Translations under genes and position numbers: made by a program
DNA from: Streptomyces caniferus
Lineage (GTDB): Bacteria > Actinomycetota > Actinomycetes > Streptomycetales > Streptomycetaceae
Direction: 5' to 3'
NCBI RefSeq assembly: GCF_009811555.1
Contig: NZ_BLIN01000005.1
Location: forward strand, 1,249,501 to 1,313,500
DNA: 64,000 bases
Notes under the pieces: model-generated
The model's input: the letters and a program-made list of their open reading frames with translations, nothing else
Database searches by the model: none
What the model was told of the DNA's origin: nothing
Shown: one piece after another, positions 1 to 64,000 of the stretch
How positions within the stretch are numbered: position 1 is the stretch's first letter
How the letters are laid out: every line of letters starts with the position of its first letter

Positions 1-1
1 G

Positions 2-484
2 CACCCGGACGGCAGCGACTCGACCACGGGCGTGAACGACACCGGTGCCCGTGCCTCGACCGGCCAGCGGTTCGCGGTGGCGGGCCGGTCCGGTGACTGG
101 ACGGCGATCTGGTACCTCGGGCAGAAGGCGTGGTTCCGCAACCCGCACCACGCGCCGACGGCGGTGAACGCCGAGGGGATGATCGCCACGCCGAAGGCCG
201 GCCGGGAGGAGATCCCGGTCTACGGCCGCGCGTACCCGGAGAAGGAGGCCTACCCGGACGGGGTGCCGTACCAGACGGTCTCCGCCCTGCCGTACAAGCT
301 CGCCGCCGGCCAGAAGTACGCGGTCGGGGACCGGATGGCGGGCGACTACTTCTACGCGCCGACCTTCGATCTCTCCAAGCACGCGATCGTGCGCGGCGAG
401 GACGTCTACTACGAGATCCAGCTCGGGCACCGGGTCGGCTACGTGCGGGCGGCCGACGTCGATGTGCGCCGCTCGGGTTCCTAG
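2..484 (+). CDS. N-acetylmuramoyl-L-alanine amidase-like protein, C-terminal part (5' truncated)
   Basis: The frame is open from the left edge, so the N-terminus lies outside the window. The visible 160 or so residues are a secreted-type C-terminal region with many Tyr, Trp and Gly residues. It includes WYLGQKAWFRNP, the end of one SH3-like or cell-wall-associated module, and VYYEIQLGHRVGYVRAADV near the stop, the end of another. This arrangement is familiar from Streptomyces amidases, where the catalytic domain lies upstream. The catalytic part is not visible, so the enzyme class is inferred from the tail only. The gene ends just before a very strong hairpin and is convergent with the next gene. 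Confidence 0.55.
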   Translation, partial: HPDGSDSTTGVNDTGARASTGQRFAVAGRSGDWTAIWYLGQKAWFRNPHHAPTAVNAEGMIATPKAGREEIPVYGRAYPEKEAYPDGVPYQTVSALPYKLAAGQKYAVGDRMAGDYFYAPTFDLSKHAIVRGEDVYYEIQLGHRVGYVRAADVDVRRSGS

Positions 485-512
485 GCCCGCTCGCGCACCG
501 ATCGGGTGAGCG

Positions 513-554
513 CGTCGCGCCCGGTGGACGGACTTCCGTCCACCGGGCGCGACG
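513..554. terminator. Long perfect hairpin, bidirectional terminator
   Basis: Two perfectly complementary 20-base arms (513-532 and 535-554) flank a 2-base centre. The hairpin sits between two convergent stop codons (484 and 582), so it probably terminates both transcripts. No T-tract follows, which is usual for Streptomyces. Confidence 0.8.
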
Positions 555-581
555 GTGTCCGCTCCGGTGCCGCGCCGGGGC

Positions 582-1082
582 TCAGCCCTGCTGGAAGAGC
601 TCGGCCGGCAGCGGCTTGAGCAGCGCGTAGAGATCGTCGGTGATCGGCCGGTCCCAGCTGGCGATGGTGACCAGCACGCCGTCGCTGCGGTCGAACTGGG
701 CGCAGGAGATCCGGCTCTCCGAGCACTTGATGCGCTTGACGATCAGCAGGTTGTCCTCGTGCATCACGGGGGTGTCCTCGCTCTCGACGACCGTCACCGG
801 CTCGTCGTTGCCGAGCGCCGCGAGCAGCTGGGCCACCTCGAAGGGCACCTGGTCGTCCTCCAGCTCGCGCGCGGGGGACCCCTCCGGCAGGTTGCCGATG
901 ATCATCGCGGGGCCGCGGCCGCCGAACAGGTCGTAGCGGAGGAAGACGCCCTGGCAGCTCCCGTCGGGCGCGGGCAGCAGCCCGGCCCCGAGATTGCCCG
1001 GCCAGTCCCCGGGGTCCATGGCGAGGACGTCGAAGTCAGGCCCGGCGGGCGTGGCTGCGCTGCGGCGGCGGAGGAAGGACAT
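582..1082 (-). CDS. Conserved hypothetical protein, 166 aa
   Basis: This is a soluble protein with no signal peptide or membrane segment and no catalytic motif that I recognise. The start is placed at the ATG of MSFLRRRSAATPAGPDF. A longer open frame exists upstream, but it reads as Arg/Pro-rich non-coding sequence. The body is acidic with alternating hydrophobic strands (for example GVLVTIASWDRPITDDLYAL near the C-terminus). This looks like the uncharacterised single-domain proteins common in Streptomyces. No function is proposed. Confidence 0.7.
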   Translation of the reverse strand: MSFLRRRSAATPAGPDFDVLAMDPGDWPGNLGAGLLPAPDGSCQGVFLRYDLFGGRGPAMIIGNLPEGSPARELEDDQVPFEVAQLLAALGNDEPVTVVESEDTPVMHEDNLLIVKRIKCSESRISCAQFDRSDGVLVTIASWDRPITDDLYALLKPLPAELFQQG

Positions 1083-1179
1083 GCCGCCATCGTACGTGGC
1101 CCGGCCGGGCACGCGGCGCGGACGTCGGCGTGCGGGGCGTCCCGCGTACGGAGCCGCCGCCTCCTCTTGCCGGCGGTCG

Positions 1180-1575
1180 TTATGCCTGGTCGGCGAGTGC
1201 GCGCAGCCGGCGCAGCGCCTCGTCGGTCGCGTCATGCGGCACGAAGAGGTGATCGTGGTGGAAACCGGCGACGACATTGCAGCTGAGGCCGGCCTGGGCG
1301 AGTGCGGTGGCCACGGCGGCGGTCAGCCCGACCGCGTCCAGGGCGGAGTGCACCCGCAGGGTGATCCAGCCGGCGACGTAGTCGTACGCCAGGCCCGCAC
1401 GGTCGGCCTCCTCCTGAGGGACGACGAGGGTGCGGCCTTCGGGCTCGGCGACGGTGACCACCGGTGTCAGCCCGTCGGGGACCGCGCCGGGCACGGTCGT
1501 AAAGACAAAACGGCCCTCGTTCCGCTCGGGACGCATCCCGCTCAGCAGGGCCCGGAGATCGCGTTCGCCCGTCAT
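1180..1575 (-). CDS. ACT domain-containing protein
   Basis: This 131-residue protein looks like the small family with two ACT-like halves. The N-terminal half (about 1-60) carries VFTTVPG and PVVTVAEPEGRTLVVP. The C-terminal half (about 65-128) has WITLRVHSALDAVGLTAAVA followed by GLSCNVVAGFHHDHLFVP, a typical ACT strand-helix-strand. ACT domains usually bind amino acids and act as sensors, but no ligand can be assigned here. It lies 9 bases downstream of the CGNR regulator gene on the same strand, so the two may be co-transcribed. Confidence 0.75.
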   Translation of the reverse strand: MTGERDLRALLSGMRPERNEGRFVFTTVPGAVPDGLTPVVTVAEPEGRTLVVPQEEADRAGLAYDYVAGWITLRVHSALDAVGLTAAVATALAQAGLSCNVVAGFHHDHLFVPHDATDEALRRLRALADQA

Positions 1576-1584
1576 GCCGCCACC

Positions 1585-2193
1585 CTACGGGGCGTCGTCC
1601 TTCACTTCCCGGCGTCGCTCGTGGTGGCGGGCGACCCGGGCGCGATTGCCGCACGAGGGGGTGCACCACTCCTGGCGGGCGTGGTCCTTGACGAAATAGC
1701 GCACACAGCGTGGGGCGGGGCAGGCCCGCAGCAGCGCCCGGTCAGGACCGGTGAAGAAGTCCAGGGCGGCACGGGCCAGCGCGGCGACGATCCGGTCGGC
1801 GGAGGCCGGGGAGCCCGTCGGGTGGTGCCGCACGACGGGCGGCGCGCCGGGCTCCCAGCTGAGCCGGGGTGCCGTGGGGACCAGGGCCGCGGCGACGTTC
1901 AGCCTCCGGAGCGCCTCCTCCTCCGGGAGCAGCCGGTGGGCATCGGCGGAGCTGGGCGGGCCCGGCCGGACGGCGCGGGCGAACAGCGACCGGACCGCGG
2001 CCCGCAGCTCCCGCACGGCGGTGTGCAACGCCTCGTCCGGGAGGGCGGGGCCGGCCGCGCAGTCGAGCAGTGCTGACCGCTCGCGCACCCAGACCGCGAG
2101 CCCTTCCGGGCCGGCCAGGTCATCGGCGACGCCCCCGTGCCCGTCATGGCGGAGGGTGACGGCGAATTCGAGTGCGAGCCGTGTTGCGGTCAT
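1585..2193 (-). CDS. CGNR zinc-finger (ABATE domain) putative transcriptional regulator
   Basis: The product is 202 residues starting MTATRLALEF. The C-terminus has the diagnostic zinc finger, C-P-A-P-R-C, then KDHARQEWC, then CGNRARVARHHERR. The N-terminal part (about 1-140) is the ABATE-type ligand-sensing half, with the alternating helical pattern typical of the family. CGNR proteins are considered DNA-binding regulators, mostly in Actinobacteria. The gene is divergent from the pyridoxamine-oxidase-like gene, separated by only about 50 bases, so it may control that promoter and its own. This regulatory link is inference. Confidence 0.8.
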   Translation of the reverse strand: MTATRLALEFAVTLRHDGHGGVADDLAGPEGLAVWVRERSALLDCAAGPALPDEALHTAVRELRAAVRSLFARAVRPGPPSSADAHRLLPEEEALRRLNVAAALVPTAPRLSWEPGAPPVVRHHPTGSPASADRIVAALARAALDFFTGPDRALLRACPAPRCVRYFVKDHARQEWCTPSCGNRARVARHHERRREVKDDAP

Positions 2194-2242
2194 GCGGCTA
2201 ATGGTAACGTCGCCGCCAACCATTAACTACCTCAGGGGCGGT

Positions 2243-2896
2243 ATGGCTGACGTACGTCAACTACTGCGCGATATACCGGTGTTCACGGGGGACCTGCCCG
2301 CATTCGATCCGCTGGAGACACCCGACGACCCGGTGGAACTGTTCACCGCCTGGCTGCTCGGCGCCGTACGGGCCCAGGTGCCCGAGCCACATGCGATGAC
2401 GGTCTCCACCGCCGGCGCCGACGGCAATCCGTCGGCCCGGACACTGATCCTCAAGGACATCGACGCGGACGGCTGGCGATTCGCCGCACATCGCGACAGC
2501 ACCAAGGGGCGCGAGCTGGCGGACCGCCCGTACGCCGCCCTGACCTTCTACTGGCAGCCGCTCGCCCGCCAAGTGCGCGTCCGCGGCCCGGTGGTGCGGG
2601 AGAGCGCGGAGCGCGCGGCCGCGGACTTCCTCGCCCGCAGCCCCGGCGCTCGGGCCGAGGCGCTGCTCGGGCGGCAGAGCCGTCCCCTGGGCGACCTGGC
2701 CGAACGGGACGCGGCGGTGACGGAGTCGGCGGCCCGTCTCGCCCGCGAACCCGGCCTGGTCGCGCCCGGATGGACGCTGCACACGGTGCGTGCCGAGTCG
2801 GTGGAGTTCTGGCAGGGCGACAAGGACCGCAAGCACACCCGGCTGGCCTACCACCGGGCCGACGGCGGATGGCGGAAGGAGCTCCTGTGGCCGTGA
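2243..2896 (+). CDS. Pyridoxamine 5'-phosphate oxidase family protein
   Basis: The 217-residue product fits the FMN-dependent PNPOx fold. RTLILKDIDADGWRFAAH and the following STKGREL correspond to the FMN-phosphate and substrate region. ALTFYWQPLARQVRVRGPV is the core strand pair. The C-terminus, KHTRLAYHRADGGWRKELLWP, resembles the PNPOx dimerisation region. In E. coli PdxH the enzyme oxidises pyridoxine or pyridoxamine phosphate to PLP. Actinobacterial paralogues often have other flavin or F420 reactions, so the exact substrate is uncertain. The start is the ATG after AGGGGCGGT. The 3' end overlaps the next gene by 10 bases. Confidence 0.75.
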   Translation: MADVRQLLRDIPVFTGDLPAFDPLETPDDPVELFTAWLLGAVRAQVPEPHAMTVSTAGADGNPSARTLILKDIDADGWRFAAHRDSTKGRELADRPYAALTFYWQPLARQVRVRGPVVRESAERAAADFLARSPGARAEALLGRQSRPLGDLAERDAAVTESAARLAREPGLVAPGWTLHTVRAESVEFWQGDKDRKHTRLAYHRADGGWRKELLWP

Positions 2897-3621
2897 CCGG
2901 TGCGCACACGCTGCCGGCCGAGGCGGTACGGGCCGCGGTCGAGGCGAGTCAGGAGCGGCTCCGTACCCTGCTGCCCGCGCTGACCGACGACGGCGTGCGG
3001 GAGGCGAGCGAACTGCCCGGCTGGACCCGCGCCCATGTCCTCTCGCATATCGAGGGCGTCGCGCTGGCCCTGGCCCGGCAGGCCCGCTACGCGCTGCGCG
3101 GCGAGCTGATCGAGCCGTACGACGGCGGGCGTCCGGCGCGCGCCGCCGCGATCGAGGCCGGTGCGGTGCGCGCGGCGGCGGCGCTCGGGGACGCGGTTCG
3201 GGCCGCCCTGGCCGAGGCCTCCGCGGCCTGGGCGGCGGTCGGTCCGGCCGACTGGGCGCGGCCGGTGAAGCATCGCGACAGCGATCTGCGTGCCGCGTTG
3301 CTGTGCTGGTGGCGGGAGTTGGAGATCCATACGGCGGACGCCCGGATCGGCCACGGTCCGCGGGACTGGCCGCGGGAGCTCTGCCACCACCTCCTGGAGC
3401 ATCTGGCACCCCGCGCCCCCGAGGATCTGCACCTCGTCCTGACGGCGACGGACGACGCCCTCACACGGCGGTACGGCGACGGCGACGCGCCGACGGTCAC
3501 CGTCGGCGGCCCGCTCACCGACCTCGCGGCGTGGCTGGCCGGCCGCACTCCGCACCACCCGCTCGACTGCCGCCGGTCGGGGAGGACCGTTCCCCCGCCC
3601 GAGCTGCTCGACTGGCCGTAG
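2887..3621 (+). CDS. Maleylpyruvate isomerase / mycothiol-dependent (DinB-like) family protein
   Basis: The GTG start is chosen because AAGGAG lies about 6 bases upstream, inside the end of the preceding gene. The longer upstream frame lacks such a site. The 244-residue protein has the four-helix-bundle signature of MDMPI enzymes: LPGWTRAHVLSHIEGVALAL (about 40-60) and CWWRELEIHTADARIGHGP (about 140-160). The His residues in HVLSH and EIH are the expected metal ligands. Family members use mycothiol, the actinobacterial thiol. The substrate here is unknown. Translational coupling to the PNPOx-like gene suggests joint expression. Confidence 0.75.
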   Translation: MAVTGAHTLPAEAVRAAVEASQERLRTLLPALTDDGVREASELPGWTRAHVLSHIEGVALALARQARYALRGELIEPYDGGRPARAAAIEAGAVRAAAALGDAVRAALAEASAAWAAVGPADWARPVKHRDSDLRAALLCWWRELEIHTADARIGHGPRDWPRELCHHLLEHLAPRAPEDLHLVLTATDDALTRRYGDGDAPTVTVGGPLTDLAAWLAGRTPHHPLDCRRSGRTVPPPELLDWP

Positions 3622-3662
3622 CCGCCCCCGGGCACCGCCTTCGGAAGGACGACCACGCCCCC

Positions 3663-4403
3663 ATGTCCCGTCCCCGCTCCGCCACCCCTCCCGTCCTCAA
3701 CCTCTGGAAGGCGGGCCTGGGTTCGGTGCCCGCCGAGGTCTGGCGGCACGAGGACTGGGAGGTGCTGATCCTCGCCGACAACGCCCTCACCGAGGTTCCG
3801 GCGGCGCTCGGCCGGCTGCGTGCGCTGCACACCCTCGACCTCGGGCACAACGCGCTGACCGCGGTCCCCGACGAGATCGGCGACCTCGCCGGACTCACCC
3901 GCTTCCTCTACCTGCACGACAACCGGCTCACCACCCTGCCGGACGCGCTGGGCAACCTGGACCGGCTCGGCTACCTCAACGTCGGCGAGAATCCGCTCGG
4001 CGAGCTGCCGGCGGCGCTCGGCCGGATGACCGGACTGATCGAACTCCATGCACAGCGCGCGGAGTTGACCTCGCTCCCCGAGACACTGGGGCAACTCGGC
4101 CGCCTTCGGGAACTGTGGCTGGGCGGCAATGCGCTCACGGAACTGCCCGGAAGCGTCTCGGCGCTGCACGAGCTGAGGGTGCTGGAGCTCCGGGACAACG
4201 CCCTGCCCGGCGTCCCCGACGCGCTGCACGCGCTGCCGCTGCTGCGCCGGGTGGACCTGCGCGGAAACCGGATCGCGACGCTGCCGCCATGGATCGCGCG
4301 GCTGCCGGCGCTGGAGAAACTGGATCTGCGCTGGAACGCCGTCGACGACGGAGCGGAAACGGTGCTGGCGCTCCGGCGGCGGGGGTGTGTGGTGCTCACC
4401 TGA
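3663..4403 (+). CDS. Leucine-rich-repeat protein
   Basis: The 246-residue product is built almost entirely of about nine 23-residue LRR units of the form LxxLxLxxNxLxxLPxxLGxL (for example LHTLDLGHNALTAVPDEIGD and LRELWLGGNALTELP). There is no signal peptide, LPXTG anchor, kinase or other domain, so it is probably a free cytoplasmic binding scaffold. The repeats resemble the plant/Ras-type LRR class rather than internalin repeats. The ligand is unknown. It follows the mycothiol-enzyme gene by about 40 bases on the same strand and is convergent with the exporter gene. Confidence 0.85.
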   Translation: MSRPRSATPPVLNLWKAGLGSVPAEVWRHEDWEVLILADNALTEVPAALGRLRALHTLDLGHNALTAVPDEIGDLAGLTRFLYLHDNRLTTLPDALGNLDRLGYLNVGENPLGELPAALGRMTGLIELHAQRAELTSLPETLGQLGRLRELWLGGNALTELPGSVSALHELRVLELRDNALPGVPDALHALPLLRRVDLRGNRIATLPPWIARLPALEKLDLRWNAVDDGAETVLALRRRGCVVLT

Positions 4404-4449
4404 CGCTCGCGCTGTGGTTGGTGGGGCGGTGGGTTGGTGGGCCGGTGGG

Positions 4450-5757
4450 TCAGCCGGCACTGCCGGGCGGGCCGGCCATCGCCGTTTCCGTTGCGCTTGC
4501 CGATGCCGTTGCCGTTGCCGTTGCCACGGCGGTATCCGGTCGCGGGTCCGCCGTGACCGCACGGTCGCGCTCCGCCCACCGCACGGCGGGCCCCATCGCG
4601 AACCCGGCCGCGAGGAAGACGCCGCCCAGCACCAGCCAGCCCGGTACACCCCAGGTCACCAGCAGGGCGGTGAGCAGCAGCGGTCCGAGGGTGCGGGCCA
4701 CGGGCACGCCGGTGCCGAAGAAGCCCTGGTACTGGCCGACTTGGTGTGCGGGGGCCAGGGCGAAGCTGATCTGCCACGAGCCGGCGGACTGCTGCATCTC
4801 GGCGATGACCTGGAGCACCGCGCCCACGACGAGCGCCGTGCCCGCCGTCCAGGCCGAACCGGCGGCGGACAGGGCGAAGGCCGCGCACGAGGCGAGCATG
4901 ATCAGGCACGAGCGCCGGACGGCGCGCGCGGCCGTGCGCGGCCCGGTGACGCCTGCGGCCATCCTGACCTGGAACGCCATCACTCCCAGGGTGTTGAGGA
5001 CGAACAGCGCCGAGACCATCCAACTCGGCGCGTCCGTGCGCGAGATGATCCACAGCGGGACCGCCAGGCTGAGCAGCGGCATTCGCAGCAGCAGTACCGC
5101 GTTGAGCAGCGTGACGAGCGCGTAGGGGCGGTCGCGGAGCACCGCGAGGCGGGGTGTGCCGCCGGCGCCGGCCGGTACGGGCGGAACTCCGGGAAGCCGG
5201 AGCAGCACCAGCGCGCAGAGCATGAAGCTCGCCCCGTCCAGCGCGAAGACCGAGAGATAGGCCTCGCGGGTGTCGTACTGCAGCGCCAGCCCGCCGAGGG
5301 CGGCACCGACGGCCAGTCCCGCGTTGAGCGTGGACTGGAGATGGGCGAGGACGCGCGTGCGGGTTGTGGGCGTCACGAGTCCGGCGAGCAGCGCCTGCCG
5401 GGCCGCCGCCAGGCCGCACTGAGCGGTGGCGTACAGACACGCGGCCAGCAGGAACAGCCCGTAGGAGCGGATGAACAGGAAGGACAGGACCGCGGCACCG
5501 GTGGCCACGGCGAGCAGCACCGCCGTGCCGCGCGGCCCCCGGCGGTCGGCGAGCGCCCCCAGCGGCACCCCCGTCACCGAACCGACGGCCCACGCGAGCG
5601 TGAGGCCGAGCCCGATCTGGGTGGCGGAGAGGCCGATGACACGCGTGAAGTAGAGGGCCGAGCACACGTAGAACGCGCCATCACCAAGCGAGTTGCTCAG
5701 CTGGGCGGCGGCCAGAACGCGTGGCGCTCCGGGCGGCGGCAGGATCCGCATCGGCAC
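4450..5757 (-). CDS. MFS transporter (major facilitator superfamily)
   Basis: The 435-residue membrane protein has about 12 hydrophobic segments in two halves. The loop between TM2 and TM3, GVPLGALADRRGPRG, is the usual MFS signature. Domain content resembles enterobactin- or macrolide-type MFS exporters, but the substrate cannot be read. The C-terminal tail is an Ala/Thr/Ser low-complexity stretch (VATATATASASATETAMAGP) encoded by a degenerate hexamer repeat. This tail is probably recently expanded and not structurally important. Neighbours do not suggest a substrate. Confidence 0.85.
   Translation of the reverse strand: MPMRILPPPGAPRVLAAAQLSNSLGDGAFYVCSALYFTRVIGLSATQIGLGLTLAWAVGSVTGVPLGALADRRGPRGTAVLLAVATGAAVLSFLFIRSYGLFLLAACLYATAQCGLAAARQALLAGLVTPTTRTRVLAHLQSTLNAGLAVGAALGGLALQYDTREAYLSVFALDGASFMLCALVLLRLPGVPPVPAGAGGTPRLAVLRDRPYALVTLLNAVLLLRMPLLSLAVPLWIISRTDAPSWMVSALFVLNTLGVMAFQVRMAAGVTGPRTAARAVRRSCLIMLASCAAFALSAAGSAWTAGTALVVGAVLQVIAEMQQSAGSWQISFALAPAHQVGQYQGFFGTGVPVARTLGPLLLTALLVTWGVPGWLVLGGVFLAAGFAMGPAVRWAERDRAVTADPRPDTAVATATATASASATETAMAGPPGSAG
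4479..4526. repeat. Degenerate GCCGTT hexamer tract at the 3' end of the MFS gene
   Basis: Three and a half perfect GCCGTT units occur at 4505-4525, with degraded copies just to the left. The tract is in frame in the MFS gene (opposite strand) and encodes its Ala-Thr/Ser tail, so slippage would change only tail length. Confidence 0.75.
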
Positions 5758-6047
5758 AAGGCTCCCTGGTACGGCGGCCGGGCGGCCGTCCCTTCACTGA
5801 CGCGACGACGCTAGCCAGCCCACCCGGCGCGCGACCAGGGCCAATTCCCTCCCGCGACCGTGCGCCACTTCGCGACTCAAGGCCTTGGCCCACTGGCCGT
5901 CGCTGACGGCCCCGTCCCTGACCTCCGTCACAGGGAGCCCTTACGGGACAGGGCTCGGCAAATCCCCCTTGTTCACGATTGGTAGTGCAAAGGGGCGGCA
6001 TAGCTTGATGGGCATCCACCTGTACCGAGAAAGGCCTGGGGTGCCCC

Positions 6048-7595
6048 ATGCTTGTGTCCAGCCAGACCGTCGTTGTCGCGGCGCTGCTCACCTCCTCCGT
6101 TCTCGCCCCGGCAGCGGCGCCGATCGAGGCGGCCGCATTCCATGCGAACGGCATTTCCGGATCGGCGACGCCGGACCGTACCGGCCAGCGGGTCGCTCTG
6201 CAGCGGGCGTTGGACTCGGTGGTGGGAGCCGGTGTGCCCGGCGCGATCATCGAGGTGCGTGACGGGCGCGCTGAGTGGCGCGCGACCAGCGGTGTTGCGC
6301 GGCTGAGCGACGGGCGGCGGGTAAGGGCCGGCGACCGTTTCCGCGCGGGAAGCGTGACCAAGAGCTTTGTCGCGACGGTCGTCCTCCAGCTTGTCGCGGA
6401 GCGGCGGATCGGCCTTGACGATCCCATCGAGCAGCACCTCCCCGGACTGGTGCCGCCCGGGAGACATGGGGAGCACGTCACGGTACGGCAGTTGCTGAAC
6501 CACACCAGCGGGTTGCCGGACTACCTGGCCGATGTACTGCTGCAGAGACCTGATGCGATACGGGCCCTGAGGTCCGCCCGCTACACGCCGCGCGAGCTGG
6601 TGGCGATGGCCGTGGCAAAGGGCTGGAAGTTCGATCCCGGGACGCAGGGGGCCTGGGCGTACTCCAACACCAACTACGTCGTTCTGGGGCTCCTGGTGGA
6701 ACGCGTCGCCGGACACTCTCTCGGCCAGGAGATCGCTCGGCGCATCATCCGCCCTCTGCACCTCACCGACACCTCCTTCCCCTCATCCGCACAGCTGCCC
6801 GGTCCGCACATGGACGGCTATGAATGGCTGGACGGCCCCGCCGCCGACCCGGCCGATCTCACCGAGTACAGCCCTGCAATCCTCTGGAGCGCCGGAACGC
6901 TGATCTCGACCGTCCATGACCTGAACAGCTTCTTCCGTGAACTTGCAGAGGGGAAGCTGCTGCCCGCGCACCTGCTGCGGGAGATGCGCACCATGCGAGC
7001 CATGGGCAGCGACCGACCGGGGCGCTCCTACGGGCTGGGGCTGGAGGGCAACGTCAACTACTGCCATTGGCAAGGCCCGGTGTGGGGCCACAGCGGCAGT
7101 GTCGCCGGGTACAACACGTTCAGCTTCACCACGGCTGATGGCAGGCGACAGGTCACCCTCGCGCTCAGCAGGGACTTCACCAAGACTCCGGAGGCCGACG
7201 CCGCGGCCCGGCGGATCCTCACCACCACGCTCTGCGGCCCAGGCCACGGGAACGATCCTGGTGAGGTGCGCGCATTCCGCGGTTCCACGGATTTCCGTTA
7301 CGGTCCCGTGCGGATGCCACTGCAGTCAGCCTGCTTCCGCCGGCCGACGAGTGCCCTACGCACCCGCACCCGAGCACCCGCAGTGTCGATCACTCCGGCG
7401 CCGTACACACCTCGCGCACACGACGATGCGAACACTCTCGAGCCACGTCGCCGACCCTCCGGATCATTCCGGGACAACCCTCAGGTGAGATCGAATTCGC
7501 CCTCGCGGGCGTCGAGGACGAAGGCGCGCCACTCGGCGGGGGTGAAGATCAATGCCGGGAGCTCCGGGCTGCGGCGGTTGCGCATCGCGATGTAG
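6048..7595 (+). CDS. Secreted serine hydrolase / D-alanyl-D-alanine carboxypeptidase-like (beta-lactamase fold) with aberrant C-terminus
   Basis: The precursor has a hydrophobic signal (about 1-29, ending in the AAAPIEAAA region) and the three motifs of class C beta-lactamase/PBP4-type enzymes. These are S-V-T-K at about 102-105 (nucleophile Ser), Y-S-N at 205-207 and H-S-G at 348-350. Such enzymes act on peptidoglycan or related amides or esters outside the cell. A normal member would end near ILTTTLCGPG (about residue 400). This frame continues for some 115 more Arg/Pro/Thr-rich residues that resemble no domain and run 115 bases into the oppositely oriented DUF397 gene. I suspect a lost stop or a frameshift near 7240-7300. 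Confidence 0.8.
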   Translation: MLVSSQTVVVAALLTSSVLAPAAAPIEAAAFHANGISGSATPDRTGQRVALQRALDSVVGAGVPGAIIEVRDGRAEWRATSGVARLSDGRRVRAGDRFRAGSVTKSFVATVVLQLVAERRIGLDDPIEQHLPGLVPPGRHGEHVTVRQLLNHTSGLPDYLADVLLQRPDAIRALRSARYTPRELVAMAVAKGWKFDPGTQGAWAYSNTNYVVLGLLVERVAGHSLGQEIARRIIRPLHLTDTSFPSSAQLPGPHMDGYEWLDGPAADPADLTEYSPAILWSAGTLISTVHDLNSFFRELAEGKLLPAHLLREMRTMRAMGSDRPGRSYGLGLEGNVNYCHWQGPVWGHSGSVAGYNTFSFTTADGRRQVTLALSRDFTKTPEADAAARRILTTTLCGPGHGNDPGEVRAFRGSTDFRYGPVRMPLQSACFRRPTSALRTRTRAPAVSITPAPYTPRAHDDANTLEPRRRPSGSFRDNPQVRSNSPSRASRTKARHSAGVKINAGSSGLRRLRIAM

Positions 7596-7720
7596 CCCTC
7601 GACGAAGGCGATCTGGACGCCGCCCACGCCCTGGGTGCTCGACTGCCACTCGGCCTGCGTCAGGTCGAGATCGGGCCTGGGCCCGCCCACGAGGCGCTGC
7701 TCGGTGATGCTGTCGGTCAC
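7481..7720 (-). CDS. DUF397 domain-containing protein
   Basis: The 79-residue protein begins at a GTG preceded by GGGAGGAG eight bases away. It matches the DUF397 pattern (LTQAEWQSSTQGVGGVQIAFVE, then IAMRNRRSPELPALIFTPAEWRAFV). DUF397 proteins are abundant in Streptomyces and are normally paired with an XRE-type helix-turn-helix gene, as in the BldB/WhiJ-type systems. No such partner lies on either side, so this copy is an orphan. Its 3' end is overlapped by the extended reading frame of the convergent hydrolase. Confidence 0.85.
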   Translation of the reverse strand: MTDSITEQRLVGGPRPDLDLTQAEWQSSTQGVGGVQIAFVEGYIAMRNRRSPELPALIFTPAEWRAFVLDAREGEFDLT

Positions 7721-7821
7721 GTGTCCCGCTCCTCCCGGATCGTCGTCCGCGGTCAGCCTAGCCACTGCGCCGGGGGACGGACAGGGGACGTGGCGAGGCG
7801 GTGGAGTGCTGGTCGGAGAGG

Positions 7822-7844
7822 GGGCGCGCCGGGTCGGCGCGCCC
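7822..7844 (-). terminator. Hairpin terminator after the thiolase operon
   Basis: Nine-base perfect arms (GGGCGCGCC and its complement) enclose a 5-base loop about 15 bases beyond the thiolase stop codon. It probably ends the five-kilobase catabolic operon transcribed leftward. Confidence 0.75.
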
Positions 7845-7858
7845 GCCCCCGCGGGGTG

Positions 7859-9028
7859 TCAGGTGGCCGGTGCGTCGGCGCCCACCAGCCACATCGAGAA
7901 GAACTGGGAGCCGCCGCCGTACGCATGCCCCAACGCACGCCTGGCACCGTCGACTTGATGCTCGCCGGCCTGTCCGCGCACCTGGAGGGCGGCCTCCGCG
8001 AAGCGGATCATTCCGGACGCGCCGATGGGGTTGGTGGACAGCACCCCGCCGGACGGGTTGACGGGGAGGTCGCCGTCCAGTTCGGTGACGCCCGATTCGG
8101 TGAGCTTCCAGCCCTCGCCCTCCTCGGCGAAGCCCAGGTTCTCCAGCCACATCGGCTCGTACCAGCTGAAGGGGACGTACATCTCCACCGCGTCGATCTG
8201 CCGGCGCGGGGCGGTGATGCCGGCCTGCCGGTAGACGTCGGCGGCGCAGTCCTTGCCGGCCTGCGGGGAGACGAAGTCCTTGCCGGCGAAGAGGGTGGGT
8301 TCGCTGCGCATGGCTCCGCCGTGCACCCAGGCCGCGGGGTGCGGTGAGCGGGCGGCTCCGGTGCGGTCGGTGAGGATCATCGCGCAGGCGCCGTCGGACG
8401 ACGGGCAGGTCTCGGAGTAACGGATCGGGTCCCAGAGCATCGGCGAGGCCTGGACCTTTTCGAGGGTGAGGTCGTGCTCGTGGAGGTGGGCGTAGGAGTT
8501 CTTGAGGGCGTTGCGACGGTCCTTGTAGGCGACGAGGGAGCCGACGGTGTCGGGGGCTCCGGTGCGCCGCATGTAGGCGCGGACGTGCGGGGCGAAGAAG
8601 CCGCCGGCGCCGGCCAGCAGGGGCTGCTGGAAGGGGATCGGCAGGGACAGGCCCCACATGGCATTGGACTCGGACTGTTTCTCGAAGGCGAGGGTCAGGA
8701 CGGTGCGGTGGACGCGGGCGGCGACGAGGTTGGCCGCGACCAGGGCGGTGGAGCCGCCGACCGAGCCGGCGGTGTGCACCCGCAGCATCGGTTTGCCGAC
8801 GGCGCCCAGCGCGTCGGCGAGGTACAGCTCGGGCATCATCACGCCCTCGAAGAAATCGGGGGCCTTGCCGATCACCACGGCGTCGATGTCCGCCCAGGTC
8901 AACTCGGCATCGTCCAGAGCGCATCGGGCCGCTTCACGGACGAGTCCGGCGATCGAGACGTCGCGGCGCGCGGCGACGTGTTTGGTCTGGCCGATGCCGA
9001 CGACGGCCACGGGCTCCTTGCTCATCAC
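7859..9028 (-). CDS. Ltp3-like SCP-x/thiolase-family lipid-transfer protein
   Basis: The 389-residue product has the thiolase-superfamily layout: N-terminal VAVVGIGQTKHV, central FRVHTAGSVGGST-like segment (here LRVHTAGSVGGST, about 85-97) and C-terminal NPSGGVLSTNPIGASGM. The usual nucleophilic Cys of the thiolase CGSG motif is not at that position (TAGSVGG). As I recall, mycobacterial Ltp3 (Rv3523) is similar here, so the protein may act as an aldolase or lyase or as a structural partner rather than a classical thiolase. It is the last gene of the operon, overlaps the Ltp4-like gene by 4 bases, and is followed by a hairpin. The assignment comes from remembered family sequence, not a search. 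Confidence 0.8.
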   Translation of the reverse strand: MMSKEPVAVVGIGQTKHVAARRDVSIAGLVREAARCALDDAELTWADIDAVVIGKAPDFFEGVMMPELYLADALGAVGKPMLRVHTAGSVGGSTALVAANLVAARVHRTVLTLAFEKQSESNAMWGLSLPIPFQQPLLAGAGGFFAPHVRAYMRRTGAPDTVGSLVAYKDRRNALKNSYAHLHEHDLTLEKVQASPMLWDPIRYSETCPSSDGACAMILTDRTGAARSPHPAAWVHGGAMRSEPTLFAGKDFVSPQAGKDCAADVYRQAGITAPRRQIDAVEMYVPFSWYEPMWLENLGFAEEGEGWKLTESGVTELDGDLPVNPSGGVLSTNPIGASGMIRFAEAALQVRGQAGEHQVDGARRALGHAYGGGSQFFSMWLVGADAPAT

Positions 9029-10074
9029 TCACCCTCCAGGACGGCGACCAGGTTGTGCTGCAGGCACGGCCCCGAGGTGGCGTGGGCGAGGGCGCGGTCG
9101 GATGCGCCCCGCTGGATGCGGGCGGCGGCCTCGCCGAGGCGGATCAGGCCCGCGGCCATGACGGGGTTGGCGGCCAGTGCGCCGCCGGACGGGTTGACGC
9201 ACACCCTGCTGTCCGGCGCGTCGAGTCTCAGGGCGCGGCGCAGCACGACCTCCTGGGAGGTGAAGGGCGCGTGCAGTTCGGCGGTGTCGACCGGCCGGGT
9301 GAACGCGCCGGCGCGCTCGGCGGCGAGCCGGGTGGACGGGGAGTCGGTGAGGTCGCGGACGCCCGGGCTGTGTGCCTCGATGCGGTGGTCGAGGCCGCGG
9401 ATCCAGGCGGGGCGGCCGGTCAGCCGGCGGGCGGTGTCGCCTGCGGCGAGGACGACGGCGGCCGCACCGTCGCCGATGGGCGGGCAGTCGCCGGTGCGCA
9501 GCGGGGCGACGAGCAGTTCGCCCGCGGGCACCTCACCGCGCAGCTGGGCGTGCGGGTGGGACGCGGCGGCCGCGCGGCTGCGGGCCGCGATACCGGCGAG
9601 TGCCCGCTCGTCGGTGAGCCCCGCGTCGATCAGGGCTCGGGCCTGGAGGGCGGCGAGCGCGACGGAGTCGGGCCACAGCGGGGCGAGGTAGTACGGGTCG
9701 AGCTGGCGGGTGAGGACGTCGCGGACCTCGCCGGGCGAGGACTTGCCGTAGGCGTAGACGAGTGCGGTCTCCGCCTCGCCGGTGAGGAGCTTCACCCAGG
9801 CCTCGTACAGCGCCCAGGCGCCGTCCATCTCGACATGGGATTCGGAGATCGGCGGCCAGGCGCCGACGCCGTCCAGGGCCATGGTGAAGGAGAAGGCCCG
9901 GCCGGCGAGGTAGTCGGACGAGCCGGAGCAGGTGAAGTCGATGTCCCGGGCCGCCAGGCCGGTTTGCGCCAGCACGTCGTGGAGCACCGGCATCAGCATC
10001 TCGACCTCGGAGGTCTCCGCGCTGTCGCGGACGTGATCGCTCTGCCCGAAGGCGACGATGGCGACATCGCGCAT
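9025..10074 (-). CDS. Ltp4-like thiolase-family lipid-transfer protein
   Basis: The 349-residue protein starts MRDVAIVAFGQSDHVRDSAE. It carries the thiolase-superfamily features FTCSGSSDYLAGRAFSF (about 50-66, including a Cys), GDGAAAVVLAAGDTA and VCVNPSGGALAANPVMAAG near the C-terminus. It probably acts on an acyl-CoA together with the DUF35 protein encoded immediately upstream. Steroid-degrading bacteria use such Ltp-DUF35 pairs for retro-aldol cleavage of side-chain CoA esters. It overlaps both neighbours by 1-4 bases, which indicates translational coupling. Gene order (DUF35, Ltp4, Ltp3) equals Rv3521-Rv3522-Rv3523. Confidence 0.8.
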   Translation of the reverse strand: MRDVAIVAFGQSDHVRDSAETSEVEMLMPVLHDVLAQTGLAARDIDFTCSGSSDYLAGRAFSFTMALDGVGAWPPISESHVEMDGAWALYEAWVKLLTGEAETALVYAYGKSSPGEVRDVLTRQLDPYYLAPLWPDSVALAALQARALIDAGLTDERALAGIAARSRAAAASHPHAQLRGEVPAGELLVAPLRTGDCPPIGDGAAAVVLAAGDTARRLTGRPAWIRGLDHRIEAHSPGVRDLTDSPSTRLAAERAGAFTRPVDTAELHAPFTSQEVVLRRALRLDAPDSRVCVNPSGGALAANPVMAAGLIRLGEAAARIQRGASDRALAHATSGPCLQHNLVAVLEGE

Positions 10075-11057
10075 CAGATCAGCTCCTTGTAGCTGTCGTA
10101 GTCGGCATCGGGTTCGCCGGTGGGGCGGTAGTGGTCGGGGAAGCGGCTGTCCTCGGACCAGACGGGTTCGACGCGCAGCCCCATGCGGACCCGGTCGTAG
10201 GGGATGCCTCCGATGCGGGCGTGCAGGGCCAGGTCGGCGCCGTCCAGGGCGATGTGGGCGTAGACGTAGGGGACTTCGATGTCGAGGTTCTTGGCCTTGA
10301 TGTTGACGATGCAGAAGGTGGTGACGGTGCCGCCGGGGCCGACCTCCACCTGGGTGTCGGTGGCGACGCCGCAGGTGGGGCAGGCACCGCGGGGCGGGAC
10401 GTAGACCTTGCGGCAGGACGGACAGCGCTCGCCCACGATCCGGTGCTCCGAGAGCGCCCGGAGGTAGCGGGACTGGGCGCGGCCGGGCGCGTAGGTGTAG
10501 TCGAGCCGGGCGGGGGTGGTGATGCCGGTGACGGGGTCGGCGAACTCCCCGCTGTGCGGGGCCGGCCGGCCGGTCCCTTCGGCGCCGTCGTCCGGCCCCG
10601 GCCGGCCCTCGCCCGCGGCGCTGTCGTCCGGCTCGAAACAGGCGATGTCGGTGATCGCGCCGGTGCGCTCCGGGGCCCAGCGGACGCGGACCCGCATGCC
10701 GGTGCGTACGGCGTCGGGGCCGGGCGCGTCCAGTGCGTGCAGCAGGGCGGTGTCGGCGCCGTCGAGCCGGACCAGGACCCAGGCGAAGGGGGTGGTGAGC
10801 GGCTGGCCGCGGCGGGGGGACGGGTTCCAGGCCCAGGTCGTGACGGTGCCGCTGGTGCCGACCTCGACCAGGTCGCGGATCTCCTCGGCGGTGACCGGGT
10901 CGTACTCGGTGGGCGGGACGACCACCCGGCCGTCGCTCGCCGTGACGCCGAGGACGGTGCGCTCGCGCAGCCCGGTGAGGAAGGCGCTCTGGACGGGCCC
11001 GAGCGAGCGGGTGAAGGGGAATTCCACGACGAGGGGTGCCGTGAGGACCTCTGGCAT
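10074..11057 (-). CDS. Tandem DUF35 OB-fold / zinc-ribbon acyl-CoA-binding protein
   Basis: The 327-residue product contains two OB-fold halves. The first (about 1-135, with PVTAEEIRDLVEVGTSGTVTTW) lacks an obvious zinc ribbon. The second (about 175-327) has the ribbon C-P-S-C-x11-C-P-T-C followed by EVGPGGTVTTFCIVNIKA. Between them is an acidic/Pro-rich linker. DUF35 proteins such as ChsH2 bind CoA thioesters and form complexes with thiolase-like Ltp aldolases, whose gene overlaps this one by a base (TGATG). The protein resembles mycobacterial Rv3521. The pathway role in steroid or branched acyl-CoA cleavage is inferred from context. Confidence 0.8.
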   Translation of the reverse strand: MPEVLTAPLVVEFPFTRSLGPVQSAFLTGLRERTVLGVTASDGRVVVPPTEYDPVTAEEIRDLVEVGTSGTVTTWAWNPSPRRGQPLTTPFAWVLVRLDGADTALLHALDAPGPDAVRTGMRVRVRWAPERTGAITDIACFEPDDSAAGEGRPGPDDGAEGTGRPAPHSGEFADPVTGITTPARLDYTYAPGRAQSRYLRALSEHRIVGERCPSCRKVYVPPRGACPTCGVATDTQVEVGPGGTVTTFCIVNIKAKNLDIEVPYVYAHIALDGADLALHARIGGIPYDRVRMGLRVEPVWSEDSRFPDHYRPTGEPDADYDSYKELI

Positions 11058-11071
11058 GCGGGCTCCTTGGG

Positions 11072-11872
11072 TCAGGCGCGCCGGTAGACGGGTGGGCGCT
11101 TCTCGGCGAAGGCCCGGGAGCCCTCTTTGGCGTCGGCGGTGTCGAACACGGGCCAGCCACGGGCGAGTTCGGCCTTCAGCCCGTCGGTCTCGGTCATCTC
11201 GGCGGTCTCGTAGACGGAGGCCTTGACGGCCTCGACGGCGAGTGGTCCGCAGCCGTTGATCAGTTCCGCGATCTCCAGGGCCTTGTCCAGCGCGGTTCCC
11301 TCGGGCACGACGTGGCCGATCAGGCCGATGCGTTCGGCCTCGCGCGCGGGGTAGGGCCGGCCGGTGAGCAGCATTTCCAGGGCGTGGGTGCGGGGGATCT
11401 GGCGGGCGAGGCGGACGGTGGAGCCGCCGATCGGGAACAGTCCGCGCCGGACCTCGAAGAGCCCGAAGGTGGCGCTCTCACCGGCGACCCGGATGTCGGT
11501 GCCCTGGAGGATCTCGGTCCCGCCCGCGACGCAGTGGCCCTCGACGGCGGCGATCACGGGTTTGCGGGGGCGGTGGTGCCGCAGCATGGCCTTCCAGTGC
11601 AGATCGGGGTCGGCGCTCAGTCGGTCGCGGTACTGCTCACCGGTCATGCCGTCGCCCGCGAGGGCCTTGAGGTCCATGCCGGCGCAGAAGGTCCCGCCGG
11701 CGCCGGTGAGGACGACGGAGCGGATCGTGTCGTCCTCGTCGGCGGTGATCCAGCCGTCGTACAGGCCCACCAGCATCGGCAGCGAGAGTGCGTTCTTCGC
11801 CTCCGGCCGGTTGAGGGTGAGCACCAGTGTGGCGCCGAGGCGCTCCACCGACAGATGTTCCGTGCTGCCCAT
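11072..11872 (-). CDS. EchA19-like enoyl-CoA hydratase/isomerase
   Basis: The 266-residue crotonase has the oxyanion-hole signature AGMDLKALAGDGM with VVLTGAGGTFC before it. It also has PVIAAVEGHCVAGGTEILQGTDIRVAGE (GTEIL, the crotonase catalytic Glu region) and a C-terminal AFAEKRPP tail. The GTEILQGTDIRVAGE and RLARQIP segments match what I recall of mycobacterial EchA19, which hydrates a steroid side-chain enoyl-CoA. The start is the ATG with GGAGG 9 bases upstream. A 19-residue N-terminal extension in the same frame overlaps promoter sequence and is unlikely. It heads the leftward operon and is divergent from a FadD19-like gene, as in Mycobacterium. Confidence 0.85.
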   Translation of the reverse strand: MGSTEHLSVERLGATLVLTLNRPEAKNALSLPMLVGLYDGWITADEDDTIRSVVLTGAGGTFCAGMDLKALAGDGMTGEQYRDRLSADPDLHWKAMLRHHRPRKPVIAAVEGHCVAGGTEILQGTDIRVAGESATFGLFEVRRGLFPIGGSTVRLARQIPRTHALEMLLTGRPYPAREAERIGLIGHVVPEGTALDKALEIAELINGCGPLAVEAVKASVYETAEMTETDGLKAELARGWPVFDTADAKEGSRAFAEKRPPVYRRA

Positions 11873-11894
11873 TCCGTCCTCCCGTCTCACGACG

Positions 11895-11908
11895 TAGAAC
11901 AGGTTGCA
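11895..11908. promoter_or_regulatory. KstR-like operator
   Basis: TAGAACAGGTTGCA fits the 14-base KstR consensus TNNAACNNGTTNNA. It lies 22 bases upstream of the EchA19-like start, in the promoter region shared with the FadD19-like gene. In mycobacteria this same divergent pair belongs to the KstR (cholesterol) regulon. No kstR gene is in the window. Confidence 0.6.
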
Positions 11909-11935
11909 GTAGCCGCACACCGACTTCAAGACCTT

Positions 11936-11952
11936 TCTGACAGGTAGTCAGA
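11936..11952. promoter_or_regulatory. Perfect 17-base palindromic operator (TCTGA-N7-TCAGA)
   Basis: TCTGAC-AGGTA-GTCAGA is a perfect inverted repeat centred in the divergent intergenic region. Its outer pattern TCTGA-N7-TCAGA recurs upstream of the nitronate monooxygenase gene. TetR-family repressors commonly bind such sites. The regulator is unknown. Confidence 0.6.
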
Positions 11953-12035
11953 TTTCTTGGCCGTGGCCCTTCCCTGCTCCTTCCGGCAGCGCTCTAATGA
12001 CCGCCAAGCCGACGCCCGCCCGGTCTGGAGGAGAC

Positions 12036-13664
12036 GTGGAGTACAACCTTGCCGACCTCTTCGAGTCGATCGTCGACACGGTCCCCGACCGCGAGGCGCT
12101 GGTGTACGTCGACCATCCGGGGACCGGCAGCGAACGGCGGCTGACCTACGCCGAACTGGACCGCGCCGCCAATCGCCTGGCCCACCACCTCGCCGACCAC
12201 GGCATCGGCCCCGGATCGCACGTCGGACTGCACCTCTACAACGGCATCGAATACCTCCAGGCCGTCTACGCCTGCCTGAAGATCCGGGCCGTCCCGGTGA
12301 ACGTCAACTACCGCTATGTGGAAGAGGAACTGGTCTACCTCTACCGGGACGCCGACCTGGTGGCGCTGGTCTTCGACGCGGAGTTCACCGAGCGGGTGGC
12401 CGCCGCCCTCCCCCAGGCACCCGGATTACGGCACCTCGTACGGGTCGGCATCCCGCCCGCCGGCGTCCCCGAGCCACGGATCGCACCCGTCGCGCTCCCG
12501 GACGCCGAGGCCGCCGCCTCCCCCGCGCGCGGCTTCGGGCCGCGCTCGGCCGACGACCAGCTCGTGATCTACACCGGCGGCACCACCGGTATGCCCAAGG
12601 GCGTGATGTGGCGCCACGAGGACCTCTTCTTCGCCGGGATGGGCGGCGGCGCGCCGACCGGTGAGCCGGTCCGACGGCCGCAGGAACTGGCCGAGCGGGT
12701 CGCGGCCGGCGGCGACGGCATCGTCTTCTTCCCCGCTCCCCCGCTGATGCACGGCACCTCCACGCTGACCGCGTTCATCGCCTTCCACTTCGGCCAGAAG
12801 GTCGTCGTGCACCGCAAATACGTGCCCGAGGAAGTGCTGCGGACCATCGAGCAGGAGCGGGTCACCAGCGTGTCGCTCGTCGGCGATGCGATGCTGCGCC
12901 CGCTCGTCGACGCCCTCGCCGGGCCGCTCAAGGGCACCGACTGCTCCTCGCTGTTCAGCGTCAGCAGCTCCGGCGCGATCCTCTCCGAGACCGTCCGCGC
13001 CCAGTTCCAGGCCCTGCTGCCGCAGGTCATGCTGCTCAACAACTTCGGCTCGTCCGAGTCCGGGTTCAACGGCACCGCCACCGCCGACTCGGGCCCCGGC
13101 AAGGGCTTCCGCCTGCAGGTCAACTCCCGTACGGCAGTGGTGGACCTGGCGACCTACGAGCCGGTCCCGCCGGGCGAGGTGGGCCGTATCGCGCTGCGCG
13201 GGCATGTCCCGCTGGGCTACTACAACGACCCGAAGAAGACCGCCGAGACGTTCTTCGAGGCACACGGGGAGCGGTGGGTACTGCTGGGCGATATGGCGAC
13301 CGTGGACGAGGCGGGCATCGTCACCGTCCTCGGCCGGGGCTCGCAGTGCATCAACTCCGGTGGCGAGAAGGTCTATCCGGAGGAGGTCGAACAGGCGCTG
13401 AAGGCGCATCCGGACGTCTATGACGCGCTGGTGGCGGGCGTGCCGGACGAGCGGTGGGGCAATCGCGTGGCGGCCGTGGTGCAACTGCGGCCCGACGCGG
13501 CGCCCTTGGACCTCGAAGGGCTCCAGCTCCACTGCCGCAGCCGGTTGGCGGGGTACAAGATTCCGCGCGCCGTCGTCTTCACCGACCGCATCCGTCGTTC
13601 GCCCAGCGGCAAGGCGGACTACCGCTGGGCGAGGGCGGTGGCGGCGGGCGAACGGACGGGCTGA
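12036..13664 (+). CDS. FadD19-like acyl-CoA ligase
   Basis: The 542-residue adenylate-forming enzyme starts at a GTG preceded by GGAGGAG. An ATG 39 bases upstream has no good ribosome site. Motifs are the AMP-binding loop YTGGTTGMPKGVMWRHED (about 184-201), FGSSESGFNGT, the LGRGSQCINSGGEKVYPEE hinge (about 440-458) and the C-terminal Lys in RSPSGKADYRWA. The GGTTG...GVMWRHED and PDYRW-like endings match recalled FadD19, which activates cholesterol C24 side chains as CoA esters. Leu131 is encoded by TTA (12426-12428), so expression would depend on the bldA tRNA. It is divergent from the EchA19-like gene. Confidence 0.85.
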   Translation: MEYNLADLFESIVDTVPDREALVYVDHPGTGSERRLTYAELDRAANRLAHHLADHGIGPGSHVGLHLYNGIEYLQAVYACLKIRAVPVNVNYRYVEEELVYLYRDADLVALVFDAEFTERVAAALPQAPGLRHLVRVGIPPAGVPEPRIAPVALPDAEAAASPARGFGPRSADDQLVIYTGGTTGMPKGVMWRHEDLFFAGMGGGAPTGEPVRRPQELAERVAAGGDGIVFFPAPPLMHGTSTLTAFIAFHFGQKVVVHRKYVPEEVLRTIEQERVTSVSLVGDAMLRPLVDALAGPLKGTDCSSLFSVSSSGAILSETVRAQFQALLPQVMLLNNFGSSESGFNGTATADSGPGKGFRLQVNSRTAVVDLATYEPVPPGEVGRIALRGHVPLGYYNDPKKTAETFFEAHGERWVLLGDMATVDEAGIVTVLGRGSQCINSGGEKVYPEEVEQALKAHPDVYDALVAGVPDERWGNRVAAVVQLRPDAAPLDLEGLQLHCRSRLAGYKIPRAVVFTDRIRRSPSGKADYRWARAVAAGERTG

Positions 13665-13728
13665 GGGGCCGGATGGGCCGGGCCGGGCTTGGTCGGGCCT
13701 GATCGGGCGGCGGGGCGCCGTTGACCCA

Positions 13729-13800
13729 CGGTGCCGAGGCCGCCGGGGTCCTACGGTGCCGAGGCCGCCGGGGTCCTACGGTGCCGGGGCCGCCGGGGGT
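13729..13800. repeat. 25-base tandem repeat, about 2.9 copies, across the chorismate mutase stop
   Basis: The unit begins CGGTGCCGAGGCCGCCGGGG and ends TCCTA. Two identical copies (13729-13753, 13754-13778) are followed by a third diverged partial copy. The third copy codes for the end of the chorismate mutase, and its stop (TAG) is the TCCTA end of the second copy. The first two copies are then non-coding. Confidence 0.85.
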
Positions 13801-14444
13801 CGGATCCCGGCGCAGACCGACCGCAGCGAACGGGCCAGGGCCACCGTGTGCAGCCCGTCCAGGTGCCGCTCGTGGCGCACCTTCGCAGCGGCCGCGGTCA
13901 GCAGCGGAGCGCAGTACGGCGCCGAGCGGGCGTACGGGGAGCGGGCCAGGGCCCCCACCAGCGCGCCGTTGATGCGGTTGATCTCCTTGCGCACCTGCTG
14001 GAGGTCGGGCCGTTCGGTCGGCGCCTGCCCGGGGTCCGCGTCCCACTTGCGGTGCAGCCCCCGCTGCACGATCTTGTTGGCCTCGATCTGATCCCGGAAG
14101 ACCCGCACCGTGGCGGCCGGATCGGCGCCCTGCTGCCGGGCCTGCTCCGCCACCGCGTTCAGCACCTCCCGCTCACGCGCCGGATCGTCGATCGGGCTGT
14201 CGGTGCCCCACTTCGCCGCGGCCACCAGATCGCCGGTGGCCAACCGCTCCGCGGACAGCTCGGCGAACGGCCGGAGTTGGCCGTACGGGGAGTGTGCGGT
14301 GGCGACAGCTTCCGCGGCCGGGCGGGCATCCGGTGCGGCCGGGCGGGCAGCCGGCGCCGCGACGGCCGTACCGGTTCCGGTGAACAGGACGACCGCGGCC
14401 GCGCCGGCGGCCAGTGCGCTCCGTATCGAGGGGGTCAGCTGCAC
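13776..14444 (-). CDS. Secreted chorismate mutase (AroQ gamma-type)
   Basis: The 222-residue precursor has an N-terminal signal peptide (about 1-29, cleavage near AVA-AP) and an all-helical mature part. The segments FAELSAERLATGDLVAAAKWG, VFRDQIEANKIVQRGLHRKW and the late conserved Cys pair in APYCAPLL and RSVCAG fit the secreted AroQ family of M. tuberculosis Rv1885c. The Arg/Lys/Glu residues of LATGDLVAAAKWGT and DQIEANK are probably the active site converting chorismate to prephenate. Its extracytoplasmic role is not understood. The gene ends in a 25-base tandem repeat and is convergent with the FadD19-like gene. Confidence 0.85.
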   Translation of the reverse strand: MQLTPSIRSALAAGAAAVVLFTGTGTAVAAPAARPAAPDARPAAEAVATAHSPYGQLRPFAELSAERLATGDLVAAAKWGTDSPIDDPAREREVLNAVAEQARQQGADPAATVRVFRDQIEANKIVQRGLHRKWDADPGQAPTERPDLQQVRKEINRINGALVGALARSPYARSAPYCAPLLTAAAAKVRHERHLDGLHTVALARSLRSVCAGIRPPAAPAP

Positions 14445-14546
14445 GGTCGGCGGCCTTTCTCGAACCCCGGGACTCCGCGGGGAGTTCAGCGGACGGCATA
14501 CGACCGTGAGCCTAGGGGAGCCGCGCGACCGCGGCCCGCGACCGCA

Positions 14547-14588
14547 GCTACGGCTACGGCTACGGCTACGGCTACGGCTACGGCTACG
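14547..14588. repeat. GCTACG hexamer tandem repeat, seven perfect units
   Basis: Seven exact GCTACG units lie immediately 3' of the alpha/beta hydrolase gene. Read on the minus strand, every unit contributes an in-frame TAG, the first being the stop of the hydrolase. Confidence 0.9.
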
Positions 14589-15273
14589 GCGCGAGGAACG
14601 AGGTGACCGCGGCGAGGAATTCCCCGGGGCGCTCCTCGTGGACGAGGTGTCCGGCCCCCTCCACCGTCACCAGGCGGGCATCGGGGATCCGCTCGGCCAG
14701 GCCGGCAAGGTGGTCCTGCGGGATATGGCTGGACCCGCCGCCGATGACCAGGGTCGGTGCGGTCACCTTCGCCGGTGCGTCCCACCACGCGGGGTCGGGC
14801 GCATTGCGCTCCGCCACCACCGCGGCCTTGGCGTGCCAGTCGAACGGCTGCGGGCCGTCCGGTTGCTCCGGCACCTCCTGCGGCGGGTCGGCGGGCACCG
14901 GCGGAGGCACTTCCTCCAGGACCAGCCGGTCCACCAGCTCGGGCCGGTCCGCGGCCAGCAGCAGGGCGGCCACCGCGCCCAGCGAGTGCCCGATGAGGGC
15001 CACCCGCTCCAGGCCGAGCGCCTGCAGGAAGCCGATCGCATCGTCCCGCCACCGCGCGAAGCCGTACTCCCCGGGCCAGTCGCTGAGGCCGTGTCCGCGC
15101 TGGTCGAGGGCGTAGACCCGATGGGTGCCGGCGAGCCGGCCGACGACGCCGCGCCAGTCCTCGCCGTCCTCCCCGAGGCAGTGCAGCAGCACGGCCGGGG
15201 GCGCGTCCTCCTCCCCCCACACCCGGTACGCCAGCTGGACCTCACCGACCTGCACTTTCTGGACGTCACTCAT
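14584..15273 (-). CDS. Alpha/beta hydrolase
   Basis: The 229-residue protein (start MSDVQKVQVGE) has the hydrolase core. VLLHCLGEDGEDW is the oxyanion region, VALIGHSLGAVAALLLA carries the nucleophile Ser in G-H-S-L-G (about residue 97), and VTVEGAGHLVHEERP supplies the catalytic His. The substrate is unknown; size and motifs fit small esterases or lactonases. It is divergent from the PaaK-type ligase gene, with two inverted repeats between them, so both may share a regulator. It ends in the hexamer repeat. Confidence 0.85.
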   Translation of the reverse strand: MSDVQKVQVGEVQLAYRVWGEEDAPPAVLLHCLGEDGEDWRGVVGRLAGTHRVYALDQRGHGLSDWPGEYGFARWRDDAIGFLQALGLERVALIGHSLGAVAALLLAADRPELVDRLVLEEVPPPVPADPPQEVPEQPDGPQPFDWHAKAAVVAERNAPDPAWWDAPAKVTAPTLVIGGGSSHIPQDHLAGLAERIPDARLVTVEGAGHLVHEERPGEFLAAVTSFLAP

Positions 15274-15330
15274 GCGGTGGACGCTACCCGGGAGGTGTCG
15301 GCGCCACGCCCCTTGACGTGTTCGCCGCGC

Positions 15331-15349
15331 GCTGATTACTTGGATCAGC
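15331..15349. promoter_or_regulatory. Inverted repeat upstream of the PaaK-type gene
   Basis: GCTGAT-N7-ATCAGC has perfect 6-base arms and lies 7 bases from a second palindrome in the divergent hydrolase/ligase promoter region. It could be an operator; the regulator is unknown. Confidence 0.45.
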
Positions 15350-15355
15350 ATGTGG

Positions 15356-15373
15356 CTACCGAATGATCGGTAG
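15356..15373. promoter_or_regulatory. Perfect palindrome CTACCGA-ATGA-TCGGTAG, PaaR-like operator
   Basis: Seven-base perfect arms around 4 bases end 21 bases before the ligase ATG. The ACCG...CGGT core resembles sites of the TetR-type phenylacetate regulator PaaR in Actinobacteria, which suits the phenylacetate-CoA ligase downstream. The match is to remembered motif features only. Confidence 0.55.
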
Positions 15374-15394
15374 GGAAACGAGGCGGTGAACTCC

Positions 15395-16723
15395 ATGCCG
15401 GAAGCGGCTACGGGCAGTGAGGCGTTCGACGAAGCGGAACGACTCTCCGCGGACGCGTTGCACGCCCTGCAACTGACACGGCTGCGCGCCTCGTTGCAGC
15501 ACGCCCACGACCACGTCCCGTTCTACCGGGAGGCCTTCGACCGGGCCGGGGTGCATCCGCAGGACTGCCGTTCGCTCGGCGATCTCGCCCGCTTCCCGTT
15601 CACCGTCAAGGACGATCTGCGCGCCCAGTACCCCTTCGGGATGTTCGCCGTCCCGAAGGAGAAAGTCCGCCGCATCCACGCCTCCAGCGGCACCACCGGC
15701 CGCCCGACGATCGTCGGCTACACCGAGCGCGATCTGTCGCACTGGGCGGACGTCGTCGCCCGCTCCCTCCGTGCGGCCGGCGCGCGGCCCGGTCACACGG
15801 TCCATATCGCGTACGGGTACGGACTGTTCACCGGCGGTCTGGGCGCCCACTACGGCGCCGAACGGCTCGGCTGCACGGTCGTGCCGGCGTCCGGCGGGAT
15901 GACCAGCCGGCAGGTGCAGATCATCCAGGACCTCCGGCCCGAGATCATCATGGTCACGCCGTCCTACATGCTCACGCTGCTGGACGAGTTCGAGCGGCAG
16001 GGCATCGATCCCCGTACGACCTCGCTGGAGGTGGGCGTCTTCGGCGCCGAGCCCTGGACACAGGAGATGCGCCGCGAGATCGAGGAGCGGTTCGCGATCG
16101 ACGCCGTGGACATATACGGCCTGTCGGAGGTGATGGGGCCCGGCGTCGCCCAGGAGTGCGTGGAGACCAAGGACGGGCTCCACATCTGGGAGGACCACTT
16201 CTACCCGGAGGTGGTCGACCCGATCACCGGCGAGGTACTGCCGGACGGTGCGCACGGCGAGCTGGTGTTCACCTCGCTCACCAAGGAGGCGATGCCGGTC
16301 ATCCGCTACCGCACCCGTGACCTGACCCGGCTGCTGCCCGGTAGCGCGCGGGCCCCCTTCCGCCGGATGGAGAAGATCACCGGACGCAGCGACGACATGA
16401 TCATCCTGCGCGGGGTCAACCTCTTCCCCGCGCAGGTCGAGGAGATCGTGCTGCGGACGCCCGGGGTCGCCCCGCACTTCCAGCTGAAGCTGACCCGGGA
16501 GGGCCGGATGGACCGGCTGACCGTGCGCGCCGAGGCCCGGCCGGACGCTCCTCCCGAGGTGCGCACGGTCGCCGCCGGGCTGATCGCGCGCGGCGTCAAG
16601 GAGGGCATCGGGGTCTCCGTCGCGGTCGAGATCGTCGACCCCGAGACCCTGGAACGCTCGGTGGGCAAGATCAAGCGCATCGTGGACGCCCGGCCGCGGG
16701 ACAGGGCTGCGGACACGTCCTGA
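15395..16723 (+). CDS. paaK: Phenylacetate--CoA ligase family protein
   Basis: The 442-residue enzyme has the short-ligase layout of PaaK. It shows HDHVPFYREAFDRAGVHPQD at the N-terminus, the AMP-binding loop HASSGTTGRPTIVGYTERD (about 94-112), the IYGLSEVMGPGVAQEC motif and the C-terminal GRSDDMIILRGVNLFPAQVEE. It should activate phenylacetate (or a related aryl acid) to its CoA ester, the first step of phenylacetate catabolism. No other paa gene (epoxidase or ring-opening) is nearby, so it is an isolated copy. ATG is preferred over a GTG nine bases upstream. A PaaR-like palindrome lies directly in front. Confidence 0.85.
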   Translation: MPEAATGSEAFDEAERLSADALHALQLTRLRASLQHAHDHVPFYREAFDRAGVHPQDCRSLGDLARFPFTVKDDLRAQYPFGMFAVPKEKVRRIHASSGTTGRPTIVGYTERDLSHWADVVARSLRAAGARPGHTVHIAYGYGLFTGGLGAHYGAERLGCTVVPASGGMTSRQVQIIQDLRPEIIMVTPSYMLTLLDEFERQGIDPRTTSLEVGVFGAEPWTQEMRREIEERFAIDAVDIYGLSEVMGPGVAQECVETKDGLHIWEDHFYPEVVDPITGEVLPDGAHGELVFTSLTKEAMPVIRYRTRDLTRLLPGSARAPFRRMEKITGRSDDMIILRGVNLFPAQVEEIVLRTPGVAPHFQLKLTREGRMDRLTVRAEARPDAPPEVRTVAAGLIARGVKEGIGVSVAVEIVDPETLERSVGKIKRIVDARPRDRAADTS

Positions 16724-16939
16724 GGCCGGACCCAGGACGGGTCCTGCGGAGGCGCCCTGAGGAGGGGCCCGGGGAGAGGCCGGGTGGCCTTCCGGGCCCC
16801 CGCACCGCCCCTTCCGCGGAAGTCCCCGGGAGTCCGTGCGATGGCACCGGGTTCTGGCGGATTCCGGCGCGCTCCGGCGGGCTTGCGTCGCGACCCGCCG
16901 GCTCCGGCGCCGCAAGGACGCGGCCGGTGGCGTGGCGGC

Positions 16940-17812
16940 TCAGTCCGTCGGGGCCAGGCGGGCGGCGAGATCGGCGAAGGCCGTGCGGACGGCTTCCGGG
17001 TTCTCCACCCAGGGGAAGTGGCCGGCCTCCGCGATCCGGCGGTGCAGCACGTGCGGCCCCTGGAAGCCGGGCTCGTCCTGCCAGAGGCGCTGGTCGACCA
17101 CGTGGTCCCGGTCACCGCTGACGATGAGGGTCGGCAGGTCCCGCGGTGTCCAGCGGGCGCGGTAGTCGTCGTCGAAATGGGCGTCGGCCCAGGCCACCGC
17201 GTCATGGCAGTAGGGAAGGCCGCTGAGCAGCGCCCGGCCCTCGGCGGAGGCGGAAGGCCTGAAGTTCCAGGGCGCGGCGGCCAGCGTCAGTGCCCGCAGG
17301 GTCCGGTCGTCGGGCTGCCGGGCATAGCGCTCGGCCGCGGCGTCGACCTCGGGGAGCGGGTGGTCCTGGGCGTAGCGGGCGAAGCCGGAGCGCCAGCCCG
17401 CGTGCGGTGCGCTGCTGATCAGCACCAGGCCCGCGAGCTGTGCCGGGAGTTCCGGGACGGACAGTAGGAACATGCCCCCGGTGGAGTGGCCGACCATCAC
17501 CACCTCGTCCAGCGCCTGCGCGGCCTCCGCCAGGACTCCCGGCCACTGGGCGTAGGGATCGGCCGGAACCGCGGGCAGACCGCGGTTGGAGCCGTCGCCG
17601 GGCAGATCGACCAGCCAGGCGGATCCGGGGACCCGGGCCGCCGCCACCAGGCCGTGCAGGGATTCGGAGCCCAGCCCCGGCCCGCCGGGCACGAAGAGCC
17701 AGTTTCCGCGCCCGTCACCGGAGGAGACCCGGCGCAGCCTGACTCCCGAAGCCGTCCACCACTCCTGCCCCTCCGCTTCCACCGTTCCCGCTCTCTCTCC
17801 GTCATGCGCCAT
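16940..17812 (-). CDS. Alpha/beta hydrolase
   Basis: The hydrolase core is clear: WLFVPGGPGLGSESLHGLV (oxyanion loop), VVMVGHSTGGMFLL with nucleophile Ser in G-H-S-T-G, LPTLIVSGDRDHVVD with the acidic residue, and EAGHFPWVENP with the catalytic His. The G-G-P-G-x-G start is reminiscent of proline-iminopeptidase-like hydrolases, but no specific substrate is visible. The start is uncertain. The 5' end holds a short duplication giving two MAHDGE copies, and three ATGs (17812, 17836, 17890) are possible with no strong ribosome site at any. Confidence 0.8.
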   Translation of the reverse strand: MAHDGERAGTVEAEGQEWWTASGVRLRRVSSGDGRGNWLFVPGGPGLGSESLHGLVAAARVPGSAWLVDLPGDGSNRGLPAVPADPYAQWPGVLAEAAQALDEVVMVGHSTGGMFLLSVPELPAQLAGLVLISSAPHAGWRSGFARYAQDHPLPEVDAAAERYARQPDDRTLRALTLAAAPWNFRPSASAEGRALLSGLPYCHDAVAWADAHFDDDYRARWTPRDLPTLIVSGDRDHVVDQRLWQDEPGFQGPHVLHRRIAEAGHFPWVENPEAVRTAFADLAARLAPTD

Positions 17813-18014
17813 GCGTTTCTCACCGTCATGGGCCATGCGTTTCGCCGCCCCGGGGACGATAGGCGCTGGAGGCCGTTGTGGGCCCGGCATTTCCCGGATG
17901 CACGGTGCGGGAGCGGGCCCCGACGCGCGGATTCAGCGGGCCGGCGGGCGCGGACCGCTGTCGGACACAGCCCCGCACAGGCCGCTCGGCAGGCGGGCCG
18001 GCCGGCGGATCGGC

Positions 18015-18815
18015 TCAGCCCAGCGTCGGGTCCCCCTTGATCAGGGCGAACGGGGCGCCTGCCGGGTCCTTGACCATCGCCAGTCGGCCGACACCCGGGG
18101 CGTCGACGGGCGGGATCAGGGCCGTGGCACCCTGGCCGGTGGCCGCGGCGAAGGTGGCGTCGCAGTCGGTCACGCCGAAGTACGGGTGCCACTCGGAGGT
18201 CGAACCGGCCTCCAGATGCTCCTTGCCCAGCTGCATGATGCCGCCGTGCCCGGTGTCGTCGGCCTTGCCGCCGCCCGGTGCGGAGACGACGGAGTAGATC
18301 ATGTCACCGCCCATCGGCATGTCCTGGTGGCTCCAGGAGAAGACCGAGCGGTAGAAGCCCTTCGCGGCGGCCGCATCGGTGGTGTACAGCTCCGTCCAGC
18401 ACAGGGAGTTCGGTTCCATGACCGTCTCCAGGCCCTGGACGTCGCCCGGCTGCCACACGGCGAAGTCGGCACCCGTCGAGTCGGTGAACGCGGCCAGCCG
18501 GCCCGCGGTGAAGACGTCCATCGGCGGGACGCGCACCGCGCCGCCGGCCTGCTCCACCGACTTGAGCGTGGCGTCCGCGTCGGGGGTCTGGAAGTACACC
18601 GTCCAGGCGGAGCGCGCGCCCTCCTCCATCAGCGGGCCGACGGCTCCGACGGTCTTGCCGTCGAGCTGGAAGAAGCCGTACCCGCCGGAGTCCGGGCCGG
18701 CCGACTGGAAGGTCCAGCCGAACACGGCGCCGTAGAAGGCGACGGCGTCGTCGATGTCGGGGGCCCCGAGGTCGAGCCAGTTCGGTGTTCCCGGGACGTA
18801 GTGGGTCGTCAGCAT
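18015..18815 (-). CDS. VOC family protein (two glyoxalase/bleomycin-resistance domains)
   Basis: The 266-residue protein contains two vicinal-oxygen-chelate modules. The first (about 8-125) has PNWLDLGAPDIDDAVAFYGA and GRLAAFTDSTGADFAVWQPG. The second (about 135-260) has CWTELYTTDAAAAKGFYRSV and GRLAMVKDPAGAPFALIKG. This two-domain layout is common in Streptomyces (CFP30-like hydroxylase or antibiotic-binding relatives), and the function cannot be fixed. A second protein of the same architecture is encoded at 35473-36237. The neighbouring genes on the same strand are unrelated. Confidence 0.85.
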   Translation of the reverse strand: MLTTHYVPGTPNWLDLGAPDIDDAVAFYGAVFGWTFQSAGPDSGGYGFFQLDGKTVGAVGPLMEEGARSAWTVYFQTPDADATLKSVEQAGGAVRVPPMDVFTAGRLAAFTDSTGADFAVWQPGDVQGLETVMEPNSLCWTELYTTDAAAAKGFYRSVFSWSHQDMPMGGDMIYSVVSAPGGGKADDTGHGGIMQLGKEHLEAGSTSEWHPYFGVTDCDATFAAATGQGATALIPPVDAPGVGRLAMVKDPAGAPFALIKGDPTLG

Positions 18816-18923
18816 GGGTGTCCTCCGTCGCGCGGATGGTGGCGTTCACGGCTGTTTCCCGCCGTTTCTCAGGATGGCAGGGGGCACTGACAATCGCCCT
18901 TCCGCGCGCCGCGCCTGCCCGGC

Positions 18924-20534
18924 TCAGGGCGCGCCGAACCGTGCGCGCAGCTCCCGCTTGAGGACCTTGCCGCTGGCGTTCCGCGGCAGCGCGTCCACGA
19001 ACATCACCCGTTTGGGCGCCTTGAACGGCGCGAGGCGGGCGCGGGCCGCCGCGATCAGCTCCTGCTCCCCCACGCCCGCCCCGCCGTCCGCGTCCCCGGT
19101 GCCGCCCGTCCCGTCGCTACGCCGTACGACCACCGCGGTCACCGCCTCGATCCAGCGCTCGTCCGGCAGTCCGATGACCGCGACCTCGGCCACCTGCGGA
19201 TGCTCGTAGAGCACGTCCTCCACCTGGCGCGAGGCGACCAGGACGCCACCGGAGTTGATGACGTCCTTCACCCGGTCGACCACCGTGAAATAGCCGTCGG
19301 CGTCACGGACGGCGAGGTCGCCGGAGTGGAACCAGCCGTCCCGGAACGCCTCGGCGGTCTCCTCGGGCTTGTCCCAGTAGCCGGTGCACAGTTGTGGGGA
19401 GCGGTAGACGACCTCGCCCCGGGTGCCGTCCGGCACCTCCCGGCCCTCCTCGTCCACCACCCGCGCCTCGACGAACAGCACCGGGCGCCCGCAGGAGTCC
19501 ATCCGGCCCTCGTGTTCGTCGGGGCCGAGGACGGTGGCCAGCGGCCCGATCTCGCTCTGCCCGAAGCAGTTGTAGAAGGCGAGTGCGGGCAGCCGGGCCC
19601 GGAGCCGCTCCAGGACCGGTACCGGCATGATCGAGGCCCCGTAGTAGGCCTTGCGCAGCCCGGTCAGCTCCCGGGTGGTGAAGCCGGGGTGGTTCGCCAG
19701 CGCGATCCACACGGTCGGCGGCGCGAACAGGCTGTCGGCCAGGCCCTCTTCCACCAGGTCGAAGATCCGGTCCGGGTCGGGACCGTCCAGGATGGTGTTC
19801 TCCGCGCCCACCGCCAGGTAGGGCAGCAGGAAGACATGCATCTGCGCGGAGTGGTAGAGCGGGAGCGAGTGCAGCGGCCGGTCGGTCTCCTTCAGGTCGA
19901 GGGCGACGACGGCGCTGGTGTACTCGTGCACCAGGGCACGGTGCGTCATCATCGCGCCCTTGGGCAGGGCGGTGGTCCCCGAGGTGTAGAGAAGCTGGAC
20001 GAGATCCTCGTCGGACACCTCGGCCACCGGCTCGTCGGCCACCCCCTCGTCGGCATCCGGCTCGTCGGCGTCCGGCTCAGCGGTGACCGGCCCGCCGGCG
20101 TCCGGCCCGGCGCCGGCCGCGAGCCGCTCCAGCAGCCCGTCGGGCGCCCCGTACAGCGGCATGGTGCGTACGGAGTCCGGGAGCCGGTGCGCGAGGGCGG
20201 CGTCGGTGAGCACCAGCGCGCTGCCCGACTGTGTGACGAGGTAGCGCAGATCCTCGCCGGTGAGGCTGTGGTTGACCGGCACATGCACCAGTCCGGCGCG
20301 GGCACAGGCCAGGAACCCGATCAGGTACGCATCCGAGTTGTGGCCGTAGGAGGCGACCCGGTCGCCGGGCCGCAGGCCGTCCGCCCGCAGCAGCCGGGCC
20401 GCGGCGGTCACCGCGTCGTCCAGCTCGCGATAGGTCCAGGCCCGGTCCGCGTACCGCACCGCGGTCCGTCCGGGCACCCGACGGGCGCTGCGTCGCAGGA
20501 CTCCGTCGACCGTATTGCTCCGCGCTTGCGTCAT
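18924..20534 (-). CDS. Acyl-CoA ligase (FadD-type AMP-dependent synthetase)
   Basis: The 536-residue enzyme has the AMP-binding loop LLYTSGTTALPKGAMMTH (about 195-212) and YNCFGQSEIGPLATVLG. It also has the GWFHSGDLAVRDADGYFTVVDR hinge region and the catalytic Lys in RNASGKVLKRELR. It activates a carboxylic acid with ATP and CoA; chain or ring specificity cannot be read. An acidic low-complexity insert (EPDADEPDADEGVADEPVAE) sits just before the AMP loop, and a Gly/Asp/Ala-rich insert lies near residue 490. It is the last gene of a leftward run with a second acyl-CoA ligase and a nitronate monooxygenase. Confidence 0.85.
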   Translation of the reverse strand: MTQARSNTVDGVLRRSARRVPGRTAVRYADRAWTYRELDDAVTAAARLLRADGLRPGDRVASYGHNSDAYLIGFLACARAGLVHVPVNHSLTGEDLRYLVTQSGSALVLTDAALAHRLPDSVRTMPLYGAPDGLLERLAAGAGPDAGGPVTAEPDADEPDADEGVADEPVAEVSDEDLVQLLYTSGTTALPKGAMMTHRALVHEYTSAVVALDLKETDRPLHSLPLYHSAQMHVFLLPYLAVGAENTILDGPDPDRIFDLVEEGLADSLFAPPTVWIALANHPGFTTRELTGLRKAYYGASIMPVPVLERLRARLPALAFYNCFGQSEIGPLATVLGPDEHEGRMDSCGRPVLFVEARVVDEEGREVPDGTRGEVVYRSPQLCTGYWDKPEETAEAFRDGWFHSGDLAVRDADGYFTVVDRVKDVINSGGVLVASRQVEDVLYEHPQVAEVAVIGLPDERWIEAVTAVVVRRSDGTGGTGDADGGAGVGEQELIAAARARLAPFKAPKRVMFVDALPRNASGKVLKRELRARFGAP

Positions 20535-20611
20535 GGCGCGATCCTGGGCCGCACCTCACCGCCGGTCAAGCACCCGGCCGGAGTTGGGGACGGCAGCGGC
20601 CGGACCGCCCG

Positions 20612-20639
20612 CCGGGGCCGGACCCGAGCCCGGCCCCGG
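20612..20639 (-). terminator. GC-rich hairpin between two acyl-CoA ligase genes
   Basis: Perfect arms CCGGGGCCGG and its complement (20612-20621, 20630-20639) flank 8 bases, just after the upstream ligase stop (20660, minus strand). It may terminate or attenuate transcription before the next ligase. Confidence 0.55.
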
Positions 20640-20659
20640 GGACCGGCCCCGGGTTACGC

Positions 20660-22219
20660 CTACACCGCCCGCTCCCGCCCCTCCCAGTACGGGTCCCGCA
20701 GCCGGCGCTTGTAGAGCTTGCCGTTGGGGTCGCGTGGCATGACGGTGATGAAGTCGACCGACTTGGGCCGTTTGTAGCCGGCCAGTTGCCGGGCGCAGTG
20801 GGCCATGATCTCGGCCGCCAGTCCGGGCCCCGGCACCTGGCCCTCGGCGGGTTCCACGACGGCCTTGACCTCCTCGCCCCAGTCGTCGTGCGGGATGCCG
20901 AAGGCGGCCGCGTCGGCGACCGCGGGGTGGCCGAGCAGGACGGATTCGATCTCGGCGGGGTAGATGTTCACCCCGCCCGAGATGATCATGTCGATCTTGC
21001 GGTCGCGGAGGAAGAGGTAGCCGTCCGCGTCCAGGTACCCGAGGTCGCCGACAGTGAAGAAGTCGCCGATCCGGTTCTTCTTCGTCTTGCCCTCGTCCTT
21101 GTGGTACTGGAAGCCGCCGGTGCTCATCTTCATGTAGACGGTGCCGAGTTCGCCCGCGGGCAGCCGGTTTCCGTCGTCGTCGAAGACGGCCAGTTCGCTG
21201 ATCGGCCAGGCCTTGCCGACCGTCCCGGGCTTCTTGAGCCAGTCCTCGGCGGTCGCGAAGGCGCCGCCGCCCTCACTGGCCGCGTAGTACTCCTCGACGC
21301 AGTCCCCCCACCAGTCGATCATCGCGCGTTTGACGTGGTCGGGGCAGGGCGCGGCACCGTGCAGGGCGTGCCGCATCGAACTCACGTCGTACGCCGCGCG
21401 GGTCTCCTCCGGCAGGGCGAGCAGCCGGTGGAACTGGGTGGGCACCATATGGGTGTGGGTGCAGCGGTGGGCGTCGATCAGGGCCAGCATGCTCTGCGGC
21501 GTCCACTTGTCCATCAGGACCAGGCGATGGCCGATGTGCAGCGAGGCGCCGGCGAACTGCAGTACGGCGGTGTGGTAGAGCGGCGAGCAGACCAGGTGGA
21601 CGTTGTCGTCGAACGGCGTGATGCCGAAGATGCCGAGGAATCCGCCCAGGTGGGCGGACTCGGGCGCGGTGCCGGGCAACGGCCTGCGGATGCCGCGCGG
21701 GCGTCCGGTGGTGCCCGAGGTGTAGTTCATGACCCAGCCCAGCGTGCGGTCCTCGGGCGCGGACTCCGGCTGCCCGTCCAGGAGTTGGGCGTACGGCCGG
21801 AAGCCGTCGATATGACCGAGGGCATGGCGCCGGGACGCCGGCAGCTCCGCCTCGTCGGCCGCGTGCCGGGCCGCCTCCGCGAACCGCTCGTGCGCGATCA
21901 GCACCTTCGCCCCGGAGTCGGCGACGATCCAGGCGATCTCCGGGCCGACCAGGTGGTGGTTGACGGGCACCAGGTAGAAACCGGCCTGGGACGCGGCGAG
22001 ATAGGCGGTGAAGAACTCGACGCCGTTCGGGAGGACCACGGCGAAGGCGTCGCCGCGCCGCAGGCCCGCCGCGCGCAGGCCGTGGACCAGTTGGTTGCTC
22101 GCGGCGTGCAGCCGGCCCGCGGTCCACTCCTCGCCGTCCGGGGCGATCAGGACCGTACGGTCCGGGTCGGCGGTGGCCTGCGCCCAGAATCCGTTGGGCG
22201 GTGGGGAGTCTTGGGTCAT
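20660..22219 (-). CDS. Acyl-CoA ligase (FadD-type)
   Basis: The 519-residue protein starts MTQDSPPPNGFWAQA, with GAGGAGG about 8 bases upstream. Motifs are MNYTSGTTGRPRGIRRPLPG (AMP loop), YYAASEGGGAFATAEDW, DFFTVGDLGYLDADGYLFLRDR and the catalytic Lys in DPNGKLYKRRLRDPYWEGRER. The EGG...GKLYKR features and the tail fit the mycobacterial-type fatty or steroid acyl-CoA synthetases. The substrate is unknown. It starts 19 bases after the nitronate monooxygenase stop and so is probably co-transcribed with it and under the same palindromic operator. Confidence 0.85.
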   Translation of the reverse strand: MTQDSPPPNGFWAQATADPDRTVLIAPDGEEWTAGRLHAASNQLVHGLRAAGLRRGDAFAVVLPNGVEFFTAYLAASQAGFYLVPVNHHLVGPEIAWIVADSGAKVLIAHERFAEAARHAADEAELPASRRHALGHIDGFRPYAQLLDGQPESAPEDRTLGWVMNYTSGTTGRPRGIRRPLPGTAPESAHLGGFLGIFGITPFDDNVHLVCSPLYHTAVLQFAGASLHIGHRLVLMDKWTPQSMLALIDAHRCTHTHMVPTQFHRLLALPEETRAAYDVSSMRHALHGAAPCPDHVKRAMIDWWGDCVEEYYAASEGGGAFATAEDWLKKPGTVGKAWPISELAVFDDDGNRLPAGELGTVYMKMSTGGFQYHKDEGKTKKNRIGDFFTVGDLGYLDADGYLFLRDRKIDMIISGGVNIYPAEIESVLLGHPAVADAAAFGIPHDDWGEEVKAVVEPAEGQVPGPGLAAEIMAHCARQLAGYKRPKSVDFITVMPRDPNGKLYKRRLRDPYWEGRERAV

Positions 22220-22238
22220 TGCGCTGTCCTCCTCAAGA

Positions 22239-23342
22239 TCAGCCACGTCCGGCGATGCGGTTGATGCGGTCGACGGCCCGCTCGAAACCGCGGGTGAGGT
22301 CGTCGAAGACGGCCGCCACACTGCGCTCGCTGTTCATCCGGCCGACGATCTGGCCGACCGGGGTGCCGAGCAGCGGCTCGACCTCGTAGCGCTGGATACG
22401 GGAGTTGGCCTCGGCGACCAGCAGCCCCTGCAGCGGCATCGGGAGAGGGCCGGGGCCACCCGGTTCGTCCCAGGCGTCGGTCCATTCGGTGCGCAGTTGA
22501 CGGGCGGGTTTGCCGGTCAGGGCGCGGGAGCGGACGGTGTCGCCCGGACCCGCGGCGAGCAGCTTCGCGGTCAGCCGCCGGGAGTGCAGATCGGCCTCCT
22601 CGGTGGTCAGCCAGAGCGAGCCCAGCCAGACGCCCTGGGCGCCGAGGGCGAGCCCGGCGGCGATCTGTTCCCCGGTGCCGATACCGCCCGCGGCGAGCAC
22701 CGGCAGCGGATCGACGGCGGCCACCACCTCGGGGGTGAGGACCATGGTGGCGATCTCGCCGGTGTGCCCGCCCGCCTCGTACCCCTGGGCGACGACGATG
22801 TCGATGCCGGCGGCCTTGTGGTGGCGTGCGTGGCGCGGGCTGCCGGCGAGTGCGGCGACGAGGACGCCGTGGTCGTGGGCGCGCCGGATGACGTCGGCCG
22901 GCGGCGAGCCGAGGGCGTTGGCCAGCAGCTTGATCGGATAGTCGAAGGCCACATCGAGCTGGGAGCGGGCGACCTGCTCCATCCAGCCGGTGATCCGCCA
23001 GCCGGACGCCTCCCCCTCCGCGAGCGGCGGCACCTGGTGCTTGTCGAGGAGCTCGGTGACGAAGCGTCGGTGCCCCTCCGGGATCATCGCCTCGACCTCG
23101 GCCTCGGTGACGCCCTCCACCTTCTTGGCGGGCATCACCACATCGAGCCCGTACGGCAGCCCTCCGGTGTGCTCCTGCATCCAGTCCAGGTCGCGGGCGA
23201 GTTCGTCCGGTGCGGTGTAGCGGACCGCGCCGAGCACCCCGAACCCGCCGGCCCGGGTGATCGCCGCGGCGACCGCGGGGAACGGCGTGAACCCGAAGAC
23301 GGCGTGCTCGACTCCCAGCGCGTTGCTCAGCTCCGTCTGCAT
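22239..23342 (-). CDS. Nitronate monooxygenase / NMO-like FMN oxidoreductase
   Basis: The 367-residue TIM-barrel flavoprotein shows ITRAGGFGVLGAVRYT at the N-terminus. It also shows GIDIVVAQGYEAGGHTGEIATMVLTPEV (the active-site His is in GGHTG) and PVLAAGGIGTGEQIAAGLALGAQGVWLGSLW (FMN-phosphate loop). NMO enzymes oxidise nitronates, but many actinobacterial homologues in lipid-catabolic clusters probably act as flavin reductases or dehydrogenases. The neighbouring acyl-CoA ligases point that way. A palindrome related to the one before the FadD19-like gene lies 41 bases upstream of the ATG. Confidence 0.85.
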   Translation of the reverse strand: MQTELSNALGVEHAVFGFTPFPAVAAAITRAGGFGVLGAVRYTAPDELARDLDWMQEHTGGLPYGLDVVMPAKKVEGVTEAEVEAMIPEGHRRFVTELLDKHQVPPLAEGEASGWRITGWMEQVARSQLDVAFDYPIKLLANALGSPPADVIRRAHDHGVLVAALAGSPRHARHHKAAGIDIVVAQGYEAGGHTGEIATMVLTPEVVAAVDPLPVLAAGGIGTGEQIAAGLALGAQGVWLGSLWLTTEEADLHSRRLTAKLLAAGPGDTVRSRALTGKPARQLRTEWTDAWDEPGGPGPLPMPLQGLLVAEANSRIQRYEVEPLLGTPVGQIVGRMNSERSVAAVFDDLTRGFERAVDRINRIAGRG

Positions 23343-23382
23343 GCGCGAAGGATGCCGCAGCGGGCCGTACGAGGGAAGAGAC

Positions 23383-23403
23383 TTTCTGATGCAGCGTCAG
23401 AAA
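23383..23403. promoter_or_regulatory. Perfect palindrome TTTCTGA-N7-TCAGAAA upstream of the NMO gene
   Basis: Seven-base perfect arms separated by TGCAGCG. The inner TCTGA-N7-TCAGA equals the element at 11936-11952, so one TetR-like regulator may control both loci. It is located between the NMO start and the upstream oxidoreductase stop. Confidence 0.6.
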
Positions 23404-23473
23404 CTTGGCGCCGGGCCCCGGAACGGGCTGCCGCCGGCCGCCCCGGGACGCCGGGACGGCCGGCCCGCGCCCT

Positions 23474-25045
23474 TCACCCCTCCTCCAGCACCGCCATCGC
23501 CGCGTTGTGTCCCGGGATGCCGCTCACTCCCCCGCCGCGCAGCGCACCCGCACCGCACAGGAGGACGTTGGCGTGCGTGGTCGCCACGCCCCAGCGGGCC
23601 GGCGCGGACCGGGCGTCGCCCAGCTCCTCGTCCGACGGATCCGCGTACGGGAACGCCAGGTCGCGGTGGAAGATGTTGCCGCCCGGCAGGCCGAGATCCC
23701 GGTCCAGGTCGAGGGGTGAGCGGGCCTCGATGCAGGGGCGGCCGTCGCCGTCGTGGGCCAGGCAGCCGGCGAGCGGTTCGGCGAGGTGGCGGTCGAGTTC
23801 GGCGAGGGTGGCCGCCAGGAGGCGGTCGCGGGTGGTGTCGTTGTCGGCGGTGAACAGGCTCGCCGGGGCGTGCAGACCGAACAGGGTGAGCGTCTGGTAC
23901 CCCTGCCGCACCAGGTCCGCGCCGAGGATGGAGGGGTCGGTGAGCGAGTGGCAGTAGATCTCGGAGGGCGGGGCGGAGGGCAGGGCGCCGGACGCGGCCT
24001 GCTGGTAGGCGCTCTCCAGCTGGGTGTAGCCCTCGGCGATGTGGAAGGTGCCGGAGAAGGCCTCGCGCGGGTCCACACCGGTGTCGCGCAGCCGCGGCAG
24101 CCGGGTGAGCAGCATATTGACCTTGAGCTGGGCGCCCTCGGCAGGTGGCGGCGGGGCCTCGCCCAGCAGGCGGGCCAGCTCGCGCGGGGCGGCGTTGACG
24201 AGGACCCGGCGGGCGCCGACGGTGCCCTGCTCACAGGTCACCTCCGCGCCGCGGCCGTCCGTCGCGATACCGGTCACCGCGCAGTCGGTGACGATCTCCG
24301 CCCCGGCCCGGCGGGCGGCGTCGGCCAGTGCGTCGGTGAGGGCGCCCATCCCGCCGAGGGGGACGTCCCAGTCGCCGGTGCCGCCGCCGATGACGTGGTA
24401 GAGGAAGCAGCGGTTCTGACGCAGCGACGGATCGTGGGCGGTGGCGAAGGTGCCGATCAGGCCGTCGGTGAGGACCACGCCGCGGACCAGGTCGTCGGTG
24501 AAGGTCTCCTCGACCACCTCCCCCAGGGGGCGTTCGAACAGCGCGTGCCAGGTCGCGTCGTCGTCGACCGTGGCGCGGAGCGCGGCGCGGGTGGGCAGGG
24601 GCTCGGTCAGGGTGGGGAAGACGCGTTCGGCGAGCCGCTGGGTGGTGCCGTAGAAGCGCTGCCAGGCGTCGAACTCGCGCTCCGATCCGGTGAGTTCGGC
24701 GAAAGCGGCACGGGTCCGGCCCTCGCCGCCGCCGACCAGGAGTCCGGTGGGACGGCCGTCGCGGACGGTGGGGGTGTAGGAGGAGACGGTGCGTTTGCGG
24801 ACCGCGAAGCGCAGTCCGAGGTCCCGCACGATCTTCGGTGGCAGCAGGCTGACGAGGTAGGAGTAACGGGACAGCCGGGCGTCGACCCCGGCGAACGCCC
24901 GGGTCGACACAGCGGCACCACCGGTGTGGTCCAGCCGCTCCAGCACCAGCACGCTGCGCCCGGCGCGTGCGAGATAGGCGGCGGCCACCAGTCCGTTGTG
25001 CCCGCCACCGACGATGACCGCGTCATACGAAGTCCGTTCCGGCAT
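23474..25045 (-). CDS. NAD(P)/FAD-dependent oxidoreductase (phytoene-desaturase-like)
   Basis: The 523-residue protein begins MPERTSYDAVIVGGGHNGLV, which contains the Rossmann FAD motif GGGHNG with the usual terminal acid in VLVLERLDHTGG. Central segments (QNRCFLYHVIGGGTGDWDVPLGGMGALTDALADAARRAG) and the C-terminal LLCGAGALRGGGVSGIPGHNAA fit the carotenoid-desaturase/PYROXD2-like family. No carotenoid genes are nearby and the substrate is unknown. The start is the ATG with AAGGGG upstream. It is on the same strand as the NMO gene, with a palindromic operator between them, so it is probably a separate transcript. Confidence 0.8.
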   Translation of the reverse strand: MPERTSYDAVIVGGGHNGLVAAAYLARAGRSVLVLERLDHTGGAAVSTRAFAGVDARLSRYSYLVSLLPPKIVRDLGLRFAVRKRTVSSYTPTVRDGRPTGLLVGGGEGRTRAAFAELTGSEREFDAWQRFYGTTQRLAERVFPTLTEPLPTRAALRATVDDDATWHALFERPLGEVVEETFTDDLVRGVVLTDGLIGTFATAHDPSLRQNRCFLYHVIGGGTGDWDVPLGGMGALTDALADAARRAGAEIVTDCAVTGIATDGRGAEVTCEQGTVGARRVLVNAAPRELARLLGEAPPPPAEGAQLKVNMLLTRLPRLRDTGVDPREAFSGTFHIAEGYTQLESAYQQAASGALPSAPPSEIYCHSLTDPSILGADLVRQGYQTLTLFGLHAPASLFTADNDTTRDRLLAATLAELDRHLAEPLAGCLAHDGDGRPCIEARSPLDLDRDLGLPGGNIFHRDLAFPYADPSDEELGDARSAPARWGVATTHANVLLCGAGALRGGGVSGIPGHNAAMAVLEEG

Positions 25046-25224
25046 GCCCCTTGGTAGCACGCGGTGATCTCGGTCGCCAGGTGCAGGCGGCTGAAACCTT
25101 CACCCGGGCCGGTGCGGCTTCTTGACCGGGCATGGGGCTGCTCCTAGCGTCCGGCCGTGCTCCGCCCCGGCACCGCACCCGCCACCCGCTCCGCAGGCCG
25201 TCCCGCCCACCCGTGAGGTGACCC

Positions 25225-26532
25225 GTGTCCCACTCGTCGGTACCCCGCATCGGCCGCACCTTCGCCGGACTGACCGCCGTCGCCACCTGCTCGGCCGGGC
25301 TGCTCGCGGCCCCCGCGCCCGCCTCCGCCGCCCCAGACCCGGGCCGCGCGCCCGGGGCCAGACCGGCCGCCGGGGCCTATCCGAACCTGGCCCCGAGACC
25401 CCCGATGGGCTGGAACAACTGGTCGTACTACATGTGCGACCTCAACGAGAAGATCGTCCTCGACAACGCGCGGGCACTGGTCCGTTCGGGACTGGCGGAG
25501 CGTGGCTACCGCACCGTCACCGTCGACGACTGCTGGATGAGCAGACAGCGCGGCCCCCGCGGCGAGCTGACGGCGGACCCGGCGAAGTTCCCGCACGGCA
25601 TGGCCTACCTCGGGCAGCAGCTGCACCGCATGGGACTGAAGTTCGGGATCTACGAGGATGTCGGCACCCTCACCTGTGAGAAATATCCGGGCAGTCTCGG
25701 CCATTTCCGGGAGGATGCGGAGCTGTTCGCCCGCTGGAAGGTCGACTACGTCAAGGCGGACGGCTGCAATGTGCCGGTCGCCCCGGGACACACCAAGGAG
25801 GAGACCTACCGGGACCTCTACGGGCAGATGAGCCGTGCGCTGCGGGCCACCGGCCGCCCGATCACCTTCTCGGTGTCGGCGCCGGCCTACTTCCAGTTCG
25901 ACGGTGACAGCGTCTGGCACCGGGTCATCGGCTGGTCGGCCGAGCTCGGCAATCTGTGGCGGGGCGGGCGGGACGTGGCGCTCCAGAAGAGCACCCCGGC
26001 CGCGAAGTGGTCGTCCATCGTCTACAACTTCCGCTACAACGCCCGGCTGGCCGCCCTGCAGAGCCCCGGCCGCTGGAACGACCCGGACTTCCTGCTGGCC
26101 GGCGACTCGGGCCTGACGCGGCAGGAGATGCAGAGCCAGATGTCGCTGTGGGCGATGATGGCCGCCCCCCTGATCTCCAGCACGGACATCGGCGATCTGT
26201 CCCCGGCGGCACGCAAGGTGCTCGGCAACAAGAAGGTCATCGCCGTCGACCAGGACGCGCTCGGTGCCCAGGGAACCGTCGTGCAGCAGGACGACGGCTC
26301 CGCGGTGCTGGCCAAGCCGCTCAAGAACGGCGACTGGGCGATCGCCCTGTTCAACTCGGGCGACACGCCGCGCACCCTGTCGGTCACGGCGGACACGGCC
26401 GGACTGCCACAGACCGGGTCCTACCGGCTGCACGACCTGGTCAGCGGGCACCGGACGCACAGCGACGACACGATCGTGGCGCGCGAGGTGCCGCCGCACA
26501 GCACGGTGCTCTACCGCGTCACCCCGGACTGA
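25225..26532 (+). CDS. Secreted alpha-galactosidase (glycoside hydrolase family 27)
   Basis: The 435-residue enzyme starts at GTG after GAGGTG and has a signal peptide (about 1-35, ending in ASAAPDPG). GH27 landmarks are PPMGWNNWSYYMC, YRTVTVDDCWM, LKFGIYEDVGTLTC and DYVKADGCN, in which Asp179 is the nucleophile. GNLWRGGRDV supplies Asp250 as acid/base. A beta-sandwich domain follows from about 345 (VVQQDDGSAVLAKPLKNGDWAIALFN). It should release terminal alpha-galactose from galactomannan or oligosaccharides outside the cell. It is a single gene ending in a strong hairpin. Confidence 0.9.
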   Translation: MSHSSVPRIGRTFAGLTAVATCSAGLLAAPAPASAAPDPGRAPGARPAAGAYPNLAPRPPMGWNNWSYYMCDLNEKIVLDNARALVRSGLAERGYRTVTVDDCWMSRQRGPRGELTADPAKFPHGMAYLGQQLHRMGLKFGIYEDVGTLTCEKYPGSLGHFREDAELFARWKVDYVKADGCNVPVAPGHTKEETYRDLYGQMSRALRATGRPITFSVSAPAYFQFDGDSVWHRVIGWSAELGNLWRGGRDVALQKSTPAAKWSSIVYNFRYNARLAALQSPGRWNDPDFLLAGDSGLTRQEMQSQMSLWAMMAAPLISSTDIGDLSPAARKVLGNKKVIAVDQDALGAQGTVVQQDDGSAVLAKPLKNGDWAIALFNSGDTPRTLSVTADTAGLPQTGSYRLHDLVSGHRTHSDDTIVAREVPPHSTVLYRVTPD

Positions 26533-26539
26533 CCCGGTC

Positions 26540-26576
26540 ACCGCGGGCCGCCCGGCTCATACGGGTGGCCCGCGGT
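26540..26576. terminator. Bidirectional hairpin between alpha-galactosidase and kinase genes
   Basis: Fifteen-base arms (26540-26554, 26562-26576) with one mismatch enclose GCTCATA. It stands between convergent stops at 26532 and 26608. Confidence 0.8.
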
Positions 26577-26607
26577 CGGTCCCTCCCCCAAGGGGTGCCG
26601 TCTCCTA

Positions 26608-28722
26608 TCACCGGCGTACGGCGCGCTCCCGGCGCAGTGCCGCGACCCGGCGGTGGAGGGCGGCCGCCTCGTCGGCCCGGCCCAGTTGTTCCAGGCACTG
26701 GGCCAGGTCGCCGTAGCTGGCCAGGGCGTCGAGATGGGCGGCCCCCAGGACCCGTTCACGGGCGTCGGCGACCTCGCGGTAGAGGTCCAGCGCCTCGTCC
26801 CAGCGGCCGAGCCAGCCGAGCGCCACGGCGGTCTCCCGGCGGCTGACCAGGGTGTCGGGGTGGTCGGGGCCGAGCACCCGCACCCGTGCCCCGGCGACCT
26901 CCCGAGCCTCCAGCAGCGCCTCCTGCCAGCGGTTCTGCCGTCCGAGGTTGACGCCCAGGCCGTGCCGGGCCCGCAGCGTCTCCGGGTCGTCCGCGCCCTG
27001 GGCACGGGTACGGGCGGCGGCCAGGTCCCGGTAGAGCGCCAGGGCCTCGCCGCTCCGGCCGAGCCGGCCGAGGCCGATGCCGACCTCGTAGCGGGCGGCG
27101 AGGGTGTCGGGGTGGTCGGGGCCCAGCGCCTCGGTACGCGCCTGTGCGATGTCCCGGTAGGTGTGCAGCGCCTCCGTCCACAGGCCCAACCGGCCCATGA
27201 CATGGGCGAGTTCGCAGCGGGTGGCGAGGGTGTCCGGGTGATACGCACCGAGCACCCGGGCGCGGGCCTCGGCCACCTCCCGGGCCAGGGCACGGCAGTC
27301 CTCCAGCCGGCCCAGCCGGCCGAGGTTCAGCGCGACGTGGTGACGGCAGCTCAGCGAGTCGGGGTGGTCGGGGCCCAGCGCGCGTTCCCGGCCCGCCAGC
27401 ACCTCGGCGTAGACCTGATGCGCCTCGAAGCTCCGGCCGAGACGGCTCAGGGCGTGGCCGGCCTCCAGGCGGCTGGTGAGGGTGTCGGGGTGGTCGGGGC
27501 CCAGGAGCCGTTCGCGCTCCGCGGCGAGCGCACGGTGTGCCTCGCCGGCCTCCTCCCAGCGGCCCAGCCCGCCGAGGTTCAGCGCGGCGGTGTGCCGGCC
27601 GGCCAGCGCGGCGAGGGTGGCGCGGCGGTCGTCCGGCGGTGCCGGGCTGGCGATGCCGGCGGGCGGGGACACGTCGTCGCCCTGCGGCTCCCGCCCACCG
27701 GTCCAGGTGTCGGTCAGGGCCGTGGCGGCCCGGTCCGCCGGGTACCCGTACGGCCGTCGTGCGGGGCCCGCCGGGGAGCCGAGGGTCATGCCGCGGGTCC
27801 AGGAGGGCAGCCGCCGGGCGGGGACCGTCCGGTCTTCCGGGCCGGCCGCGACGTCCCGCCCGGCCTGCGGATGGCGGGCGTCGGCGAGGCGTTTGCCCAG
27901 CTCGTCGGCGTCCCTGGGGCGGTCTTCGGGGTCCTTGGCGAGCAGTTCGAGGATGATGCGCTCGTAGGCCTCGGGAAGATCGGGGCGGAGCGTACGGGGC
28001 GGCTTGGGTGCCATGTCCCGGTGCCCGACGAGCACCGCCCAGGCATCGCCCAGGTCGAAGGGCGGCACGCCGGTGGCGATCTCGTACAGCACACAGCCGA
28101 GGGAGTAGAGGTCGCTGCGGTGGTCGACGCCGTGGGCGCCGATCTGTTCGGGCGACATGTAGTGCGGACTGCCCATGGCGATACCGGTGCCGGTGAGACG
28201 GGCGGTGAAGCCGATGTCGTGGCCGAGACGGGCGATGCCGAAATCGCAGATCTTGACCGTGCCGTCGGCGGTCCGGACGATGTTCGCCGGTTTGAGATCG
28301 CGGTGTACGACGGCTTGTTCGTGGGTGTACGCGAGCGCGGCGGTGACCTGCTCGGCGATCTCGGCGAGGTCGGGTACGGGCAGCGGCTGGCGGCGGCTGT
28401 CGTCCAGCAGCTGGCTGAGGTTCCGGCCGCTGAGCAGCTCCATGACGATGAAGAGGGTGCCGTCGTCCTCACCGAAGTCATGGACGACGGTGATCCCGCG
28501 GTGCTGGAGCGCGGCGGCGACCCGCGCCTCGCGGCGGAAACGTTCGCGCAGCACCTGCAGGAACGAGGGTTCGTGGCGCGGCCCCGTGGGCTTGAGGCAT
28601 TTGACCGCGACCTGCCGGCCCAGCGACTCGTCGCGGGCCCGCCACACCTCCCCCATGCCGCCGCGCCCGATGGTGTCGAGCAGTCGGTAACGCCGTTGGA
28701 TCAGTCTCTTTCCCGCCACCAT
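26608..28722 (-). CDS. Serine/threonine protein kinase with C-terminal tetratricopeptide repeats
   Basis: The 704-residue protein starts MVAGKRLIQRRYRLLDTIG. Hanks-type kinase motifs are clear: GRGGMGEV (19-26), VAVK with Lys41, HRDLKPANI with the catalytic Asp, and DFGIARL. The kinase domain covers about 12-275, followed by a disordered Pro/Arg linker (about 280-360). About eight TPR units of roughly 42 residues follow, each with the LGPDHPDTL-type motif found in Streptomyces kinase and NB-ARC proteins. No transmembrane or PASTA domain is present, so it is cytosolic. TPRs probably select substrates. No cognate substrate gene is recognisable. Confidence 0.85.
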   Translation of the reverse strand: MVAGKRLIQRRYRLLDTIGRGGMGEVWRARDESLGRQVAVKCLKPTGPRHEPSFLQVLRERFRREARVAAALQHRGITVVHDFGEDDGTLFIVMELLSGRNLSQLLDDSRRQPLPVPDLAEIAEQVTAALAYTHEQAVVHRDLKPANIVRTADGTVKICDFGIARLGHDIGFTARLTGTGIAMGSPHYMSPEQIGAHGVDHRSDLYSLGCVLYEIATGVPPFDLGDAWAVLVGHRDMAPKPPRTLRPDLPEAYERIILELLAKDPEDRPRDADELGKRLADARHPQAGRDVAAGPEDRTVPARRLPSWTRGMTLGSPAGPARRPYGYPADRAATALTDTWTGGREPQGDDVSPPAGIASPAPPDDRRATLAALAGRHTAALNLGGLGRWEEAGEAHRALAAERERLLGPDHPDTLTSRLEAGHALSRLGRSFEAHQVYAEVLAGRERALGPDHPDSLSCRHHVALNLGRLGRLEDCRALAREVAEARARVLGAYHPDTLATRCELAHVMGRLGLWTEALHTYRDIAQARTEALGPDHPDTLAARYEVGIGLGRLGRSGEALALYRDLAAARTRAQGADDPETLRARHGLGVNLGRQNRWQEALLEAREVAGARVRVLGPDHPDTLVSRRETAVALGWLGRWDEALDLYREVADARERVLGAAHLDALASYGDLAQCLEQLGRADEAAALHRRVAALRRERAVRR

Positions 28723-28747
28723 GAATCGCCGCCCCCGTCCCCCGTGG

Positions 28748-29644
28748 TCAGCCGCGCAGTTCCCCCTGCGTGTCCTTCGGCCCGTCCAGTATGGCGGCGG
28801 AAGGGCGGAGCTTGTAGGGCGCTGGGCGGGTGCCGGGGCCGAGTCGTGCAACGGCGCGCAGGATGTGCCGGGGCGGGAGCTGCCAGCGGACGGTGGGCGG
28901 AATGGCGCGTAGGAGGCGTCCGGTGGCCCGGAGCCGTCGGGTGACGGTGGCGGGCGGGGGCGCGGGGCGCCCGTAGAGCTCCTGGGCATACGCCGGGAGC
29001 GCGCCGTAGGCGAGCCCTGCCACCCGCTGCCAGAGCACGGCGCGGGCCGGCACGAGGGGCACCGGGGTCGGCGGCCTGCGCAGGAACCCGTCCACCTCGC
29101 AGGCCTCGGGGGTCAGCGCCAACTCGGGCCGGACGCGGGCGAAGTAGGCGGCGAGCGCGGCCCGGCTGCCGGGTACACCGGCCGGGTCGAGGCCGACGAG
29201 CCGGGCGCTCTCGCGCTGCTCGTGGAGGTAGGCGTCGGCGTGGGCGTCGGTGAGGGGGTAGCCGGAGCGGCGCAGTACGTGCAGGTAGGAGTCGACTTCC
29301 GCGCAGTGCACCCACAGCAGCAGATCCGGCTGGTCGACGCCGTAGCGCTCGCCGGTGGCGGGGTCGGTGGCGGACAGCAGGCGGTGGATGCGACGGACCC
29401 TGGCACCGGCCTGTTCGGCGGCGTCGGTGGTGTCGTAGGTGAGGGTGCCGACGAATCGGGCGGTCCGCATGAGGCGGCCCCAGGCGTCCCGCCGGAAGTC
29501 CGAGTTCTGCAGGACACCGCGCACCGCGCGCGGGTGCAGCGCCTGGAGGTAGAGCGCACGGACGCCCGCGATCCACATCATCGGATCGCTGTGCATCTGC
29601 CAGGTCACGGAGCGGGGCCCGAAGAGCCCCGGGTCGCCTGCCAC
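28748..29644 (-). CDS. Oxygenase MpaB family protein (DUF2236)
   Basis: The 298-residue protein is assigned a GTG start because GGGAGG stands 8 bases upstream. The longer open frame is low-complexity Arg/Pro sequence. FGPRSVTWQMHSDPMMWIAGVRALYLQALHPRA is the DUF2236 signature, and LLLWVHCAEVDSYLHVLRRSG and DVDGFL-like later segments fit the family. MpaB-type proteins are haem-binding oxygenases, or the related latex-clearing protein fold; HP and HCAEVD histidines could be ligands. The function is unknown. The gene is close to the kinase gene on the same strand (26-base gap). Confidence 0.8.
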   Translation of the reverse strand: MAGDPGLFGPRSVTWQMHSDPMMWIAGVRALYLQALHPRAVRGVLQNSDFRRDAWGRLMRTARFVGTLTYDTTDAAEQAGARVRRIHRLLSATDPATGERYGVDQPDLLLWVHCAEVDSYLHVLRRSGYPLTDAHADAYLHEQRESARLVGLDPAGVPGSRAALAAYFARVRPELALTPEACEVDGFLRRPPTPVPLVPARAVLWQRVAGLAYGALPAYAQELYGRPAPPPATVTRRLRATGRLLRAIPPTVRWQLPPRHILRAVARLGPGTRPAPYKLRPSAAILDGPKDTQGELRG

Positions 29645-29979
29645 CCACCACACCTCCCGCCGCCGGATCCGACGCCTGACGGCAGCCGTCCCCGGACACC
29701 TCGATGAGCTGCCCCGATGCCGGGCCCCGCAGGCCCCGGCACGCCGCGGCCGCTCCCTCGTCGACGTGTTCCCATTGTCGATCCCGCAACGGCCCACCCG
29801 CATCATCGCTCGATGAGCCTCAGCACGACAGGCCCACAGGCCCACGGGCACGCAGACCCGCAGCCCCACAGGCGCGGTCCGGCCGGCCACCGGCGGCGGG
29901 TACGCGCGGGTGCTGTTGCCCCCGTGGCACCGCGCCGGCCCAAGAGTCCGGAGCCGACGCGGCCGGCCGGTCAGCCCGG
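29645..29979. other. Non-coding gap, 335 bases
   Basis: Low-complexity sequence rich in C and G lies between the DUF2236 start and the glycosyltransferase stop. It has several imperfect short repeats (GGTCAGCC-like, CCCACAGG-like). I see no convincing ribosome site, gene, tRNA or strong hairpin, although a DUF2236 promoter must lie at its left end. Confidence 0.6.
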
Positions 29980-32307
29980 TCAGCCGGTCAGCTCGACGTC
30001 GGGCCGCCCGGACGGGTGCTCCGCCGGGCCCGTGGGAACGGCGCCCTCCACCCTGCGGGCGGCCTCGCGCGGGGAGGGCGCGACCGTGCGCTCGGACAGC
30101 GGAAGCGGGGCGGGACTCGGGTCCTCGGCGCCGAGGAAGGTCCGGCGGACCACCCGCTCGGCGGCGTGACCGTCGTCCCACGGGCAGAATCGCGCGCGGA
30201 ACGCGGCACGCAGCTCCCCGGCTTCCGTGCCGTTCCAGCGGCCGCTGCGAAACGCCTCGATCAGCTCGTCCTCGTCGGTCGCGACGACCCCGGGGGTCTC
30301 ACCCGGCCTTCCCGAGAGCAGGTCGAAGGTGACGCCCCGGGAGCGGACGTAAGTCTCCCAGTCGTCGGCGTAGTTGATGATCGGCCGGTCGAGGGCGGCG
30401 TAGTCGAACATGATCGACGAGTAGTCCGTGACCAGCGCGTCCGCGGCGAGGCACAGCTCCTCCACCGAAGGATGCCGGGAGACATCGATCAGCGCGCCCT
30501 GCTCCTGGAGCTGCTGGAGCCGCGGGTCCTGGTCGTAGAAGTAGTGCGTACGGACCAGCAGGACGACGTCCGGGCCGAGCGCCCTGGTGATCTTCTCCAA
30601 ATCCAGCCGCGGCACATAGCCGACTTGGAAGTCGCGCACCGTCGGGGCGTAGAGGACCGCGGTGCTGCCGGGTGCGATCCCCAGCCGCGCACGGATGTCG
30701 AGCACCTCCTGGGCGCCGGTCCGGAAGAAGACGTCGTTGCGCGGATAGCCGGCGTCGACCGACTCGAAGCCGCAGGGGTAGACCCGCTCCCACTGCTCGG
30801 TGGAGTGCTGGTTGGACGAGACCGACAGGTCCCAGCGGTCGGCGCGTTCGAGCAGCTTGCGCATGCTCATGCCCTTGGCGGCGGCCGGGTACTTCTGCTG
30901 GTCGATCCCCATGCGCTTGAGCGGGGTGCCGTGGTGGGTCTGGAGGTGGACCTGGCCCGGGCGCTTGACCAGGTGGTCGGCGAAGTTGACGTTGTTCACG
31001 AAGTACGTGGCGCGCGCCATCACCTCCCAGTAGCGCGGGGAGCCGACGACGACGTGGTCCATGCCGTCCGGCAGCGTGTCCACGAGGTCCTCGCGCACCA
31101 CCCACACACCGTGGAGGTGCGGCACCAGCTCCTTGGCCTTTTCGTAGACCGCGAGCGGGTTGCAGGACGGGGTGCGGTTCCAATAGGCGCTGAAGACCGC
31201 GAGGCCGGGGTCGAGGGGGCGCCGGCGCTGCATCGCGTACGACACCGACGCGGCACGCCTGCTCATGGCGCCCTGGGCCGTGCGCAGACGCTGCCGGCCG
31301 CTCTCGCGGGTGCGGTTCACCAGGCCGAGTGCCTGGAAGGCGCGGTACGAACCGCGTTCCAGCGCCTGGAACTGCCGGGCGTCGACATCCTCGGGCGGGG
31401 TGAACCCGGCCGGCTTGTGCCGCCGGTACATCGCCGCGGCCCGATGGAAGTACTCGGGCCGGTCCCCGACCGGAACGCGGCTCTCGCGCGCGCCGGTGAA
31501 CAGGAAGTGACTGACCATCCGCTCGAAGAACAGCGGTCGCAGATGATCCAGATCGGGCCGGCCGTCGAGGAACTCGAAGAGCCGTTGGTACTGCTCGAAT
31601 ATGGTGAAGTGCTTGCGGCCCGGCGTCTTCATGGAATTGCCGTGGCGGCGCTGGCGGTATTCGACGCAGGCGTGGTCCAGGCACACCGCGCGCTCGGCGG
31701 TGAGCATGGTGGTGTACACCATGAGGGCGTCCTCGTAGAGCCCGTCGGTGTACCGGAAGCCGTTGTCCACGAAGAAGTCGCGCCGGAACGCCCGGTTCCA
31801 CACCACCGCGAACATCTGCAGGAACTCGGTGCGCTCAGCGGGCCGGAACACCTCCGCTCCCGCCGCGGCGAGCAGTTCGCGGGCGGCGCTCGGCTTGACC
31901 TCGTGCCACCAGTAGCTCCGCACATGGTCGAAGAGCAGAAGGTCCGGGTCCTCGGCCCCGGCCAGCCGGTCGGCCATCGCCCGCAACGAACCAGGAGTCA
32001 GGGTGTCGTCACTGTCGAGGAACAACAGGTAGTCCCCGCTCGCACGGTCCACCCCGGTGTTGCGGGCCGCCCCGATGCCGCGGTTCTCCTCATGGCGCAC
32101 GGTGATCACCCGCGGGTCGCGGGCGGCGTACTCCGCCAGGATCTCGCCGCTCCGGTCCGGCGAACGGTCATCGACCGCGATGACCTCGAAGTCGGCGAAG
32201 TCCTGTGCCAGCAACGAGTTCAGGCACGCACGAAGAAAGCCCTGCACATTGAACACGGGAACGATGATGCTGAAACGCGGGGCGGATCTGAGGCCCGTCT
32301 CGGGCAT
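29980..32307 (-). CDS. Bifunctional glycosyltransferase family 2 / CDP-glycerol glycerophosphotransferase-like protein
   Basis: The 775-residue protein starts MPETGLRSAPRFSIIVPVFN. The N-terminal GT-A domain (about 10-230) has DFEVIAVDDRSPDRSG and the metal-binding LFLDSDD. The C-terminal domain (about 380-700) is TagF/TarF-like, with HHGTPLKRMGID, LYAPTVRDFQ and VTDYSSIMFDYAALDRPIINY. Such fusions build wall teichoic acid-like glycerol- or ribitol-phosphate polymers, with one part adding sugars and the other polyol phosphates. No other cell-wall polymer genes are nearby, so it works away from its pathway or on a minor polymer. GAGGAG precedes the start by about 10 bases. Confidence 0.85.
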   Translation of the reverse strand: MPETGLRSAPRFSIIVPVFNVQGFLRACLNSLLAQDFADFEVIAVDDRSPDRSGEILAEYAARDPRVITVRHEENRGIGAARNTGVDRASGDYLLFLDSDDTLTPGSLRAMADRLAGAEDPDLLLFDHVRSYWWHEVKPSAARELLAAAGAEVFRPAERTEFLQMFAVVWNRAFRRDFFVDNGFRYTDGLYEDALMVYTTMLTAERAVCLDHACVEYRQRRHGNSMKTPGRKHFTIFEQYQRLFEFLDGRPDLDHLRPLFFERMVSHFLFTGARESRVPVGDRPEYFHRAAAMYRRHKPAGFTPPEDVDARQFQALERGSYRAFQALGLVNRTRESGRQRLRTAQGAMSRRAASVSYAMQRRRPLDPGLAVFSAYWNRTPSCNPLAVYEKAKELVPHLHGVWVVREDLVDTLPDGMDHVVVGSPRYWEVMARATYFVNNVNFADHLVKRPGQVHLQTHHGTPLKRMGIDQQKYPAAAKGMSMRKLLERADRWDLSVSSNQHSTEQWERVYPCGFESVDAGYPRNDVFFRTGAQEVLDIRARLGIAPGSTAVLYAPTVRDFQVGYVPRLDLEKITRALGPDVVLLVRTHYFYDQDPRLQQLQEQGALIDVSRHPSVEELCLAADALVTDYSSIMFDYAALDRPIINYADDWETYVRSRGVTFDLLSGRPGETPGVVATDEDELIEAFRSGRWNGTEAGELRAAFRARFCPWDDGHAAERVVRRTFLGAEDPSPAPLPLSERTVAPSPREAARRVEGAVPTGPAEHPSGRPDVELTG

Positions 32308-32549
32308 GGCGACGTTGCTCCTCGAAGGTGTCGGCCTCAAGACGACGGCCTGGATTTTCTACGACCGAGAGTGGGACAACCACCGCCACCCAAAGGTTGC
32401 GCGCGGGCCGCGCGCAGTGCTTGTGGTGGCTGCCGCACGTCGGACGATGCCCCACGGCAGGGCCGGCCTTGGGCTGCTGCACCGCGGACCCGGCGGCATC
32501 ACGCTTTGGCGATCGGTACGCGCGAGCGAGGAGGCCGCGTTGCGCCGCT

Positions 32550-33773
32550 TCACCGCCGCACGCGGGGCATCCCCAGGCCGATCCAGGAGATGATTTCGCG
32601 TTGGATCTCGTTGTTGCCGCCGCCGAAGGTGAAGATGACGGCGGAGCGGTAGCCGCGTTCCAGTTCGCCGTGCAGTACTGCGCCGGCGGAGCCCTCTTTG
32701 AGGGGGCCCGCGGAGCCGAGGATCTCCATCAGCCAGGCGTAGGCGTCGCGGCGGGCCTCGGAGCCGTAGACCTTGACCGCGGAGGCGTCCTGGGGGGTGA
32801 GCGTGTGGTGCTGGAGGGCGTCGACCATCTGCCAGTTCAGCAGCTTCATGGCGTCGAGTCGGGTGTGGGTGCGGGCCAGTCGTCCGCGGACCCAGCCGAG
32901 GTCGATGACCCGGCGGCCGTCGGCGAGTTCGGTGTCGGCGGCCCAGCGCTGGACGTTGTGCAGCGCGCGGATGGCCATGGTGCCGTGGGCGGCGAGGGTG
33001 ACCCGCTCGTGGTTGAGCTGGTTGGTGATGATCCGCCAGCCCTTGTTCTCCCCGCCGACGCGACGGGAGGCGGGGACGGTGATGTTCTCGTAGTAGCTGG
33101 CGGTGGTGTCGTGCGAGGCGAGGGTGTTGATCAGGGTGCACGAGTAGCCGGGGTCGCTGGTGGGGACGAGGAGCATGGTGATGCCCTTGTGGGGCGGGGC
33201 TTCCGGGTCGGTGCGCACGGCGAGCCATACCCAGTCCGCAGTGTCGCCGTTGGTCGTCCAGATCTTCTGGCCGTTGACGACGTAGTGGCCGGTCTCCTCG
33301 TCGCCCACCCGTACGGCGCGGGTCTTGAGGGCGGCCAGATCGGTGCCGGCGTCCGGTTCGCTGTAGCCGATGGCGAAGTCGATCTCGCCGGAGAGGATCC
33401 GGGGCAGGAAGTAGGCCTTCTGTTCGTCGGTGCCGAACTGCATGATCGTCGGGCCGACGGTGTTCAGCGCCATCAGCGGCAGCGGCACGCCCGCCTGGGC
33501 CGCCTCGTCGAAGAAGATGAACTGCTCCGTCGGGGACAGGCCGCGCCCGCCGAACTCCTTGGGCCAGCCGACGCCGAGCCAGCCGTCGGCGCCCAGCCTG
33601 CGCACGGTCTCGCGGTAGAACCGCTTCTGGGCGGCGGGGTCGGTGAGGGGGGCGGCTCCGGCGGCCTCGGAGCCACCGGGGGCCGGGTGGGCACGGTCCG
33701 GCACCAGTTCGGCGAAGTACGTGCGCAGCTCGGCGCGCAACTGCTGCTGCTCGGGGGTGTATTCGAGGTGCAC
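32550..33773 (-). CDS. Acyl-CoA dehydrogenase, FadE26/FadE29-type
   Basis: The 407-residue flavoenzyme starts at GTG (VHLEYTPEQQQLRAEL), just after GGAGGGG. LGVGWPKEFGGRGLSPTEQ, FAIGYSEPDAGTDLAALKT, YVVNGQKIWTTNGDTADWVWLA and the C-terminal IFTFGGGNNEIQREIISWIGLGMPRVRR match the steroid side-chain dehydrogenases I recall from M. tuberculosis (ChsE-type). These are alpha2beta2 complexes; Glu256 in LNHERVTL is at the expected catalytic-base position. Its usual partner subunit gene is absent. A KstR-like box lies about 90 bases upstream, linking it to the thiolase block at 7.9-13.7 kb. Confidence 0.8.
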   Translation of the reverse strand: MHLEYTPEQQQLRAELRTYFAELVPDRAHPAPGGSEAAGAAPLTDPAAQKRFYRETVRRLGADGWLGVGWPKEFGGRGLSPTEQFIFFDEAAQAGVPLPLMALNTVGPTIMQFGTDEQKAYFLPRILSGEIDFAIGYSEPDAGTDLAALKTRAVRVGDEETGHYVVNGQKIWTTNGDTADWVWLAVRTDPEAPPHKGITMLLVPTSDPGYSCTLINTLASHDTTASYYENITVPASRRVGGENKGWRIITNQLNHERVTLAAHGTMAIRALHNVQRWAADTELADGRRVIDLGWVRGRLARTHTRLDAMKLLNWQMVDALQHHTLTPQDASAVKVYGSEARRDAYAWLMEILGSAGPLKEGSAGAVLHGELERGYRSAVIFTFGGGNNEIQREIISWIGLGMPRVRR

Positions 33774-33860
33774 GGCCCCTCCAGTTCGTCCGGTCCGGTC
33801 GTCCGGTCCGCGGGGCACGGGATGCTGACGGCCCGTCGGCTGCCGGATCGAGGGGCACAG

Positions 33861-33874
33861 TAGAACTTGTTTCA
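33861..33874. promoter_or_regulatory. KstR-like operator upstream of the FadE-type gene
   Basis: TAGAACTTGTTTCA fits TNNAACNNGTTNNA and shares TAGAAC-NN-GTT-N-CA with the box at 11895-11908. It lies between the FadE-type gene (start 33773, minus) and the SDR gene stop (33961), so it most likely controls the FadE gene. Confidence 0.6.
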
Positions 33875-33960
33875 GTAATACGGAAGGGCGGGCGGGCCGG
33901 GAGGTGCGGCCGGTCCGGGTGGATCCCGGTCGGCCCGGGAGGGGCGGCCAGAACCCTCGG

Positions 33961-34755
33961 TCAGGGGACGATCGAGTCGACGTAGCCGCCGTCGACGCGG
34001 ACGGCCGCGCCGGTTGTCGCCGAGGCGAGGGGGGAGCTGAGGTAGACCACCATGGCGGCGATCTCGTCCGGTTCGATCAGTCGCTGGATCAGTGACTGCG
34101 GCCGGTACTCCCGCATGAAGGCGCGCTGCGCCTCGTCCCACGGCAGGTCACGGCCGACGAGGTCATGGACGAAGTCCTCGACCCCGCCCGTATGGGTCGG
34201 CCCGGCGATGACCGAGTTCACGCACACCCCACTCCCGGCCGCCTCCTTCGCGAAGCCCCGGGACACCGCGAGCAGCGCCGTCTTGGACATCCCGTAATGG
34301 ATCATCTCCGCCGGAATCACCACGGCGGAGTCGCTGGCGATGTTCTGGATGCGGCCCCAGCCCCGCTCGGTCATGCCGGGCAGATAGCGGCGGATCATCC
34401 GGACGGCCGTGAGCACATTGATCTCGAAGTACCGCCGCCACTCGGCGTCGTCGATCTCCAGGGCGGGCCGGGAGCCGAAGACGCCCAGGTTGTTGATGAG
34501 GATGTCCGCCTGGGGTACGGCCTCGGCGACCTGGTCGAGGCCGCTGTCGGTGCCGATGTCGCCGGGCGCCGCGAGGAAGGCGGCGGTCGGCTCCCGGGTG
34601 CGCATCCGCTCCAGTGCGGCCTCCACGGAGCCGGTACTGCGGCCGTTCACGGCGACCCGGGCTCCGGCGCGGGCCAGCCCCAGGGCGATGGCCGCCCCGA
34701 TGCCCTGCGTCGAGCCGGTCACCATCGCGGTCCGGCCGGTGAGATCGATCTGCAC
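33961..34755 (-). CDS. Short-chain dehydrogenase/reductase
   Basis: The 264-residue protein has the classical SDR features TGSTQGIG (13-20, NAD(P)-binding), NNLGVFG, and the catalytic Ser and Y-x-x-x-K in IHYGMSKTALL. The C-terminus is GAAVRVDGGYVDSIVP. The GTG start with GGAGAAG upstream is preferred over the longer Arg-rich frame. Sequence style fits 3-oxoacyl reductase/alcohol dehydrogenases. Location just upstream of the FadE gene (same strand) makes a role in acyl or steroid oxidation possible but unproven. Confidence 0.85.
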   Translation of the reverse strand: MQIDLTGRTAMVTGSTQGIGAAIALGLARAGARVAVNGRSTGSVEAALERMRTREPTAAFLAAPGDIGTDSGLDQVAEAVPQADILINNLGVFGSRPALEIDDAEWRRYFEINVLTAVRMIRRYLPGMTERGWGRIQNIASDSAVVIPAEMIHYGMSKTALLAVSRGFAKEAAGSGVCVNSVIAGPTHTGGVEDFVHDLVGRDLPWDEAQRAFMREYRPQSLIQRLIEPDEIAAMVVYLSSPLASATTGAAVRVDGGYVDSIVP

Positions 34756-34875
34756 GGCTCTTCTCCGTTCTCGGTTCACCACCCCCGCCCGCCGCGAGCG
34801 GGCACTGCCCGCCGCACGCACGAAGGCCCGGTCCGGCACCTCCGCGGCGCCGGACCGGGCCCTGCCCGGACTCCA

Positions 34876-35298
34876 TCAGCCCACGGCGTGCTTCGCCGGA
34901 TGGTTCGGCTGCACCCGGAGGCGCTGGACGTCCTTGCAGTACCTGACGGCGCCGCTGCTGGTCACGTACCTCGCCGCGACCCAGACCGGCCGCTCCTCGC
35001 GGGTCAGGTACCAGACGGTGTTGCCACCCACGCTCTGGGTGCGGACCTTGCACACCAGGCCGACCTGCGCACGGTGGTGGAGGTGGCCGCGTACGGAGGA
35101 GTCCGTGCTGGGGTACTGACGCTGGCTCAGGCCCGTCTTGGCAGTGACCACGCCGAAGGGCTTGGCGGGGCCGGGGGTCGTCGCGTGCGCCGGCGCCGCC
35201 GCGAGCAGCGTTGCGCCGAGGGCGAGGGCCGCGGTGAGTGCGCCCGCGCCGGCTGCGAGCTGCTTGCCTCGGGCCGCGAGGAGGTCGGTCGTGGGCAT
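34876..35298 (-). CDS. Small secreted SH3-like protein
   Basis: The 140-residue precursor starts MPTTDLLAARGKQLAAG after AGGAGA. It has a signal peptide ending near AHATTPGP (about 36-40). The mature part (about 100 residues) contains KTGLSQRQYPSTDSSVRGHL and GNTVWYLTREERPVWVAARYV, the pattern of bacterial SH3 domains that bind cell-wall peptides. Two Cys residues (LVCKV and RYCKD) probably form a disulphide. It lacks an enzymatic domain, so it may bind cell wall or a partner. Such small SH3 proteins are common in Streptomyces. Confidence 0.75.
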   Translation of the reverse strand: MPTTDLLAARGKQLAAGAGALTAALALGATLLAAAPAHATTPGPAKPFGVVTAKTGLSQRQYPSTDSSVRGHLHHRAQVGLVCKVRTQSVGGNTVWYLTREERPVWVAARYVTSSGAVRYCKDVQRLRVQPNHPAKHAVG

Positions 35299-35472
35299 AG
35301 GGGTCTCCTGTTCTCGACGCGCAATGCCACCCATTGGCGCGAAGTGGACATTACGCGGAAATCACCCTAGGGATGTGGGGAAACGACGAACAGGCCGCCG
35401 ATCGTGTGACGGCGCAAGTACGCCCGCGACACGGGCAGTCGCCGCCCCGGGAGACACCGGAGCCGACGCGGG

Positions 35473-36237
35473 TCAGCCCTCGGTGCCAGCGGCGTGGATC
35501 CCGAAGTGTCCTCCCTGCGGATCCCGGATCACCGCGACCCTCGGCCCCTCGGGCACATCCGTCGGGGGCACCAGCAGCATGCCCCCCGACTCGGCGGCCC
35601 GGGCGGCCGTCTCGTCGACGTCGGCGACCGCGAAGTACGGCAGCCAGTGCGCCCTGACGTCGTCCGGATAGAACTCGTCCAGCGCGCTCATCCCGCCGAA
35701 GTCGGCGCCGTCGACCCCCCATTGCGGGTAGTCCTTGTGCGTGCCGACGGTCCAGCCGAAGATCCGGGTGTAGAAGGCCTTGGCGGCCTCCTCGTCCCGG
35801 GTCGCGAGCTCGACCCAGCCGAGCGATCCCGGGGCGTTGAACACCGCGGCGCCGGCGAAGGACCGGCCCTGCCACAGCGAGAAGATGGCGCCTTCCGGGT
35901 CGGCCAGTACGGCGAAGCGGCCCAGGTCGAAGACGTCCATCGGCGCCATCAGCTGATGCCCGCCCGCCTCGGTGACCGCGGCGGCCTGCGCATCGGCGTC
36001 CCGCGTCGCGAACGACACGGTCCAGGCGGTCGGCTGGCCGGGGGCGTAGAGCGGGGTCAGCGCGGCGACCGGGGCGCCCCCGAGGTACAGCATGGTGTAG
36101 CCGCCGGCTTCGTCCCGCGGGTCGGTCTCGGCACGCCAGCCGAAGACCTGGCGGTAGTAGACCTTGGCGGCAGCCACGTCCGAGGTCCCCAGCTCCACCC
36201 AGCAGGGCGCGCCGGGGGTGGGCTCAGTGATCTTCAC
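35473..36237 (-). CDS. VOC family protein (two glyoxalase-like domains)
   Basis: The 254-residue protein starts at GTG (VKITEPTPGAPCWVELGTSD), 10-12 bases after GGAGGG. Two VOC modules are visible. One (about 10-120) has AAAKVYYRQVFGW and FAVLADPEGAIFSLWQG. The other (about 130-250) has LGWVELATRDEEAAKAFYTR and RVAVIRDPQGGHFGIH. It is a paralogue of the protein at 18015-18815 with the same tandem layout, possibly a binding or detoxification protein. The substrate is unknown. It stands alone, with the SH3-like protein gene downstream and the TetX-like gene upstream. Confidence 0.85.
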   Translation of the reverse strand: MKITEPTPGAPCWVELGTSDVAAAKVYYRQVFGWRAETDPRDEAGGYTMLYLGGAPVAALTPLYAPGQPTAWTVSFATRDADAQAAAVTEAGGHQLMAPMDVFDLGRFAVLADPEGAIFSLWQGRSFAGAAVFNAPGSLGWVELATRDEEAAKAFYTRIFGWTVGTHKDYPQWGVDGADFGGMSALDEFYPDDVRAHWLPYFAVADVDETAARAAESGGMLLVPPTDVPEGPRVAVIRDPQGGHFGIHAAGTEG

Positions 36238-36401
36238 GGTGTCTTCCGTCCCTCCACGCCGGCCCGTGGCCGGACGGTGCCGCGCTCGCGTCCGCACTCT
36301 GCCGGCCGGTATCCGTACGCTGCCGATCGTCCGATGAGCGCGAGGAGGGCGCAACTGGAAGCGCCGTCGGCCGCGGGGCCCCCGATGGCCACGCCGGGTC
36401 G

Positions 36402-37610
36402 CTACGGCCGCGGGTCGCCGAAGGCGGCGCGCAGATGGCGGAGCGAGCCGCGCGGGGCGTCCGGGGCGAGGGCGTCGGCCAGCGCGCGGGCGTCGGCCTC
36501 GGCGGCCTCGGCGGCGCGGGGCAGCATGGCCGTTTCGTAGGCGCGTACCGCCTCGTCCGGGTCGCCGTGCCCGGTGAGGGCCCCGCCGAGTTCGGCGCCG
36601 TCGAGCATGGCGAGGTCGGCGCCCCTGCCGGTGAAGGGTGACATCAGGTGCGCGGCGTCGCCGAGCAGGGTCAGGCCCGGGGTGTGGGTCCAGAGGTGCG
36701 GCACCGGCAGGGCGAACAACGGCCGGTTGACGAACCCGCCGTCGTTGTCCCGCAGAAGTGTCAGCAGCCGCTCGTCCCAGTCGGCGAACCGGTCGAGCAG
36801 CACGGCGCGGACGGCCTCGGTGTCCTCCTTCCGCACCCCGGCGTCCAGCGCCCAGTCCTGGGAGCCGCGGAAGGCGGCGTAGAGGCGGATGCGGCCGCGG
36901 CCGTCGCGCCGGGCGAGGAGTCCTTGCGCGGCGGACTCCGCCCGCATGCTGCCGCCGCCGACCAGGCGGGCGACCTCCGGGTGGCGGGTGTCGGCGTCCT
37001 CGAATCCGGACTCGACGAAGGTGACACCGGTGTAGTGGGGGGCGGCGTCGGAGAGCATCGGCCGGACCCGGGACCAGGTTCCGTCGGCGCCGATGACCAG
37101 GTCGAAGGTCTCGGTGTGGCCGTCGTCGAACTCGGCCTTGTGGCGGCCGTCGCCGAGCGGGTGCAGCGTGCGCAGATAGCTGCGCCAGCGCACGGTGTCC
37201 GGGGCGAGGGAGTCCAGCAGCAGCCGGCGCAGCGCGGCCCGGTCGATCTCGGAGCGGTCGGTCGCGGAGCGGTCGGCCTCGGGGCGGCCGGTCTCGGGGC
37301 GGCCGGTCTCGCCGGGGGCGGGGGCGGGGACGTGGTGGAAGAGCACCGTCGCGGTGTGGTCGAGCAGCCGCACCTCCTGCCCCTCGGGGCAGGCGAGCGC
37401 GGCGAACTCCTCGTACAGACCGGCCGCGCCCAGCGCCTCCTGAGCGATCGTCACCGGCAATCCCAGCGTGCCGCCCTGGGGGCGGGCGTCGGCGGAGGCG
37501 TCATGGTCGAAGACGGTGACGGGCACGCCGTTGCGCTGCAGGACGCGGGCACAGGTCAGCCCGCCGGGGCCGGCGCCGATGATCGCGATACGGGGAGTCC
37601 TGGGGGTCAT
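36402..37610 (-). CDS. FAD-dependent monooxygenase, TetX-like family
   Basis: The 402-residue flavoprotein begins MTPRTPRIAIIGAGPGGLTC (Rossmann FAD motif) and has GGTLGLPVTIAQEALGAAGL, which resembles the TetX N-terminus. It also has the conserved DRSEIDRAALRRLLLDSL, VIGADGTWSRVRP and LLGDAAHLMSPFTGRGADLAM (FAD/NAD motif). Group A aromatic hydroxylases of this sort modify drugs or pigments; tetracycline inactivation cannot be inferred from family alone. A repetitive insert (ETGRPETGRPEADRSATD) of about 20 residues sits just before the EIDR motif. AAGGAG precedes the ATG. Confidence 0.8.
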   Translation of the reverse strand: MTPRTPRIAIIGAGPGGLTCARVLQRNGVPVTVFDHDASADARPQGGTLGLPVTIAQEALGAAGLYEEFAALACPEGQEVRLLDHTATVLFHHVPAPAPGETGRPETGRPEADRSATDRSEIDRAALRRLLLDSLAPDTVRWRSYLRTLHPLGDGRHKAEFDDGHTETFDLVIGADGTWSRVRPMLSDAAPHYTGVTFVESGFEDADTRHPEVARLVGGGSMRAESAAQGLLARRDGRGRIRLYAAFRGSQDWALDAGVRKEDTEAVRAVLLDRFADWDERLLTLLRDNDGGFVNRPLFALPVPHLWTHTPGLTLLGDAAHLMSPFTGRGADLAMLDGAELGGALTGHGDPDEAVRAYETAMLPRAAEAAEADARALADALAPDAPRGSLRHLRAAFGDPRP

Positions 37611-37871
37611 GACGCTCCTTGGCTGGGCAGGACGGCGATGCCTCCCCCTCAGAAAAGCACATCGTCCCAAAACGCCTTACGGCTGCGCTTTCCGGGCAAC
37701 TCGCCCCATGCACCGCGGGTCCGCCACAAGGCGATCTGCGGCAGGTCGGCGGAGTGATCGGGCGTGCGGACGGGTAGATCACCCCAGGTCGGGACCTCGC
37801 GGGAGCCATCGGCGGGGATTCGCCCGACAAAAAGGACAGTTGATCGTTTAACGCTGGACGCGTTTGCGGAA

Positions 37872-37890
37872 TTAGGTATGCCTAACCTAA
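37872..37890. promoter_or_regulatory. Iron box (DmdR/IdeR-type operator) of the siderophore locus
   Basis: TTAGGTATGCCTAACCTAA is a near-perfect 19-base palindrome matching the DmdR1/IdeR consensus (TTAGGTTAGGCTCACCTAA-like). It ends 11 bases before the GTG of the first FecCD gene. Iron-loaded repressor here would shut the locus off. No other iron box was found in the 12-kb locus. Confidence 0.85.
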
Positions 37891-37901
37891 TGTAACGACG
37901 C

Positions 37902-38948
37902 GTGCCGACGATCAAACCACCTGCCACTGCACCCCCTGTGCCCGATGCGCTTCCCGCCGCGAACGTCCTGCGGCGCGTCCCGCTGTTCGCGGCCGGGCTC
38001 TGTGCCCTGGCGGTCTGTGCCGCCCTGAGCCTCGCTCTCGGCGCCCGGTCCGTACCGCTGTCCACCGTGTGGGACGCGCTGTCCGGCGCCGTCCACGGGC
38101 GGGACGCCCTGGTGGTGACGGGGCTTCGGCTGCCGCGCACGGTGGTCGCCCTCGCGGTCGGCGCGGCGCTCGGTGTGGCCGGAGCGGTCGTCCAGGGCGT
38201 CACCCGCAACCCGCTCGCGTCCCCGACGACACTCGGCATCAACGCGGGCGCGAGCTTCGCGGTGGTCACCGCGATCTATGCACTGCATCTGACCCGCCCC
38301 TCCCAGTACGTCTGGTTCGCGTTCGCGGGAGCCGCGGCCGCCGCACTGTTCGCCCAGGCACTGGCACGGCGCGCGGGTGATCTCGACCCCGCGCGCCTCG
38401 CGCTGGGCGGCACCGTCCTCCAACTCGTCCTGATCTCCTGGACGTCGACGGTCATGCTGGCCAGCAAGCGGTCGCTGGACGAGGCCCGGTTCTGGATGGC
38501 CGGTTCACTGTCCGAGCGCCCGCTGACGGTGCTCTACCCGGTGCTGCCGACCCTGGCGCTCGGACTGGTCCTCGCGCTGGCCCTCGCCCCCGCGCTCAAC
38601 GCGCTGGCGCTGGGCGACGATGCGGCGCAGGCGCTGGGCGTACGGGTGTCCCGGATCCGCGTGGCCGGCGGTCTGTCCGTCGTCCTGCTCGCCGCGTCGG
38701 CGGTGGCCGTGGCCGGTCCGCTCGCCTTCATCGGGCTGGCCGCCCCGCACCTGGTGCGCCAGCTGATGCGCACCTCCGACCACCGGATCGTGGTACCGGC
38801 CTCGCTGATCGCCGGTCCCCTGCTGCTGCTCACCGCCGACATCCTCGGACGGATCGTCATCCGGCCGTCCGAACTGCAGGTCGGCATCATCAGCGCGTTC
38901 CTCGGCGCGCCGCTGCTGGCGCTGCTGGCCCGGAAGGTGGCCCGATGA
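37902..38948 (+). CDS. FecCD-family siderophore ABC transporter permease
   Basis: The 348-residue membrane protein has about nine to ten hydrophobic segments and the FecCD signatures LRLPRTVVALAVGAALGVAGAV, TRNPLASPTTLGINAGASF and the cytoplasmic loop GLAAPHLVRQLMR that contacts the ATPase. It transports ferric siderophore across the membrane together with the second permease. GTG at 37902 follows the iron box directly and has no obvious ribosome site; GTG at 37938 is an alternative. It overlaps the next gene by 4 bases (ATGA). Confidence 0.85.
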   Translation: MPTIKPPATAPPVPDALPAANVLRRVPLFAAGLCALAVCAALSLALGARSVPLSTVWDALSGAVHGRDALVVTGLRLPRTVVALAVGAALGVAGAVVQGVTRNPLASPTTLGINAGASFAVVTAIYALHLTRPSQYVWFAFAGAAAAALFAQALARRAGDLDPARLALGGTVLQLVLISWTSTVMLASKRSLDEARFWMAGSLSERPLTVLYPVLPTLALGLVLALALAPALNALALGDDAAQALGVRVSRIRVAGGLSVVLLAASAVAVAGPLAFIGLAAPHLVRQLMRTSDHRIVVPASLIAGPLLLLTADILGRIVIRPSELQVGIISAFLGAPLLALLARKVAR

Positions 38949-40021
38949 CCGACGTCGTACGCAACGAGAAGACGCCCGGCCCGTCGTCCGCCACCCCGCC
39001 CCCGGCCTCCGGGCGGCGACACCCGGTGCGCCGGACCGCGCTGCTCGCGCTCGCCGGTGCGGTGCTGCTCGGCGCCCTGGTGACGGTGTCCGTGGCCAAC
39101 GGCGATCTGCCGCTGCCGCCCGCCGATGCGGTCAAGGGCCTGTTCGGGCTCGGCGATTCCGCCACGGTGCTGGTGGTCCAGCAGTTCCGGGCCCCGCGGA
39201 TGGTCGCGGCGATCGTCGCGGGGGCGGGCCTGGCGGTGGCCGGTGCCCTGCTGCAGCGGCTGTTCCGCAATCCGCTCGCCTCCCCCGATGTGATGGGGGT
39301 GACCGGCGGCGCCTCGTTCGGCGCGGTGGCGATGCTGGCCGCCGGGGCCTCGCAGGCGCTGATGCCGCTGGCCGCGCTGGGCGGCGGACTGCTCGCCGCG
39401 GTGCTGCTGGGGGTGTTCGGCTGGCGCTCCGGGGTCAGCGTGACCCGCCTGGTGCTGGTCGGTCTCGCCGTGCAGGCGGGCCTGTCGGCGGCGGTGAGCT
39501 TCATGGTCGTCCGCTTCCCCACCGAACTCGCGGGGTCGGCCCTGCAGTGGACGACGGGCTCGGTGTACGGGCGGACCTGGACCGAAGTGTGGTCGGCCGG
39601 CGGGGCGATGGCCGTGGCGCTGCTCGCCGCCTTCGCGCTGCACCGCCGGCTGGCCGTCCTCGACCTGGGCGACGACTCGGCCGGCGCGCTCGGCCTGCAC
39701 ACCCACACCGCCCGGCTGCAGGTCCTGGTCGTCGCCATCGTGCTGGCCTCGCTGGCCGCCGCGCTGACCGGCCCGGTCGCCTTCGTCGCGCTCGCCGTTC
39801 CGCACATCGTGCGGCTCCTCGCCGGGCCGCCGACCGCCGGGACGCTGGCGCTGTCCGGCCTCGCCGGTGCCGTGCTGCTGCTCGCCTCCGATCTCGTGGC
39901 GCAGTACCTGCTGCCGGTCGGCGGGCTGCCGGTCGGGGTGGTCACCGCCACGCTGGGCGCGCCGTGGCTGCTGGTGTTGATGATCCGTCAGAGCAGTTCC
40001 GTCAACAGGAGTGTCCGATGA
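38945..40021 (+). CDS. FecCD-family siderophore ABC transporter permease
   Basis: The 358-residue second half of the permease dimer has a hydrophilic N-terminal 30 residues and then about ten transmembrane segments. Signatures are FRAPRMVAAIVAGAGLAVAGAL, RNPLASPDVMGVTGGASFGAV and the ATPase-contact loop ALAVPHIVRLLAG. It is translationally coupled to both flanking genes by 4-base ATGA overlaps, so the two permeases and ATPase are made in fixed proportion. The partner binding protein is encoded at 40900. Confidence 0.9.
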   Translation: MTDVVRNEKTPGPSSATPPPASGRRHPVRRTALLALAGAVLLGALVTVSVANGDLPLPPADAVKGLFGLGDSATVLVVQQFRAPRMVAAIVAGAGLAVAGALLQRLFRNPLASPDVMGVTGGASFGAVAMLAAGASQALMPLAALGGGLLAAVLLGVFGWRSGVSVTRLVLVGLAVQAGLSAAVSFMVVRFPTELAGSALQWTTGSVYGRTWTEVWSAGGAMAVALLAAFALHRRLAVLDLGDDSAGALGLHTHTARLQVLVVAIVLASLAAALTGPVAFVALAVPHIVRLLAGPPTAGTLALSGLAGAVLLLASDLVAQYLLPVGGLPVGVVTATLGAPWLLVLMIRQSSSVNRSVR

Positions 40022-40830
40022 CCGCCAACCAGCTCTCCACCCAGGGACTCGATCTCCGCTACGGCGACCGGCTGATCGTCGGCGGCCTCGATCTGGTGCT
40101 GCCCGGCGGCGCCGTCACCGCCGTCGTCGGCCCCAACGCCTGCGGCAAGTCGACGCTGCTGCGCGGTCTGACCCGGCTGCTGGCGCCGTCGGCCGGCACC
40201 GTCGCGCTGGACGGCGCCGACATCCACCGGATGCCGGCGCGGGCGCTGGCGCTGCGCATGGGGCTGCTGCCGCAACAGCCGGTCACCCCCGACGCGATCA
40301 CGGTCGAGGCGCTCGTACGGCTGGGCCGCTACCCGCACCAGCGGCTGCTGAGCCCCTGGTCGGCGGCGGACCAGCAGGCGGTGGAGGAGGCGCTTCGGCG
40401 CACCGGCACCGTGGAGCTGCGCGACCAGCCCGTCGACCGGCTCTCCGGCGGCCAGCGGCAGCGCGCCTGGATCGCGCTCGCGCTGGCGCAGGACACCGAA
40501 CTGCTGCTGCTCGACGAGCCGACCACGTTCCTGGACCTGCGGCACCAGCTCGATGTCCTCGATCTGGTCGCCGAGCTGCACTCCGAGGCGGGCCGCACCG
40601 TGGTGATGGTGCTGCACGACCTCGGGCAGGCGGCCCGCTACGCGGATCACCTCGTGGTCCTCAAGGACGGGCAGCTGGCAGCGGCCGGCGCACCGGCGGA
40701 CGTACTCGACGCGGAGCTGGTCAAGTCCGTGTTCGACGTGGACTGCCGGGTGATCCCCGACCCCGAGACCGGCACCCCGCTGGTCGTCCCCCGGGGCAGC
40801 GCGAAACGGCACACCGCCCTTTCCGCCTGA
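40018..40830 (+). CDS. Siderophore ABC transporter ATP-binding protein (FecE/FhuC-type)
   Basis: The 270-residue ATPase has Walker A GPNACGKST (38-46), signature LSGGQRQ (142-148), Walker B LLLLDEPTTFLDLRHQ (from 162) and the switch His in VVMVLHDLGQAARYADH. The Q-loop, GLLPQQPVTPDAITVEALV, is typical of iron-siderophore importers. ATG overlaps the upstream stop (ATGA). It energises uptake through the FecCD permeases. A 69-base spacer separates it from the lipoprotein gene. Confidence 0.9.
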   Translation: MTANQLSTQGLDLRYGDRLIVGGLDLVLPGGAVTAVVGPNACGKSTLLRGLTRLLAPSAGTVALDGADIHRMPARALALRMGLLPQQPVTPDAITVEALVRLGRYPHQRLLSPWSAADQQAVEEALRRTGTVELRDQPVDRLSGGQRQRAWIALALAQDTELLLLDEPTTFLDLRHQLDVLDLVAELHSEAGRTVVMVLHDLGQAARYADHLVVLKDGQLAAAGAPADVLDAELVKSVFDVDCRVIPDPETGTPLVVPRGSAKRHTALSA

Positions 40831-40899
40831 CCCGGCCCCTCCCCCGCACCCCCCACGACCTCTCCCCTTTCCGCTCCCCCTCAAGGAAGTTGCCTCCTC

Positions 40900-41913
40900 A
40901 TGCTCACCAGATCTCCTCTTCACGGCGCCGTCCGGCTGCCGGCCGCGCTGCTCGCCGTCGTCCTGGGCGCGGGCACCCTCACCGCCTGCGGCGGCGGCAC
41001 CTCCTCGGGGGGCGACGACGCGGCGAAGAGCGGCGCCGGCTTCCCGCGCACCGTCAAGAGCGCCATGGGCGGCGACGTGAAGATCCCCGCCAAGCCCAAG
41101 CGCGTGGTCGTCCTGGACACCGGTGAGCTCGACGACGTCATCACGCTCGGCATCAAGCCCGTCGGCGCGGTCTCCCCGCACATGAAGACCGAGGGCGGCT
41201 TCCCCACCTACCTCAAGGACGAGATCGGGGGCGTCAAGGACGTCGGTCCGCTGCTGGAGCCGAACCTCGAAAAGATCATCGCCCTGAAGCCCGACCTGAT
41301 CCTGTCCTCCAAGGTCCGGCACGAGAAGATCTACGACAAGCTCCAGCAGATCGCGCCGACCGTCTTCACCGACACCACCGGCGGCCCCTGGAAGGCCAAC
41401 CTGAAGGTCCACGCCAAGGCGCTGGGCCTGGAGAAGGAGGCCGACCGGAAGCTGAAGGAGTACGAGACCCGGGCCAAGGCGCTGGGTGAGGCCATCAAGA
41501 AGAAGTACCACGGCAAGATGCCGTCGGCGTCCGTGGTGCGCTTCGTCGCCGGCCCGACCCGCCTCTACCAGAAGTCCTCCTACAGCGGTGTGGTGCTGAA
41601 CGACATCGGCCTGGCCCGGCCGAAGTCCCAGAGCTCCACCGACCCGGTCAAGACGATGCTCGACGTCAGCCCCGAGCAGATCGACAAGGCCGACGCGGAC
41701 ATGGTGTTCGTGACGACCGCGGACGAGCCGAGCAAGACCCAGCAGAAGGACGTCACGTCCAACCCGGTCTGGAAGGACCTGCCGGCCGTCAAGGACCACA
41801 AGGTCTTCACCGTGCCCGACGAGACGTGGATGTCCGGTATCGGCATCCAGGCCGCCGAGCACATGCTCGCCGACGTGGCGAAGGCCACCGGCGTGCCGCT
41901 GCCTAAGGGCTGA
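40900..41913 (+). CDS. Iron-siderophore substrate-binding lipoprotein
   Basis: The 337-residue protein has a lipoprotein signal with lipobox LTAC; Cys30 is the lipidation site. The two-lobe periplasmic binding fold follows: VKIPAKPKRVVVLDTGELDDVITLGIKPVG (first lobe), LEPNLEKIIALKPDLILSS, and the C-lobe VTSNPVWKDLPAVKDHKVFTVPDETW. It belongs to the FecB/FhuD-like cluster that captures ferric siderophores. Translation begins after AAGGAAG. A strong hairpin follows its stop and separates it from the biosynthetic genes. Confidence 0.9.
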   Translation: MLTRSPLHGAVRLPAALLAVVLGAGTLTACGGGTSSGGDDAAKSGAGFPRTVKSAMGGDVKIPAKPKRVVVLDTGELDDVITLGIKPVGAVSPHMKTEGGFPTYLKDEIGGVKDVGPLLEPNLEKIIALKPDLILSSKVRHEKIYDKLQQIAPTVFTDTTGGPWKANLKVHAKALGLEKEADRKLKEYETRAKALGEAIKKKYHGKMPSASVVRFVAGPTRLYQKSSYSGVVLNDIGLARPKSQSSTDPVKTMLDVSPEQIDKADADMVFVTTADEPSKTQQKDVTSNPVWKDLPAVKDHKVFTVPDETWMSGIGIQAAEHMLADVAKATGVPLPKG

Positions 41914-41919
41914 CCCCCA

Positions 41920-41950
41920 GGGGTGGCCCCTCCCCACCGGGGGCCACCCC
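41920..41950 (+). terminator. Intra-locus hairpin after the binding-protein gene
   Basis: Eleven-base perfect arms (GGGGTGGCCCC and its complement) flank a 9-base loop, 6 bases after the lipoprotein stop. It would uncouple uptake genes from the biosynthetic genes, or attenuate read-through to them. Confidence 0.75.
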
Positions 41951-42020
41951 CTCCCCCTCTCCGGCCCCTCTTGTTTCCCCTTGTTTCCCCGCACCCCCTC
42001 GACCCCTAAGGGGCCCGCTC

Positions 42021-43211
42021 ATGCGGATGTATCTGCTCGCCCTCAACCCCACCGACTCGGTCACCGAGGGGTTCCTGCCCGCTGCCGCCCGCCTCGGCCT
42101 CGACGTCACGATCCTGACGGACCAGCCACCGGCGCACCGGGAAGTGCCCCCGCAGACCGAGGTCCTGGAGTGCGACGTCCGTGACTTCCGCGCCGTCATC
42201 AACCGGATAGCCACCCACCACCGCCCCGACGCGGTGTTCACCAACAGCGACCATCTGCAGACCCAGGCCGCCCTGGCCGCCGACTACTTCGGACTGCCGG
42301 GCAAGGACTGGCGGGCCGCGCTGCGCGCCAAGAACAAGGGCGAGATGCGGCGCCACCTGGCCGCCGCGGGCCTGGACGCGGTGCGCTCCATGGAGCTCGC
42401 CCCCGGGCAGGACCCGTCCGCGTTCGCCGCCGCCGACCTGCCCTACCCCGTGGTCCTCAAGCCCCGCGAGGGCGTGGCGAGCGAGGACGTGATCCTGGCC
42501 GGGGACGCCGAGGAACTGGTGACGCTCGCCAAGGAGATCCAGGCGCGGCGCCCTGACGCGGCGCTGCTGGCCGAGGAATTCCTGGCCGGCGAGCTGTACA
42601 CGCTGGAGACGCTGGGCGACGGCCGGGTACGGCATGTCCTGGGCGGTTTCCACACCACCATGTCCGCGCCGCCCGTCTTCATCGAGGAGCGGCTGGACTT
42701 CGTCGCCGCCCCGCCGGAGCCCGTGGTCGCCCAGGTGTCCGCCCAACTCGACGCGCTGGGCGTCGGGCTGGGCGCCGCTCACACCGAGTTCGTGGTGCAC
42801 GAGGGGCGGGCGCGGCTGATCGAGGTGAACTACCGCGTCATCGGCGACCAGTGCGACCTGCTGCTCGCGCAGATCCTGGGCATCGAGCTGTTCGAGCACA
42901 TCCTGCGGGCGCATCTGGGCGAGCCGCTGCCCGCGGACCTCGGTGCCCGGCGCGACGGCGCGGGCCGGGTGGACTACCCCCTCGCCCACCGGGCGGGCAC
43001 CCTCACCGCGGCGCCCGCCGCCACCGACCGGACGGTGGACGGCGTACGGCTCTCGTACCGGCCGCTGCGCGACCTCGGTGAACGGCACCCGTACTACGGC
43101 ACCAACCGCGACTACCTAGGCGTGCTGCGGGTCACCGGCACCGACCGCGGCGCCGTGGACCGGGTGGCGGACGACTTCGTCGCCGCGGAGCGCTGGGAAA
43201 TCACCCAGTGA
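42021..43211 (+). CDS. ATP-grasp domain ligase of the siderophore cluster
   Basis: The 396-residue enzyme starts at ATG after AAGGGG. A Rossmann-like N-domain (about 1-105) precedes the ATP-grasp core: LPYPVVLKPREGVASEDVIL (ATP-binding Lys), LLAEEFLAGELYTLETLGDG and the metal-binding LIEVNYRVIGDQCD. It should form an amide or peptide-type bond between a carboxylate and an amine with ATP. It is absent from the staphyloferrin B gene set and is the distinctive member of this locus. The next gene starts in its last codons (GTGA overlap). The substrate is unknown. Confidence 0.85.
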   Translation: MRMYLLALNPTDSVTEGFLPAAARLGLDVTILTDQPPAHREVPPQTEVLECDVRDFRAVINRIATHHRPDAVFTNSDHLQTQAALAADYFGLPGKDWRAALRAKNKGEMRRHLAAAGLDAVRSMELAPGQDPSAFAAADLPYPVVLKPREGVASEDVILAGDAEELVTLAKEIQARRPDAALLAEEFLAGELYTLETLGDGRVRHVLGGFHTTMSAPPVFIEERLDFVAAPPEPVVAQVSAQLDALGVGLGAAHTEFVVHEGRARLIEVNYRVIGDQCDLLLAQILGIELFEHILRAHLGEPLPADLGARRDGAGRVDYPLAHRAGTLTAAPAATDRTVDGVRLSYRPLRDLGERHPYYGTNRDYLGVLRVTGTDRGAVDRVADDFVAAERWEITQ

Positions 43212-45025
43212 ACACCGCACTCGCCACCGCCGAGGGCACCGTCGCGCCCCGGGCCGACGACCCGGCCGGGGCGGTGGAAGAGGCCGAGCTGCTGGTGCGC
43301 GTCCTGGGTGCGCTGTTGCGGGAGGACGTCGTCGGCCTGCGCACCCGTGGCACGCTGCTGGAACGGCCGGACGGGCACTGGCTGCGGCTCCCCGCGGGCC
43401 CGGCCGCCGGCGCCCTGTTGCTGCCGCTCGCCGAGGACGGCTACCAGAGCACGTACACCGCCCGGCTGCCGCTCCTGGTCCGCGAGTCCGACGGGGCCAG
43501 GCTGACCACGCTCGACGAGGCCGTCACCGCGCTGCGCGACCTCGCCGACCCGGCCGACCAGGGCGGCTTCGACGCCCTCGCCGAGGAATGCCGCCAGACC
43601 CTGGCGACGATGCGGCTGCACACCCGGACCCGGGACGAGGCCGACGCCGCACTGACCAGCCGCCACGGCAGCGATCCCGGCGCCTGGCAGGGCCTGGCCG
43701 GCGGCCTGGGGTACGACACACTGGCCGCCCGGACCGACCACCCCGTCTACCCGACCGCCCGCGGCCGCTCCGGTCTCGACGAGGGACAACTCCGCGCGTA
43801 TGCACCCGAGTTCCGTCCGGAGTTCGCGCTGCGCTGGCTCGCCCTGCCGCGTGCGGCGGTCACCGTGCCGGGTGGCGCCGCGGCGCTGCCCGACTGCTGG
43901 CCGACACCCGGGGAGCTGGGCCTGCGCCACCTCGACGAGAGCCATCTCGCCCTTCCCGTCCACCCGTTGTCCCTCGGCGATCCGCTGCACGGCGCGCTGC
44001 GCCGGACCGGTCTGGAGGGCGCGGCGGTGCTGTCCGACCGCGAGCTGCTCACCGCGGTTCCGACGCTGTCGATGCGGACCGTGGCGCTCGATGCCGACCC
44101 GCGGCTGCACCTGAAGCTGCCGCTGGCCACCGCCACGCTGGGGCTGCGCAACCGGCGCACCATCAAGCCGGGCACCCTCGCCGACGGCGCGGCGGGCCAG
44201 CGGCTGCTGGAGACCGTGCTCGCCCGCGAGCCACGGTTCGCCGCCGCGATCCTCCAGGCCGACGAGACCTGCTACGCGCACGCCGGTGACGAGCTGCTGG
44301 CCGTGCTGTGCCGCCGCTACCCGGCCGGCCTGGACCACAGCGCCGTCGTGCCGATGGCCGCGCTGCTGAGCCGGGCGCCGGGCGGGCGGCTGGTGATCGA
44401 CCACCTCGCGGACCGCTTCTACGGCGGCGACCCGCTCGCCCTGCTCGATGCCTGTCTCACGCTGCTCTTCGACTGGCAGACCACCCTCTTCGGCTACGGC
44501 ATCGCGCTCGAATCGCACCAGCAGAACATCTCGCTGGTGCTGGACCGGGCCGCCGGCGGCACCCGGCTGCGGCTGCTGTTCAAGGACAACGACGGGCCGC
44601 GCATCAACACCGTCCGCCTGCGGGAGGCCCTGGGCGACGACGCCCCGGACCCCGCCGGCTTCGCCGACCCGCGGATCTTCGCCGGGAGCGACCGGCCGGT
44701 GCTGGACCTGTTCACCACCATCACCGTCCACCTGTGCGCGGGGTCGTACGCCTTCGGCCTCGCCCGGCACGGACGCGCCCCGCTGGCCCAGCTGCTCGGC
44801 CAGGTCCGCGACCGCCTCGCCGAGGCCGTCGAGCGGCTGGGCACCGGGCCGCACGAGCCGGGCGCCGCGCTGCGCGCCCACGTCCTGGACGCGCCGGAGC
44901 TTCCGGTGAAGGCGATGGTCAGCGCCGGGACGCTGCTGTCCAAGGAGCGCTCGGGGGCCGCCGACATCAACAAGCACTACACCACCGGACCCAACTATCT
45001 GCTGCCTACGGGGGCTTCCCGATGA
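43208..45025 (+). CDS. IucA/IucC-family siderophore (NIS) synthetase, copy 1
   Basis: The 605-residue product has an N-terminal IucA/IucC domain and a C-terminal FhuF-like ferric-reductase-type region (about 440-590). It carries VHPLSLGDPLHGALRR where most synthetases have a HPWQ or HPxH-type motif, then TLSMRTVALDADPRLHLKLPLATATLGLRNRR (nucleotide/carboxylate region) and ALESHQQNISLVLD. NIS synthetases adenylate a carboxylate, often citrate, and couple it to an amine or alcohol. The type (A, B or C) cannot be assigned safely. It overlaps the ATP-grasp gene by 4 bases and the exporter gene by 4. Confidence 0.85.
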   Translation: MNTALATAEGTVAPRADDPAGAVEEAELLVRVLGALLREDVVGLRTRGTLLERPDGHWLRLPAGPAAGALLLPLAEDGYQSTYTARLPLLVRESDGARLTTLDEAVTALRDLADPADQGGFDALAEECRQTLATMRLHTRTRDEADAALTSRHGSDPGAWQGLAGGLGYDTLAARTDHPVYPTARGRSGLDEGQLRAYAPEFRPEFALRWLALPRAAVTVPGGAAALPDCWPTPGELGLRHLDESHLALPVHPLSLGDPLHGALRRTGLEGAAVLSDRELLTAVPTLSMRTVALDADPRLHLKLPLATATLGLRNRRTIKPGTLADGAAGQRLLETVLAREPRFAAAILQADETCYAHAGDELLAVLCRRYPAGLDHSAVVPMAALLSRAPGGRLVIDHLADRFYGGDPLALLDACLTLLFDWQTTLFGYGIALESHQQNISLVLDRAAGGTRLRLLFKDNDGPRINTVRLREALGDDAPDPAGFADPRIFAGSDRPVLDLFTTITVHLCAGSYAFGLARHGRAPLAQLLGQVRDRLAEAVERLGTGPHEPGAALRAHVLDAPELPVKAMVSAGTLLSKERSGAADINKHYTTGPNYLLPTGASR

Positions 45026-46323
45026 GCACCGCCACCTCCCGCCGGACCGAGCCGGCGGTCGTCGAGACCAAGGCCGGTCCGGCCCTCGCGCGCCGCCAGG
45101 TGCACGCCGTGGCCGGCTGCTACTTCGTGGCCTCGTTCGCCGCCCTCGGCCTGCCGCCATACCTCACCGAAGTCCTGCCGGAACTGGGCGACGGCGCCGC
45201 CCGCTGGGCCGGTCTGCTCTATGTCGTCCCCACCCTGTTCGGCGCCCTCGGCGCCCCGCTGTGGGGGCGGCTGGCCGACCGCTTCGGCCGTAAACGGCTG
45301 CTGCTGCGGGCGCAGTTGGGGCTGACGGCGGCGTTCCTGCTGGCCGGCTGGGCCGACTCGCTCGCCACGTTCGCCGCGGCGCTGGTCGTCCAGGGCGTCC
45401 TCGGTGGTACCTTCGCCGCGTCGAACGGCTATCTGGGGGCGGCCCTGGAGGGCCATGCGCTGTCCCGGGCCCTGACGCTGATGCAGGGCAGTGCGCGGGC
45501 GGCGCTGGTCTTCGCGCCGATCGTGGTCGGCGCGCTGACGCCGTGGCTGTCGCCGCACCACCAGTACGCCCTGCTGGCCGTACTGCCGCTGGCCGCGGCC
45601 CTGATGCTGGCGAAGCTCCCGGAGCCGGACGCCGCCCCGGTCGGCGCGGTGCAGGGGGACGGTACCGCCCCGGGTGCCGAGGTCACGGAGCCGGCCGAGG
45701 AGGTGCCGGCCGGACGGGGGCCGGCCGGGTACACCCCGGACGCCCGCCCGCTGCGCGCCCTCTACGCCCTGGAGTTCGCGTTCGTCTTCTCCACCGTCAT
45801 CTCCTTCCCCTACCTGATCTCCCTCATCTCCCAGCAGCTGCCGGGGACCGGGCCGCTGGTGTCCGGTGTGCTGTTCGCCCTGCCGCACCTGTGCTATCTG
45901 GTCGCGGCGATGGGCGTGCACCGCGCCTTCCGCAACCGCCCCCGGACCGGGATCGCCCTCGGCTTCGGCTGTATAGCGGCCGGGCTGGCCGGGCACGGCC
46001 TCGCCGGCTCACTCGCCTCCTTCATCGCCGTACGCCTGGTGCTGGGCGCCGGGCTCACCCTCGGCCTGGTGTGCCTGTCCGTGCTGGCCGCCGACTGCGC
46101 CAAGGGCCGTGCCCCCGGCGGGCTGTTCGGCTCGATCGAGTTCTTCTCCAAGGCCGGCGCGGTCGCCGCGGGCGTGGCAGCCACCGCCGGCAACGACTGG
46201 TTCGGTCCGGTCGCCCCGCTGCTGACCGGCACCGCGATAGCCGTGGCCACCGGACTCGCGACCTCCGCCCCTCTCCTCGCCCGTACTCTCCGCACCCGCA
46301 GGAGCCCCCGATGCCCTCGCTGA
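45022..46323 (+). CDS. MFS exporter of the siderophore cluster
   Basis: The 433-residue membrane protein has about 12 hydrophobic segments with the MFS loop GAPLWGRLADRFGRKR between TM2 and TM3. A long Pro/Glu/Ala-rich cytoplasmic loop (about 205-245) lies between the two halves. Position between two NIS synthetase genes matches SbnD in the staphyloferrin B cluster, so it probably secretes the finished siderophore. Start and stop overlap neighbours by 4 and 13 bases. The substrate is inferred from context. Confidence 0.85.
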   Translation: MSTATSRRTEPAVVETKAGPALARRQVHAVAGCYFVASFAALGLPPYLTEVLPELGDGAARWAGLLYVVPTLFGALGAPLWGRLADRFGRKRLLLRAQLGLTAAFLLAGWADSLATFAAALVVQGVLGGTFAASNGYLGAALEGHALSRALTLMQGSARAALVFAPIVVGALTPWLSPHHQYALLAVLPLAAALMLAKLPEPDAAPVGAVQGDGTAPGAEVTEPAEEVPAGRGPAGYTPDARPLRALYALEFAFVFSTVISFPYLISLISQQLPGTGPLVSGVLFALPHLCYLVAAMGVHRAFRNRPRTGIALGFGCIAAGLAGHGLAGSLASFIAVRLVLGAGLTLGLVCLSVLAADCAKGRAPGGLFGSIEFFSKAGAVAAGVAATAGNDWFGPVAPLLTGTAIAVATGLATSAPLLARTLRTRRSPRCPR

Positions 46324-48089
46324 CCAATTCGCCCGGCACCGCCCCGGTATCCGCCGCCCCCACCGGCCTGCCCACCGCCGACCAGGCCGTGGCACACACC
46401 CTGCTCAACTGTCTGCTGCGGGAGGTCTCCGGCCCCGAGCACCAGACCGCCGTCGACGACGGGCGGCTGCTGGTCCGGCTGCCGCGCCGCGGAGTGCTGC
46501 TGCGCGTCGCGCTGCGCCGTACCTCGCTGCTGGGCGCGCACCGCTTCACCGGCCCGGTGTCGGAGCAGACCGACGGCGGCTGGGCGGAGGTCGGCTGGCG
46601 GCAGCTGGCCGAGTACGTGCGCGCCGAACTGTCGCTGCGCACCGGGGTGCACAACGAGGAGTTCCTGGCGCAGATCGCCTCCAGCCACCAGGCCGTGTCC
46701 GCCGCACTTGCGGCCCGTGTGGAGGCTCCGGCCGTCGGGGAGTACACCGCGGACGACTGGCAGGCCGCGTACGTCACCTCCGAGCAGTCGTTGCTCCTCG
46801 GCCACCGCTTCCACCCCACCCCCAAGGCCCGCACCGGCGACCCCACCGCCTGGCAGTCCTACGCCCCGGAGACCGGGGCCGTCTTCCCGCTGCTGCTGCT
46901 CGCCGTGCGCGAGGAGCTGATCGCCGAGGAGCGGTCCGCCGACGGCGCCACCGACCCGCTGGACGCGCTGCACGCCGACGTCCCGGACGGCTACCGGCTG
47001 CTGCCCGTCCACCCCTGGCAGTACGAGCTGCTGCGCGACCACGCGGGGCTGGCGGAGGCGCTGGACCGCGACGACATCCGCGTCCTGGGCAGCAGCGAGA
47101 AGCCGTTCGCCGCCACCGCGTCGGTGCGCACGCTCTACGACGGCGACGCGTTCCTGAAGTTCAGCCTGAACGTCCGGATCACCAACTGCCTCCGGAAGAA
47201 CTCCAGTTACGAGCTGTCCGGGGCCGTGGCCCTGACCCGGCTGCTGGCGCCGGCGCTCGCCGATCTCGCCACCCGGTTCCCGGGCGCCGCGGTGCTCCGT
47301 GAGCCCGCCTACCGCAGCCTGGCACTGCCCGGCGCGGACGGCCGTCCGGACACCGAGCTGCTGGAGGGCTTCGGCGTCATCGTCCGCGAGGGCCTGTCCC
47401 AGCAGCTGCTGCCGGGCACCACCCCGCTGCTGGCCGGCGCGGTCGCCGACGAGTACCCGACCAGCCCCGCACACATCTCCCGTCTCCTGGACGGCACCGG
47501 CCCGCAGGCCGCGCTGGAGTGGTGGGCCGCCTACCTCAATCTGCTCCTGCCGCCGGTGCTCGCCGCCTACTTCGACCACGGCCTGGTGCTGGAGCCGCAC
47601 CTGCAGAACGTGCTGGTCTGCGTCGACGGCGACGGGATGCCCGCACAGGTCCTCTTCCGCGACCTGGAGGGCACCAAGCTCGTCCCCGAGCAGCACGCCG
47701 ACCTGCTGGCCTCGCTGCCCGAGGACATCGCGGCGCCGATGACCTACGACGCCCAGCGCGGCTGGGACCGCGTGGTGTACTGCCTGCTGGTCAACCACGT
47801 CGCCGAGATGCTCGCCGCGCTCGCCGACCTGCACCCGGACACCGAGACGGAGCTGTGGGCGCAGGTGCGCCGCACCCTGCAGACCCATGCGGACCGCTAC
47901 GGCTGCCCGCCGCGGCTGGCCGCCCTGCTGGCAGGCGTCCCGCTGCCCGCCAAGGCCAACCTGCTCACCCGCTGGGAGCGCAAGGCCGACCGCGAGGCCG
48001 GCTACGTCCTGCTGCCCTCGCCGCTGGCCGAGGCCGTTCTGTCGGGCGCCGGGCGCACCGACGACACCACCCCCTGGAGCGCACGATGA
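46311..48089 (+). CDS. IucA/IucC-family siderophore (NIS) synthetase, copy 2
   Basis: The 592-residue enzyme has the canonical NIS motifs. These are YRLLPVHPWQYELLRDHAGL, SSEKPFAATASVRTLYDGDAFLKFSLNVRITNCLRKNS, VLEPHLQNVLVCVDGDGMPAQVLFRDLEGTKLV and a FhuF-like C-terminus ending near 592. The HPWQ and KFSLNVRITN segments mark the active ATP/carboxylate site. It should condense citrate or a citryl intermediate with an amine from the decarboxylase or ATP-grasp product. It begins 13 bases inside the exporter gene, with AGGAG upstream, and overlaps the decarboxylase gene by 4 bases. Confidence 0.9.
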   Translation: MPSLTNSPGTAPVSAAPTGLPTADQAVAHTLLNCLLREVSGPEHQTAVDDGRLLVRLPRRGVLLRVALRRTSLLGAHRFTGPVSEQTDGGWAEVGWRQLAEYVRAELSLRTGVHNEEFLAQIASSHQAVSAALAARVEAPAVGEYTADDWQAAYVTSEQSLLLGHRFHPTPKARTGDPTAWQSYAPETGAVFPLLLLAVREELIAEERSADGATDPLDALHADVPDGYRLLPVHPWQYELLRDHAGLAEALDRDDIRVLGSSEKPFAATASVRTLYDGDAFLKFSLNVRITNCLRKNSSYELSGAVALTRLLAPALADLATRFPGAAVLREPAYRSLALPGADGRPDTELLEGFGVIVREGLSQQLLPGTTPLLAGAVADEYPTSPAHISRLLDGTGPQAALEWWAAYLNLLLPPVLAAYFDHGLVLEPHLQNVLVCVDGDGMPAQVLFRDLEGTKLVPEQHADLLASLPEDIAAPMTYDAQRGWDRVVYCLLVNHVAEMLAALADLHPDTETELWAQVRRTLQTHADRYGCPPRLAALLAGVPLPAKANLLTRWERKADREAGYVLLPSPLAEAVLSGAGRTDDTTPWSAR

Positions 48090-49333
48090 CCACCCCGAGC
48101 CCCGCCCTCACCGACGCGGTCCGCGACCGCGTCCGCTCCCTGGCGGCCGACGAACTCCCCGCCTACGTCTACGACATGGCGGCACTGCGCACGCACCTGG
48201 CCGGGGTACGGGCCGCCCTGCCCGAGCGCGTGGAGCTGTACTACGCGGCCAAGGCCAACCCGGAGCCGGAGATCCTGGCGGCGCTGCGCCCGTACGTCGA
48301 CGGCTACGAGGTGTCCTCGGGCGGCGAGCTGGCGCACGTCGGCAAGGCCGTGCCGGACGCCCCGCTCGCCTTCGGCGGACCGGGCAAGACGCCCGCCGAG
48401 GTCGCGCAGGCGCTGGAGCTGGGGGTGCAGCGCTTCCACGTGGAGAGCGTGTACGAGCTCCATATGCTCGCGAGCCTGGCCGCCCGGCTCGCCCCGGAGC
48501 GCCGGATCGCGGTGCTGGCCCGCTTCAACCTGCCGGTCGACGACGGTTCCCTGGACGGCAGCTCGCTGGCCATGGGCGGCCGCCCCACCCCCTTCGGCCT
48601 GGACCCCGCGCAGGCCGGCGAGGTCGTCGCCCTGCTCACCGACGGCAGCTGTCCGCAGCTCGAACTCCGCGGCATCCACGCCCACCTGGCCAGCGGCCTG
48701 GAGGCACCCGAGCAGCTCGCCGTGTCGGAGGCCATCGTGACGTGGGCCGCCGAGCTGGCCGCACACCACCGGATCCTCCTGACCGAGGTGGTCATAGGCG
48801 GCGGGATGGCCGTCGACTACGCCGCTCCGGAGCGCCGGTTCGACTGGACGGCCTTCGGCGCGGGTCTGGCGCGGCTCGCCGACGCCCACCCCGGCCTCAC
48901 CCTGCGCATCGAGCCCGGTCGTGCGCTCACCGCGTACTGCGGCTGGTACGCCACCGAGGTGCTGGACGTGAAGCACAGCCATGGCGAGGAGTTCGCCGTG
49001 GTCCGCGGCGGCACCCATCATCTGCGCACCCCCGCGACCAAGGGCCACGACCAGCCCTGCACGGTCCTGCCGTCCGAGGCGCCCTGGCCGCACGCCTGGC
49101 CGCGGTCGGCCGCGCAGGGCGACCTGGTCACCGTCACCGGGCAGCTGTGCACTCCCAAGGACGTCCTCGCCCGCAACGTCCCGGCGCCGGGGCTGCGGGC
49201 CGGTGACCGGGTGGTCTTCGGCGTCGCCGGGGCGTACGCCTGGAACATCTCGCACCACGACTTCCTGATGCATCCGCGGCCCGGCTTCCACTTCCTCGGC
49301 GCCGCGGAGCCCGGCGCCGCCGGGGAGGCCTGA
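48086..49333 (+). CDS. SbnH-like PLP-dependent decarboxylase (fold type III)
   Basis: The 415-residue protein belongs to the alanine-racemase-fold decarboxylases. The PLP lysine is Lys56 in LYYAAKANPEPEIL. The glycine-rich phosphate loop VVIGGGMAVDY and the C-terminal GAYAWNISHHDFLMHPRPGF agree with SbnH of staphyloferrin B. SbnH decarboxylates an amino-acid-containing siderophore intermediate to free an amine. Here the substrate may be an amino acid or a citryl-amino acid product of the synthetases. ATG overlaps the upstream stop (ATGA) and the next gene starts one base after its stop. Confidence 0.85.
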   Translation: MTTPSPALTDAVRDRVRSLAADELPAYVYDMAALRTHLAGVRAALPERVELYYAAKANPEPEILAALRPYVDGYEVSSGGELAHVGKAVPDAPLAFGGPGKTPAEVAQALELGVQRFHVESVYELHMLASLAARLAPERRIAVLARFNLPVDDGSLDGSSLAMGGRPTPFGLDPAQAGEVVALLTDGSCPQLELRGIHAHLASGLEAPEQLAVSEAIVTWAAELAAHHRILLTEVVIGGGMAVDYAAPERRFDWTAFGAGLARLADAHPGLTLRIEPGRALTAYCGWYATEVLDVKHSHGEEFAVVRGGTHHLRTPATKGHDQPCTVLPSEAPWPHAWPRSAAQGDLVTVTGQLCTPKDVLARNVPAPGLRAGDRVVFGVAGAYAWNISHHDFLMHPRPGFHFLGAAEPGAAGEA

Positions 49334-49334
49334 G

Positions 49335-50105
49335 ATGCTCCGCACCAACGAGGTCCGGCGCGGGCTCGCCGCGGGCGAGGCGGTCTACGGGCTGTTCAGC
49401 ACGCTCCCCGAGCCCACCATGGTCGAAATGATCGGCTGCGCCGACTACGACTTCGTCATCCTGGACACCGAGCACACCCTCGTCGACCCGCAGCGGCTGG
49501 AGAACCTCATCAGGGCCGCCGAGACGACCGGGCTCACCCCGTTCGTCCGGGTCCCCGAGGCCGATCCCGGTGCCGTGCTGCGCGCCCTGGACGCCGGCGC
49601 GATGGGCATCGTCGTCCCGCACGTGCGGCGGCGCGCGGACATCGACGCCACGATCCGCGCCGCCCGCTACGCGCCCGAGGGCATGCGCTCCCTCAACGGC
49701 GGCCGGGGCCCCGGCTTCGGCCGCATCGACCCGGCCGAATACCTCCGCCGGGCCAACGCGGAGATCATGGTCGTGGCGCTCATCGAGGACGCGGAGGGGG
49801 TCGAGGCGATCGACGAGATCCTCGCCCCCGGCGGCGTCGACCTCGTGCTGCCAGGACCCGGCGACCTCTCCCAGTCCTACGGGGTGCCCTGGCAGGTCCG
49901 GCACCCCCGCGTCCAGGAGGCGGTCCGCGCCCTCCGCGGGGCCTGCGCCCGCCACGACGTGCCCTTCTGCGCCATGTCCACCACGCCGGAGCGCCGCGCC
50001 GAGTGGCACGCCGACGGGGTCAGGGCCTTCGTCCTGGGCGAGGACCGCGATCTGACGGCGCGGGCGCTGCGGGGGCACCGGGAGCGGACCGCCGGCCGGG
50101 GGTGA
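49335..50105 (+). CDS. SbnG-like citrate synthase (HpcH/HpaI aldolase family)
   Basis: The 256-residue TIM-barrel protein has TMVEMIGCADYDFVILDTEHTLVDP, PFVRVPEADPGAVLRALDAGAMGIVVPHV, SLNGGRGPGFG and the metal-binding VVALIEDAEGVEAIDEI. This composition matches SbnG, a class of aldolase-derived enzyme that makes citrate from oxaloacetate and acetyl-CoA for siderophore assembly when the TCA enzyme is limiting. Length and motif spacing agree with SbnG (about 259). It is the last gene of the operon and ends before a hairpin. Confidence 0.85.
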   Translation: MLRTNEVRRGLAAGEAVYGLFSTLPEPTMVEMIGCADYDFVILDTEHTLVDPQRLENLIRAAETTGLTPFVRVPEADPGAVLRALDAGAMGIVVPHVRRRADIDATIRAARYAPEGMRSLNGGRGPGFGRIDPAEYLRRANAEIMVVALIEDAEGVEAIDEILAPGGVDLVLPGPGDLSQSYGVPWQVRHPRVQEAVRALRGACARHDVPFCAMSTTPERRAEWHADGVRAFVLGEDRDLTARALRGHRERTAGRG

Positions 50106-50123
50106 CGGCAACTCCATCGGCGG

Positions 50124-50148
50124 TACCCGCCCGGGCTCCGGGCGGGTA
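50124..50148 (+). terminator. Hairpin terminator of the siderophore operon
   Basis: A perfect palindrome with 10-base arms (TACCCGCCCG and its complement) and a 5-base loop (GGCTC) stands 18 bases after the SbnG-like stop. Confidence 0.8.
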
Positions 50149-50192
50149 ACTGATGACCGGGTAACCGATCGTCCGAAGGAGCTGAGCGGGAC

Positions 50193-51425
50193 ATGGCCCA
50201 GAACACGGCATTCATCATCGCGGGAGCGGGGCTGGCCGGGGCGAAGGCCGCGGAGACACTGCGCGCGGAGGGCTTCGACGGCCCGGTCCTGCTGCTGGGC
50301 GACGAGCGCGAGCGTCCCTATGAGCGGCCGCCGCTGTCCAAGGGCTACCTCTTGGGCACCGACGAGCGGGAGAAGGCGTACGTCCATCCGCCGCAGTGGT
50401 ACGCCGAGCACGACGTCGATCTGCGGCTGGGCAACGCCGTCACCGCCCTCGACCCGGCCGGCCACGAGGTGACCCTCGCCGACGGCAGCCGGCTGGGCTA
50501 CGCCAAGCTGCTGCTGGCCACCGGCTCCACCCCGCGCCGGCTGCCGGTGCCCGGCGCCGACCTCGACGGGGTCCACACCCTGCGGCGCCTGGCGGACAGC
50601 GACCGCCTCAAGGACCTCTTCCGGTCCGCGTCCCGGATCGTGGTGATCGGCGGCGGCTGGATCGGCCTGGAGACCACGGCCGCCGCGCGTGCGGCGGGGG
50701 TCGAGGTGACCGTGCTGGAGTCGGCGCCGCTGCCCCTGCTGGGGGTGCTGGGCCGCGAGGTCGCCCAGGTCTTCGCCGATCTGCACACCGAGCACGGTGT
50801 CGCGCTGCGCTGTGACACCCAGGTCACGGAGATCACCGGCACGAACGGCACGGTGGACGGGGTACGGCTGGCCGACGGCACCCGGATCGCGGCCGACGCG
50901 GTGATCATCGGCGTCGGGATCACCCCCAACGCCGAGACGGCCGCCGCGGCCGGGCTCAAGGTCGACAACGGCGTCGTCGTGGACGAGCGGCTGTGCTCCT
51001 CCCACCCGGACATCTACGCCGCCGGCGACGTCGCCAACGCCTACCACCCCCTCCTGGGCAAGCACCTCCGCGTCGAGCACTGGGCCAACGCCCTCCACCA
51101 GCCGAAGACCGCGGCCCGGGCCATGCTGGGCGGGGAGGCCGGCTACGACCGGCTGCCGTACTTCTTCACCGACCAGTACGACCTGGGCATGGAGTACACG
51201 GGCCATGTGGAGCCGGGCGGCTACGACCGCGTGGTGTTCCGCGGCGACACCGGTGCCCGCGAGTTCATCGCCTTCTGGCTCTCCGGCGGCCGGGTGCTGG
51301 CCGGGATGAATGTGAACGTCTGGGACGTCACCGACCCGATCCGGGCCCTGGTGGCGAGCGGGCGGGCCGTGGACCCCGAGCGGCTCGCCGACACGGACGT
51401 ACCGCTGGCGGACCTGGTCCCCTGA
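50193..51425 (+). CDS. FAD-dependent oxidoreductase (ferredoxin/rubredoxin reductase type)
   Basis: The 410-residue flavoprotein has FIIAGAGLAGAKAAETL (FAD site), ERPYERPPLSKGYL, IVVIGGGWIGLETTAAAR (NAD(P)-binding), and the C-terminal IYAAGDVANAYHPLL with VEHWANALHQPKTAA. This is the BphA4/ferredoxin-reductase layout with a C-terminal Reductase_C domain. It moves electrons from NAD(P)H to a ferredoxin, but no ferredoxin gene is adjacent. It precedes the nitrate reductase on the same strand; because that enzyme carries its own reductase module, a shared role is uncertain. ATG follows AAGGAG. Confidence 0.85.
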   Translation: MAQNTAFIIAGAGLAGAKAAETLRAEGFDGPVLLLGDERERPYERPPLSKGYLLGTDEREKAYVHPPQWYAEHDVDLRLGNAVTALDPAGHEVTLADGSRLGYAKLLLATGSTPRRLPVPGADLDGVHTLRRLADSDRLKDLFRSASRIVVIGGGWIGLETTAAARAAGVEVTVLESAPLPLLGVLGREVAQVFADLHTEHGVALRCDTQVTEITGTNGTVDGVRLADGTRIAADAVIIGVGITPNAETAAAAGLKVDNGVVVDERLCSSHPDIYAAGDVANAYHPLLGKHLRVEHWANALHQPKTAARAMLGGEAGYDRLPYFFTDQYDLGMEYTGHVEPGGYDRVVFRGDTGAREFIAFWLSGGRVLAGMNVNVWDVTDPIRALVASGRAVDPERLADTDVPLADLVP

Positions 51426-51477
51426 GCGGCGGCGCCGGCCGTCCTCACGAGGCGCGGCCGGCGACTGTGTGGCCGCC

Positions 51478-51516
51478 GTAACGACGGGTGATCGCTTGGC
51501 GTGACACCTGGTTAAC
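51478..51516 (+). promoter_or_regulatory. Possible GlnR-type operator before the nitrate reductase gene
   Basis: GTAAC-N6-TGATC-N7-GTGAC-N6-TTAAC partly resembles the GlnR consensus (GTNAC-N6-GAAAC repeated). Both GTNAC half-sites are exact, the second halves are not, and one spacer is off by a base. Nitrate reductase genes are known GlnR targets in Streptomyces. Confidence 0.3.
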
Positions 51517-51566
51517 GGGCGATTCATACCGTGGTGCGGAGCATCCGACCACGAAGGGGACCGCCC

Positions 51567-54500
51567 GTGACCGCACCGGAACCGCCCGCCGAGAGCATCA
51601 CGCAGGTGCGGACGGCATGCTCGTACTGCGGCGTCGGATGCGGGATCGTGCTGGACGTCGCGACGGGCCCGGACGGGCGGCGGACGGTCCGCAGAGCGGC
51701 CGGTGACAAGGCGCACCCGGCGAACGGCGGGCGGCTGTGCACGAAGGGCGCGACCAGCGCCGAGCTGCTCGCCGCGCCGGGCCGGCTGACGACCGCTCTG
51801 GTGCGCACCGACCGCGGCGACGAGCCGGTGGCCGAGGCGATGGAGACGGCGATCAAGCAGACCGCCGGGCGGCTGCGCGAGATCGTCGACGAGCACGGGC
51901 CGGACGCGCTCGCCCTCTACGTCTCCGGTCAGATGACCCTGGAGGCGCAGTACTTGGCGAACAAGCTCGCCAAGGGCTTCGTGCGCACCCGGTACATCGA
52001 GTCCAACTCGCGGCTGTGCATGGCGAGCGCGGGCAGCGGCTACAAGCTGTCGCTGGGCGCGGACGGCCCGCCCGGCTCGTACCAGGACTTCGAGCACGCC
52101 GAGGTCTTCTTCGTCATCGGCTCGAACATGGCCGACTGCCACCCGATCCTCTTCCTGCGGATGATGGAGCGGGTGAAGGCGGGCGCCAAGCTGATCGTGG
52201 TCGATCCACGGCGCACCGCCACCGCGGCCAAGGCCGATCTGTTCCTGCAGATCGCACCGGGCACGGATCTGGCGCTGCTGAACGGCCTGCTGCACCTGCT
52301 GGCCGAGGACGGCGCCCTCGACACGGAGTTCATCGCCGAGCACACCGAGGGCTGGGAGGCGATGCCGGACTTCCTGCGGGACTACCCTCCGGCGACGGTC
52401 GCCGAGCTCACCGGGATACCGGAGGCGGACCTTCGCCGGGCCGCGGAGTGGATCGGCGCCGCGGGCGACTGGATGAGCTGCTGGACCATGGGCCTGAACC
52501 AGAGCACCCATGGCACCTGGAACACCAACGCGCTGATCAACCTGCATCTGGCGACCGGTGCGATCTGCCGCCCCGGCAGCGGCCCGTTCTCGCTCACCGG
52601 CCAGCCCAACGCGATGGGCGGCCGCGAGATGGGCTACATGGGTCCGGGCCTGCCCGGCCAGCGCTCGACCCTGGTGGCCGAGGACCGGGCGTTCGTCGAA
52701 GAGCTGTGGGGCCTTGCGGCGGGGACGCTGCGGGCGGACGAGCCCGGCCGGGGAACCGTCGAGATGTTCCGGCGGATGGCGGACGGGGACATCAAGGCGT
52801 GCTGGATCATCTGCACCAACCCCGTCGCCTCGGTCGCCAACCGCCGGACGGTCATCGAGGGGCTGGAGGCGGCGCACTTCGTCGTCTCGCAGGACGTCTT
52901 CGCGGAGACCGAGACCCATGCCTACGCCGATGTGGTGCTGCCGGCCGCCATGTGGACCGAGTCCGAGGGCGTGATGGTCAATTCGGAGCGCAATCTGACG
53001 CTGGTGCGGCAGGCCGCCGACGCCCCGGGCGAGGCCTGGCCGGACTGGCGGATCATCGACCGGATCGCCTGCGAGATGGGGTACGAGGACGCCTTCGGCT
53101 ACCAGAACGCGGAGGAGATATTCGAGGAGATCAAGCGCGCCTGGAACCCGCGGACCGGCTATGACCTGCGCGGGGTGAGCTATGAGCGGCTGCGGGACAC
53201 CCCGGTGCAGTGGCCCAGCGCGGCCGCCGACGGCCCCGACCGCAATCCGGTGCGCTACCTCAACGACGGCCGCAGCCAGACGCTGGAGGAGCGGCCGGAC
53301 GGCACCCGTCCGCGGCTGTCCTTCCCCACCGCCAGCGGCCGGGCCGCCTTCTTCGCCCGTCCGCACCTTCCGGCGGCCGAGCTGCCCGACGACGACTTCC
53401 CGTACGTGCTGAACACCGGCCGGCTGCCGCACCAGTGGCACACCCTGACCAAGACCGGCAAGGTCGCCAAGCTGAACAAGCTCAACCCCGGCCCCTTCGT
53501 GGAGCTCCATCCCGACGACGCCCGGGCGCTGGGCATCGCGGAGGGGGACACCGTCGAGGTCGCCTCGCGGCGCGGCCGGGCGGTGCTGCCCGCCGTGCTG
53601 ACCGACCGGGTACGGCCCGGGAACTGCTTTGCGCCGTTCCACTGGAACGATCTGTTCGGCGAGTACCTCAGCGTCAACGCGGTGACCCATGACGCGGTCG
53701 ACCCGGTCTCCTTCCAGCCCGAGTTCAAGGTGTGTGCGGTCTCGCTGGCCCGGGTGGCGGGCGACGCCGGGCACGGGCAGGGCGGGCAGGACGCGGCGGA
53801 TACGGGCGGCGCGGCCGGGGCGGACACGGGCCGGGGCCCCGGCACGGGGGGCGCGGTGGCGGTGCTGACCGAGGTGTTCCAGCTCGCCGGTTCCGCCCCG
53901 CCGGTGCTGGCCGAGCACGAACGCCGCTATCTGTCCGGTTTTCTCGCCGGGCTGGGCTCCGGGCCCGCCACCGGCACGCCCGTGCTGCCCGACCGGGCGC
54001 CCTTCGCCCCGGAGAGTGCACTGTGGGTCAACGGCGTGCTGGCCGGGATGTTCTCCCGGGCGCCGGACGCCCGGCCGGCGACGGCGGCGGACCCGGCGGA
54101 CACCCCCGCCGAAGCGGCCGGCGACCGGCCGGCGCGTACGGTCCTCGTCCTGTGGGCCTCCCAGACCGGCAACGCGGAGGAGGTCGCCGCCGACACGGCC
54201 CGGCGGCTGCAGGGCAGCGGGCGGGACGCGACGCTGCTGAGCATGGCCGACAGCGCCCCGGCGGCCCTGCCGCACGGCGCCGATCTGCTCCTGGTCACCA
54301 GCACCTTCGGGGACGGCGACGCCCCCGACAACGGGGCGGGGTTCTGGGAGATCCTCAACGCGCCGGACAGCCCGCGGCTCGACGGAGTGCGCTACTCCGT
54401 GCTGGCGCTGGGCGATTCGTCGTACGACGATTTCTGCGGCCACGGCCGCCGGCTCGACGCCCGGCTCGCCGAGCTGGGCGCGGTGCGGCTGGCGCCGCGT

Positions 54501-55829
54501 ACCGACTGCGAACCGGACTTCGAGCAGCCGGCGGGTCAGTGGCTCGACCAGGTCCTCACGGCCCTGGAGTCCGGCGCGGAGCCGGGTGACGGGACGGAGC
54601 CGGGCGAGGTCGCGGACACCGGCACCGCCGGGGCCCCGGCCGCCCCCGCGGCTCACCCGCCTGCCCCCGCCGCCGCTCCCGAAGCACCGGCCCCCGCCCG
54701 CCCCACCAAGGCCGCCCCCGCCACCGTCCGCCTCGTCGGCAATCAGCTGCTCAGCCGGGACGGGGCCACCAAGGAGGTGCGGCAGTTCACCTTCGACACC
54801 CGTGACGGCGACGGCACACCGCTCGACTACGAGGTCGGCGACGCCCTCGGCGTGCTGCCGCGGAACTGCCCGGACCTCGTCGCGGAGTGGCTGGCCGTCA
54901 CCGGTCTCGATCCCGCCGCCCCCGTCGACCTCACGGGCCTGGGCACGGTGCCGCTGGGCGAGGCCCTGCACCGCCATCTGGACATCGCCCGGATCACCCC
55001 CGGCCTCCTCCGGCTGGTCGCCGAACGCACCGGTGACCGCGTCCTGAAGAAGCTGCTGCGGCCGGACAACAAGGGCGAGTTGGCCCAGTGGAGGTGGAGC
55101 CGGCAGGCCGTCGACGTCCTCGCCGAACACCCGGTGCGGGCCGGTGCGGCGGAGTGGGCCGGCGTCCTCACCCGTCTGCAGCCGCGGCTGTACTCCATCT
55201 CGTCGAGCCCGCTGACCGACCCCGCCCTGGTCCGCCTGACGGTCTCCGTGGTCCGCTACGAGAACCGCCGGGGGCTCCCGCGCAAGGGCGTCGCCTCGAC
55301 CTTCCTGGCCGATGCCGAGCTCGGGTGCCCGGTGCCGGTGTTCGTCCAGCGCGCCGCCCACTTCCGTCCGCCGGCCGATCCGGCCACCCCGATGGTGATG
55401 GTGGGCCCCGGCACCGGCGTCGCGCCCTTCCTCGGCTTCCTCGACGAGCGGCGGGCCCGCGGCCACCGCGCCCCCAACTGGCTCTTCTTCGGCGAGCAGC
55501 GCCGGGCCACGGACTTCTACCACGAGGAGGCACTCGGCCGGCTGCGCCGCGACGGGCTGCTCACCCGGCTGGACACCGCCTTCTCCCGCGATCAGCGTGC
55601 CAAGGTCTACGTCCAGGACCGGATGCGCGAACACGGCGCCCAGCTGTGGTCCTGGCTCCAGGACGGCGCCCATTTCTATGTGTGCGGGGATGCGTCCCGG
55701 ATGGCCAAGGACGTCGACCGCGCACTGCGGGACATCGCCGTGGCACACGGCGGCCTGGCGGAGGAGGCGGCCGCCGGCTACGTCAAGCAGCTCTCGGCGG
55801 AGAAGCGCTACGTCCGGGACGTGTACTGA
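51567..55829 (+). CDS. nasA: Assimilatory nitrate reductase fused to CysJ-like diflavin reductase
   Basis: The 1420-residue protein begins at GTG after AAGGGGA. Residues 1-735 are a molybdopterin oxidoreductase with a [4Fe-4S] site (Cys18, Cys21, Cys25, Cys58), SNMADCHP and [15 protein letters not shown] pterin contacts ([11 protein letters not shown]). A flavodoxin domain follows (about 857-1000; [29 protein letters not shown]), then an FAD domain and NADPH-binding domain ending [17 protein letters not shown]. It should reduce nitrate to nitrite with NADPH in one chain, without a separate electron donor. Long Ala/Pro linkers separate the modules. Such fusions are known in Actinobacteria; no nitrite reductase gene is near. 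Confidence 0.9.
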
Positions 55830-55973
55830 GGAACCGGTCGGCCGGGCCCCGGGGCGCACCGCTGCCTTCCGCCACCTCCTGAACGGGTCGCTCGACCACC
55901 CCACCCGCGGATTTATTTCTTGAACGGGCCGACCGCGCGCATTGGACGGACGATGGGGAGGAAGGAGAGCGCC

Positions 55974-56168
55974 ATGACCTCGACGACCGTCCCCGCCATG
56001 ACCACCGAACCGCCGCCGAAGGGTCCGGAGCCCGTGCCGAGCCATCCGCACCCGGTGCCGCACGACCCGGGCCCCGCCGAGCCGGAACCGGACGAGCCGG
56101 GCCCGGAACCGGCGGAACCGCCCGGCGCGGAACCGGGCGACCACCCGGCCCCGGAGCCGCCCGACTGA
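55974..56168 (+). CDS. Proline/glutamate-rich small protein, 64 aa
   Basis: The start is an ATG with the strong ribosome site GGAAGGAG about 7 bases upstream, which makes it a real gene although very short. After MTSTTVPAMTTEPP the rest is almost only Pro, Glu, Asp, Gly and His, with no hydrophobic core, so it is disordered. It lacks signal or membrane segments. The F420-dependent oxidoreductase follows after 51 bases on the same strand. I know no family for it; it may be a linker-like or stress protein. Confidence 0.6.
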   Translation: MTSTTVPAMTTEPPPKGPEPVPSHPHPVPHDPGPAEPEPDEPGPEPAEPPGAEPGDHPAPEPPD

Positions 56169-56219
56169 CCGGGACGACCCCGGTTGCACGCCCTGCCCGC
56201 CCGCAGCAAGGTGGATTCA

Positions 56220-57185
56220 ATGGTGCATGTCGGCTACACGATGATGACCGAACAGGCCGGGCCCCGGGAGCTGGTCGAGCATGTGGTGGGCGCCGAACGG
56301 GCCGGTTTCGACTTCTCGGTGACCTCCGACCACTACTTCCCGTGGCTGGCCGCCCAGGGCCACTCCCCGTACGCCTGGAGCGTGCTGGGCGCCGCGGCGC
56401 AGGCGACCTCCCGCATCCCGCTGATGACCTACGTGACCTGCCCGACGACCCGCTACCACCCTGCCGTCGTCGCCCAGAAGGCCGCGACCATGCAGGTGCT
56501 CTGCGGCGGCCGGTTCCGGCTGGGGCTCGGCTCCGGCGAGAACCTCAACGAGCACGTGGTGGGTGCCGGGTGGCCGGCCGCGCCCGTACGACTGGACAAG
56601 CTGGCCGAGGCGATCGGGATCATCCGGGCGCTGTTCCGTGGCGGTGAGGTCACCCACCACGGCACCCACTTCGATGTGGCGCAGGCCAGACTGTGGGACC
56701 TGCCCGAGGTGCTGCCGCCGATCGGGGTGGCCGTCTCGGGTCCCCGGTCCTGCGAGGTGGCCGGCCGGCTGGGCGATCTGGTCATCGCCACCGAGCCCCG
56801 GGGCGAGCTGCTGACCGCCTTCGACCGGCACGGCGGGCGGGGCAAACCACGGATCGGACAGCTGCCGGTCTGCTACGACCCCGACCGCAAGGCGGCCCTC
56901 GCCCGGGCGCACGAACAGTTCCGCTGGGCGGTCGGCGCCTGGTCGGTCAACGCCGAGCTGCCGGGCCCGGCGGGCTTCGACGCGGCCACCCGGTTCGTCC
57001 GGTCCGAGGACATCGCGGAGGCCTTCCCCTGCGGTGACGACGTCGGCCGCTTCGTCGAGGCGGTGCGCGCCTATGTGGACGCGGGCTTCACCGAGGTCTC
57101 GCTCGTACAGATCGGCGGCGCCCACCAGGAGCCGTTCCTGGAGTGGGCCGAGGCCGAACTGCTGCCCGCACTGCGCACGCTGTGA
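56220..57185 (+). CDS. F420-dependent LLM-class oxidoreductase (TIGR03557-like)
   Basis: The 321-residue luciferase-like enzyme begins MVHVGYTMMTEQAGPRELVE. It has GFDFSVTSDHYFPWLAAQGH, GGRFRLGLGSGENLNEHVVGAGW and WDLPEVLPPIGVAVSGPRSCEVAGRLGD, the pattern of the F420-dependent glucose-6-phosphate dehydrogenase-related group. It should transfer hydride with coenzyme F420 to or from an unknown substrate. AAGGTGG precedes the ATG. It is followed after 36 bases by the phosphoketolase gene on the same strand, so a link to sugar phosphate metabolism is possible. Confidence 0.85.
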   Translation: MVHVGYTMMTEQAGPRELVEHVVGAERAGFDFSVTSDHYFPWLAAQGHSPYAWSVLGAAAQATSRIPLMTYVTCPTTRYHPAVVAQKAATMQVLCGGRFRLGLGSGENLNEHVVGAGWPAAPVRLDKLAEAIGIIRALFRGGEVTHHGTHFDVAQARLWDLPEVLPPIGVAVSGPRSCEVAGRLGDLVIATEPRGELLTAFDRHGGRGKPRIGQLPVCYDPDRKAALARAHEQFRWAVGAWSVNAELPGPAGFDAATRFVRSEDIAEAFPCGDDVGRFVEAVRAYVDAGFTEVSLVQIGGAHQEPFLEWAEAELLPALRTL

Positions 57186-57221
57186 CCACCCGTTGCACGC
57201 CACCGTGACAGGGAGATGAGC

Positions 57222-59633
57222 ATGCACGACGCGGAGAACCCGGCAGGGGCGGGGACGAGCGGGACGCCGGCACCGCCGGTCCCCCTCGACGCCGCCGAGC
57301 TGCACCGGCTCGACGCCCACTGGCGGGCCGCCAACTATCTGGCCGTCGGACAGATCTATCTGATGGCCAATCCGCTGCTGACGGCGCCGCTGCGCCCCGA
57401 GCACATCAAGCCGCGGCTGCTGGGCCACTGGGGCACCTCGCCGGGCCTGAACCTGGTGCACACCCACCTCAACCGCGTGATCAAGGCCCGTGCGCTGGAT
57501 GCCCTGTGCGTGTGGGGACCCGGGCACGGCGGGCCCGCCGTAGTGGCCAACTCCTGGCTGGACGGCACGTACTCCGAGACCTATCCCGATGTCGGCCGGG
57601 ACGGCGAGGGCATGGCCCGGCTCTTCCGGCAGTTCTCGTTCCCCGGCGGGGTGCCCAGCCATGTCGCCCCGGAGACGCCGGGGTCGATCCACGAGGGCGG
57701 CGAACTGGGCTACTCCCTCACCCATGCCTACGGCGCCGCGTTCGACAACCCGGACCTGTTCGTCGCCTGCGTGGTCGGCGACGGCGAGGCGGAGACCGGG
57801 CCGCTCGCCGCGTCCTGGCACGCCACGAAGTTCCTGGACCCGGTGCACGACGGCGCGGTGCTGCCGCTGTTGCACCTCAACGGCTACAAGATCGCCAACC
57901 CGACGGTGCTCGCCCGGATCCCGCAGGACGAACTGGACGCGCTGCTGCGCGGCTACGGTCACGAGCCCCTCCATGTGGCCGGCGACGACCCGGCGACGGT
58001 CCATCAGGCGCTGGCCGCCGCCATGGACGCCGCCCTGGACCGGATCGCGGACATCCAGCGCCGGGCCCGCACCGAAGGCGTGACCGAGCGCCCCCGCTGG
58101 CCCATGATCGTGCTGCGCACGCCCAAGGGCTGGACCGGTCCGCACGAGGTCGACGGGAAGCCCGTCGAAAACACCTGGCGCGCCCACCAGGTCCCGCTGC
58201 CCGGCGTGCGCGACGACGCCGGGCATCTGCGGCAGCTGGAGAACTGGCTGCGTTCGTACCGGCCGGAGGAGCTGTTCGACGAGGCGGGCCGGCCGCGTCC
58301 GGAGGTGCTCGCCTGCGTGCCCGAGGGGTCGCGCCGGCTGGGCGCCTCACCGCACGCCAACGGCGGTCTGCTGCTGCGCGATCTGCCCGTCCCGCCGCTG
58401 GAGCGGTATGCGGTGGAGGTCGGCAAGCGCGGCAGCGAGCTGCACGAGCCGACCCGGGTGCTCGGCGGGCTGCTGGCCGCGGTCATGGAGGCCACCGCGG
58501 AGCGCCGCGACTTCCGCGTGGTGGGCCCCGACGAGACCGCGTCCAACCGCCTGGAGGCGCTCTACGACACCACCGGCAAGGCCTGGCAGGCCGCCACGCT
58601 CGACACCGACGAGCACCTCGCGCACGACGGCCGGGTCATGGAGGTGCTCTCCGAGCACCTGTGCCAGGGGTGGCTGGAGGGCTATCTGCTCACCGGCCGG
58701 CACGGGCTCTTCTCCTGCTACGAGGCGTTCGCGCACATCGTCGACTCGATGGTCAACCAGCACATCAAATGGCTGCGGACCGCGCGCCGGCTCCCCTGGC
58801 GGCGCCCCATCGCCTCGCTGAACTACCTGCTCACCTCGCACGTCTGGCGGCAGGACCACAACGGCTTCTCGCACCAGGACCCCGGCTTCGTCGACCACAT
58901 CCTCAACAAGAGCCCGGAGGTGGTCCGGGTCTATCTGCCGCCGGACGCCAACACCCTGCTCTCGGTGGCCGACCATGCGCTGCGCAGCCGCGACTACGTC
59001 AATGTGATCGTGGCCGGCAAACAGCCCGGCTTCGACTGGCTGAGTCTCGACGAGGCCCGCGCCCACTGCGCCCGCGGCGCCGGCGTCTGGGAGTGGGCGG
59101 GCACCGAGGACGGCACCGAACCCGACGTGGTGCTGGCCTGTGCCGGGGACGTGCCCACGCAGGAGACGCTGGCGGCGGCCGGTCTGCTGCGCCGCCACCT
59201 GCCGGAGCTGGCGGTGCGGGTCGTCAACGTCGTCGACATGGCCCGGCTGCTGCCGTCGGGAGAGCATCCGCACGGCATGCCGGACCCCGAGTACGACGCG
59301 CTGTTCACCCGCGACAAGCCGGTCGTCTTCGCCTACCACGGCTATCCGTGGCTGATCCACCGGCTCTGCTACCGCCGCACCGGCCACGAGAACCTGCATG
59401 TCCGCGGCTACCGCGAGGAGGGCACCACGACCACGCCCTTCGACATGGTCGTGCGCAACGACCTCGACCGGTACCGGCTGGTGATGGATGTGATCGACCG
59501 GGTGCCCGGCCTCGGTGTGCGTGCCGTCGCGGTGCGGCAGGCGATGGCGGACGTCCGTACCCGCCACCACGCCTGGATCCGGGAGCACGGCACGGATCTG
59601 CCGGAGGTCGTCGACTGGACCTGGGAGGACTGA
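57222..59633 (+). CDS. xfp: Phosphoketolase
   Basis: The 803-residue thiamine-diphosphate enzyme starts at the second ATG (GGGAG six bases upstream; another ATG lies 6 bases before). Landmarks are the [21 protein letters not shown] loop, the ThDP/Mg motif GDGEAETGP (about 186-194), [16 protein letters not shown] and [13 protein letters not shown] (about 544-556). It cleaves xylulose-5-phosphate and/or fructose-6-phosphate with phosphate to acetyl-phosphate and a shorter sugar phosphate. Length fits the XFP family. No acetate kinase or phosphotransacetylase gene is adjacent. Confidence 0.95.
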
Positions 59634-59714
59634 CGGCCCCGGGCCGCCCGGTGCCCGCCTCCGACGGAGTGACGCGCGGCGCGGTGACCTGGCGGCCGGG
59701 TCCCGGCATGTGAG

Positions 59715-59742
59715 CCTGAGGCCCGGGTACCCGGGCCTCAGG
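59715..59742 (+). repeat. Perfect 28-base palindrome overlapping the ribosome site of the antiporter operon
   Basis: CCTGAGGCCCGGGT is followed directly by its reverse complement without a loop. The right arm ends within the AGGAGG (59740-59745) that serves the first antiporter gene. In RNA the hairpin could terminate phosphoketolase transcription or mask the operon's ribosome site. Confidence 0.75.
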
Positions 59743-59752
59743 AGGTGCGCGG

Positions 59753-59929
59753 ATGGCTCGACGGCTGACGACGGGCGCCGAACTCATCGGCTGGTGGGCG
59801 GGGTTGACCGGGCTGTGGCTCGTACTGATCGGTCCCGTCGACACGCTGGAGTGGGCGGTCGGGGCCGGCGCCGCGCTGCTCGCCGCCGCGGCGGCCTGCG
59901 GGGCGCGCCGTGCGGTGGGGCGCCGGTGA
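59753..59929 (+). CDS. Short MrpE/MbhA-like membrane protein, 58 aa
   Basis: The start has AGGAGG seven bases upstream. The 58-residue product has two hydrophobic segments (LIGWWAGLTGLWLVLIG and VGAGAALLAAAAACG) matching the first part of MrpE-type subunits, which are normally about 160 residues. It is the first gene of an Mrp/Mbh-type operon and overlaps the next gene by 4 bases (GTGA), so it is translated. It may be a reduced E subunit of a cation/proton antiporter. Its identity comes from position and hydrophobicity, not strong motifs. Confidence 0.6.
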   Translation: MARRLTTGAELIGWWAGLTGLWLVLIGPVDTLEWAVGAGAALLAAAAACGARRAVGRR

Positions 59930-60417
59930 ACGGCTGGATCGTCGCGGCCACCGCGCTGCTGGTGTGCGGGGTGGCTCCGGCCGCCTGCGGGGCCGCCACC
60001 GGTCCGGTCCGGCGGCGGGTGCCCGCACAGAACCTGGCCACCACGCTTCTCAGCCTGGTCTTCCTGCTGCTGGCCCAGGGGTACGGACGCCCGGCGTACA
60101 CCGATCCGGCGCTGGTGCTCTCGGTGCTGGGGCCGGCCGGCACGCTGCTGGCCGTGCGGCTGCTCGCCGACCGGCTGGCGGACCGCCCGCCGCGGCCGCG
60201 CACCCTGCTCGCGCTCACCGCGCTCACCTATGCCGCCGTCCCCGCGGTGGTGCTGCCGCTCTGCGTGGCCACGGGCCCCGGCAGGGCACTGGTGAAACTG
60301 CTGGTCATCGGCGTGCTGTTGGTCCTGGGCAGCCGGGTCGCCGCCCGCGCGGTGACCGCCGCCGTCACCACGGGGCACGGCCGGACCGGGCCGGCGGAGG
60401 GGATGTCCGATGGCTGA
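59926..60417 (+). CDS. MrpF-MrpG fusion subunit of a cation/proton antiporter
   Basis: The 163-residue membrane protein begins at GTG overlapping the previous stop. The N-terminal part (about 1-85) is MrpF/MbhB-like with QNLATTLLSLVFLLLAQGYGRPAYTDPALVLSVLGPAG. The C-terminal part (about 95-155) is MrpG/MbhC-like with LVKLLVIGVLLVLGSRVAARAV. Separate genes of about 90 and 110 residues encode these subunits in most bacteria, so this is a fusion or contracted version. It overlaps the following gene by 8 bases. Confidence 0.6.
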   Translation: MNGWIVAATALLVCGVAPAACGAATGPVRRRVPAQNLATTLLSLVFLLLAQGYGRPAYTDPALVLSVLGPAGTLLAVRLLADRLADRPPRPRTLLALTALTYAAVPAVVLPLCVATGPGRALVKLLVIGVLLVLGSRVAARAVTAAVTTGHGRTGPAEGMSDG

Positions 60418-60679
60418 CGAGGTGCCGGCGCTGCTCGGCCTGCTGCTGGTGGCCGCGGCCGGAACCGCCACCGTCCTGGTGCGCGACCCGGTCCGGCAGT
60501 CGTTCCTGCTGTCCCTGCTCGGCCTGTCGCTGGCCACGGTCTTCCTGCTGCTGCAGGCCCCCGATGTGGCGCTGTCCCAGCTGGCGGTGGGCTCCGTGCT
60601 GACGCCCCTGATGGTGCTGTTGTCCGTGCGCAAGGTGCGGCGCAAGGCGCGCAGCGAGCGCCGGGAGGAGCACGAATGA
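60410..60679 (+). CDS. DUF4040 / MbhD-like antiporter subunit
   Basis: The 89-residue protein has three hydrophobic segments and the conserved LQAPDVALSQLAVGSVLTPLM motif, which matches the DUF4040 domain. In most Mrp systems this domain is part of large MrpA, but in archaeal Mbh-type complexes it is a separate subunit, MbhD. The basic, Arg/Lys-rich tail faces the cytoplasm. It overlaps both neighbours (8 and 4 bases), an arrangement typical of a membrane complex. Confidence 0.8.
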   Translation: MADEVPALLGLLLVAAAGTATVLVRDPVRQSFLLSLLGLSLATVFLLLQAPDVALSQLAVGSVLTPLMVLLSVRKVRRKARSERREEHE

Positions 60680-61434
60680 GCAGGAGGCTGCGGCTGTGGG
60701 TGCTGGCCGTCGGCGGCCTGGGCGTGGCCGTGCTGTTGCTCGTGGCCTGCTTCGGGCTGCCGGCGTTCGGCGGCACCTGGCATCCGTACGGCGACCGGGC
60801 CGTGCATGCCGCGCTCGCCCGGCACACCGCCAACACCATCTCCTCCGTCAACTTCGACCAGCGCGCCTTCGACACCCTCGGCGAGGAGTCCATCCTGTTC
60901 GGCGCGGTCCTGGGCACCGTGGTCCTGCTGCGGCAGACCCGCGACGAGGAGCGGCAGCCGCCGGAGCCGGTGCCGGTCGCGCCGCCGGTACGCCGCTATG
61001 CGCTGCTCGCGCTGCCCGTCACCCTGCTCATCGGCCTGTACGTCATCGCGCACGGCCAGCTCAGTCCCGGCGGCGGCTTCCAGGGCGGGGTGGTGGTCGC
61101 CACCTCGCTGCATCTGCTCTACATCGCCGTGGACTACCGGGCGCTGGAGCGGATCAGACCGGTCGGCACGTACGAGGTGGCGGATGCCGCGGGCGAGGCC
61201 GCCTATCTGCTGGTGGGTGCGGCCGCGCTGCTGACCGGGGCAGCGTTCCTGGCCAACTTCCTTCCCTACGGCACCTTCAACACCCTCTCCTCCGGGGGCA
61301 CGGTTCCGCTGCTGAACGCCGCCATCGGCGTGGAGGTGGCATGCGGGGTGGTCGTCCTGCTGGCCCGTTTCCTGGACCAGGCCGTGGAGATCGAGAGCGA
61401 CGACCGGGACGACGGAGCGGAGGCCAGGACGTGA
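60676..61434 (+). CDS. MbhE-MrpB (MnhB) fusion subunit
   Basis: The 252-residue protein has an N-terminal MbhE-like part (about 1-95), with FDQRAFDTLGEESILFGAVLG, the sequence usually found at the end of MrpA. The C-terminal MrpB/MnhB domain (about 105-245) has YVIAHGQLSPGGGFQGGVVVATSLHLLYIAVDY. Four or more further transmembrane segments follow. The large N-terminal proton-pumping domain of MrpA is missing from this locus. ATGA overlap with the upstream gene and GTGA overlap with the next. Confidence 0.8.
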   Translation: MSRRLRLWVLAVGGLGVAVLLLVACFGLPAFGGTWHPYGDRAVHAALARHTANTISSVNFDQRAFDTLGEESILFGAVLGTVVLLRQTRDEERQPPEPVPVAPPVRRYALLALPVTLLIGLYVIAHGQLSPGGGFQGGVVVATSLHLLYIAVDYRALERIRPVGTYEVADAAGEAAYLLVGAAALLTGAAFLANFLPYGTFNTLSSGGTVPLLNAAIGVEVACGVVVLLARFLDQAVEIESDDRDDGAEART

Positions 61435-61778
61435 GTGTGCTGCCGTATGTGAGCGCGGCATGGCTGTTCCTGATCGGCTGTTACGGGCTGGCGACCAGCC
61501 GCAACCTCATCCACGCCGTGGGCTGCCTCGCCGTCTGCCAGTCCGCCACCTACGTCCTGCTGCTCACCATCGGGTACCGGGCCGGCGGCACCGCACCGGT
61601 CTTCTCCGACATCGCACCGGGCTCGCGCCCCGTCGTGGACCCCGTCGTCCAGGCCCTCACCCTCACGGACATCGTCATCGGGGCGACCGTCACCGCGCTG
61701 CTGCTCTCCCTGGTCATCCAGGTCGCCAAACGCCACCGGACCGTGGACCCGGACGAACTCTCGGAGCTGCGGGGGTGA
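61431..61778 (+). CDS. MrpC/MnhC-like subunit (NuoK homologue)
   Basis: The 115-residue protein, starting at GTG, has three transmembrane segments. It carries the NuoK-like SRNLIHAVGCLAVCQSATYVLLL and ALTLTDIVIGATVTALLLSLVIQVAKRHRT, which contain the conserved T-D-I-V-I-G. It forms the antiporter core with MrpD. The gene overlaps both flanking genes by 4 bases (GTGA on both sides). Typical length is about 110 residues. Confidence 0.85.
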   Translation: MSVLPYVSAAWLFLIGCYGLATSRNLIHAVGCLAVCQSATYVLLLTIGYRAGGTAPVFSDIAPGSRPVVDPVVQALTLTDIVIGATVTALLLSLVIQVAKRHRTVDPDELSELRG

Positions 61779-63607
61779 CCGTCGCACAGACCCTGCCGCT
61801 GATCGTGGCCGTTCCGCTGTTCGGCGCGGCGGTGCTGGTCGGCGCGGGCCGGCGGCTGCCCCGGTACGCGGCGGAGGTGCTGGGCTGCCTGTTCGCCGCG
61901 GCCGCCGCGACGCTCGCCCTGTACGCGTCGGCCGCCATGCCGTCGTCCACCGCACGTCCCGTGGAGTGGCTGGGCGGCTGGCGGCCGCACGGCGGGGCGG
62001 GTGTGGGCATCGTGCTGGTCGGCGACCGCATCGGCCTCGGCCTGGCCGCGCTGGTCTCGCTCCTGGTGCCCGCCGCCCTCGCCTACGCCTGGCGCTACTT
62101 CGACGAACCGCCCCGGCGCCACGCGGGCTCCTTCCCCGCCCTGGTGCTGCTCTTCCAGGCGGGCATGTGCGGTTTCGCGCTCACCGGGGACCTCTTCAAC
62201 GCCTTCGTCTTCTTCGAGCTGATGGGCGTCGTCGCCTACGCACTGACCGGCTACCGCGTCGAGGAGGCGCGCGCCGTCCAAGGGGCGCTGGTGTTCGGCA
62301 TCGTCAACTCCCTGGGCGCCTACGCCACCTTGCTGGGCATCGGCCTGCTCTACGCCCGGACCGGTGAGCTCGGCCTCGCCCAGATCGGCGCCGCCCTCGA
62401 CGCGCACCCCGGCGGCCCGGACGGACTGGTGATCTCCGCGTTCGTCCTCGTCGTCACCGGTCTGCTGGTCAAGGCCGCCGCGGTGCCGTTCCACTTCTGG
62501 CTCGCCGATGCGCATGCGGTGGCGCCCACACCGGTGTGCATGCTGCTGTCCGGGGTCATGGTCGAACTGGGCCTGTACGGCACGGCCCGTGTCTACTGGA
62601 CGGTCTTCGCGGGCCCCGGCGGCATCCCGGCGCCGGACGCGCACCGGGCGCTGCTGGTCCTGGGCGTGCTGACCGCCGTGCTGGGTGCGGTGATGTGCTG
62701 GCAGCAGCGCCATCTCAAGCGGCTGCTCGCCTACTCCACCGTCGCGCACACCGGGCTGTTCCTCGTGGGCCTCGCGGTGCTCGCCCCGCAGGGGCTCGGC
62801 GGTGTCGTCCTGTACGTGCTGGCGCATGCCGGGGTGAAGGCCGCCCTGTTCGCCTGCGTGGGCATCCTCCTCGACCGGTTCGGCAGCGTCGACGAGCTCC
62901 AGCTGCACGGCAAGGGACGTGAACTCCCCTGGGCGGGCGCGTTGTTCGGCATCGGCGGGCTGGCGCTCGCCGGGCTGCCGCCGTTCGGCACCGCGCTGGG
63001 CAAGGCCGTCATCGAGGAGGCGGCGGGCGGCTGGGCGACGGCGCTGTGCGTCCTGGTCTCGGCGGTGACCGGGGGCGCGGTGCTACGGGCCGGGGCGCGG
63101 GTGTTCCTGGGGCTGGGGCCGGTTCCCGAGGGCCCCGCCCGGGAGTCCCGCCCGGCGGCGGACGCCGAGGAGACGACCGGGGAGGCGGAGGAGCCGGAGA
63201 CCCGCGGCGGGCGGCTGTCCCGCGTCCCGGACAGCATGCTCGTCGTGCCCACGGTCCTGCTCGCCGGGGCGCTGGCGGTGGGGCTGGTCCCGGCCCTGCG
63301 CACGGGGGTCGGCCGGGCCGCCGACGCCTTCACCGACCACGCCGGCTACCTCGGGGCCGTCCTGTACGGCAGGGCGGCGGAGCCCGCGCCCACTCCCCCG
63401 CCGCACTGGGCCCTCTCCGGTGTGCTGTGGGGCCTGCTGGCCACCGCGTCGGCCGCGGCCTGCGCCCTCCTGGCCGTGCGGCGGCCCGTTCGCCAGGAAC
63501 CGGCACGCCGGGCCGACCCGCTGCGCCGACTGCACTCCGGTCATGTGGGCGACTATGTCGCGTGGTTCCTGGCCGGGGTCACCTTGCTGGCGGCGTTGGT
63601 CGTATGA
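61775..63607 (+). CDS. MrpD-like proton/cation antiporter subunit (NuoL/M/N family)
   Basis: The 610-residue protein is the only large antiporter-like subunit here. About 14 transmembrane segments carry the conserved TM5 Glu in FNAFVFFELMGVVAYALTGY and the TM7 Lys in LVKAAAVPFHFWLADAHAVAP. The TM12 Lys is in HAGVKAALFACVGIL. These form the ion path of complex-I-like antiporters. An acidic loop (about 455-485) precedes three more helices. It ends the operon. With the short subunits it should exchange cations for protons. Confidence 0.9.
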   Translation: MTVAQTLPLIVAVPLFGAAVLVGAGRRLPRYAAEVLGCLFAAAAATLALYASAAMPSSTARPVEWLGGWRPHGGAGVGIVLVGDRIGLGLAALVSLLVPAALAYAWRYFDEPPRRHAGSFPALVLLFQAGMCGFALTGDLFNAFVFFELMGVVAYALTGYRVEEARAVQGALVFGIVNSLGAYATLLGIGLLYARTGELGLAQIGAALDAHPGGPDGLVISAFVLVVTGLLVKAAAVPFHFWLADAHAVAPTPVCMLLSGVMVELGLYGTARVYWTVFAGPGGIPAPDAHRALLVLGVLTAVLGAVMCWQQRHLKRLLAYSTVAHTGLFLVGLAVLAPQGLGGVVLYVLAHAGVKAALFACVGILLDRFGSVDELQLHGKGRELPWAGALFGIGGLALAGLPPFGTALGKAVIEEAAGGWATALCVLVSAVTGGAVLRAGARVFLGLGPVPEGPARESRPAADAEETTGEAEEPETRGGRLSRVPDSMLVVPTVLLAGALAVGLVPALRTGVGRAADAFTDHAGYLGAVLYGRAAEPAPTPPPHWALSGVLWGLLATASAAACALLAVRRPVRQEPARRADPLRRLHSGHVGDYVAWFLAGVTLLAALVV

Positions 63608-63727
63608 CGGGTGGACGGGGCGGGCCGACTGCCGTGTGGGGGACGGAACGAGCCGACCGCGGTACGTGGGGCGGGGCGAGCCGACTGCTGTCCGTGAAGC
63701 AGGCCCGGGGTGCCTCCGTCTGCCGGG
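63608..63727. other. Intergenic region with three imperfect GGGCGRGCCGAC-type repeats
   Basis: Three degenerate copies of a G-rich segment containing RGCCGACYGC (near 63625, 63650 and 63680) lie between the convergent antiporter and repair genes. I see no gene or clear hairpin. Confidence 0.5.
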
Positions 63728-64000
63728 TCAGGCGTCCGCCGCCTCCTGTACGTCATCGACGACGGACCGGTCGAGCGCCGCGCGCACCAGGCCCGAGGCG
63801 AAGGCGGCGGCATCGTCCGGCCCGACCAGCCGGGCCAGCTTGCGGGCCTCGCCCGGCAGGCCCAGCCGCTCCGCGCCCTGGACGGCCTTGGCATCGAGGT
63901 ACGGGGCGAGTTCGGGCCAGACGCCCTGTACCTCGCGCAGAAAGATGTCACAGCCCGCGGGACCCAGCCCCGGCACCTTCCGCAGTGCGCGGCGCAGCGC
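63728..64000 (-). CDS. HhH-GPD base-excision repair family protein, C-terminal part (5' truncated)
   Basis: The gene enters from the right edge, so its N-terminus is outside. Visible residues start LRRALRKVPGLGPAGCDIFLREVQGVWPELAPYLDAKAV. The helix-hairpin-helix loop V-P-G-L-G-P-A-G with the catalytic-type Asp (GCDIF) is that of endonuclease III-like glycosylases. The tail is Ala/Asp-rich and lacks the four-Cys iron-sulphur cluster of E. coli Nth. It probably belongs to an endonuclease-like Streptomyces family, but the specificity is unknown. Confidence 0.7.
   Translation of the reverse strand, partial: ALRRALRKVPGLGPAGCDIFLREVQGVWPELAPYLDAKAVQGAERLGLPGEARKLARLVGPDDAAAFASGLVRAALDRSVVDDVQEAADA

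Follow-up and report, generated by a model that had tools for sequence, protein, structure and literature searches.

The window, a stretch of 64,000 nucleotides from Streptomyces caniferus, contains an iron box (37872..37890, TTAGGTATGCCTAACCTAA) that heads a set of four uptake genes, followed by an operon of six biosynthetic genes; all ten genes are open frames. Compared with TTAGGTTAGGCTAACCTAA, which we assumed as the 19-base iron-box consensus for scoring, the box shows 2 mismatches on one strand and 3 on the other, while none was found in 100 shuffles, and we take it to be an operator of the DmdR/IdeR type. A box with at most 4 mismatches was also found in 24 of 25 actinobacterial relatives, between 6 kb upstream and 8 kb downstream of the start of the ATP-grasp gene described below, against 0 in 494,517 bases of the relatives' loci after one single-base shuffle per locus. 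The box is predicted to control both the uptake and the biosynthetic genes, which iron shortage probably switches on.

The uptake genes span 37902-41913 on the plus strand and show moderate similarity (27-47% identity) to their Vibrio counterparts. The first encodes a FecCD-type iron-siderophore permease (37902..38948; PF01032, 292 bits), for which GTG at 37902 was taken as the start; two ATG codons, at 37878 and 37890, fall within the box or at its end. It is followed by a second FecCD-type permease (38945..40021; PF01032, 261 bits), a FecE-like ABC transporter ATPase (40018..40830; PF00005, and NCBIfam FecE at 304.5 bits, below the cut-off of 375) and a substrate-binding lipoprotein (40900..41913; PF01497), the best NCBIfam match of which is the ferric dicitrate binding protein (131.7 bits, cut-off 320). 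For none of the ten genes did an NCBIfam model exceed its cut-off.

The biosynthetic genes span 42021-50105, all on the plus strand. The first encodes a PvsA-like ATP-grasp ligase (42021..43211), 37% identical to the Vibrio pvs protein and 39% identical to a Pantoea soli protein annotated as PvsA. Its best NCBIfam match, to the ATP-grasp part of a subfamily that carries the name argininosuccinate lyase, reached 160 bits (cut-off 625). In searches with an AlphaFold2 model (pLDDT 91.7), 5 of the 6 best fold matches were L-amino acid ligases, and most of the remaining matches were biotin carboxylases and PurD-type enzymes, which have the same ATP-grasp fold; the enzyme is probably an amino-acid ligase. 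Next come a PvsB-like IucA/IucC synthetase (synthetase 1, 43208..45025; 37% identity and 240 bits to Vibrio pvs), whose best NCBIfam match was a weak one to SbnC (45 bits), and a PvsC-like MFS exporter (45022..46323; 36%, 209 bits; PF07690). The second IucA/IucC synthetase (synthetase 2, 46311..48089, starting at ATG 46311; 32%, 261 bits) is PvsD/AcsD-like, and its best solved relative was AcsD (231.5 bits with the query starting at 46320), with which it shares motifs. The PLP-dependent decarboxylase (48086..49333; 42%, 319 bits) is PvsE/SbnH-like, with 6knh, which we take to be SbnH, as its best solved relative (260.8 bits, next other protein 131.7). The last gene encodes an SbnG-type protein with an HpcH/HpaI fold (49335..50105). 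An earlier note had described an iron-box-controlled NIS siderophore locus with an uptake system and six coupled biosynthetic genes, and all the families that it named were found; the coupling was likewise as claimed, with overlaps of 4 (43208/43211), 4 (45022/45025), 13 (46311/46323) and 4 bases (48086/48089), and a one-base gap between the decarboxylase and SbnG-type genes (49333/49335). The start given for the locus coincides with the box, while its end, given as 50148, is better placed at 50105, where the last gene stops.

The SbnG-type protein matched 4tv5 (223 bits) and its variant 4tv6 (221.6 bits) more closely than the other 19 solved sequences matched. We take 4tv5 to be SbnG (its PDB title reads 2-dehydro-3-deoxyglucarate aldolase), and the protein is thus closer to SbnG than to the HpaI, GarL and YfaU aldolases, with all others at 120 bits or less. 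Among the 120 homologues listed, at least 8 (66-72% identity) are named as SbnG or as staphyloferrin B citrate synthase and many others as aldolases; the gene product is a probable citrate synthase. The protein is 72% identical to its Rhodococcus counterpart, 53% to the pvs-type SbnG of Cupriavidus, and 70% to the SbnG of a staphyloferrin B-type cluster in a congener. Considering that the other genes reach only 45-52% identity to Rhodococcus, a separate history of this gene was suggested at first. The SbnG tree, in which the context is known for few rows, nevertheless does not support acquisition from an sbn-type cluster: it places the window's sequence beside the pvs-type SbnG of Rhodococcus in a supported clade of 11 rows, and the single sbn-type row in another clade. 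Of the 87 pvs-type loci compared, 65 have an SbnG-type gene alongside, which in 63 lies upstream, although the 80 genome loci were those scoring best to a Vibrio sequence among the matches listed, so that this count is not a frequency in nature. Within the loci examined, SbnG-type genes are thus frequent partners of pvs-type operons outside the Vibrionaceae. For SbnG citrate synthase in actinobacteria, no paper naming SbnG appeared among the literature matches listed.

ATP-grasp ligase, IucA/IucC synthetase, MFS exporter, IucA/IucC synthetase and PLP-dependent decarboxylase occur in this order on one strand, and each is homologous to its positional counterpart in the Vibrio pvs operon (32-42% identity, 209-319 bits). 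We are therefore confident in assigning the locus, by its gene content, to the vibrioferrin type of NIS siderophore loci. The product would likely be vibrioferrin or a close congener, and its likely building blocks are citrate, 2-oxoglutarate, ethanolamine derived from serine, and an L-amino acid, which is probably alanine. For vibrioferrin itself, summing the four blocks and subtracting three waters gives C16H22N2O12, with a calculated [M+H]+ of about 435.125.

From the directly established gene set, gene order, homology and box, we infer the regulation, the reactions and the product as follows. Upon iron starvation, the repressor would come off the box, which would allow transcription of both the uptake and the biosynthetic genes. 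The SbnG-type enzyme would make citrate without the TCA-cycle enzyme, presumably from oxaloacetate and acetyl-CoA, as its family suggests. Synthetase 2, AcsD/PvsD-like, would join L-serine to citrate, after which the decarboxylase would convert the seryl moiety to ethanolamine. An L-amino acid, probably alanine, would be added by the ATP-grasp enzyme, and 2-oxoglutarate, which would close to a hydroxy-pyrrolidone, by the PvsB-like synthetase 1. Finally, the MFS protein would export the product, and the FecB/FecCD/FecE-like ABC system would take up the ferric complex. In other words, our comparison points to the PvsD-like enzyme for the citrate-serine ester and to the PvsA-like enzyme for amino-acid ligation. 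This differs from two reviews, in which formation of the ester is ascribed to PvsA (PMC5577590, PMC6836290).

Since the five genes are only 32-48% identical to those of loci from producer genera, substrates may have changed, and the same type of pathway could use another amino acid or diacid and yield a new congener. We regard this as possible though not the favoured expectation: the ATP-grasp enzyme is only 35-46% identical to the eight proteobacterial counterparts compared, and its amino-acid specificity is not predictable from these data, but many positions of the ATP-grasp protein are conserved across two phyla, as is the gene order, with no direct sign of change.

Far less probable is a reduced staphyloferrin B-like pathway, in which L-Dap from elsewhere in the genome would give an amide-linked citrate siderophore. 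The window does share SbnG- and SbnH-type proteins and a citrate-based NIS logic with the sbn cluster, and the decarboxylase and the last gene product have 6knh and 4tv5, taken here to be SbnH and SbnG, as their best solved relatives; the SbnG identity of 70% to the congener's staphyloferrin B-type cluster also favours this pathway, as does a pvs-type locus of Embleya (L012), where an SbnA-family match (39%), with no accompanying SbnB match, lies some 4 kb upstream of the ATP-grasp gene. However, SbnG-type genes are also companions of pvs-type loci, as counted above, and the SbnG tree sets the window apart from the sbn-type row. Staphyloferrin B synthesis involves three NIS synthetases (SbnC, SbnE, SbnF) together with SbnA and SbnB, according to one paper (PMC3179956), whereas the locus has two synthetases and an ATP-grasp enzyme, which is absent from the sbn-type cluster of the congener (L113), and no SbnA/SbnB match. 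Both synthetases are nearer to Vibrio pvs (240 and 261 bits) than to the same-genus staphyloferrin B-type cluster (94 and 157 bits), and the gene order is that of pvsABCDE. We therefore reject a staphyloferrin B-like identity on the grounds of synthetase similarity, gene order and the ATP-grasp gene. The earlier note had called the locus staphyloferrin B-like but incomplete; with pvsABCDE complete and in order, plus an SbnG-type gene, it is not an incomplete sbn set, and that description gives way to a testable prediction, namely a vibrioferrin-type siderophore in Streptomyces. The absence of sbnA, sbnB and a third synthetase, which the note had reported, holds at the locus, but not for the genome, which contains three SbnA/SbnB pairs above curated cut-offs (C5:450k, C5:924k and C3:188k) and, among five IucA/IucC genes found, three outside the locus. 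The lack of sbnA/sbnB at the locus is therefore no proof that L-Dap is unavailable, and other loci could, as far as gene content tells, supply it, although none of the pairs is anywhere near the five IucA/IucC genes; their absence from the locus also fits a serine-based pathway. The note further expected a citrate-based product, probably distinct from both staphyloferrin B and desferrioxamine, and this is supported. As a separate observation, the IucA/IucC gene at C5:2055214 (L028) has an iron box nearby, and may be a desferrioxamine (des) gene.

A decayed or silent locus without product, for which nothing speaks except the lack of any report, is hardly credible, given that all ten genes are open, that another species (G154/L112) has orthologues of all ten (81-96% identity) in an unchanged order and likewise with the box, and that the ATP-grasp gene is common in the Streptomycetaceae, being kept in 96 of the 200 genomes drawn. 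SbnG is rare, found in 3 of the 200 and adjoining the operon in 2; these counts rest on 13 (SbnG) and 9 (ATP-grasp) first-look candidates scored per genome, among the rows listed, and 20 genome regions were hand-picked down the ranking of the 96 carriers.

More speculatively, the vibrioferrin-type reading may be widened to a photolabile siderophore of the alpha-hydroxycarboxylate kind, a vibrioferrin congener not seen before in actinomycetes, for which dedicated SbnG citrate would keep synthesis going under a throttled TCA cycle and the ATP-grasp enzyme, rather than IucA/IucC, would set the amino acid and the congener; about half of the Streptomycetaceae would then carry an overlooked system, as a rule without SbnG. 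Literature searches on vibrioferrin and NIS siderophores, actinomycetes included, gave no pvs-type actinobacterial product in the available text of the matches listed.

Among actinomycetes, the avs cluster of S. avermitilis (7320-7323) is presented in PMC9394381 as a vibrioferrin-like polyhydroxycarboxylate siderophore cluster. It was compared by this description only, which gives four genes, three of them labelled siderophore synthetase component, and it is possibly the four-gene form found among the actinobacterial relatives; S. avermitilis was not among the best 120 matches in a search with the S. chartreusis ATP-grasp protein. Compared with the pvsABCDE operon of Vibrio sp. THAF190c (L006), the window has the same five genes in the same order and strand, one-to-one (37, 37, 36, 32 and 42% identity). 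As in the window, an ABC uptake system adjoins the Vibrio operon, there with a ferric dicitrate annotation. In Vibrio, TonB receptors are present in addition and the uptake genes are divergent, whereas the window has its uptake genes ahead of the operon and in the same orientation. None of 17 Vibrionaceae loci with all five genes has SbnG within the stretch examined, unlike the window. The same five-gene order recurs in pvs/xss-type loci from other genera, among them Azotobacter, Xanthomonas, Pseudomonas and Pantoea, where SbnG (37-43% identical to that of the window in the four compared) lies upstream of the ATP-grasp gene instead of last; an SbnG-type gene joins the five genes in 63 of 87 loci, one of which is cut off after the MFS gene by the stretch end. 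A. chroococcum and A. vinelandii are reported to have five genes that show identity to pvsABCDE and share its exact order (PMC4465626), and A. vinelandii to secrete vibrioferrin (PMC10669500, a review). X. campestris 8004 is reported to make vibrioferrin, as judged by HPLC with a standard for comparison, whereas a xibR xssA double mutant gave no detectable siderophore (PMC5130282); the pvs-type loci compared here do not include strain 8004. An identical six-gene order, with SbnG at the 3' end of the operon, is found on pHG1 of Cupriavidus necator H16 (L008; 37-53% identity) and in Rhodococcus sp. WAY2 (L009; 45-72%). The type is already known in marine and soil bacteria, and the Streptomyces locus looks like a new member of it.

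Between 37902 and 50105, ten open genes on the + strand belong to the families claimed for an uptake system and six biosynthetic genes: two FecCD permeases, an ABC ATPase and a substrate-binding lipoprotein, followed by an ATP-grasp protein (42021..43211), an IucA/IucC synthetase (synthetase 1, 43208..45025), an MFS protein (45022..46323), a second IucA/IucC synthetase (synthetase 2, 46311..48089), a PLP decarboxylase (48086..49333) and a HpcH/HpaI-fold, SbnG-type protein (49335..50105). The iron box of the earlier note is indeed present at 37872-37890 (2/19 mismatches; 0 found in 100 shuffles), and the biosynthetic genes are coupled as claimed, by overlaps of 4, 4, 13 and 4 bases and a 1-base gap ahead of the last gene. 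The genome comprises 9.15 Mb, and the named relatives of the ATP-grasp protein in a protein search are Streptomyces. A separate + strand gene at 51531-55829 encodes a single chain of 1432 residues that combines a molybdopterin oxidoreductase domain with flavodoxin and FAD/NAD reductase domains.

The first five biosynthetic genes (ATP-grasp, IucA/C, MFS, IucA/C, decarboxylase) are arranged as in pvsABCDE, named as the vibrioferrin operon in the accessible text of PMC5577590. The two synthetases score 240 and 261 bits against Vibrio pvs, versus 94 and 157 bits against the staphyloferrin B-type (sbn-type) cluster of a congener (G104 C22:156000-175900). That cluster has IucA/IucC matches at three places as well as matches to SbnG, the decarboxylase, SbnA and SbnB, and none to ATP-grasp was found in it; a separate contig of the same genome carries a five-gene pvs-type operon, 75-86% identical to the window and without SbnG. 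Of the solved relatives, AcsD scores best against synthetase 2, at 231.5 bits (the next kind, IucA, reaches 132), and the two share the stretches NVRITNCxRKN, EPHLQN and RDxEG. AcsD couples L-serine to citrate.

Among solved structures, the decarboxylase first matches 6knh, which we take to be SbnH (261 bits; next other protein 132), and the last gene product 4tv5, presumably SbnG (223 bits; next other protein 120); 8 of the 120 homologues listed for the latter, at 66-72% identity, are visibly named SbnG or staphyloferrin B citrate synthase. L-amino acid ligases are the best 6 of 8 rows for the ATP-grasp protein, and they take ranks 1, 2, 4, 5 and 6 (3vot, YwfE/BacD, RizA) in fold matches of its model (pLDDT 91.7; 3vot TM 0.80-0.82 of query). 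Since a PurD-type enzyme stands at rank 3 and biotin carboxylases follow the ligases, fold alone does not decide its function. Many of its relatives among the matches listed are publicly annotated as 'acetyl-CoA carboxylase biotin carboxylase subunit family protein', a name that would mask a siderophore role.

The earlier note had also argued from the absence of sbnA/sbnB. This argument is weakened, because three SbnA/SbnB pairs over curated cut-offs elsewhere in the genome (C5:449077-451037, C5:923571-925518 and C3:187220-189229; loci L114-L116) could make diaminopropionate (L-Dap), which leaves a small chance that the product contains Dap; all three lie far from the IucA/IucC genes found in the genome. 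Downstream of one pair is a 1644-codon open frame (L114 7023-11957). A second NIS locus of this genome, with a pair of IucA/IucC genes plus a class III aminotransferase, occupies 10560-16645 of the 19.9 kb stretch C2:8000-27900 (L027), in which no iron box (<=5 mismatches) was found. In Embleya sp. NBC_00896 (L012), an SbnA-family match (34-39%; 4612-5454, - strand) lies ~4 kb upstream of a pvs-type ATP-grasp gene, with no SbnB match beside it.

Of 200 Streptomycetaceae genomes, surveyed under the same handles for both proteins, 96 have a match to the ATP-grasp protein at E <= 1e-60 and 3 a match to SbnG at E <= 1e-40. SbnG lies beside the operon in two genomes, that of the window and G154, a relative whose locus L112 shares the box and has counterparts of all ten genes (81-96% identity); in G104 it is part of the sbn-type cluster. 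Twenty-five actinobacterial loci (5 earlier and 20 picked from the 96 genomes) comprise 11 with four genes, 12 with five (in one of which the MFS match is split) and 2 with six; the four-gene form, with no MFS or SbnG match, is that of L010, L011, L012, L131, L134, L136 and L140-L144. In 24/25 loci a box (<=4 mismatches) lies somewhere between 6 kb before and 8 kb after the start of the ATP-grasp gene, versus 0 in 494,517 shuffled bases. In the SbnG tree, the window, G154 and Rhodococcus pvs-type rows belong together in a clade of 11 rows that has support; the sbn-type row falls in another.

Judged from enzyme families, the SbnG-type enzyme would supply citrate, synthetase 2 would form citryl-serine and the decarboxylase would convert this to citryl-ethanolamine; the ATP-grasp enzyme would attach an amino acid, probably alanine, and synthetase 1 2-oxoglutarate, followed by ring closure, with putative export by the MFS protein and uptake by the ABC system. 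Vibrioferrin consists of four blocks, ethanolamine, alanine, 2-oxoglutarate and citrate (PMC5577590, accessible text), and this scheme accounts for them with a single use of every enzyme. Two reviews, in the portions available, assign the steps otherwise, with the ester formed by PvsA (PMC5577590, PMC6836290), and the former calls the specific functions still untested.

The available literature on vibrioferrin and NIS siderophores yielded no product of a pvs-type cluster in any actinomycete. This kind of cluster is already known, and earlier papers have noted it in Streptomyces: in the parts available, a Streptomyces genome paper gives the antiSMASH label vibrioferrin (18%) (PMC7385001), a paper on Streptomyces sp. 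GQFP, one of whose proteins shares 75% identity with the ATP-grasp protein of the window, cites the vibrioferrin operon paper for its siderophore clusters (PMC9022529), and S. avermitilis avs is termed vibrioferrin-like (PMC9394381). A tblastn search of a plasmid collection returned ATP-grasp relatives in Vibrio, Pantoea (annotated PvsA), Cupriavidus and Rhodococcus, with the same five genes in identical order in 4/4 regions. Genome contigs were scanned with an alignment of pvs-type ATP-grasp proteins, Vibrio first, and the best 80 loci (Vibrio, Pseudomonas, Azotobacter, Xanthomonas and others) were combined with 7 from plasmids. Among these 87, 17 Vibrionaceae loci have five genes without SbnG, 3 actinobacterial loci have four without MFS and SbnG, one on a short contig shows the ATP-grasp gene alone and one has a different order. 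In Saccharospirillum impatiens (L097), the second IucA/IucC gene and the decarboxylase lie upstream of ATP-grasp, the first IucA/IucC gene and MFS. The SbnG-type protein of Azotobacter chroococcum also has 4tv5 as its best solved relative (185 bits; next other protein 108). The window's five genes share 32-48% identity with the compared loci of producer genera and, in order, 37, 37, 36, 32 and 42% with pvs of Vibrio sp. THAF190c; an SbnG-type gene accompanies 65/87 loci, upstream of ATP-grasp in 63 and downstream, as in the window, in 2.
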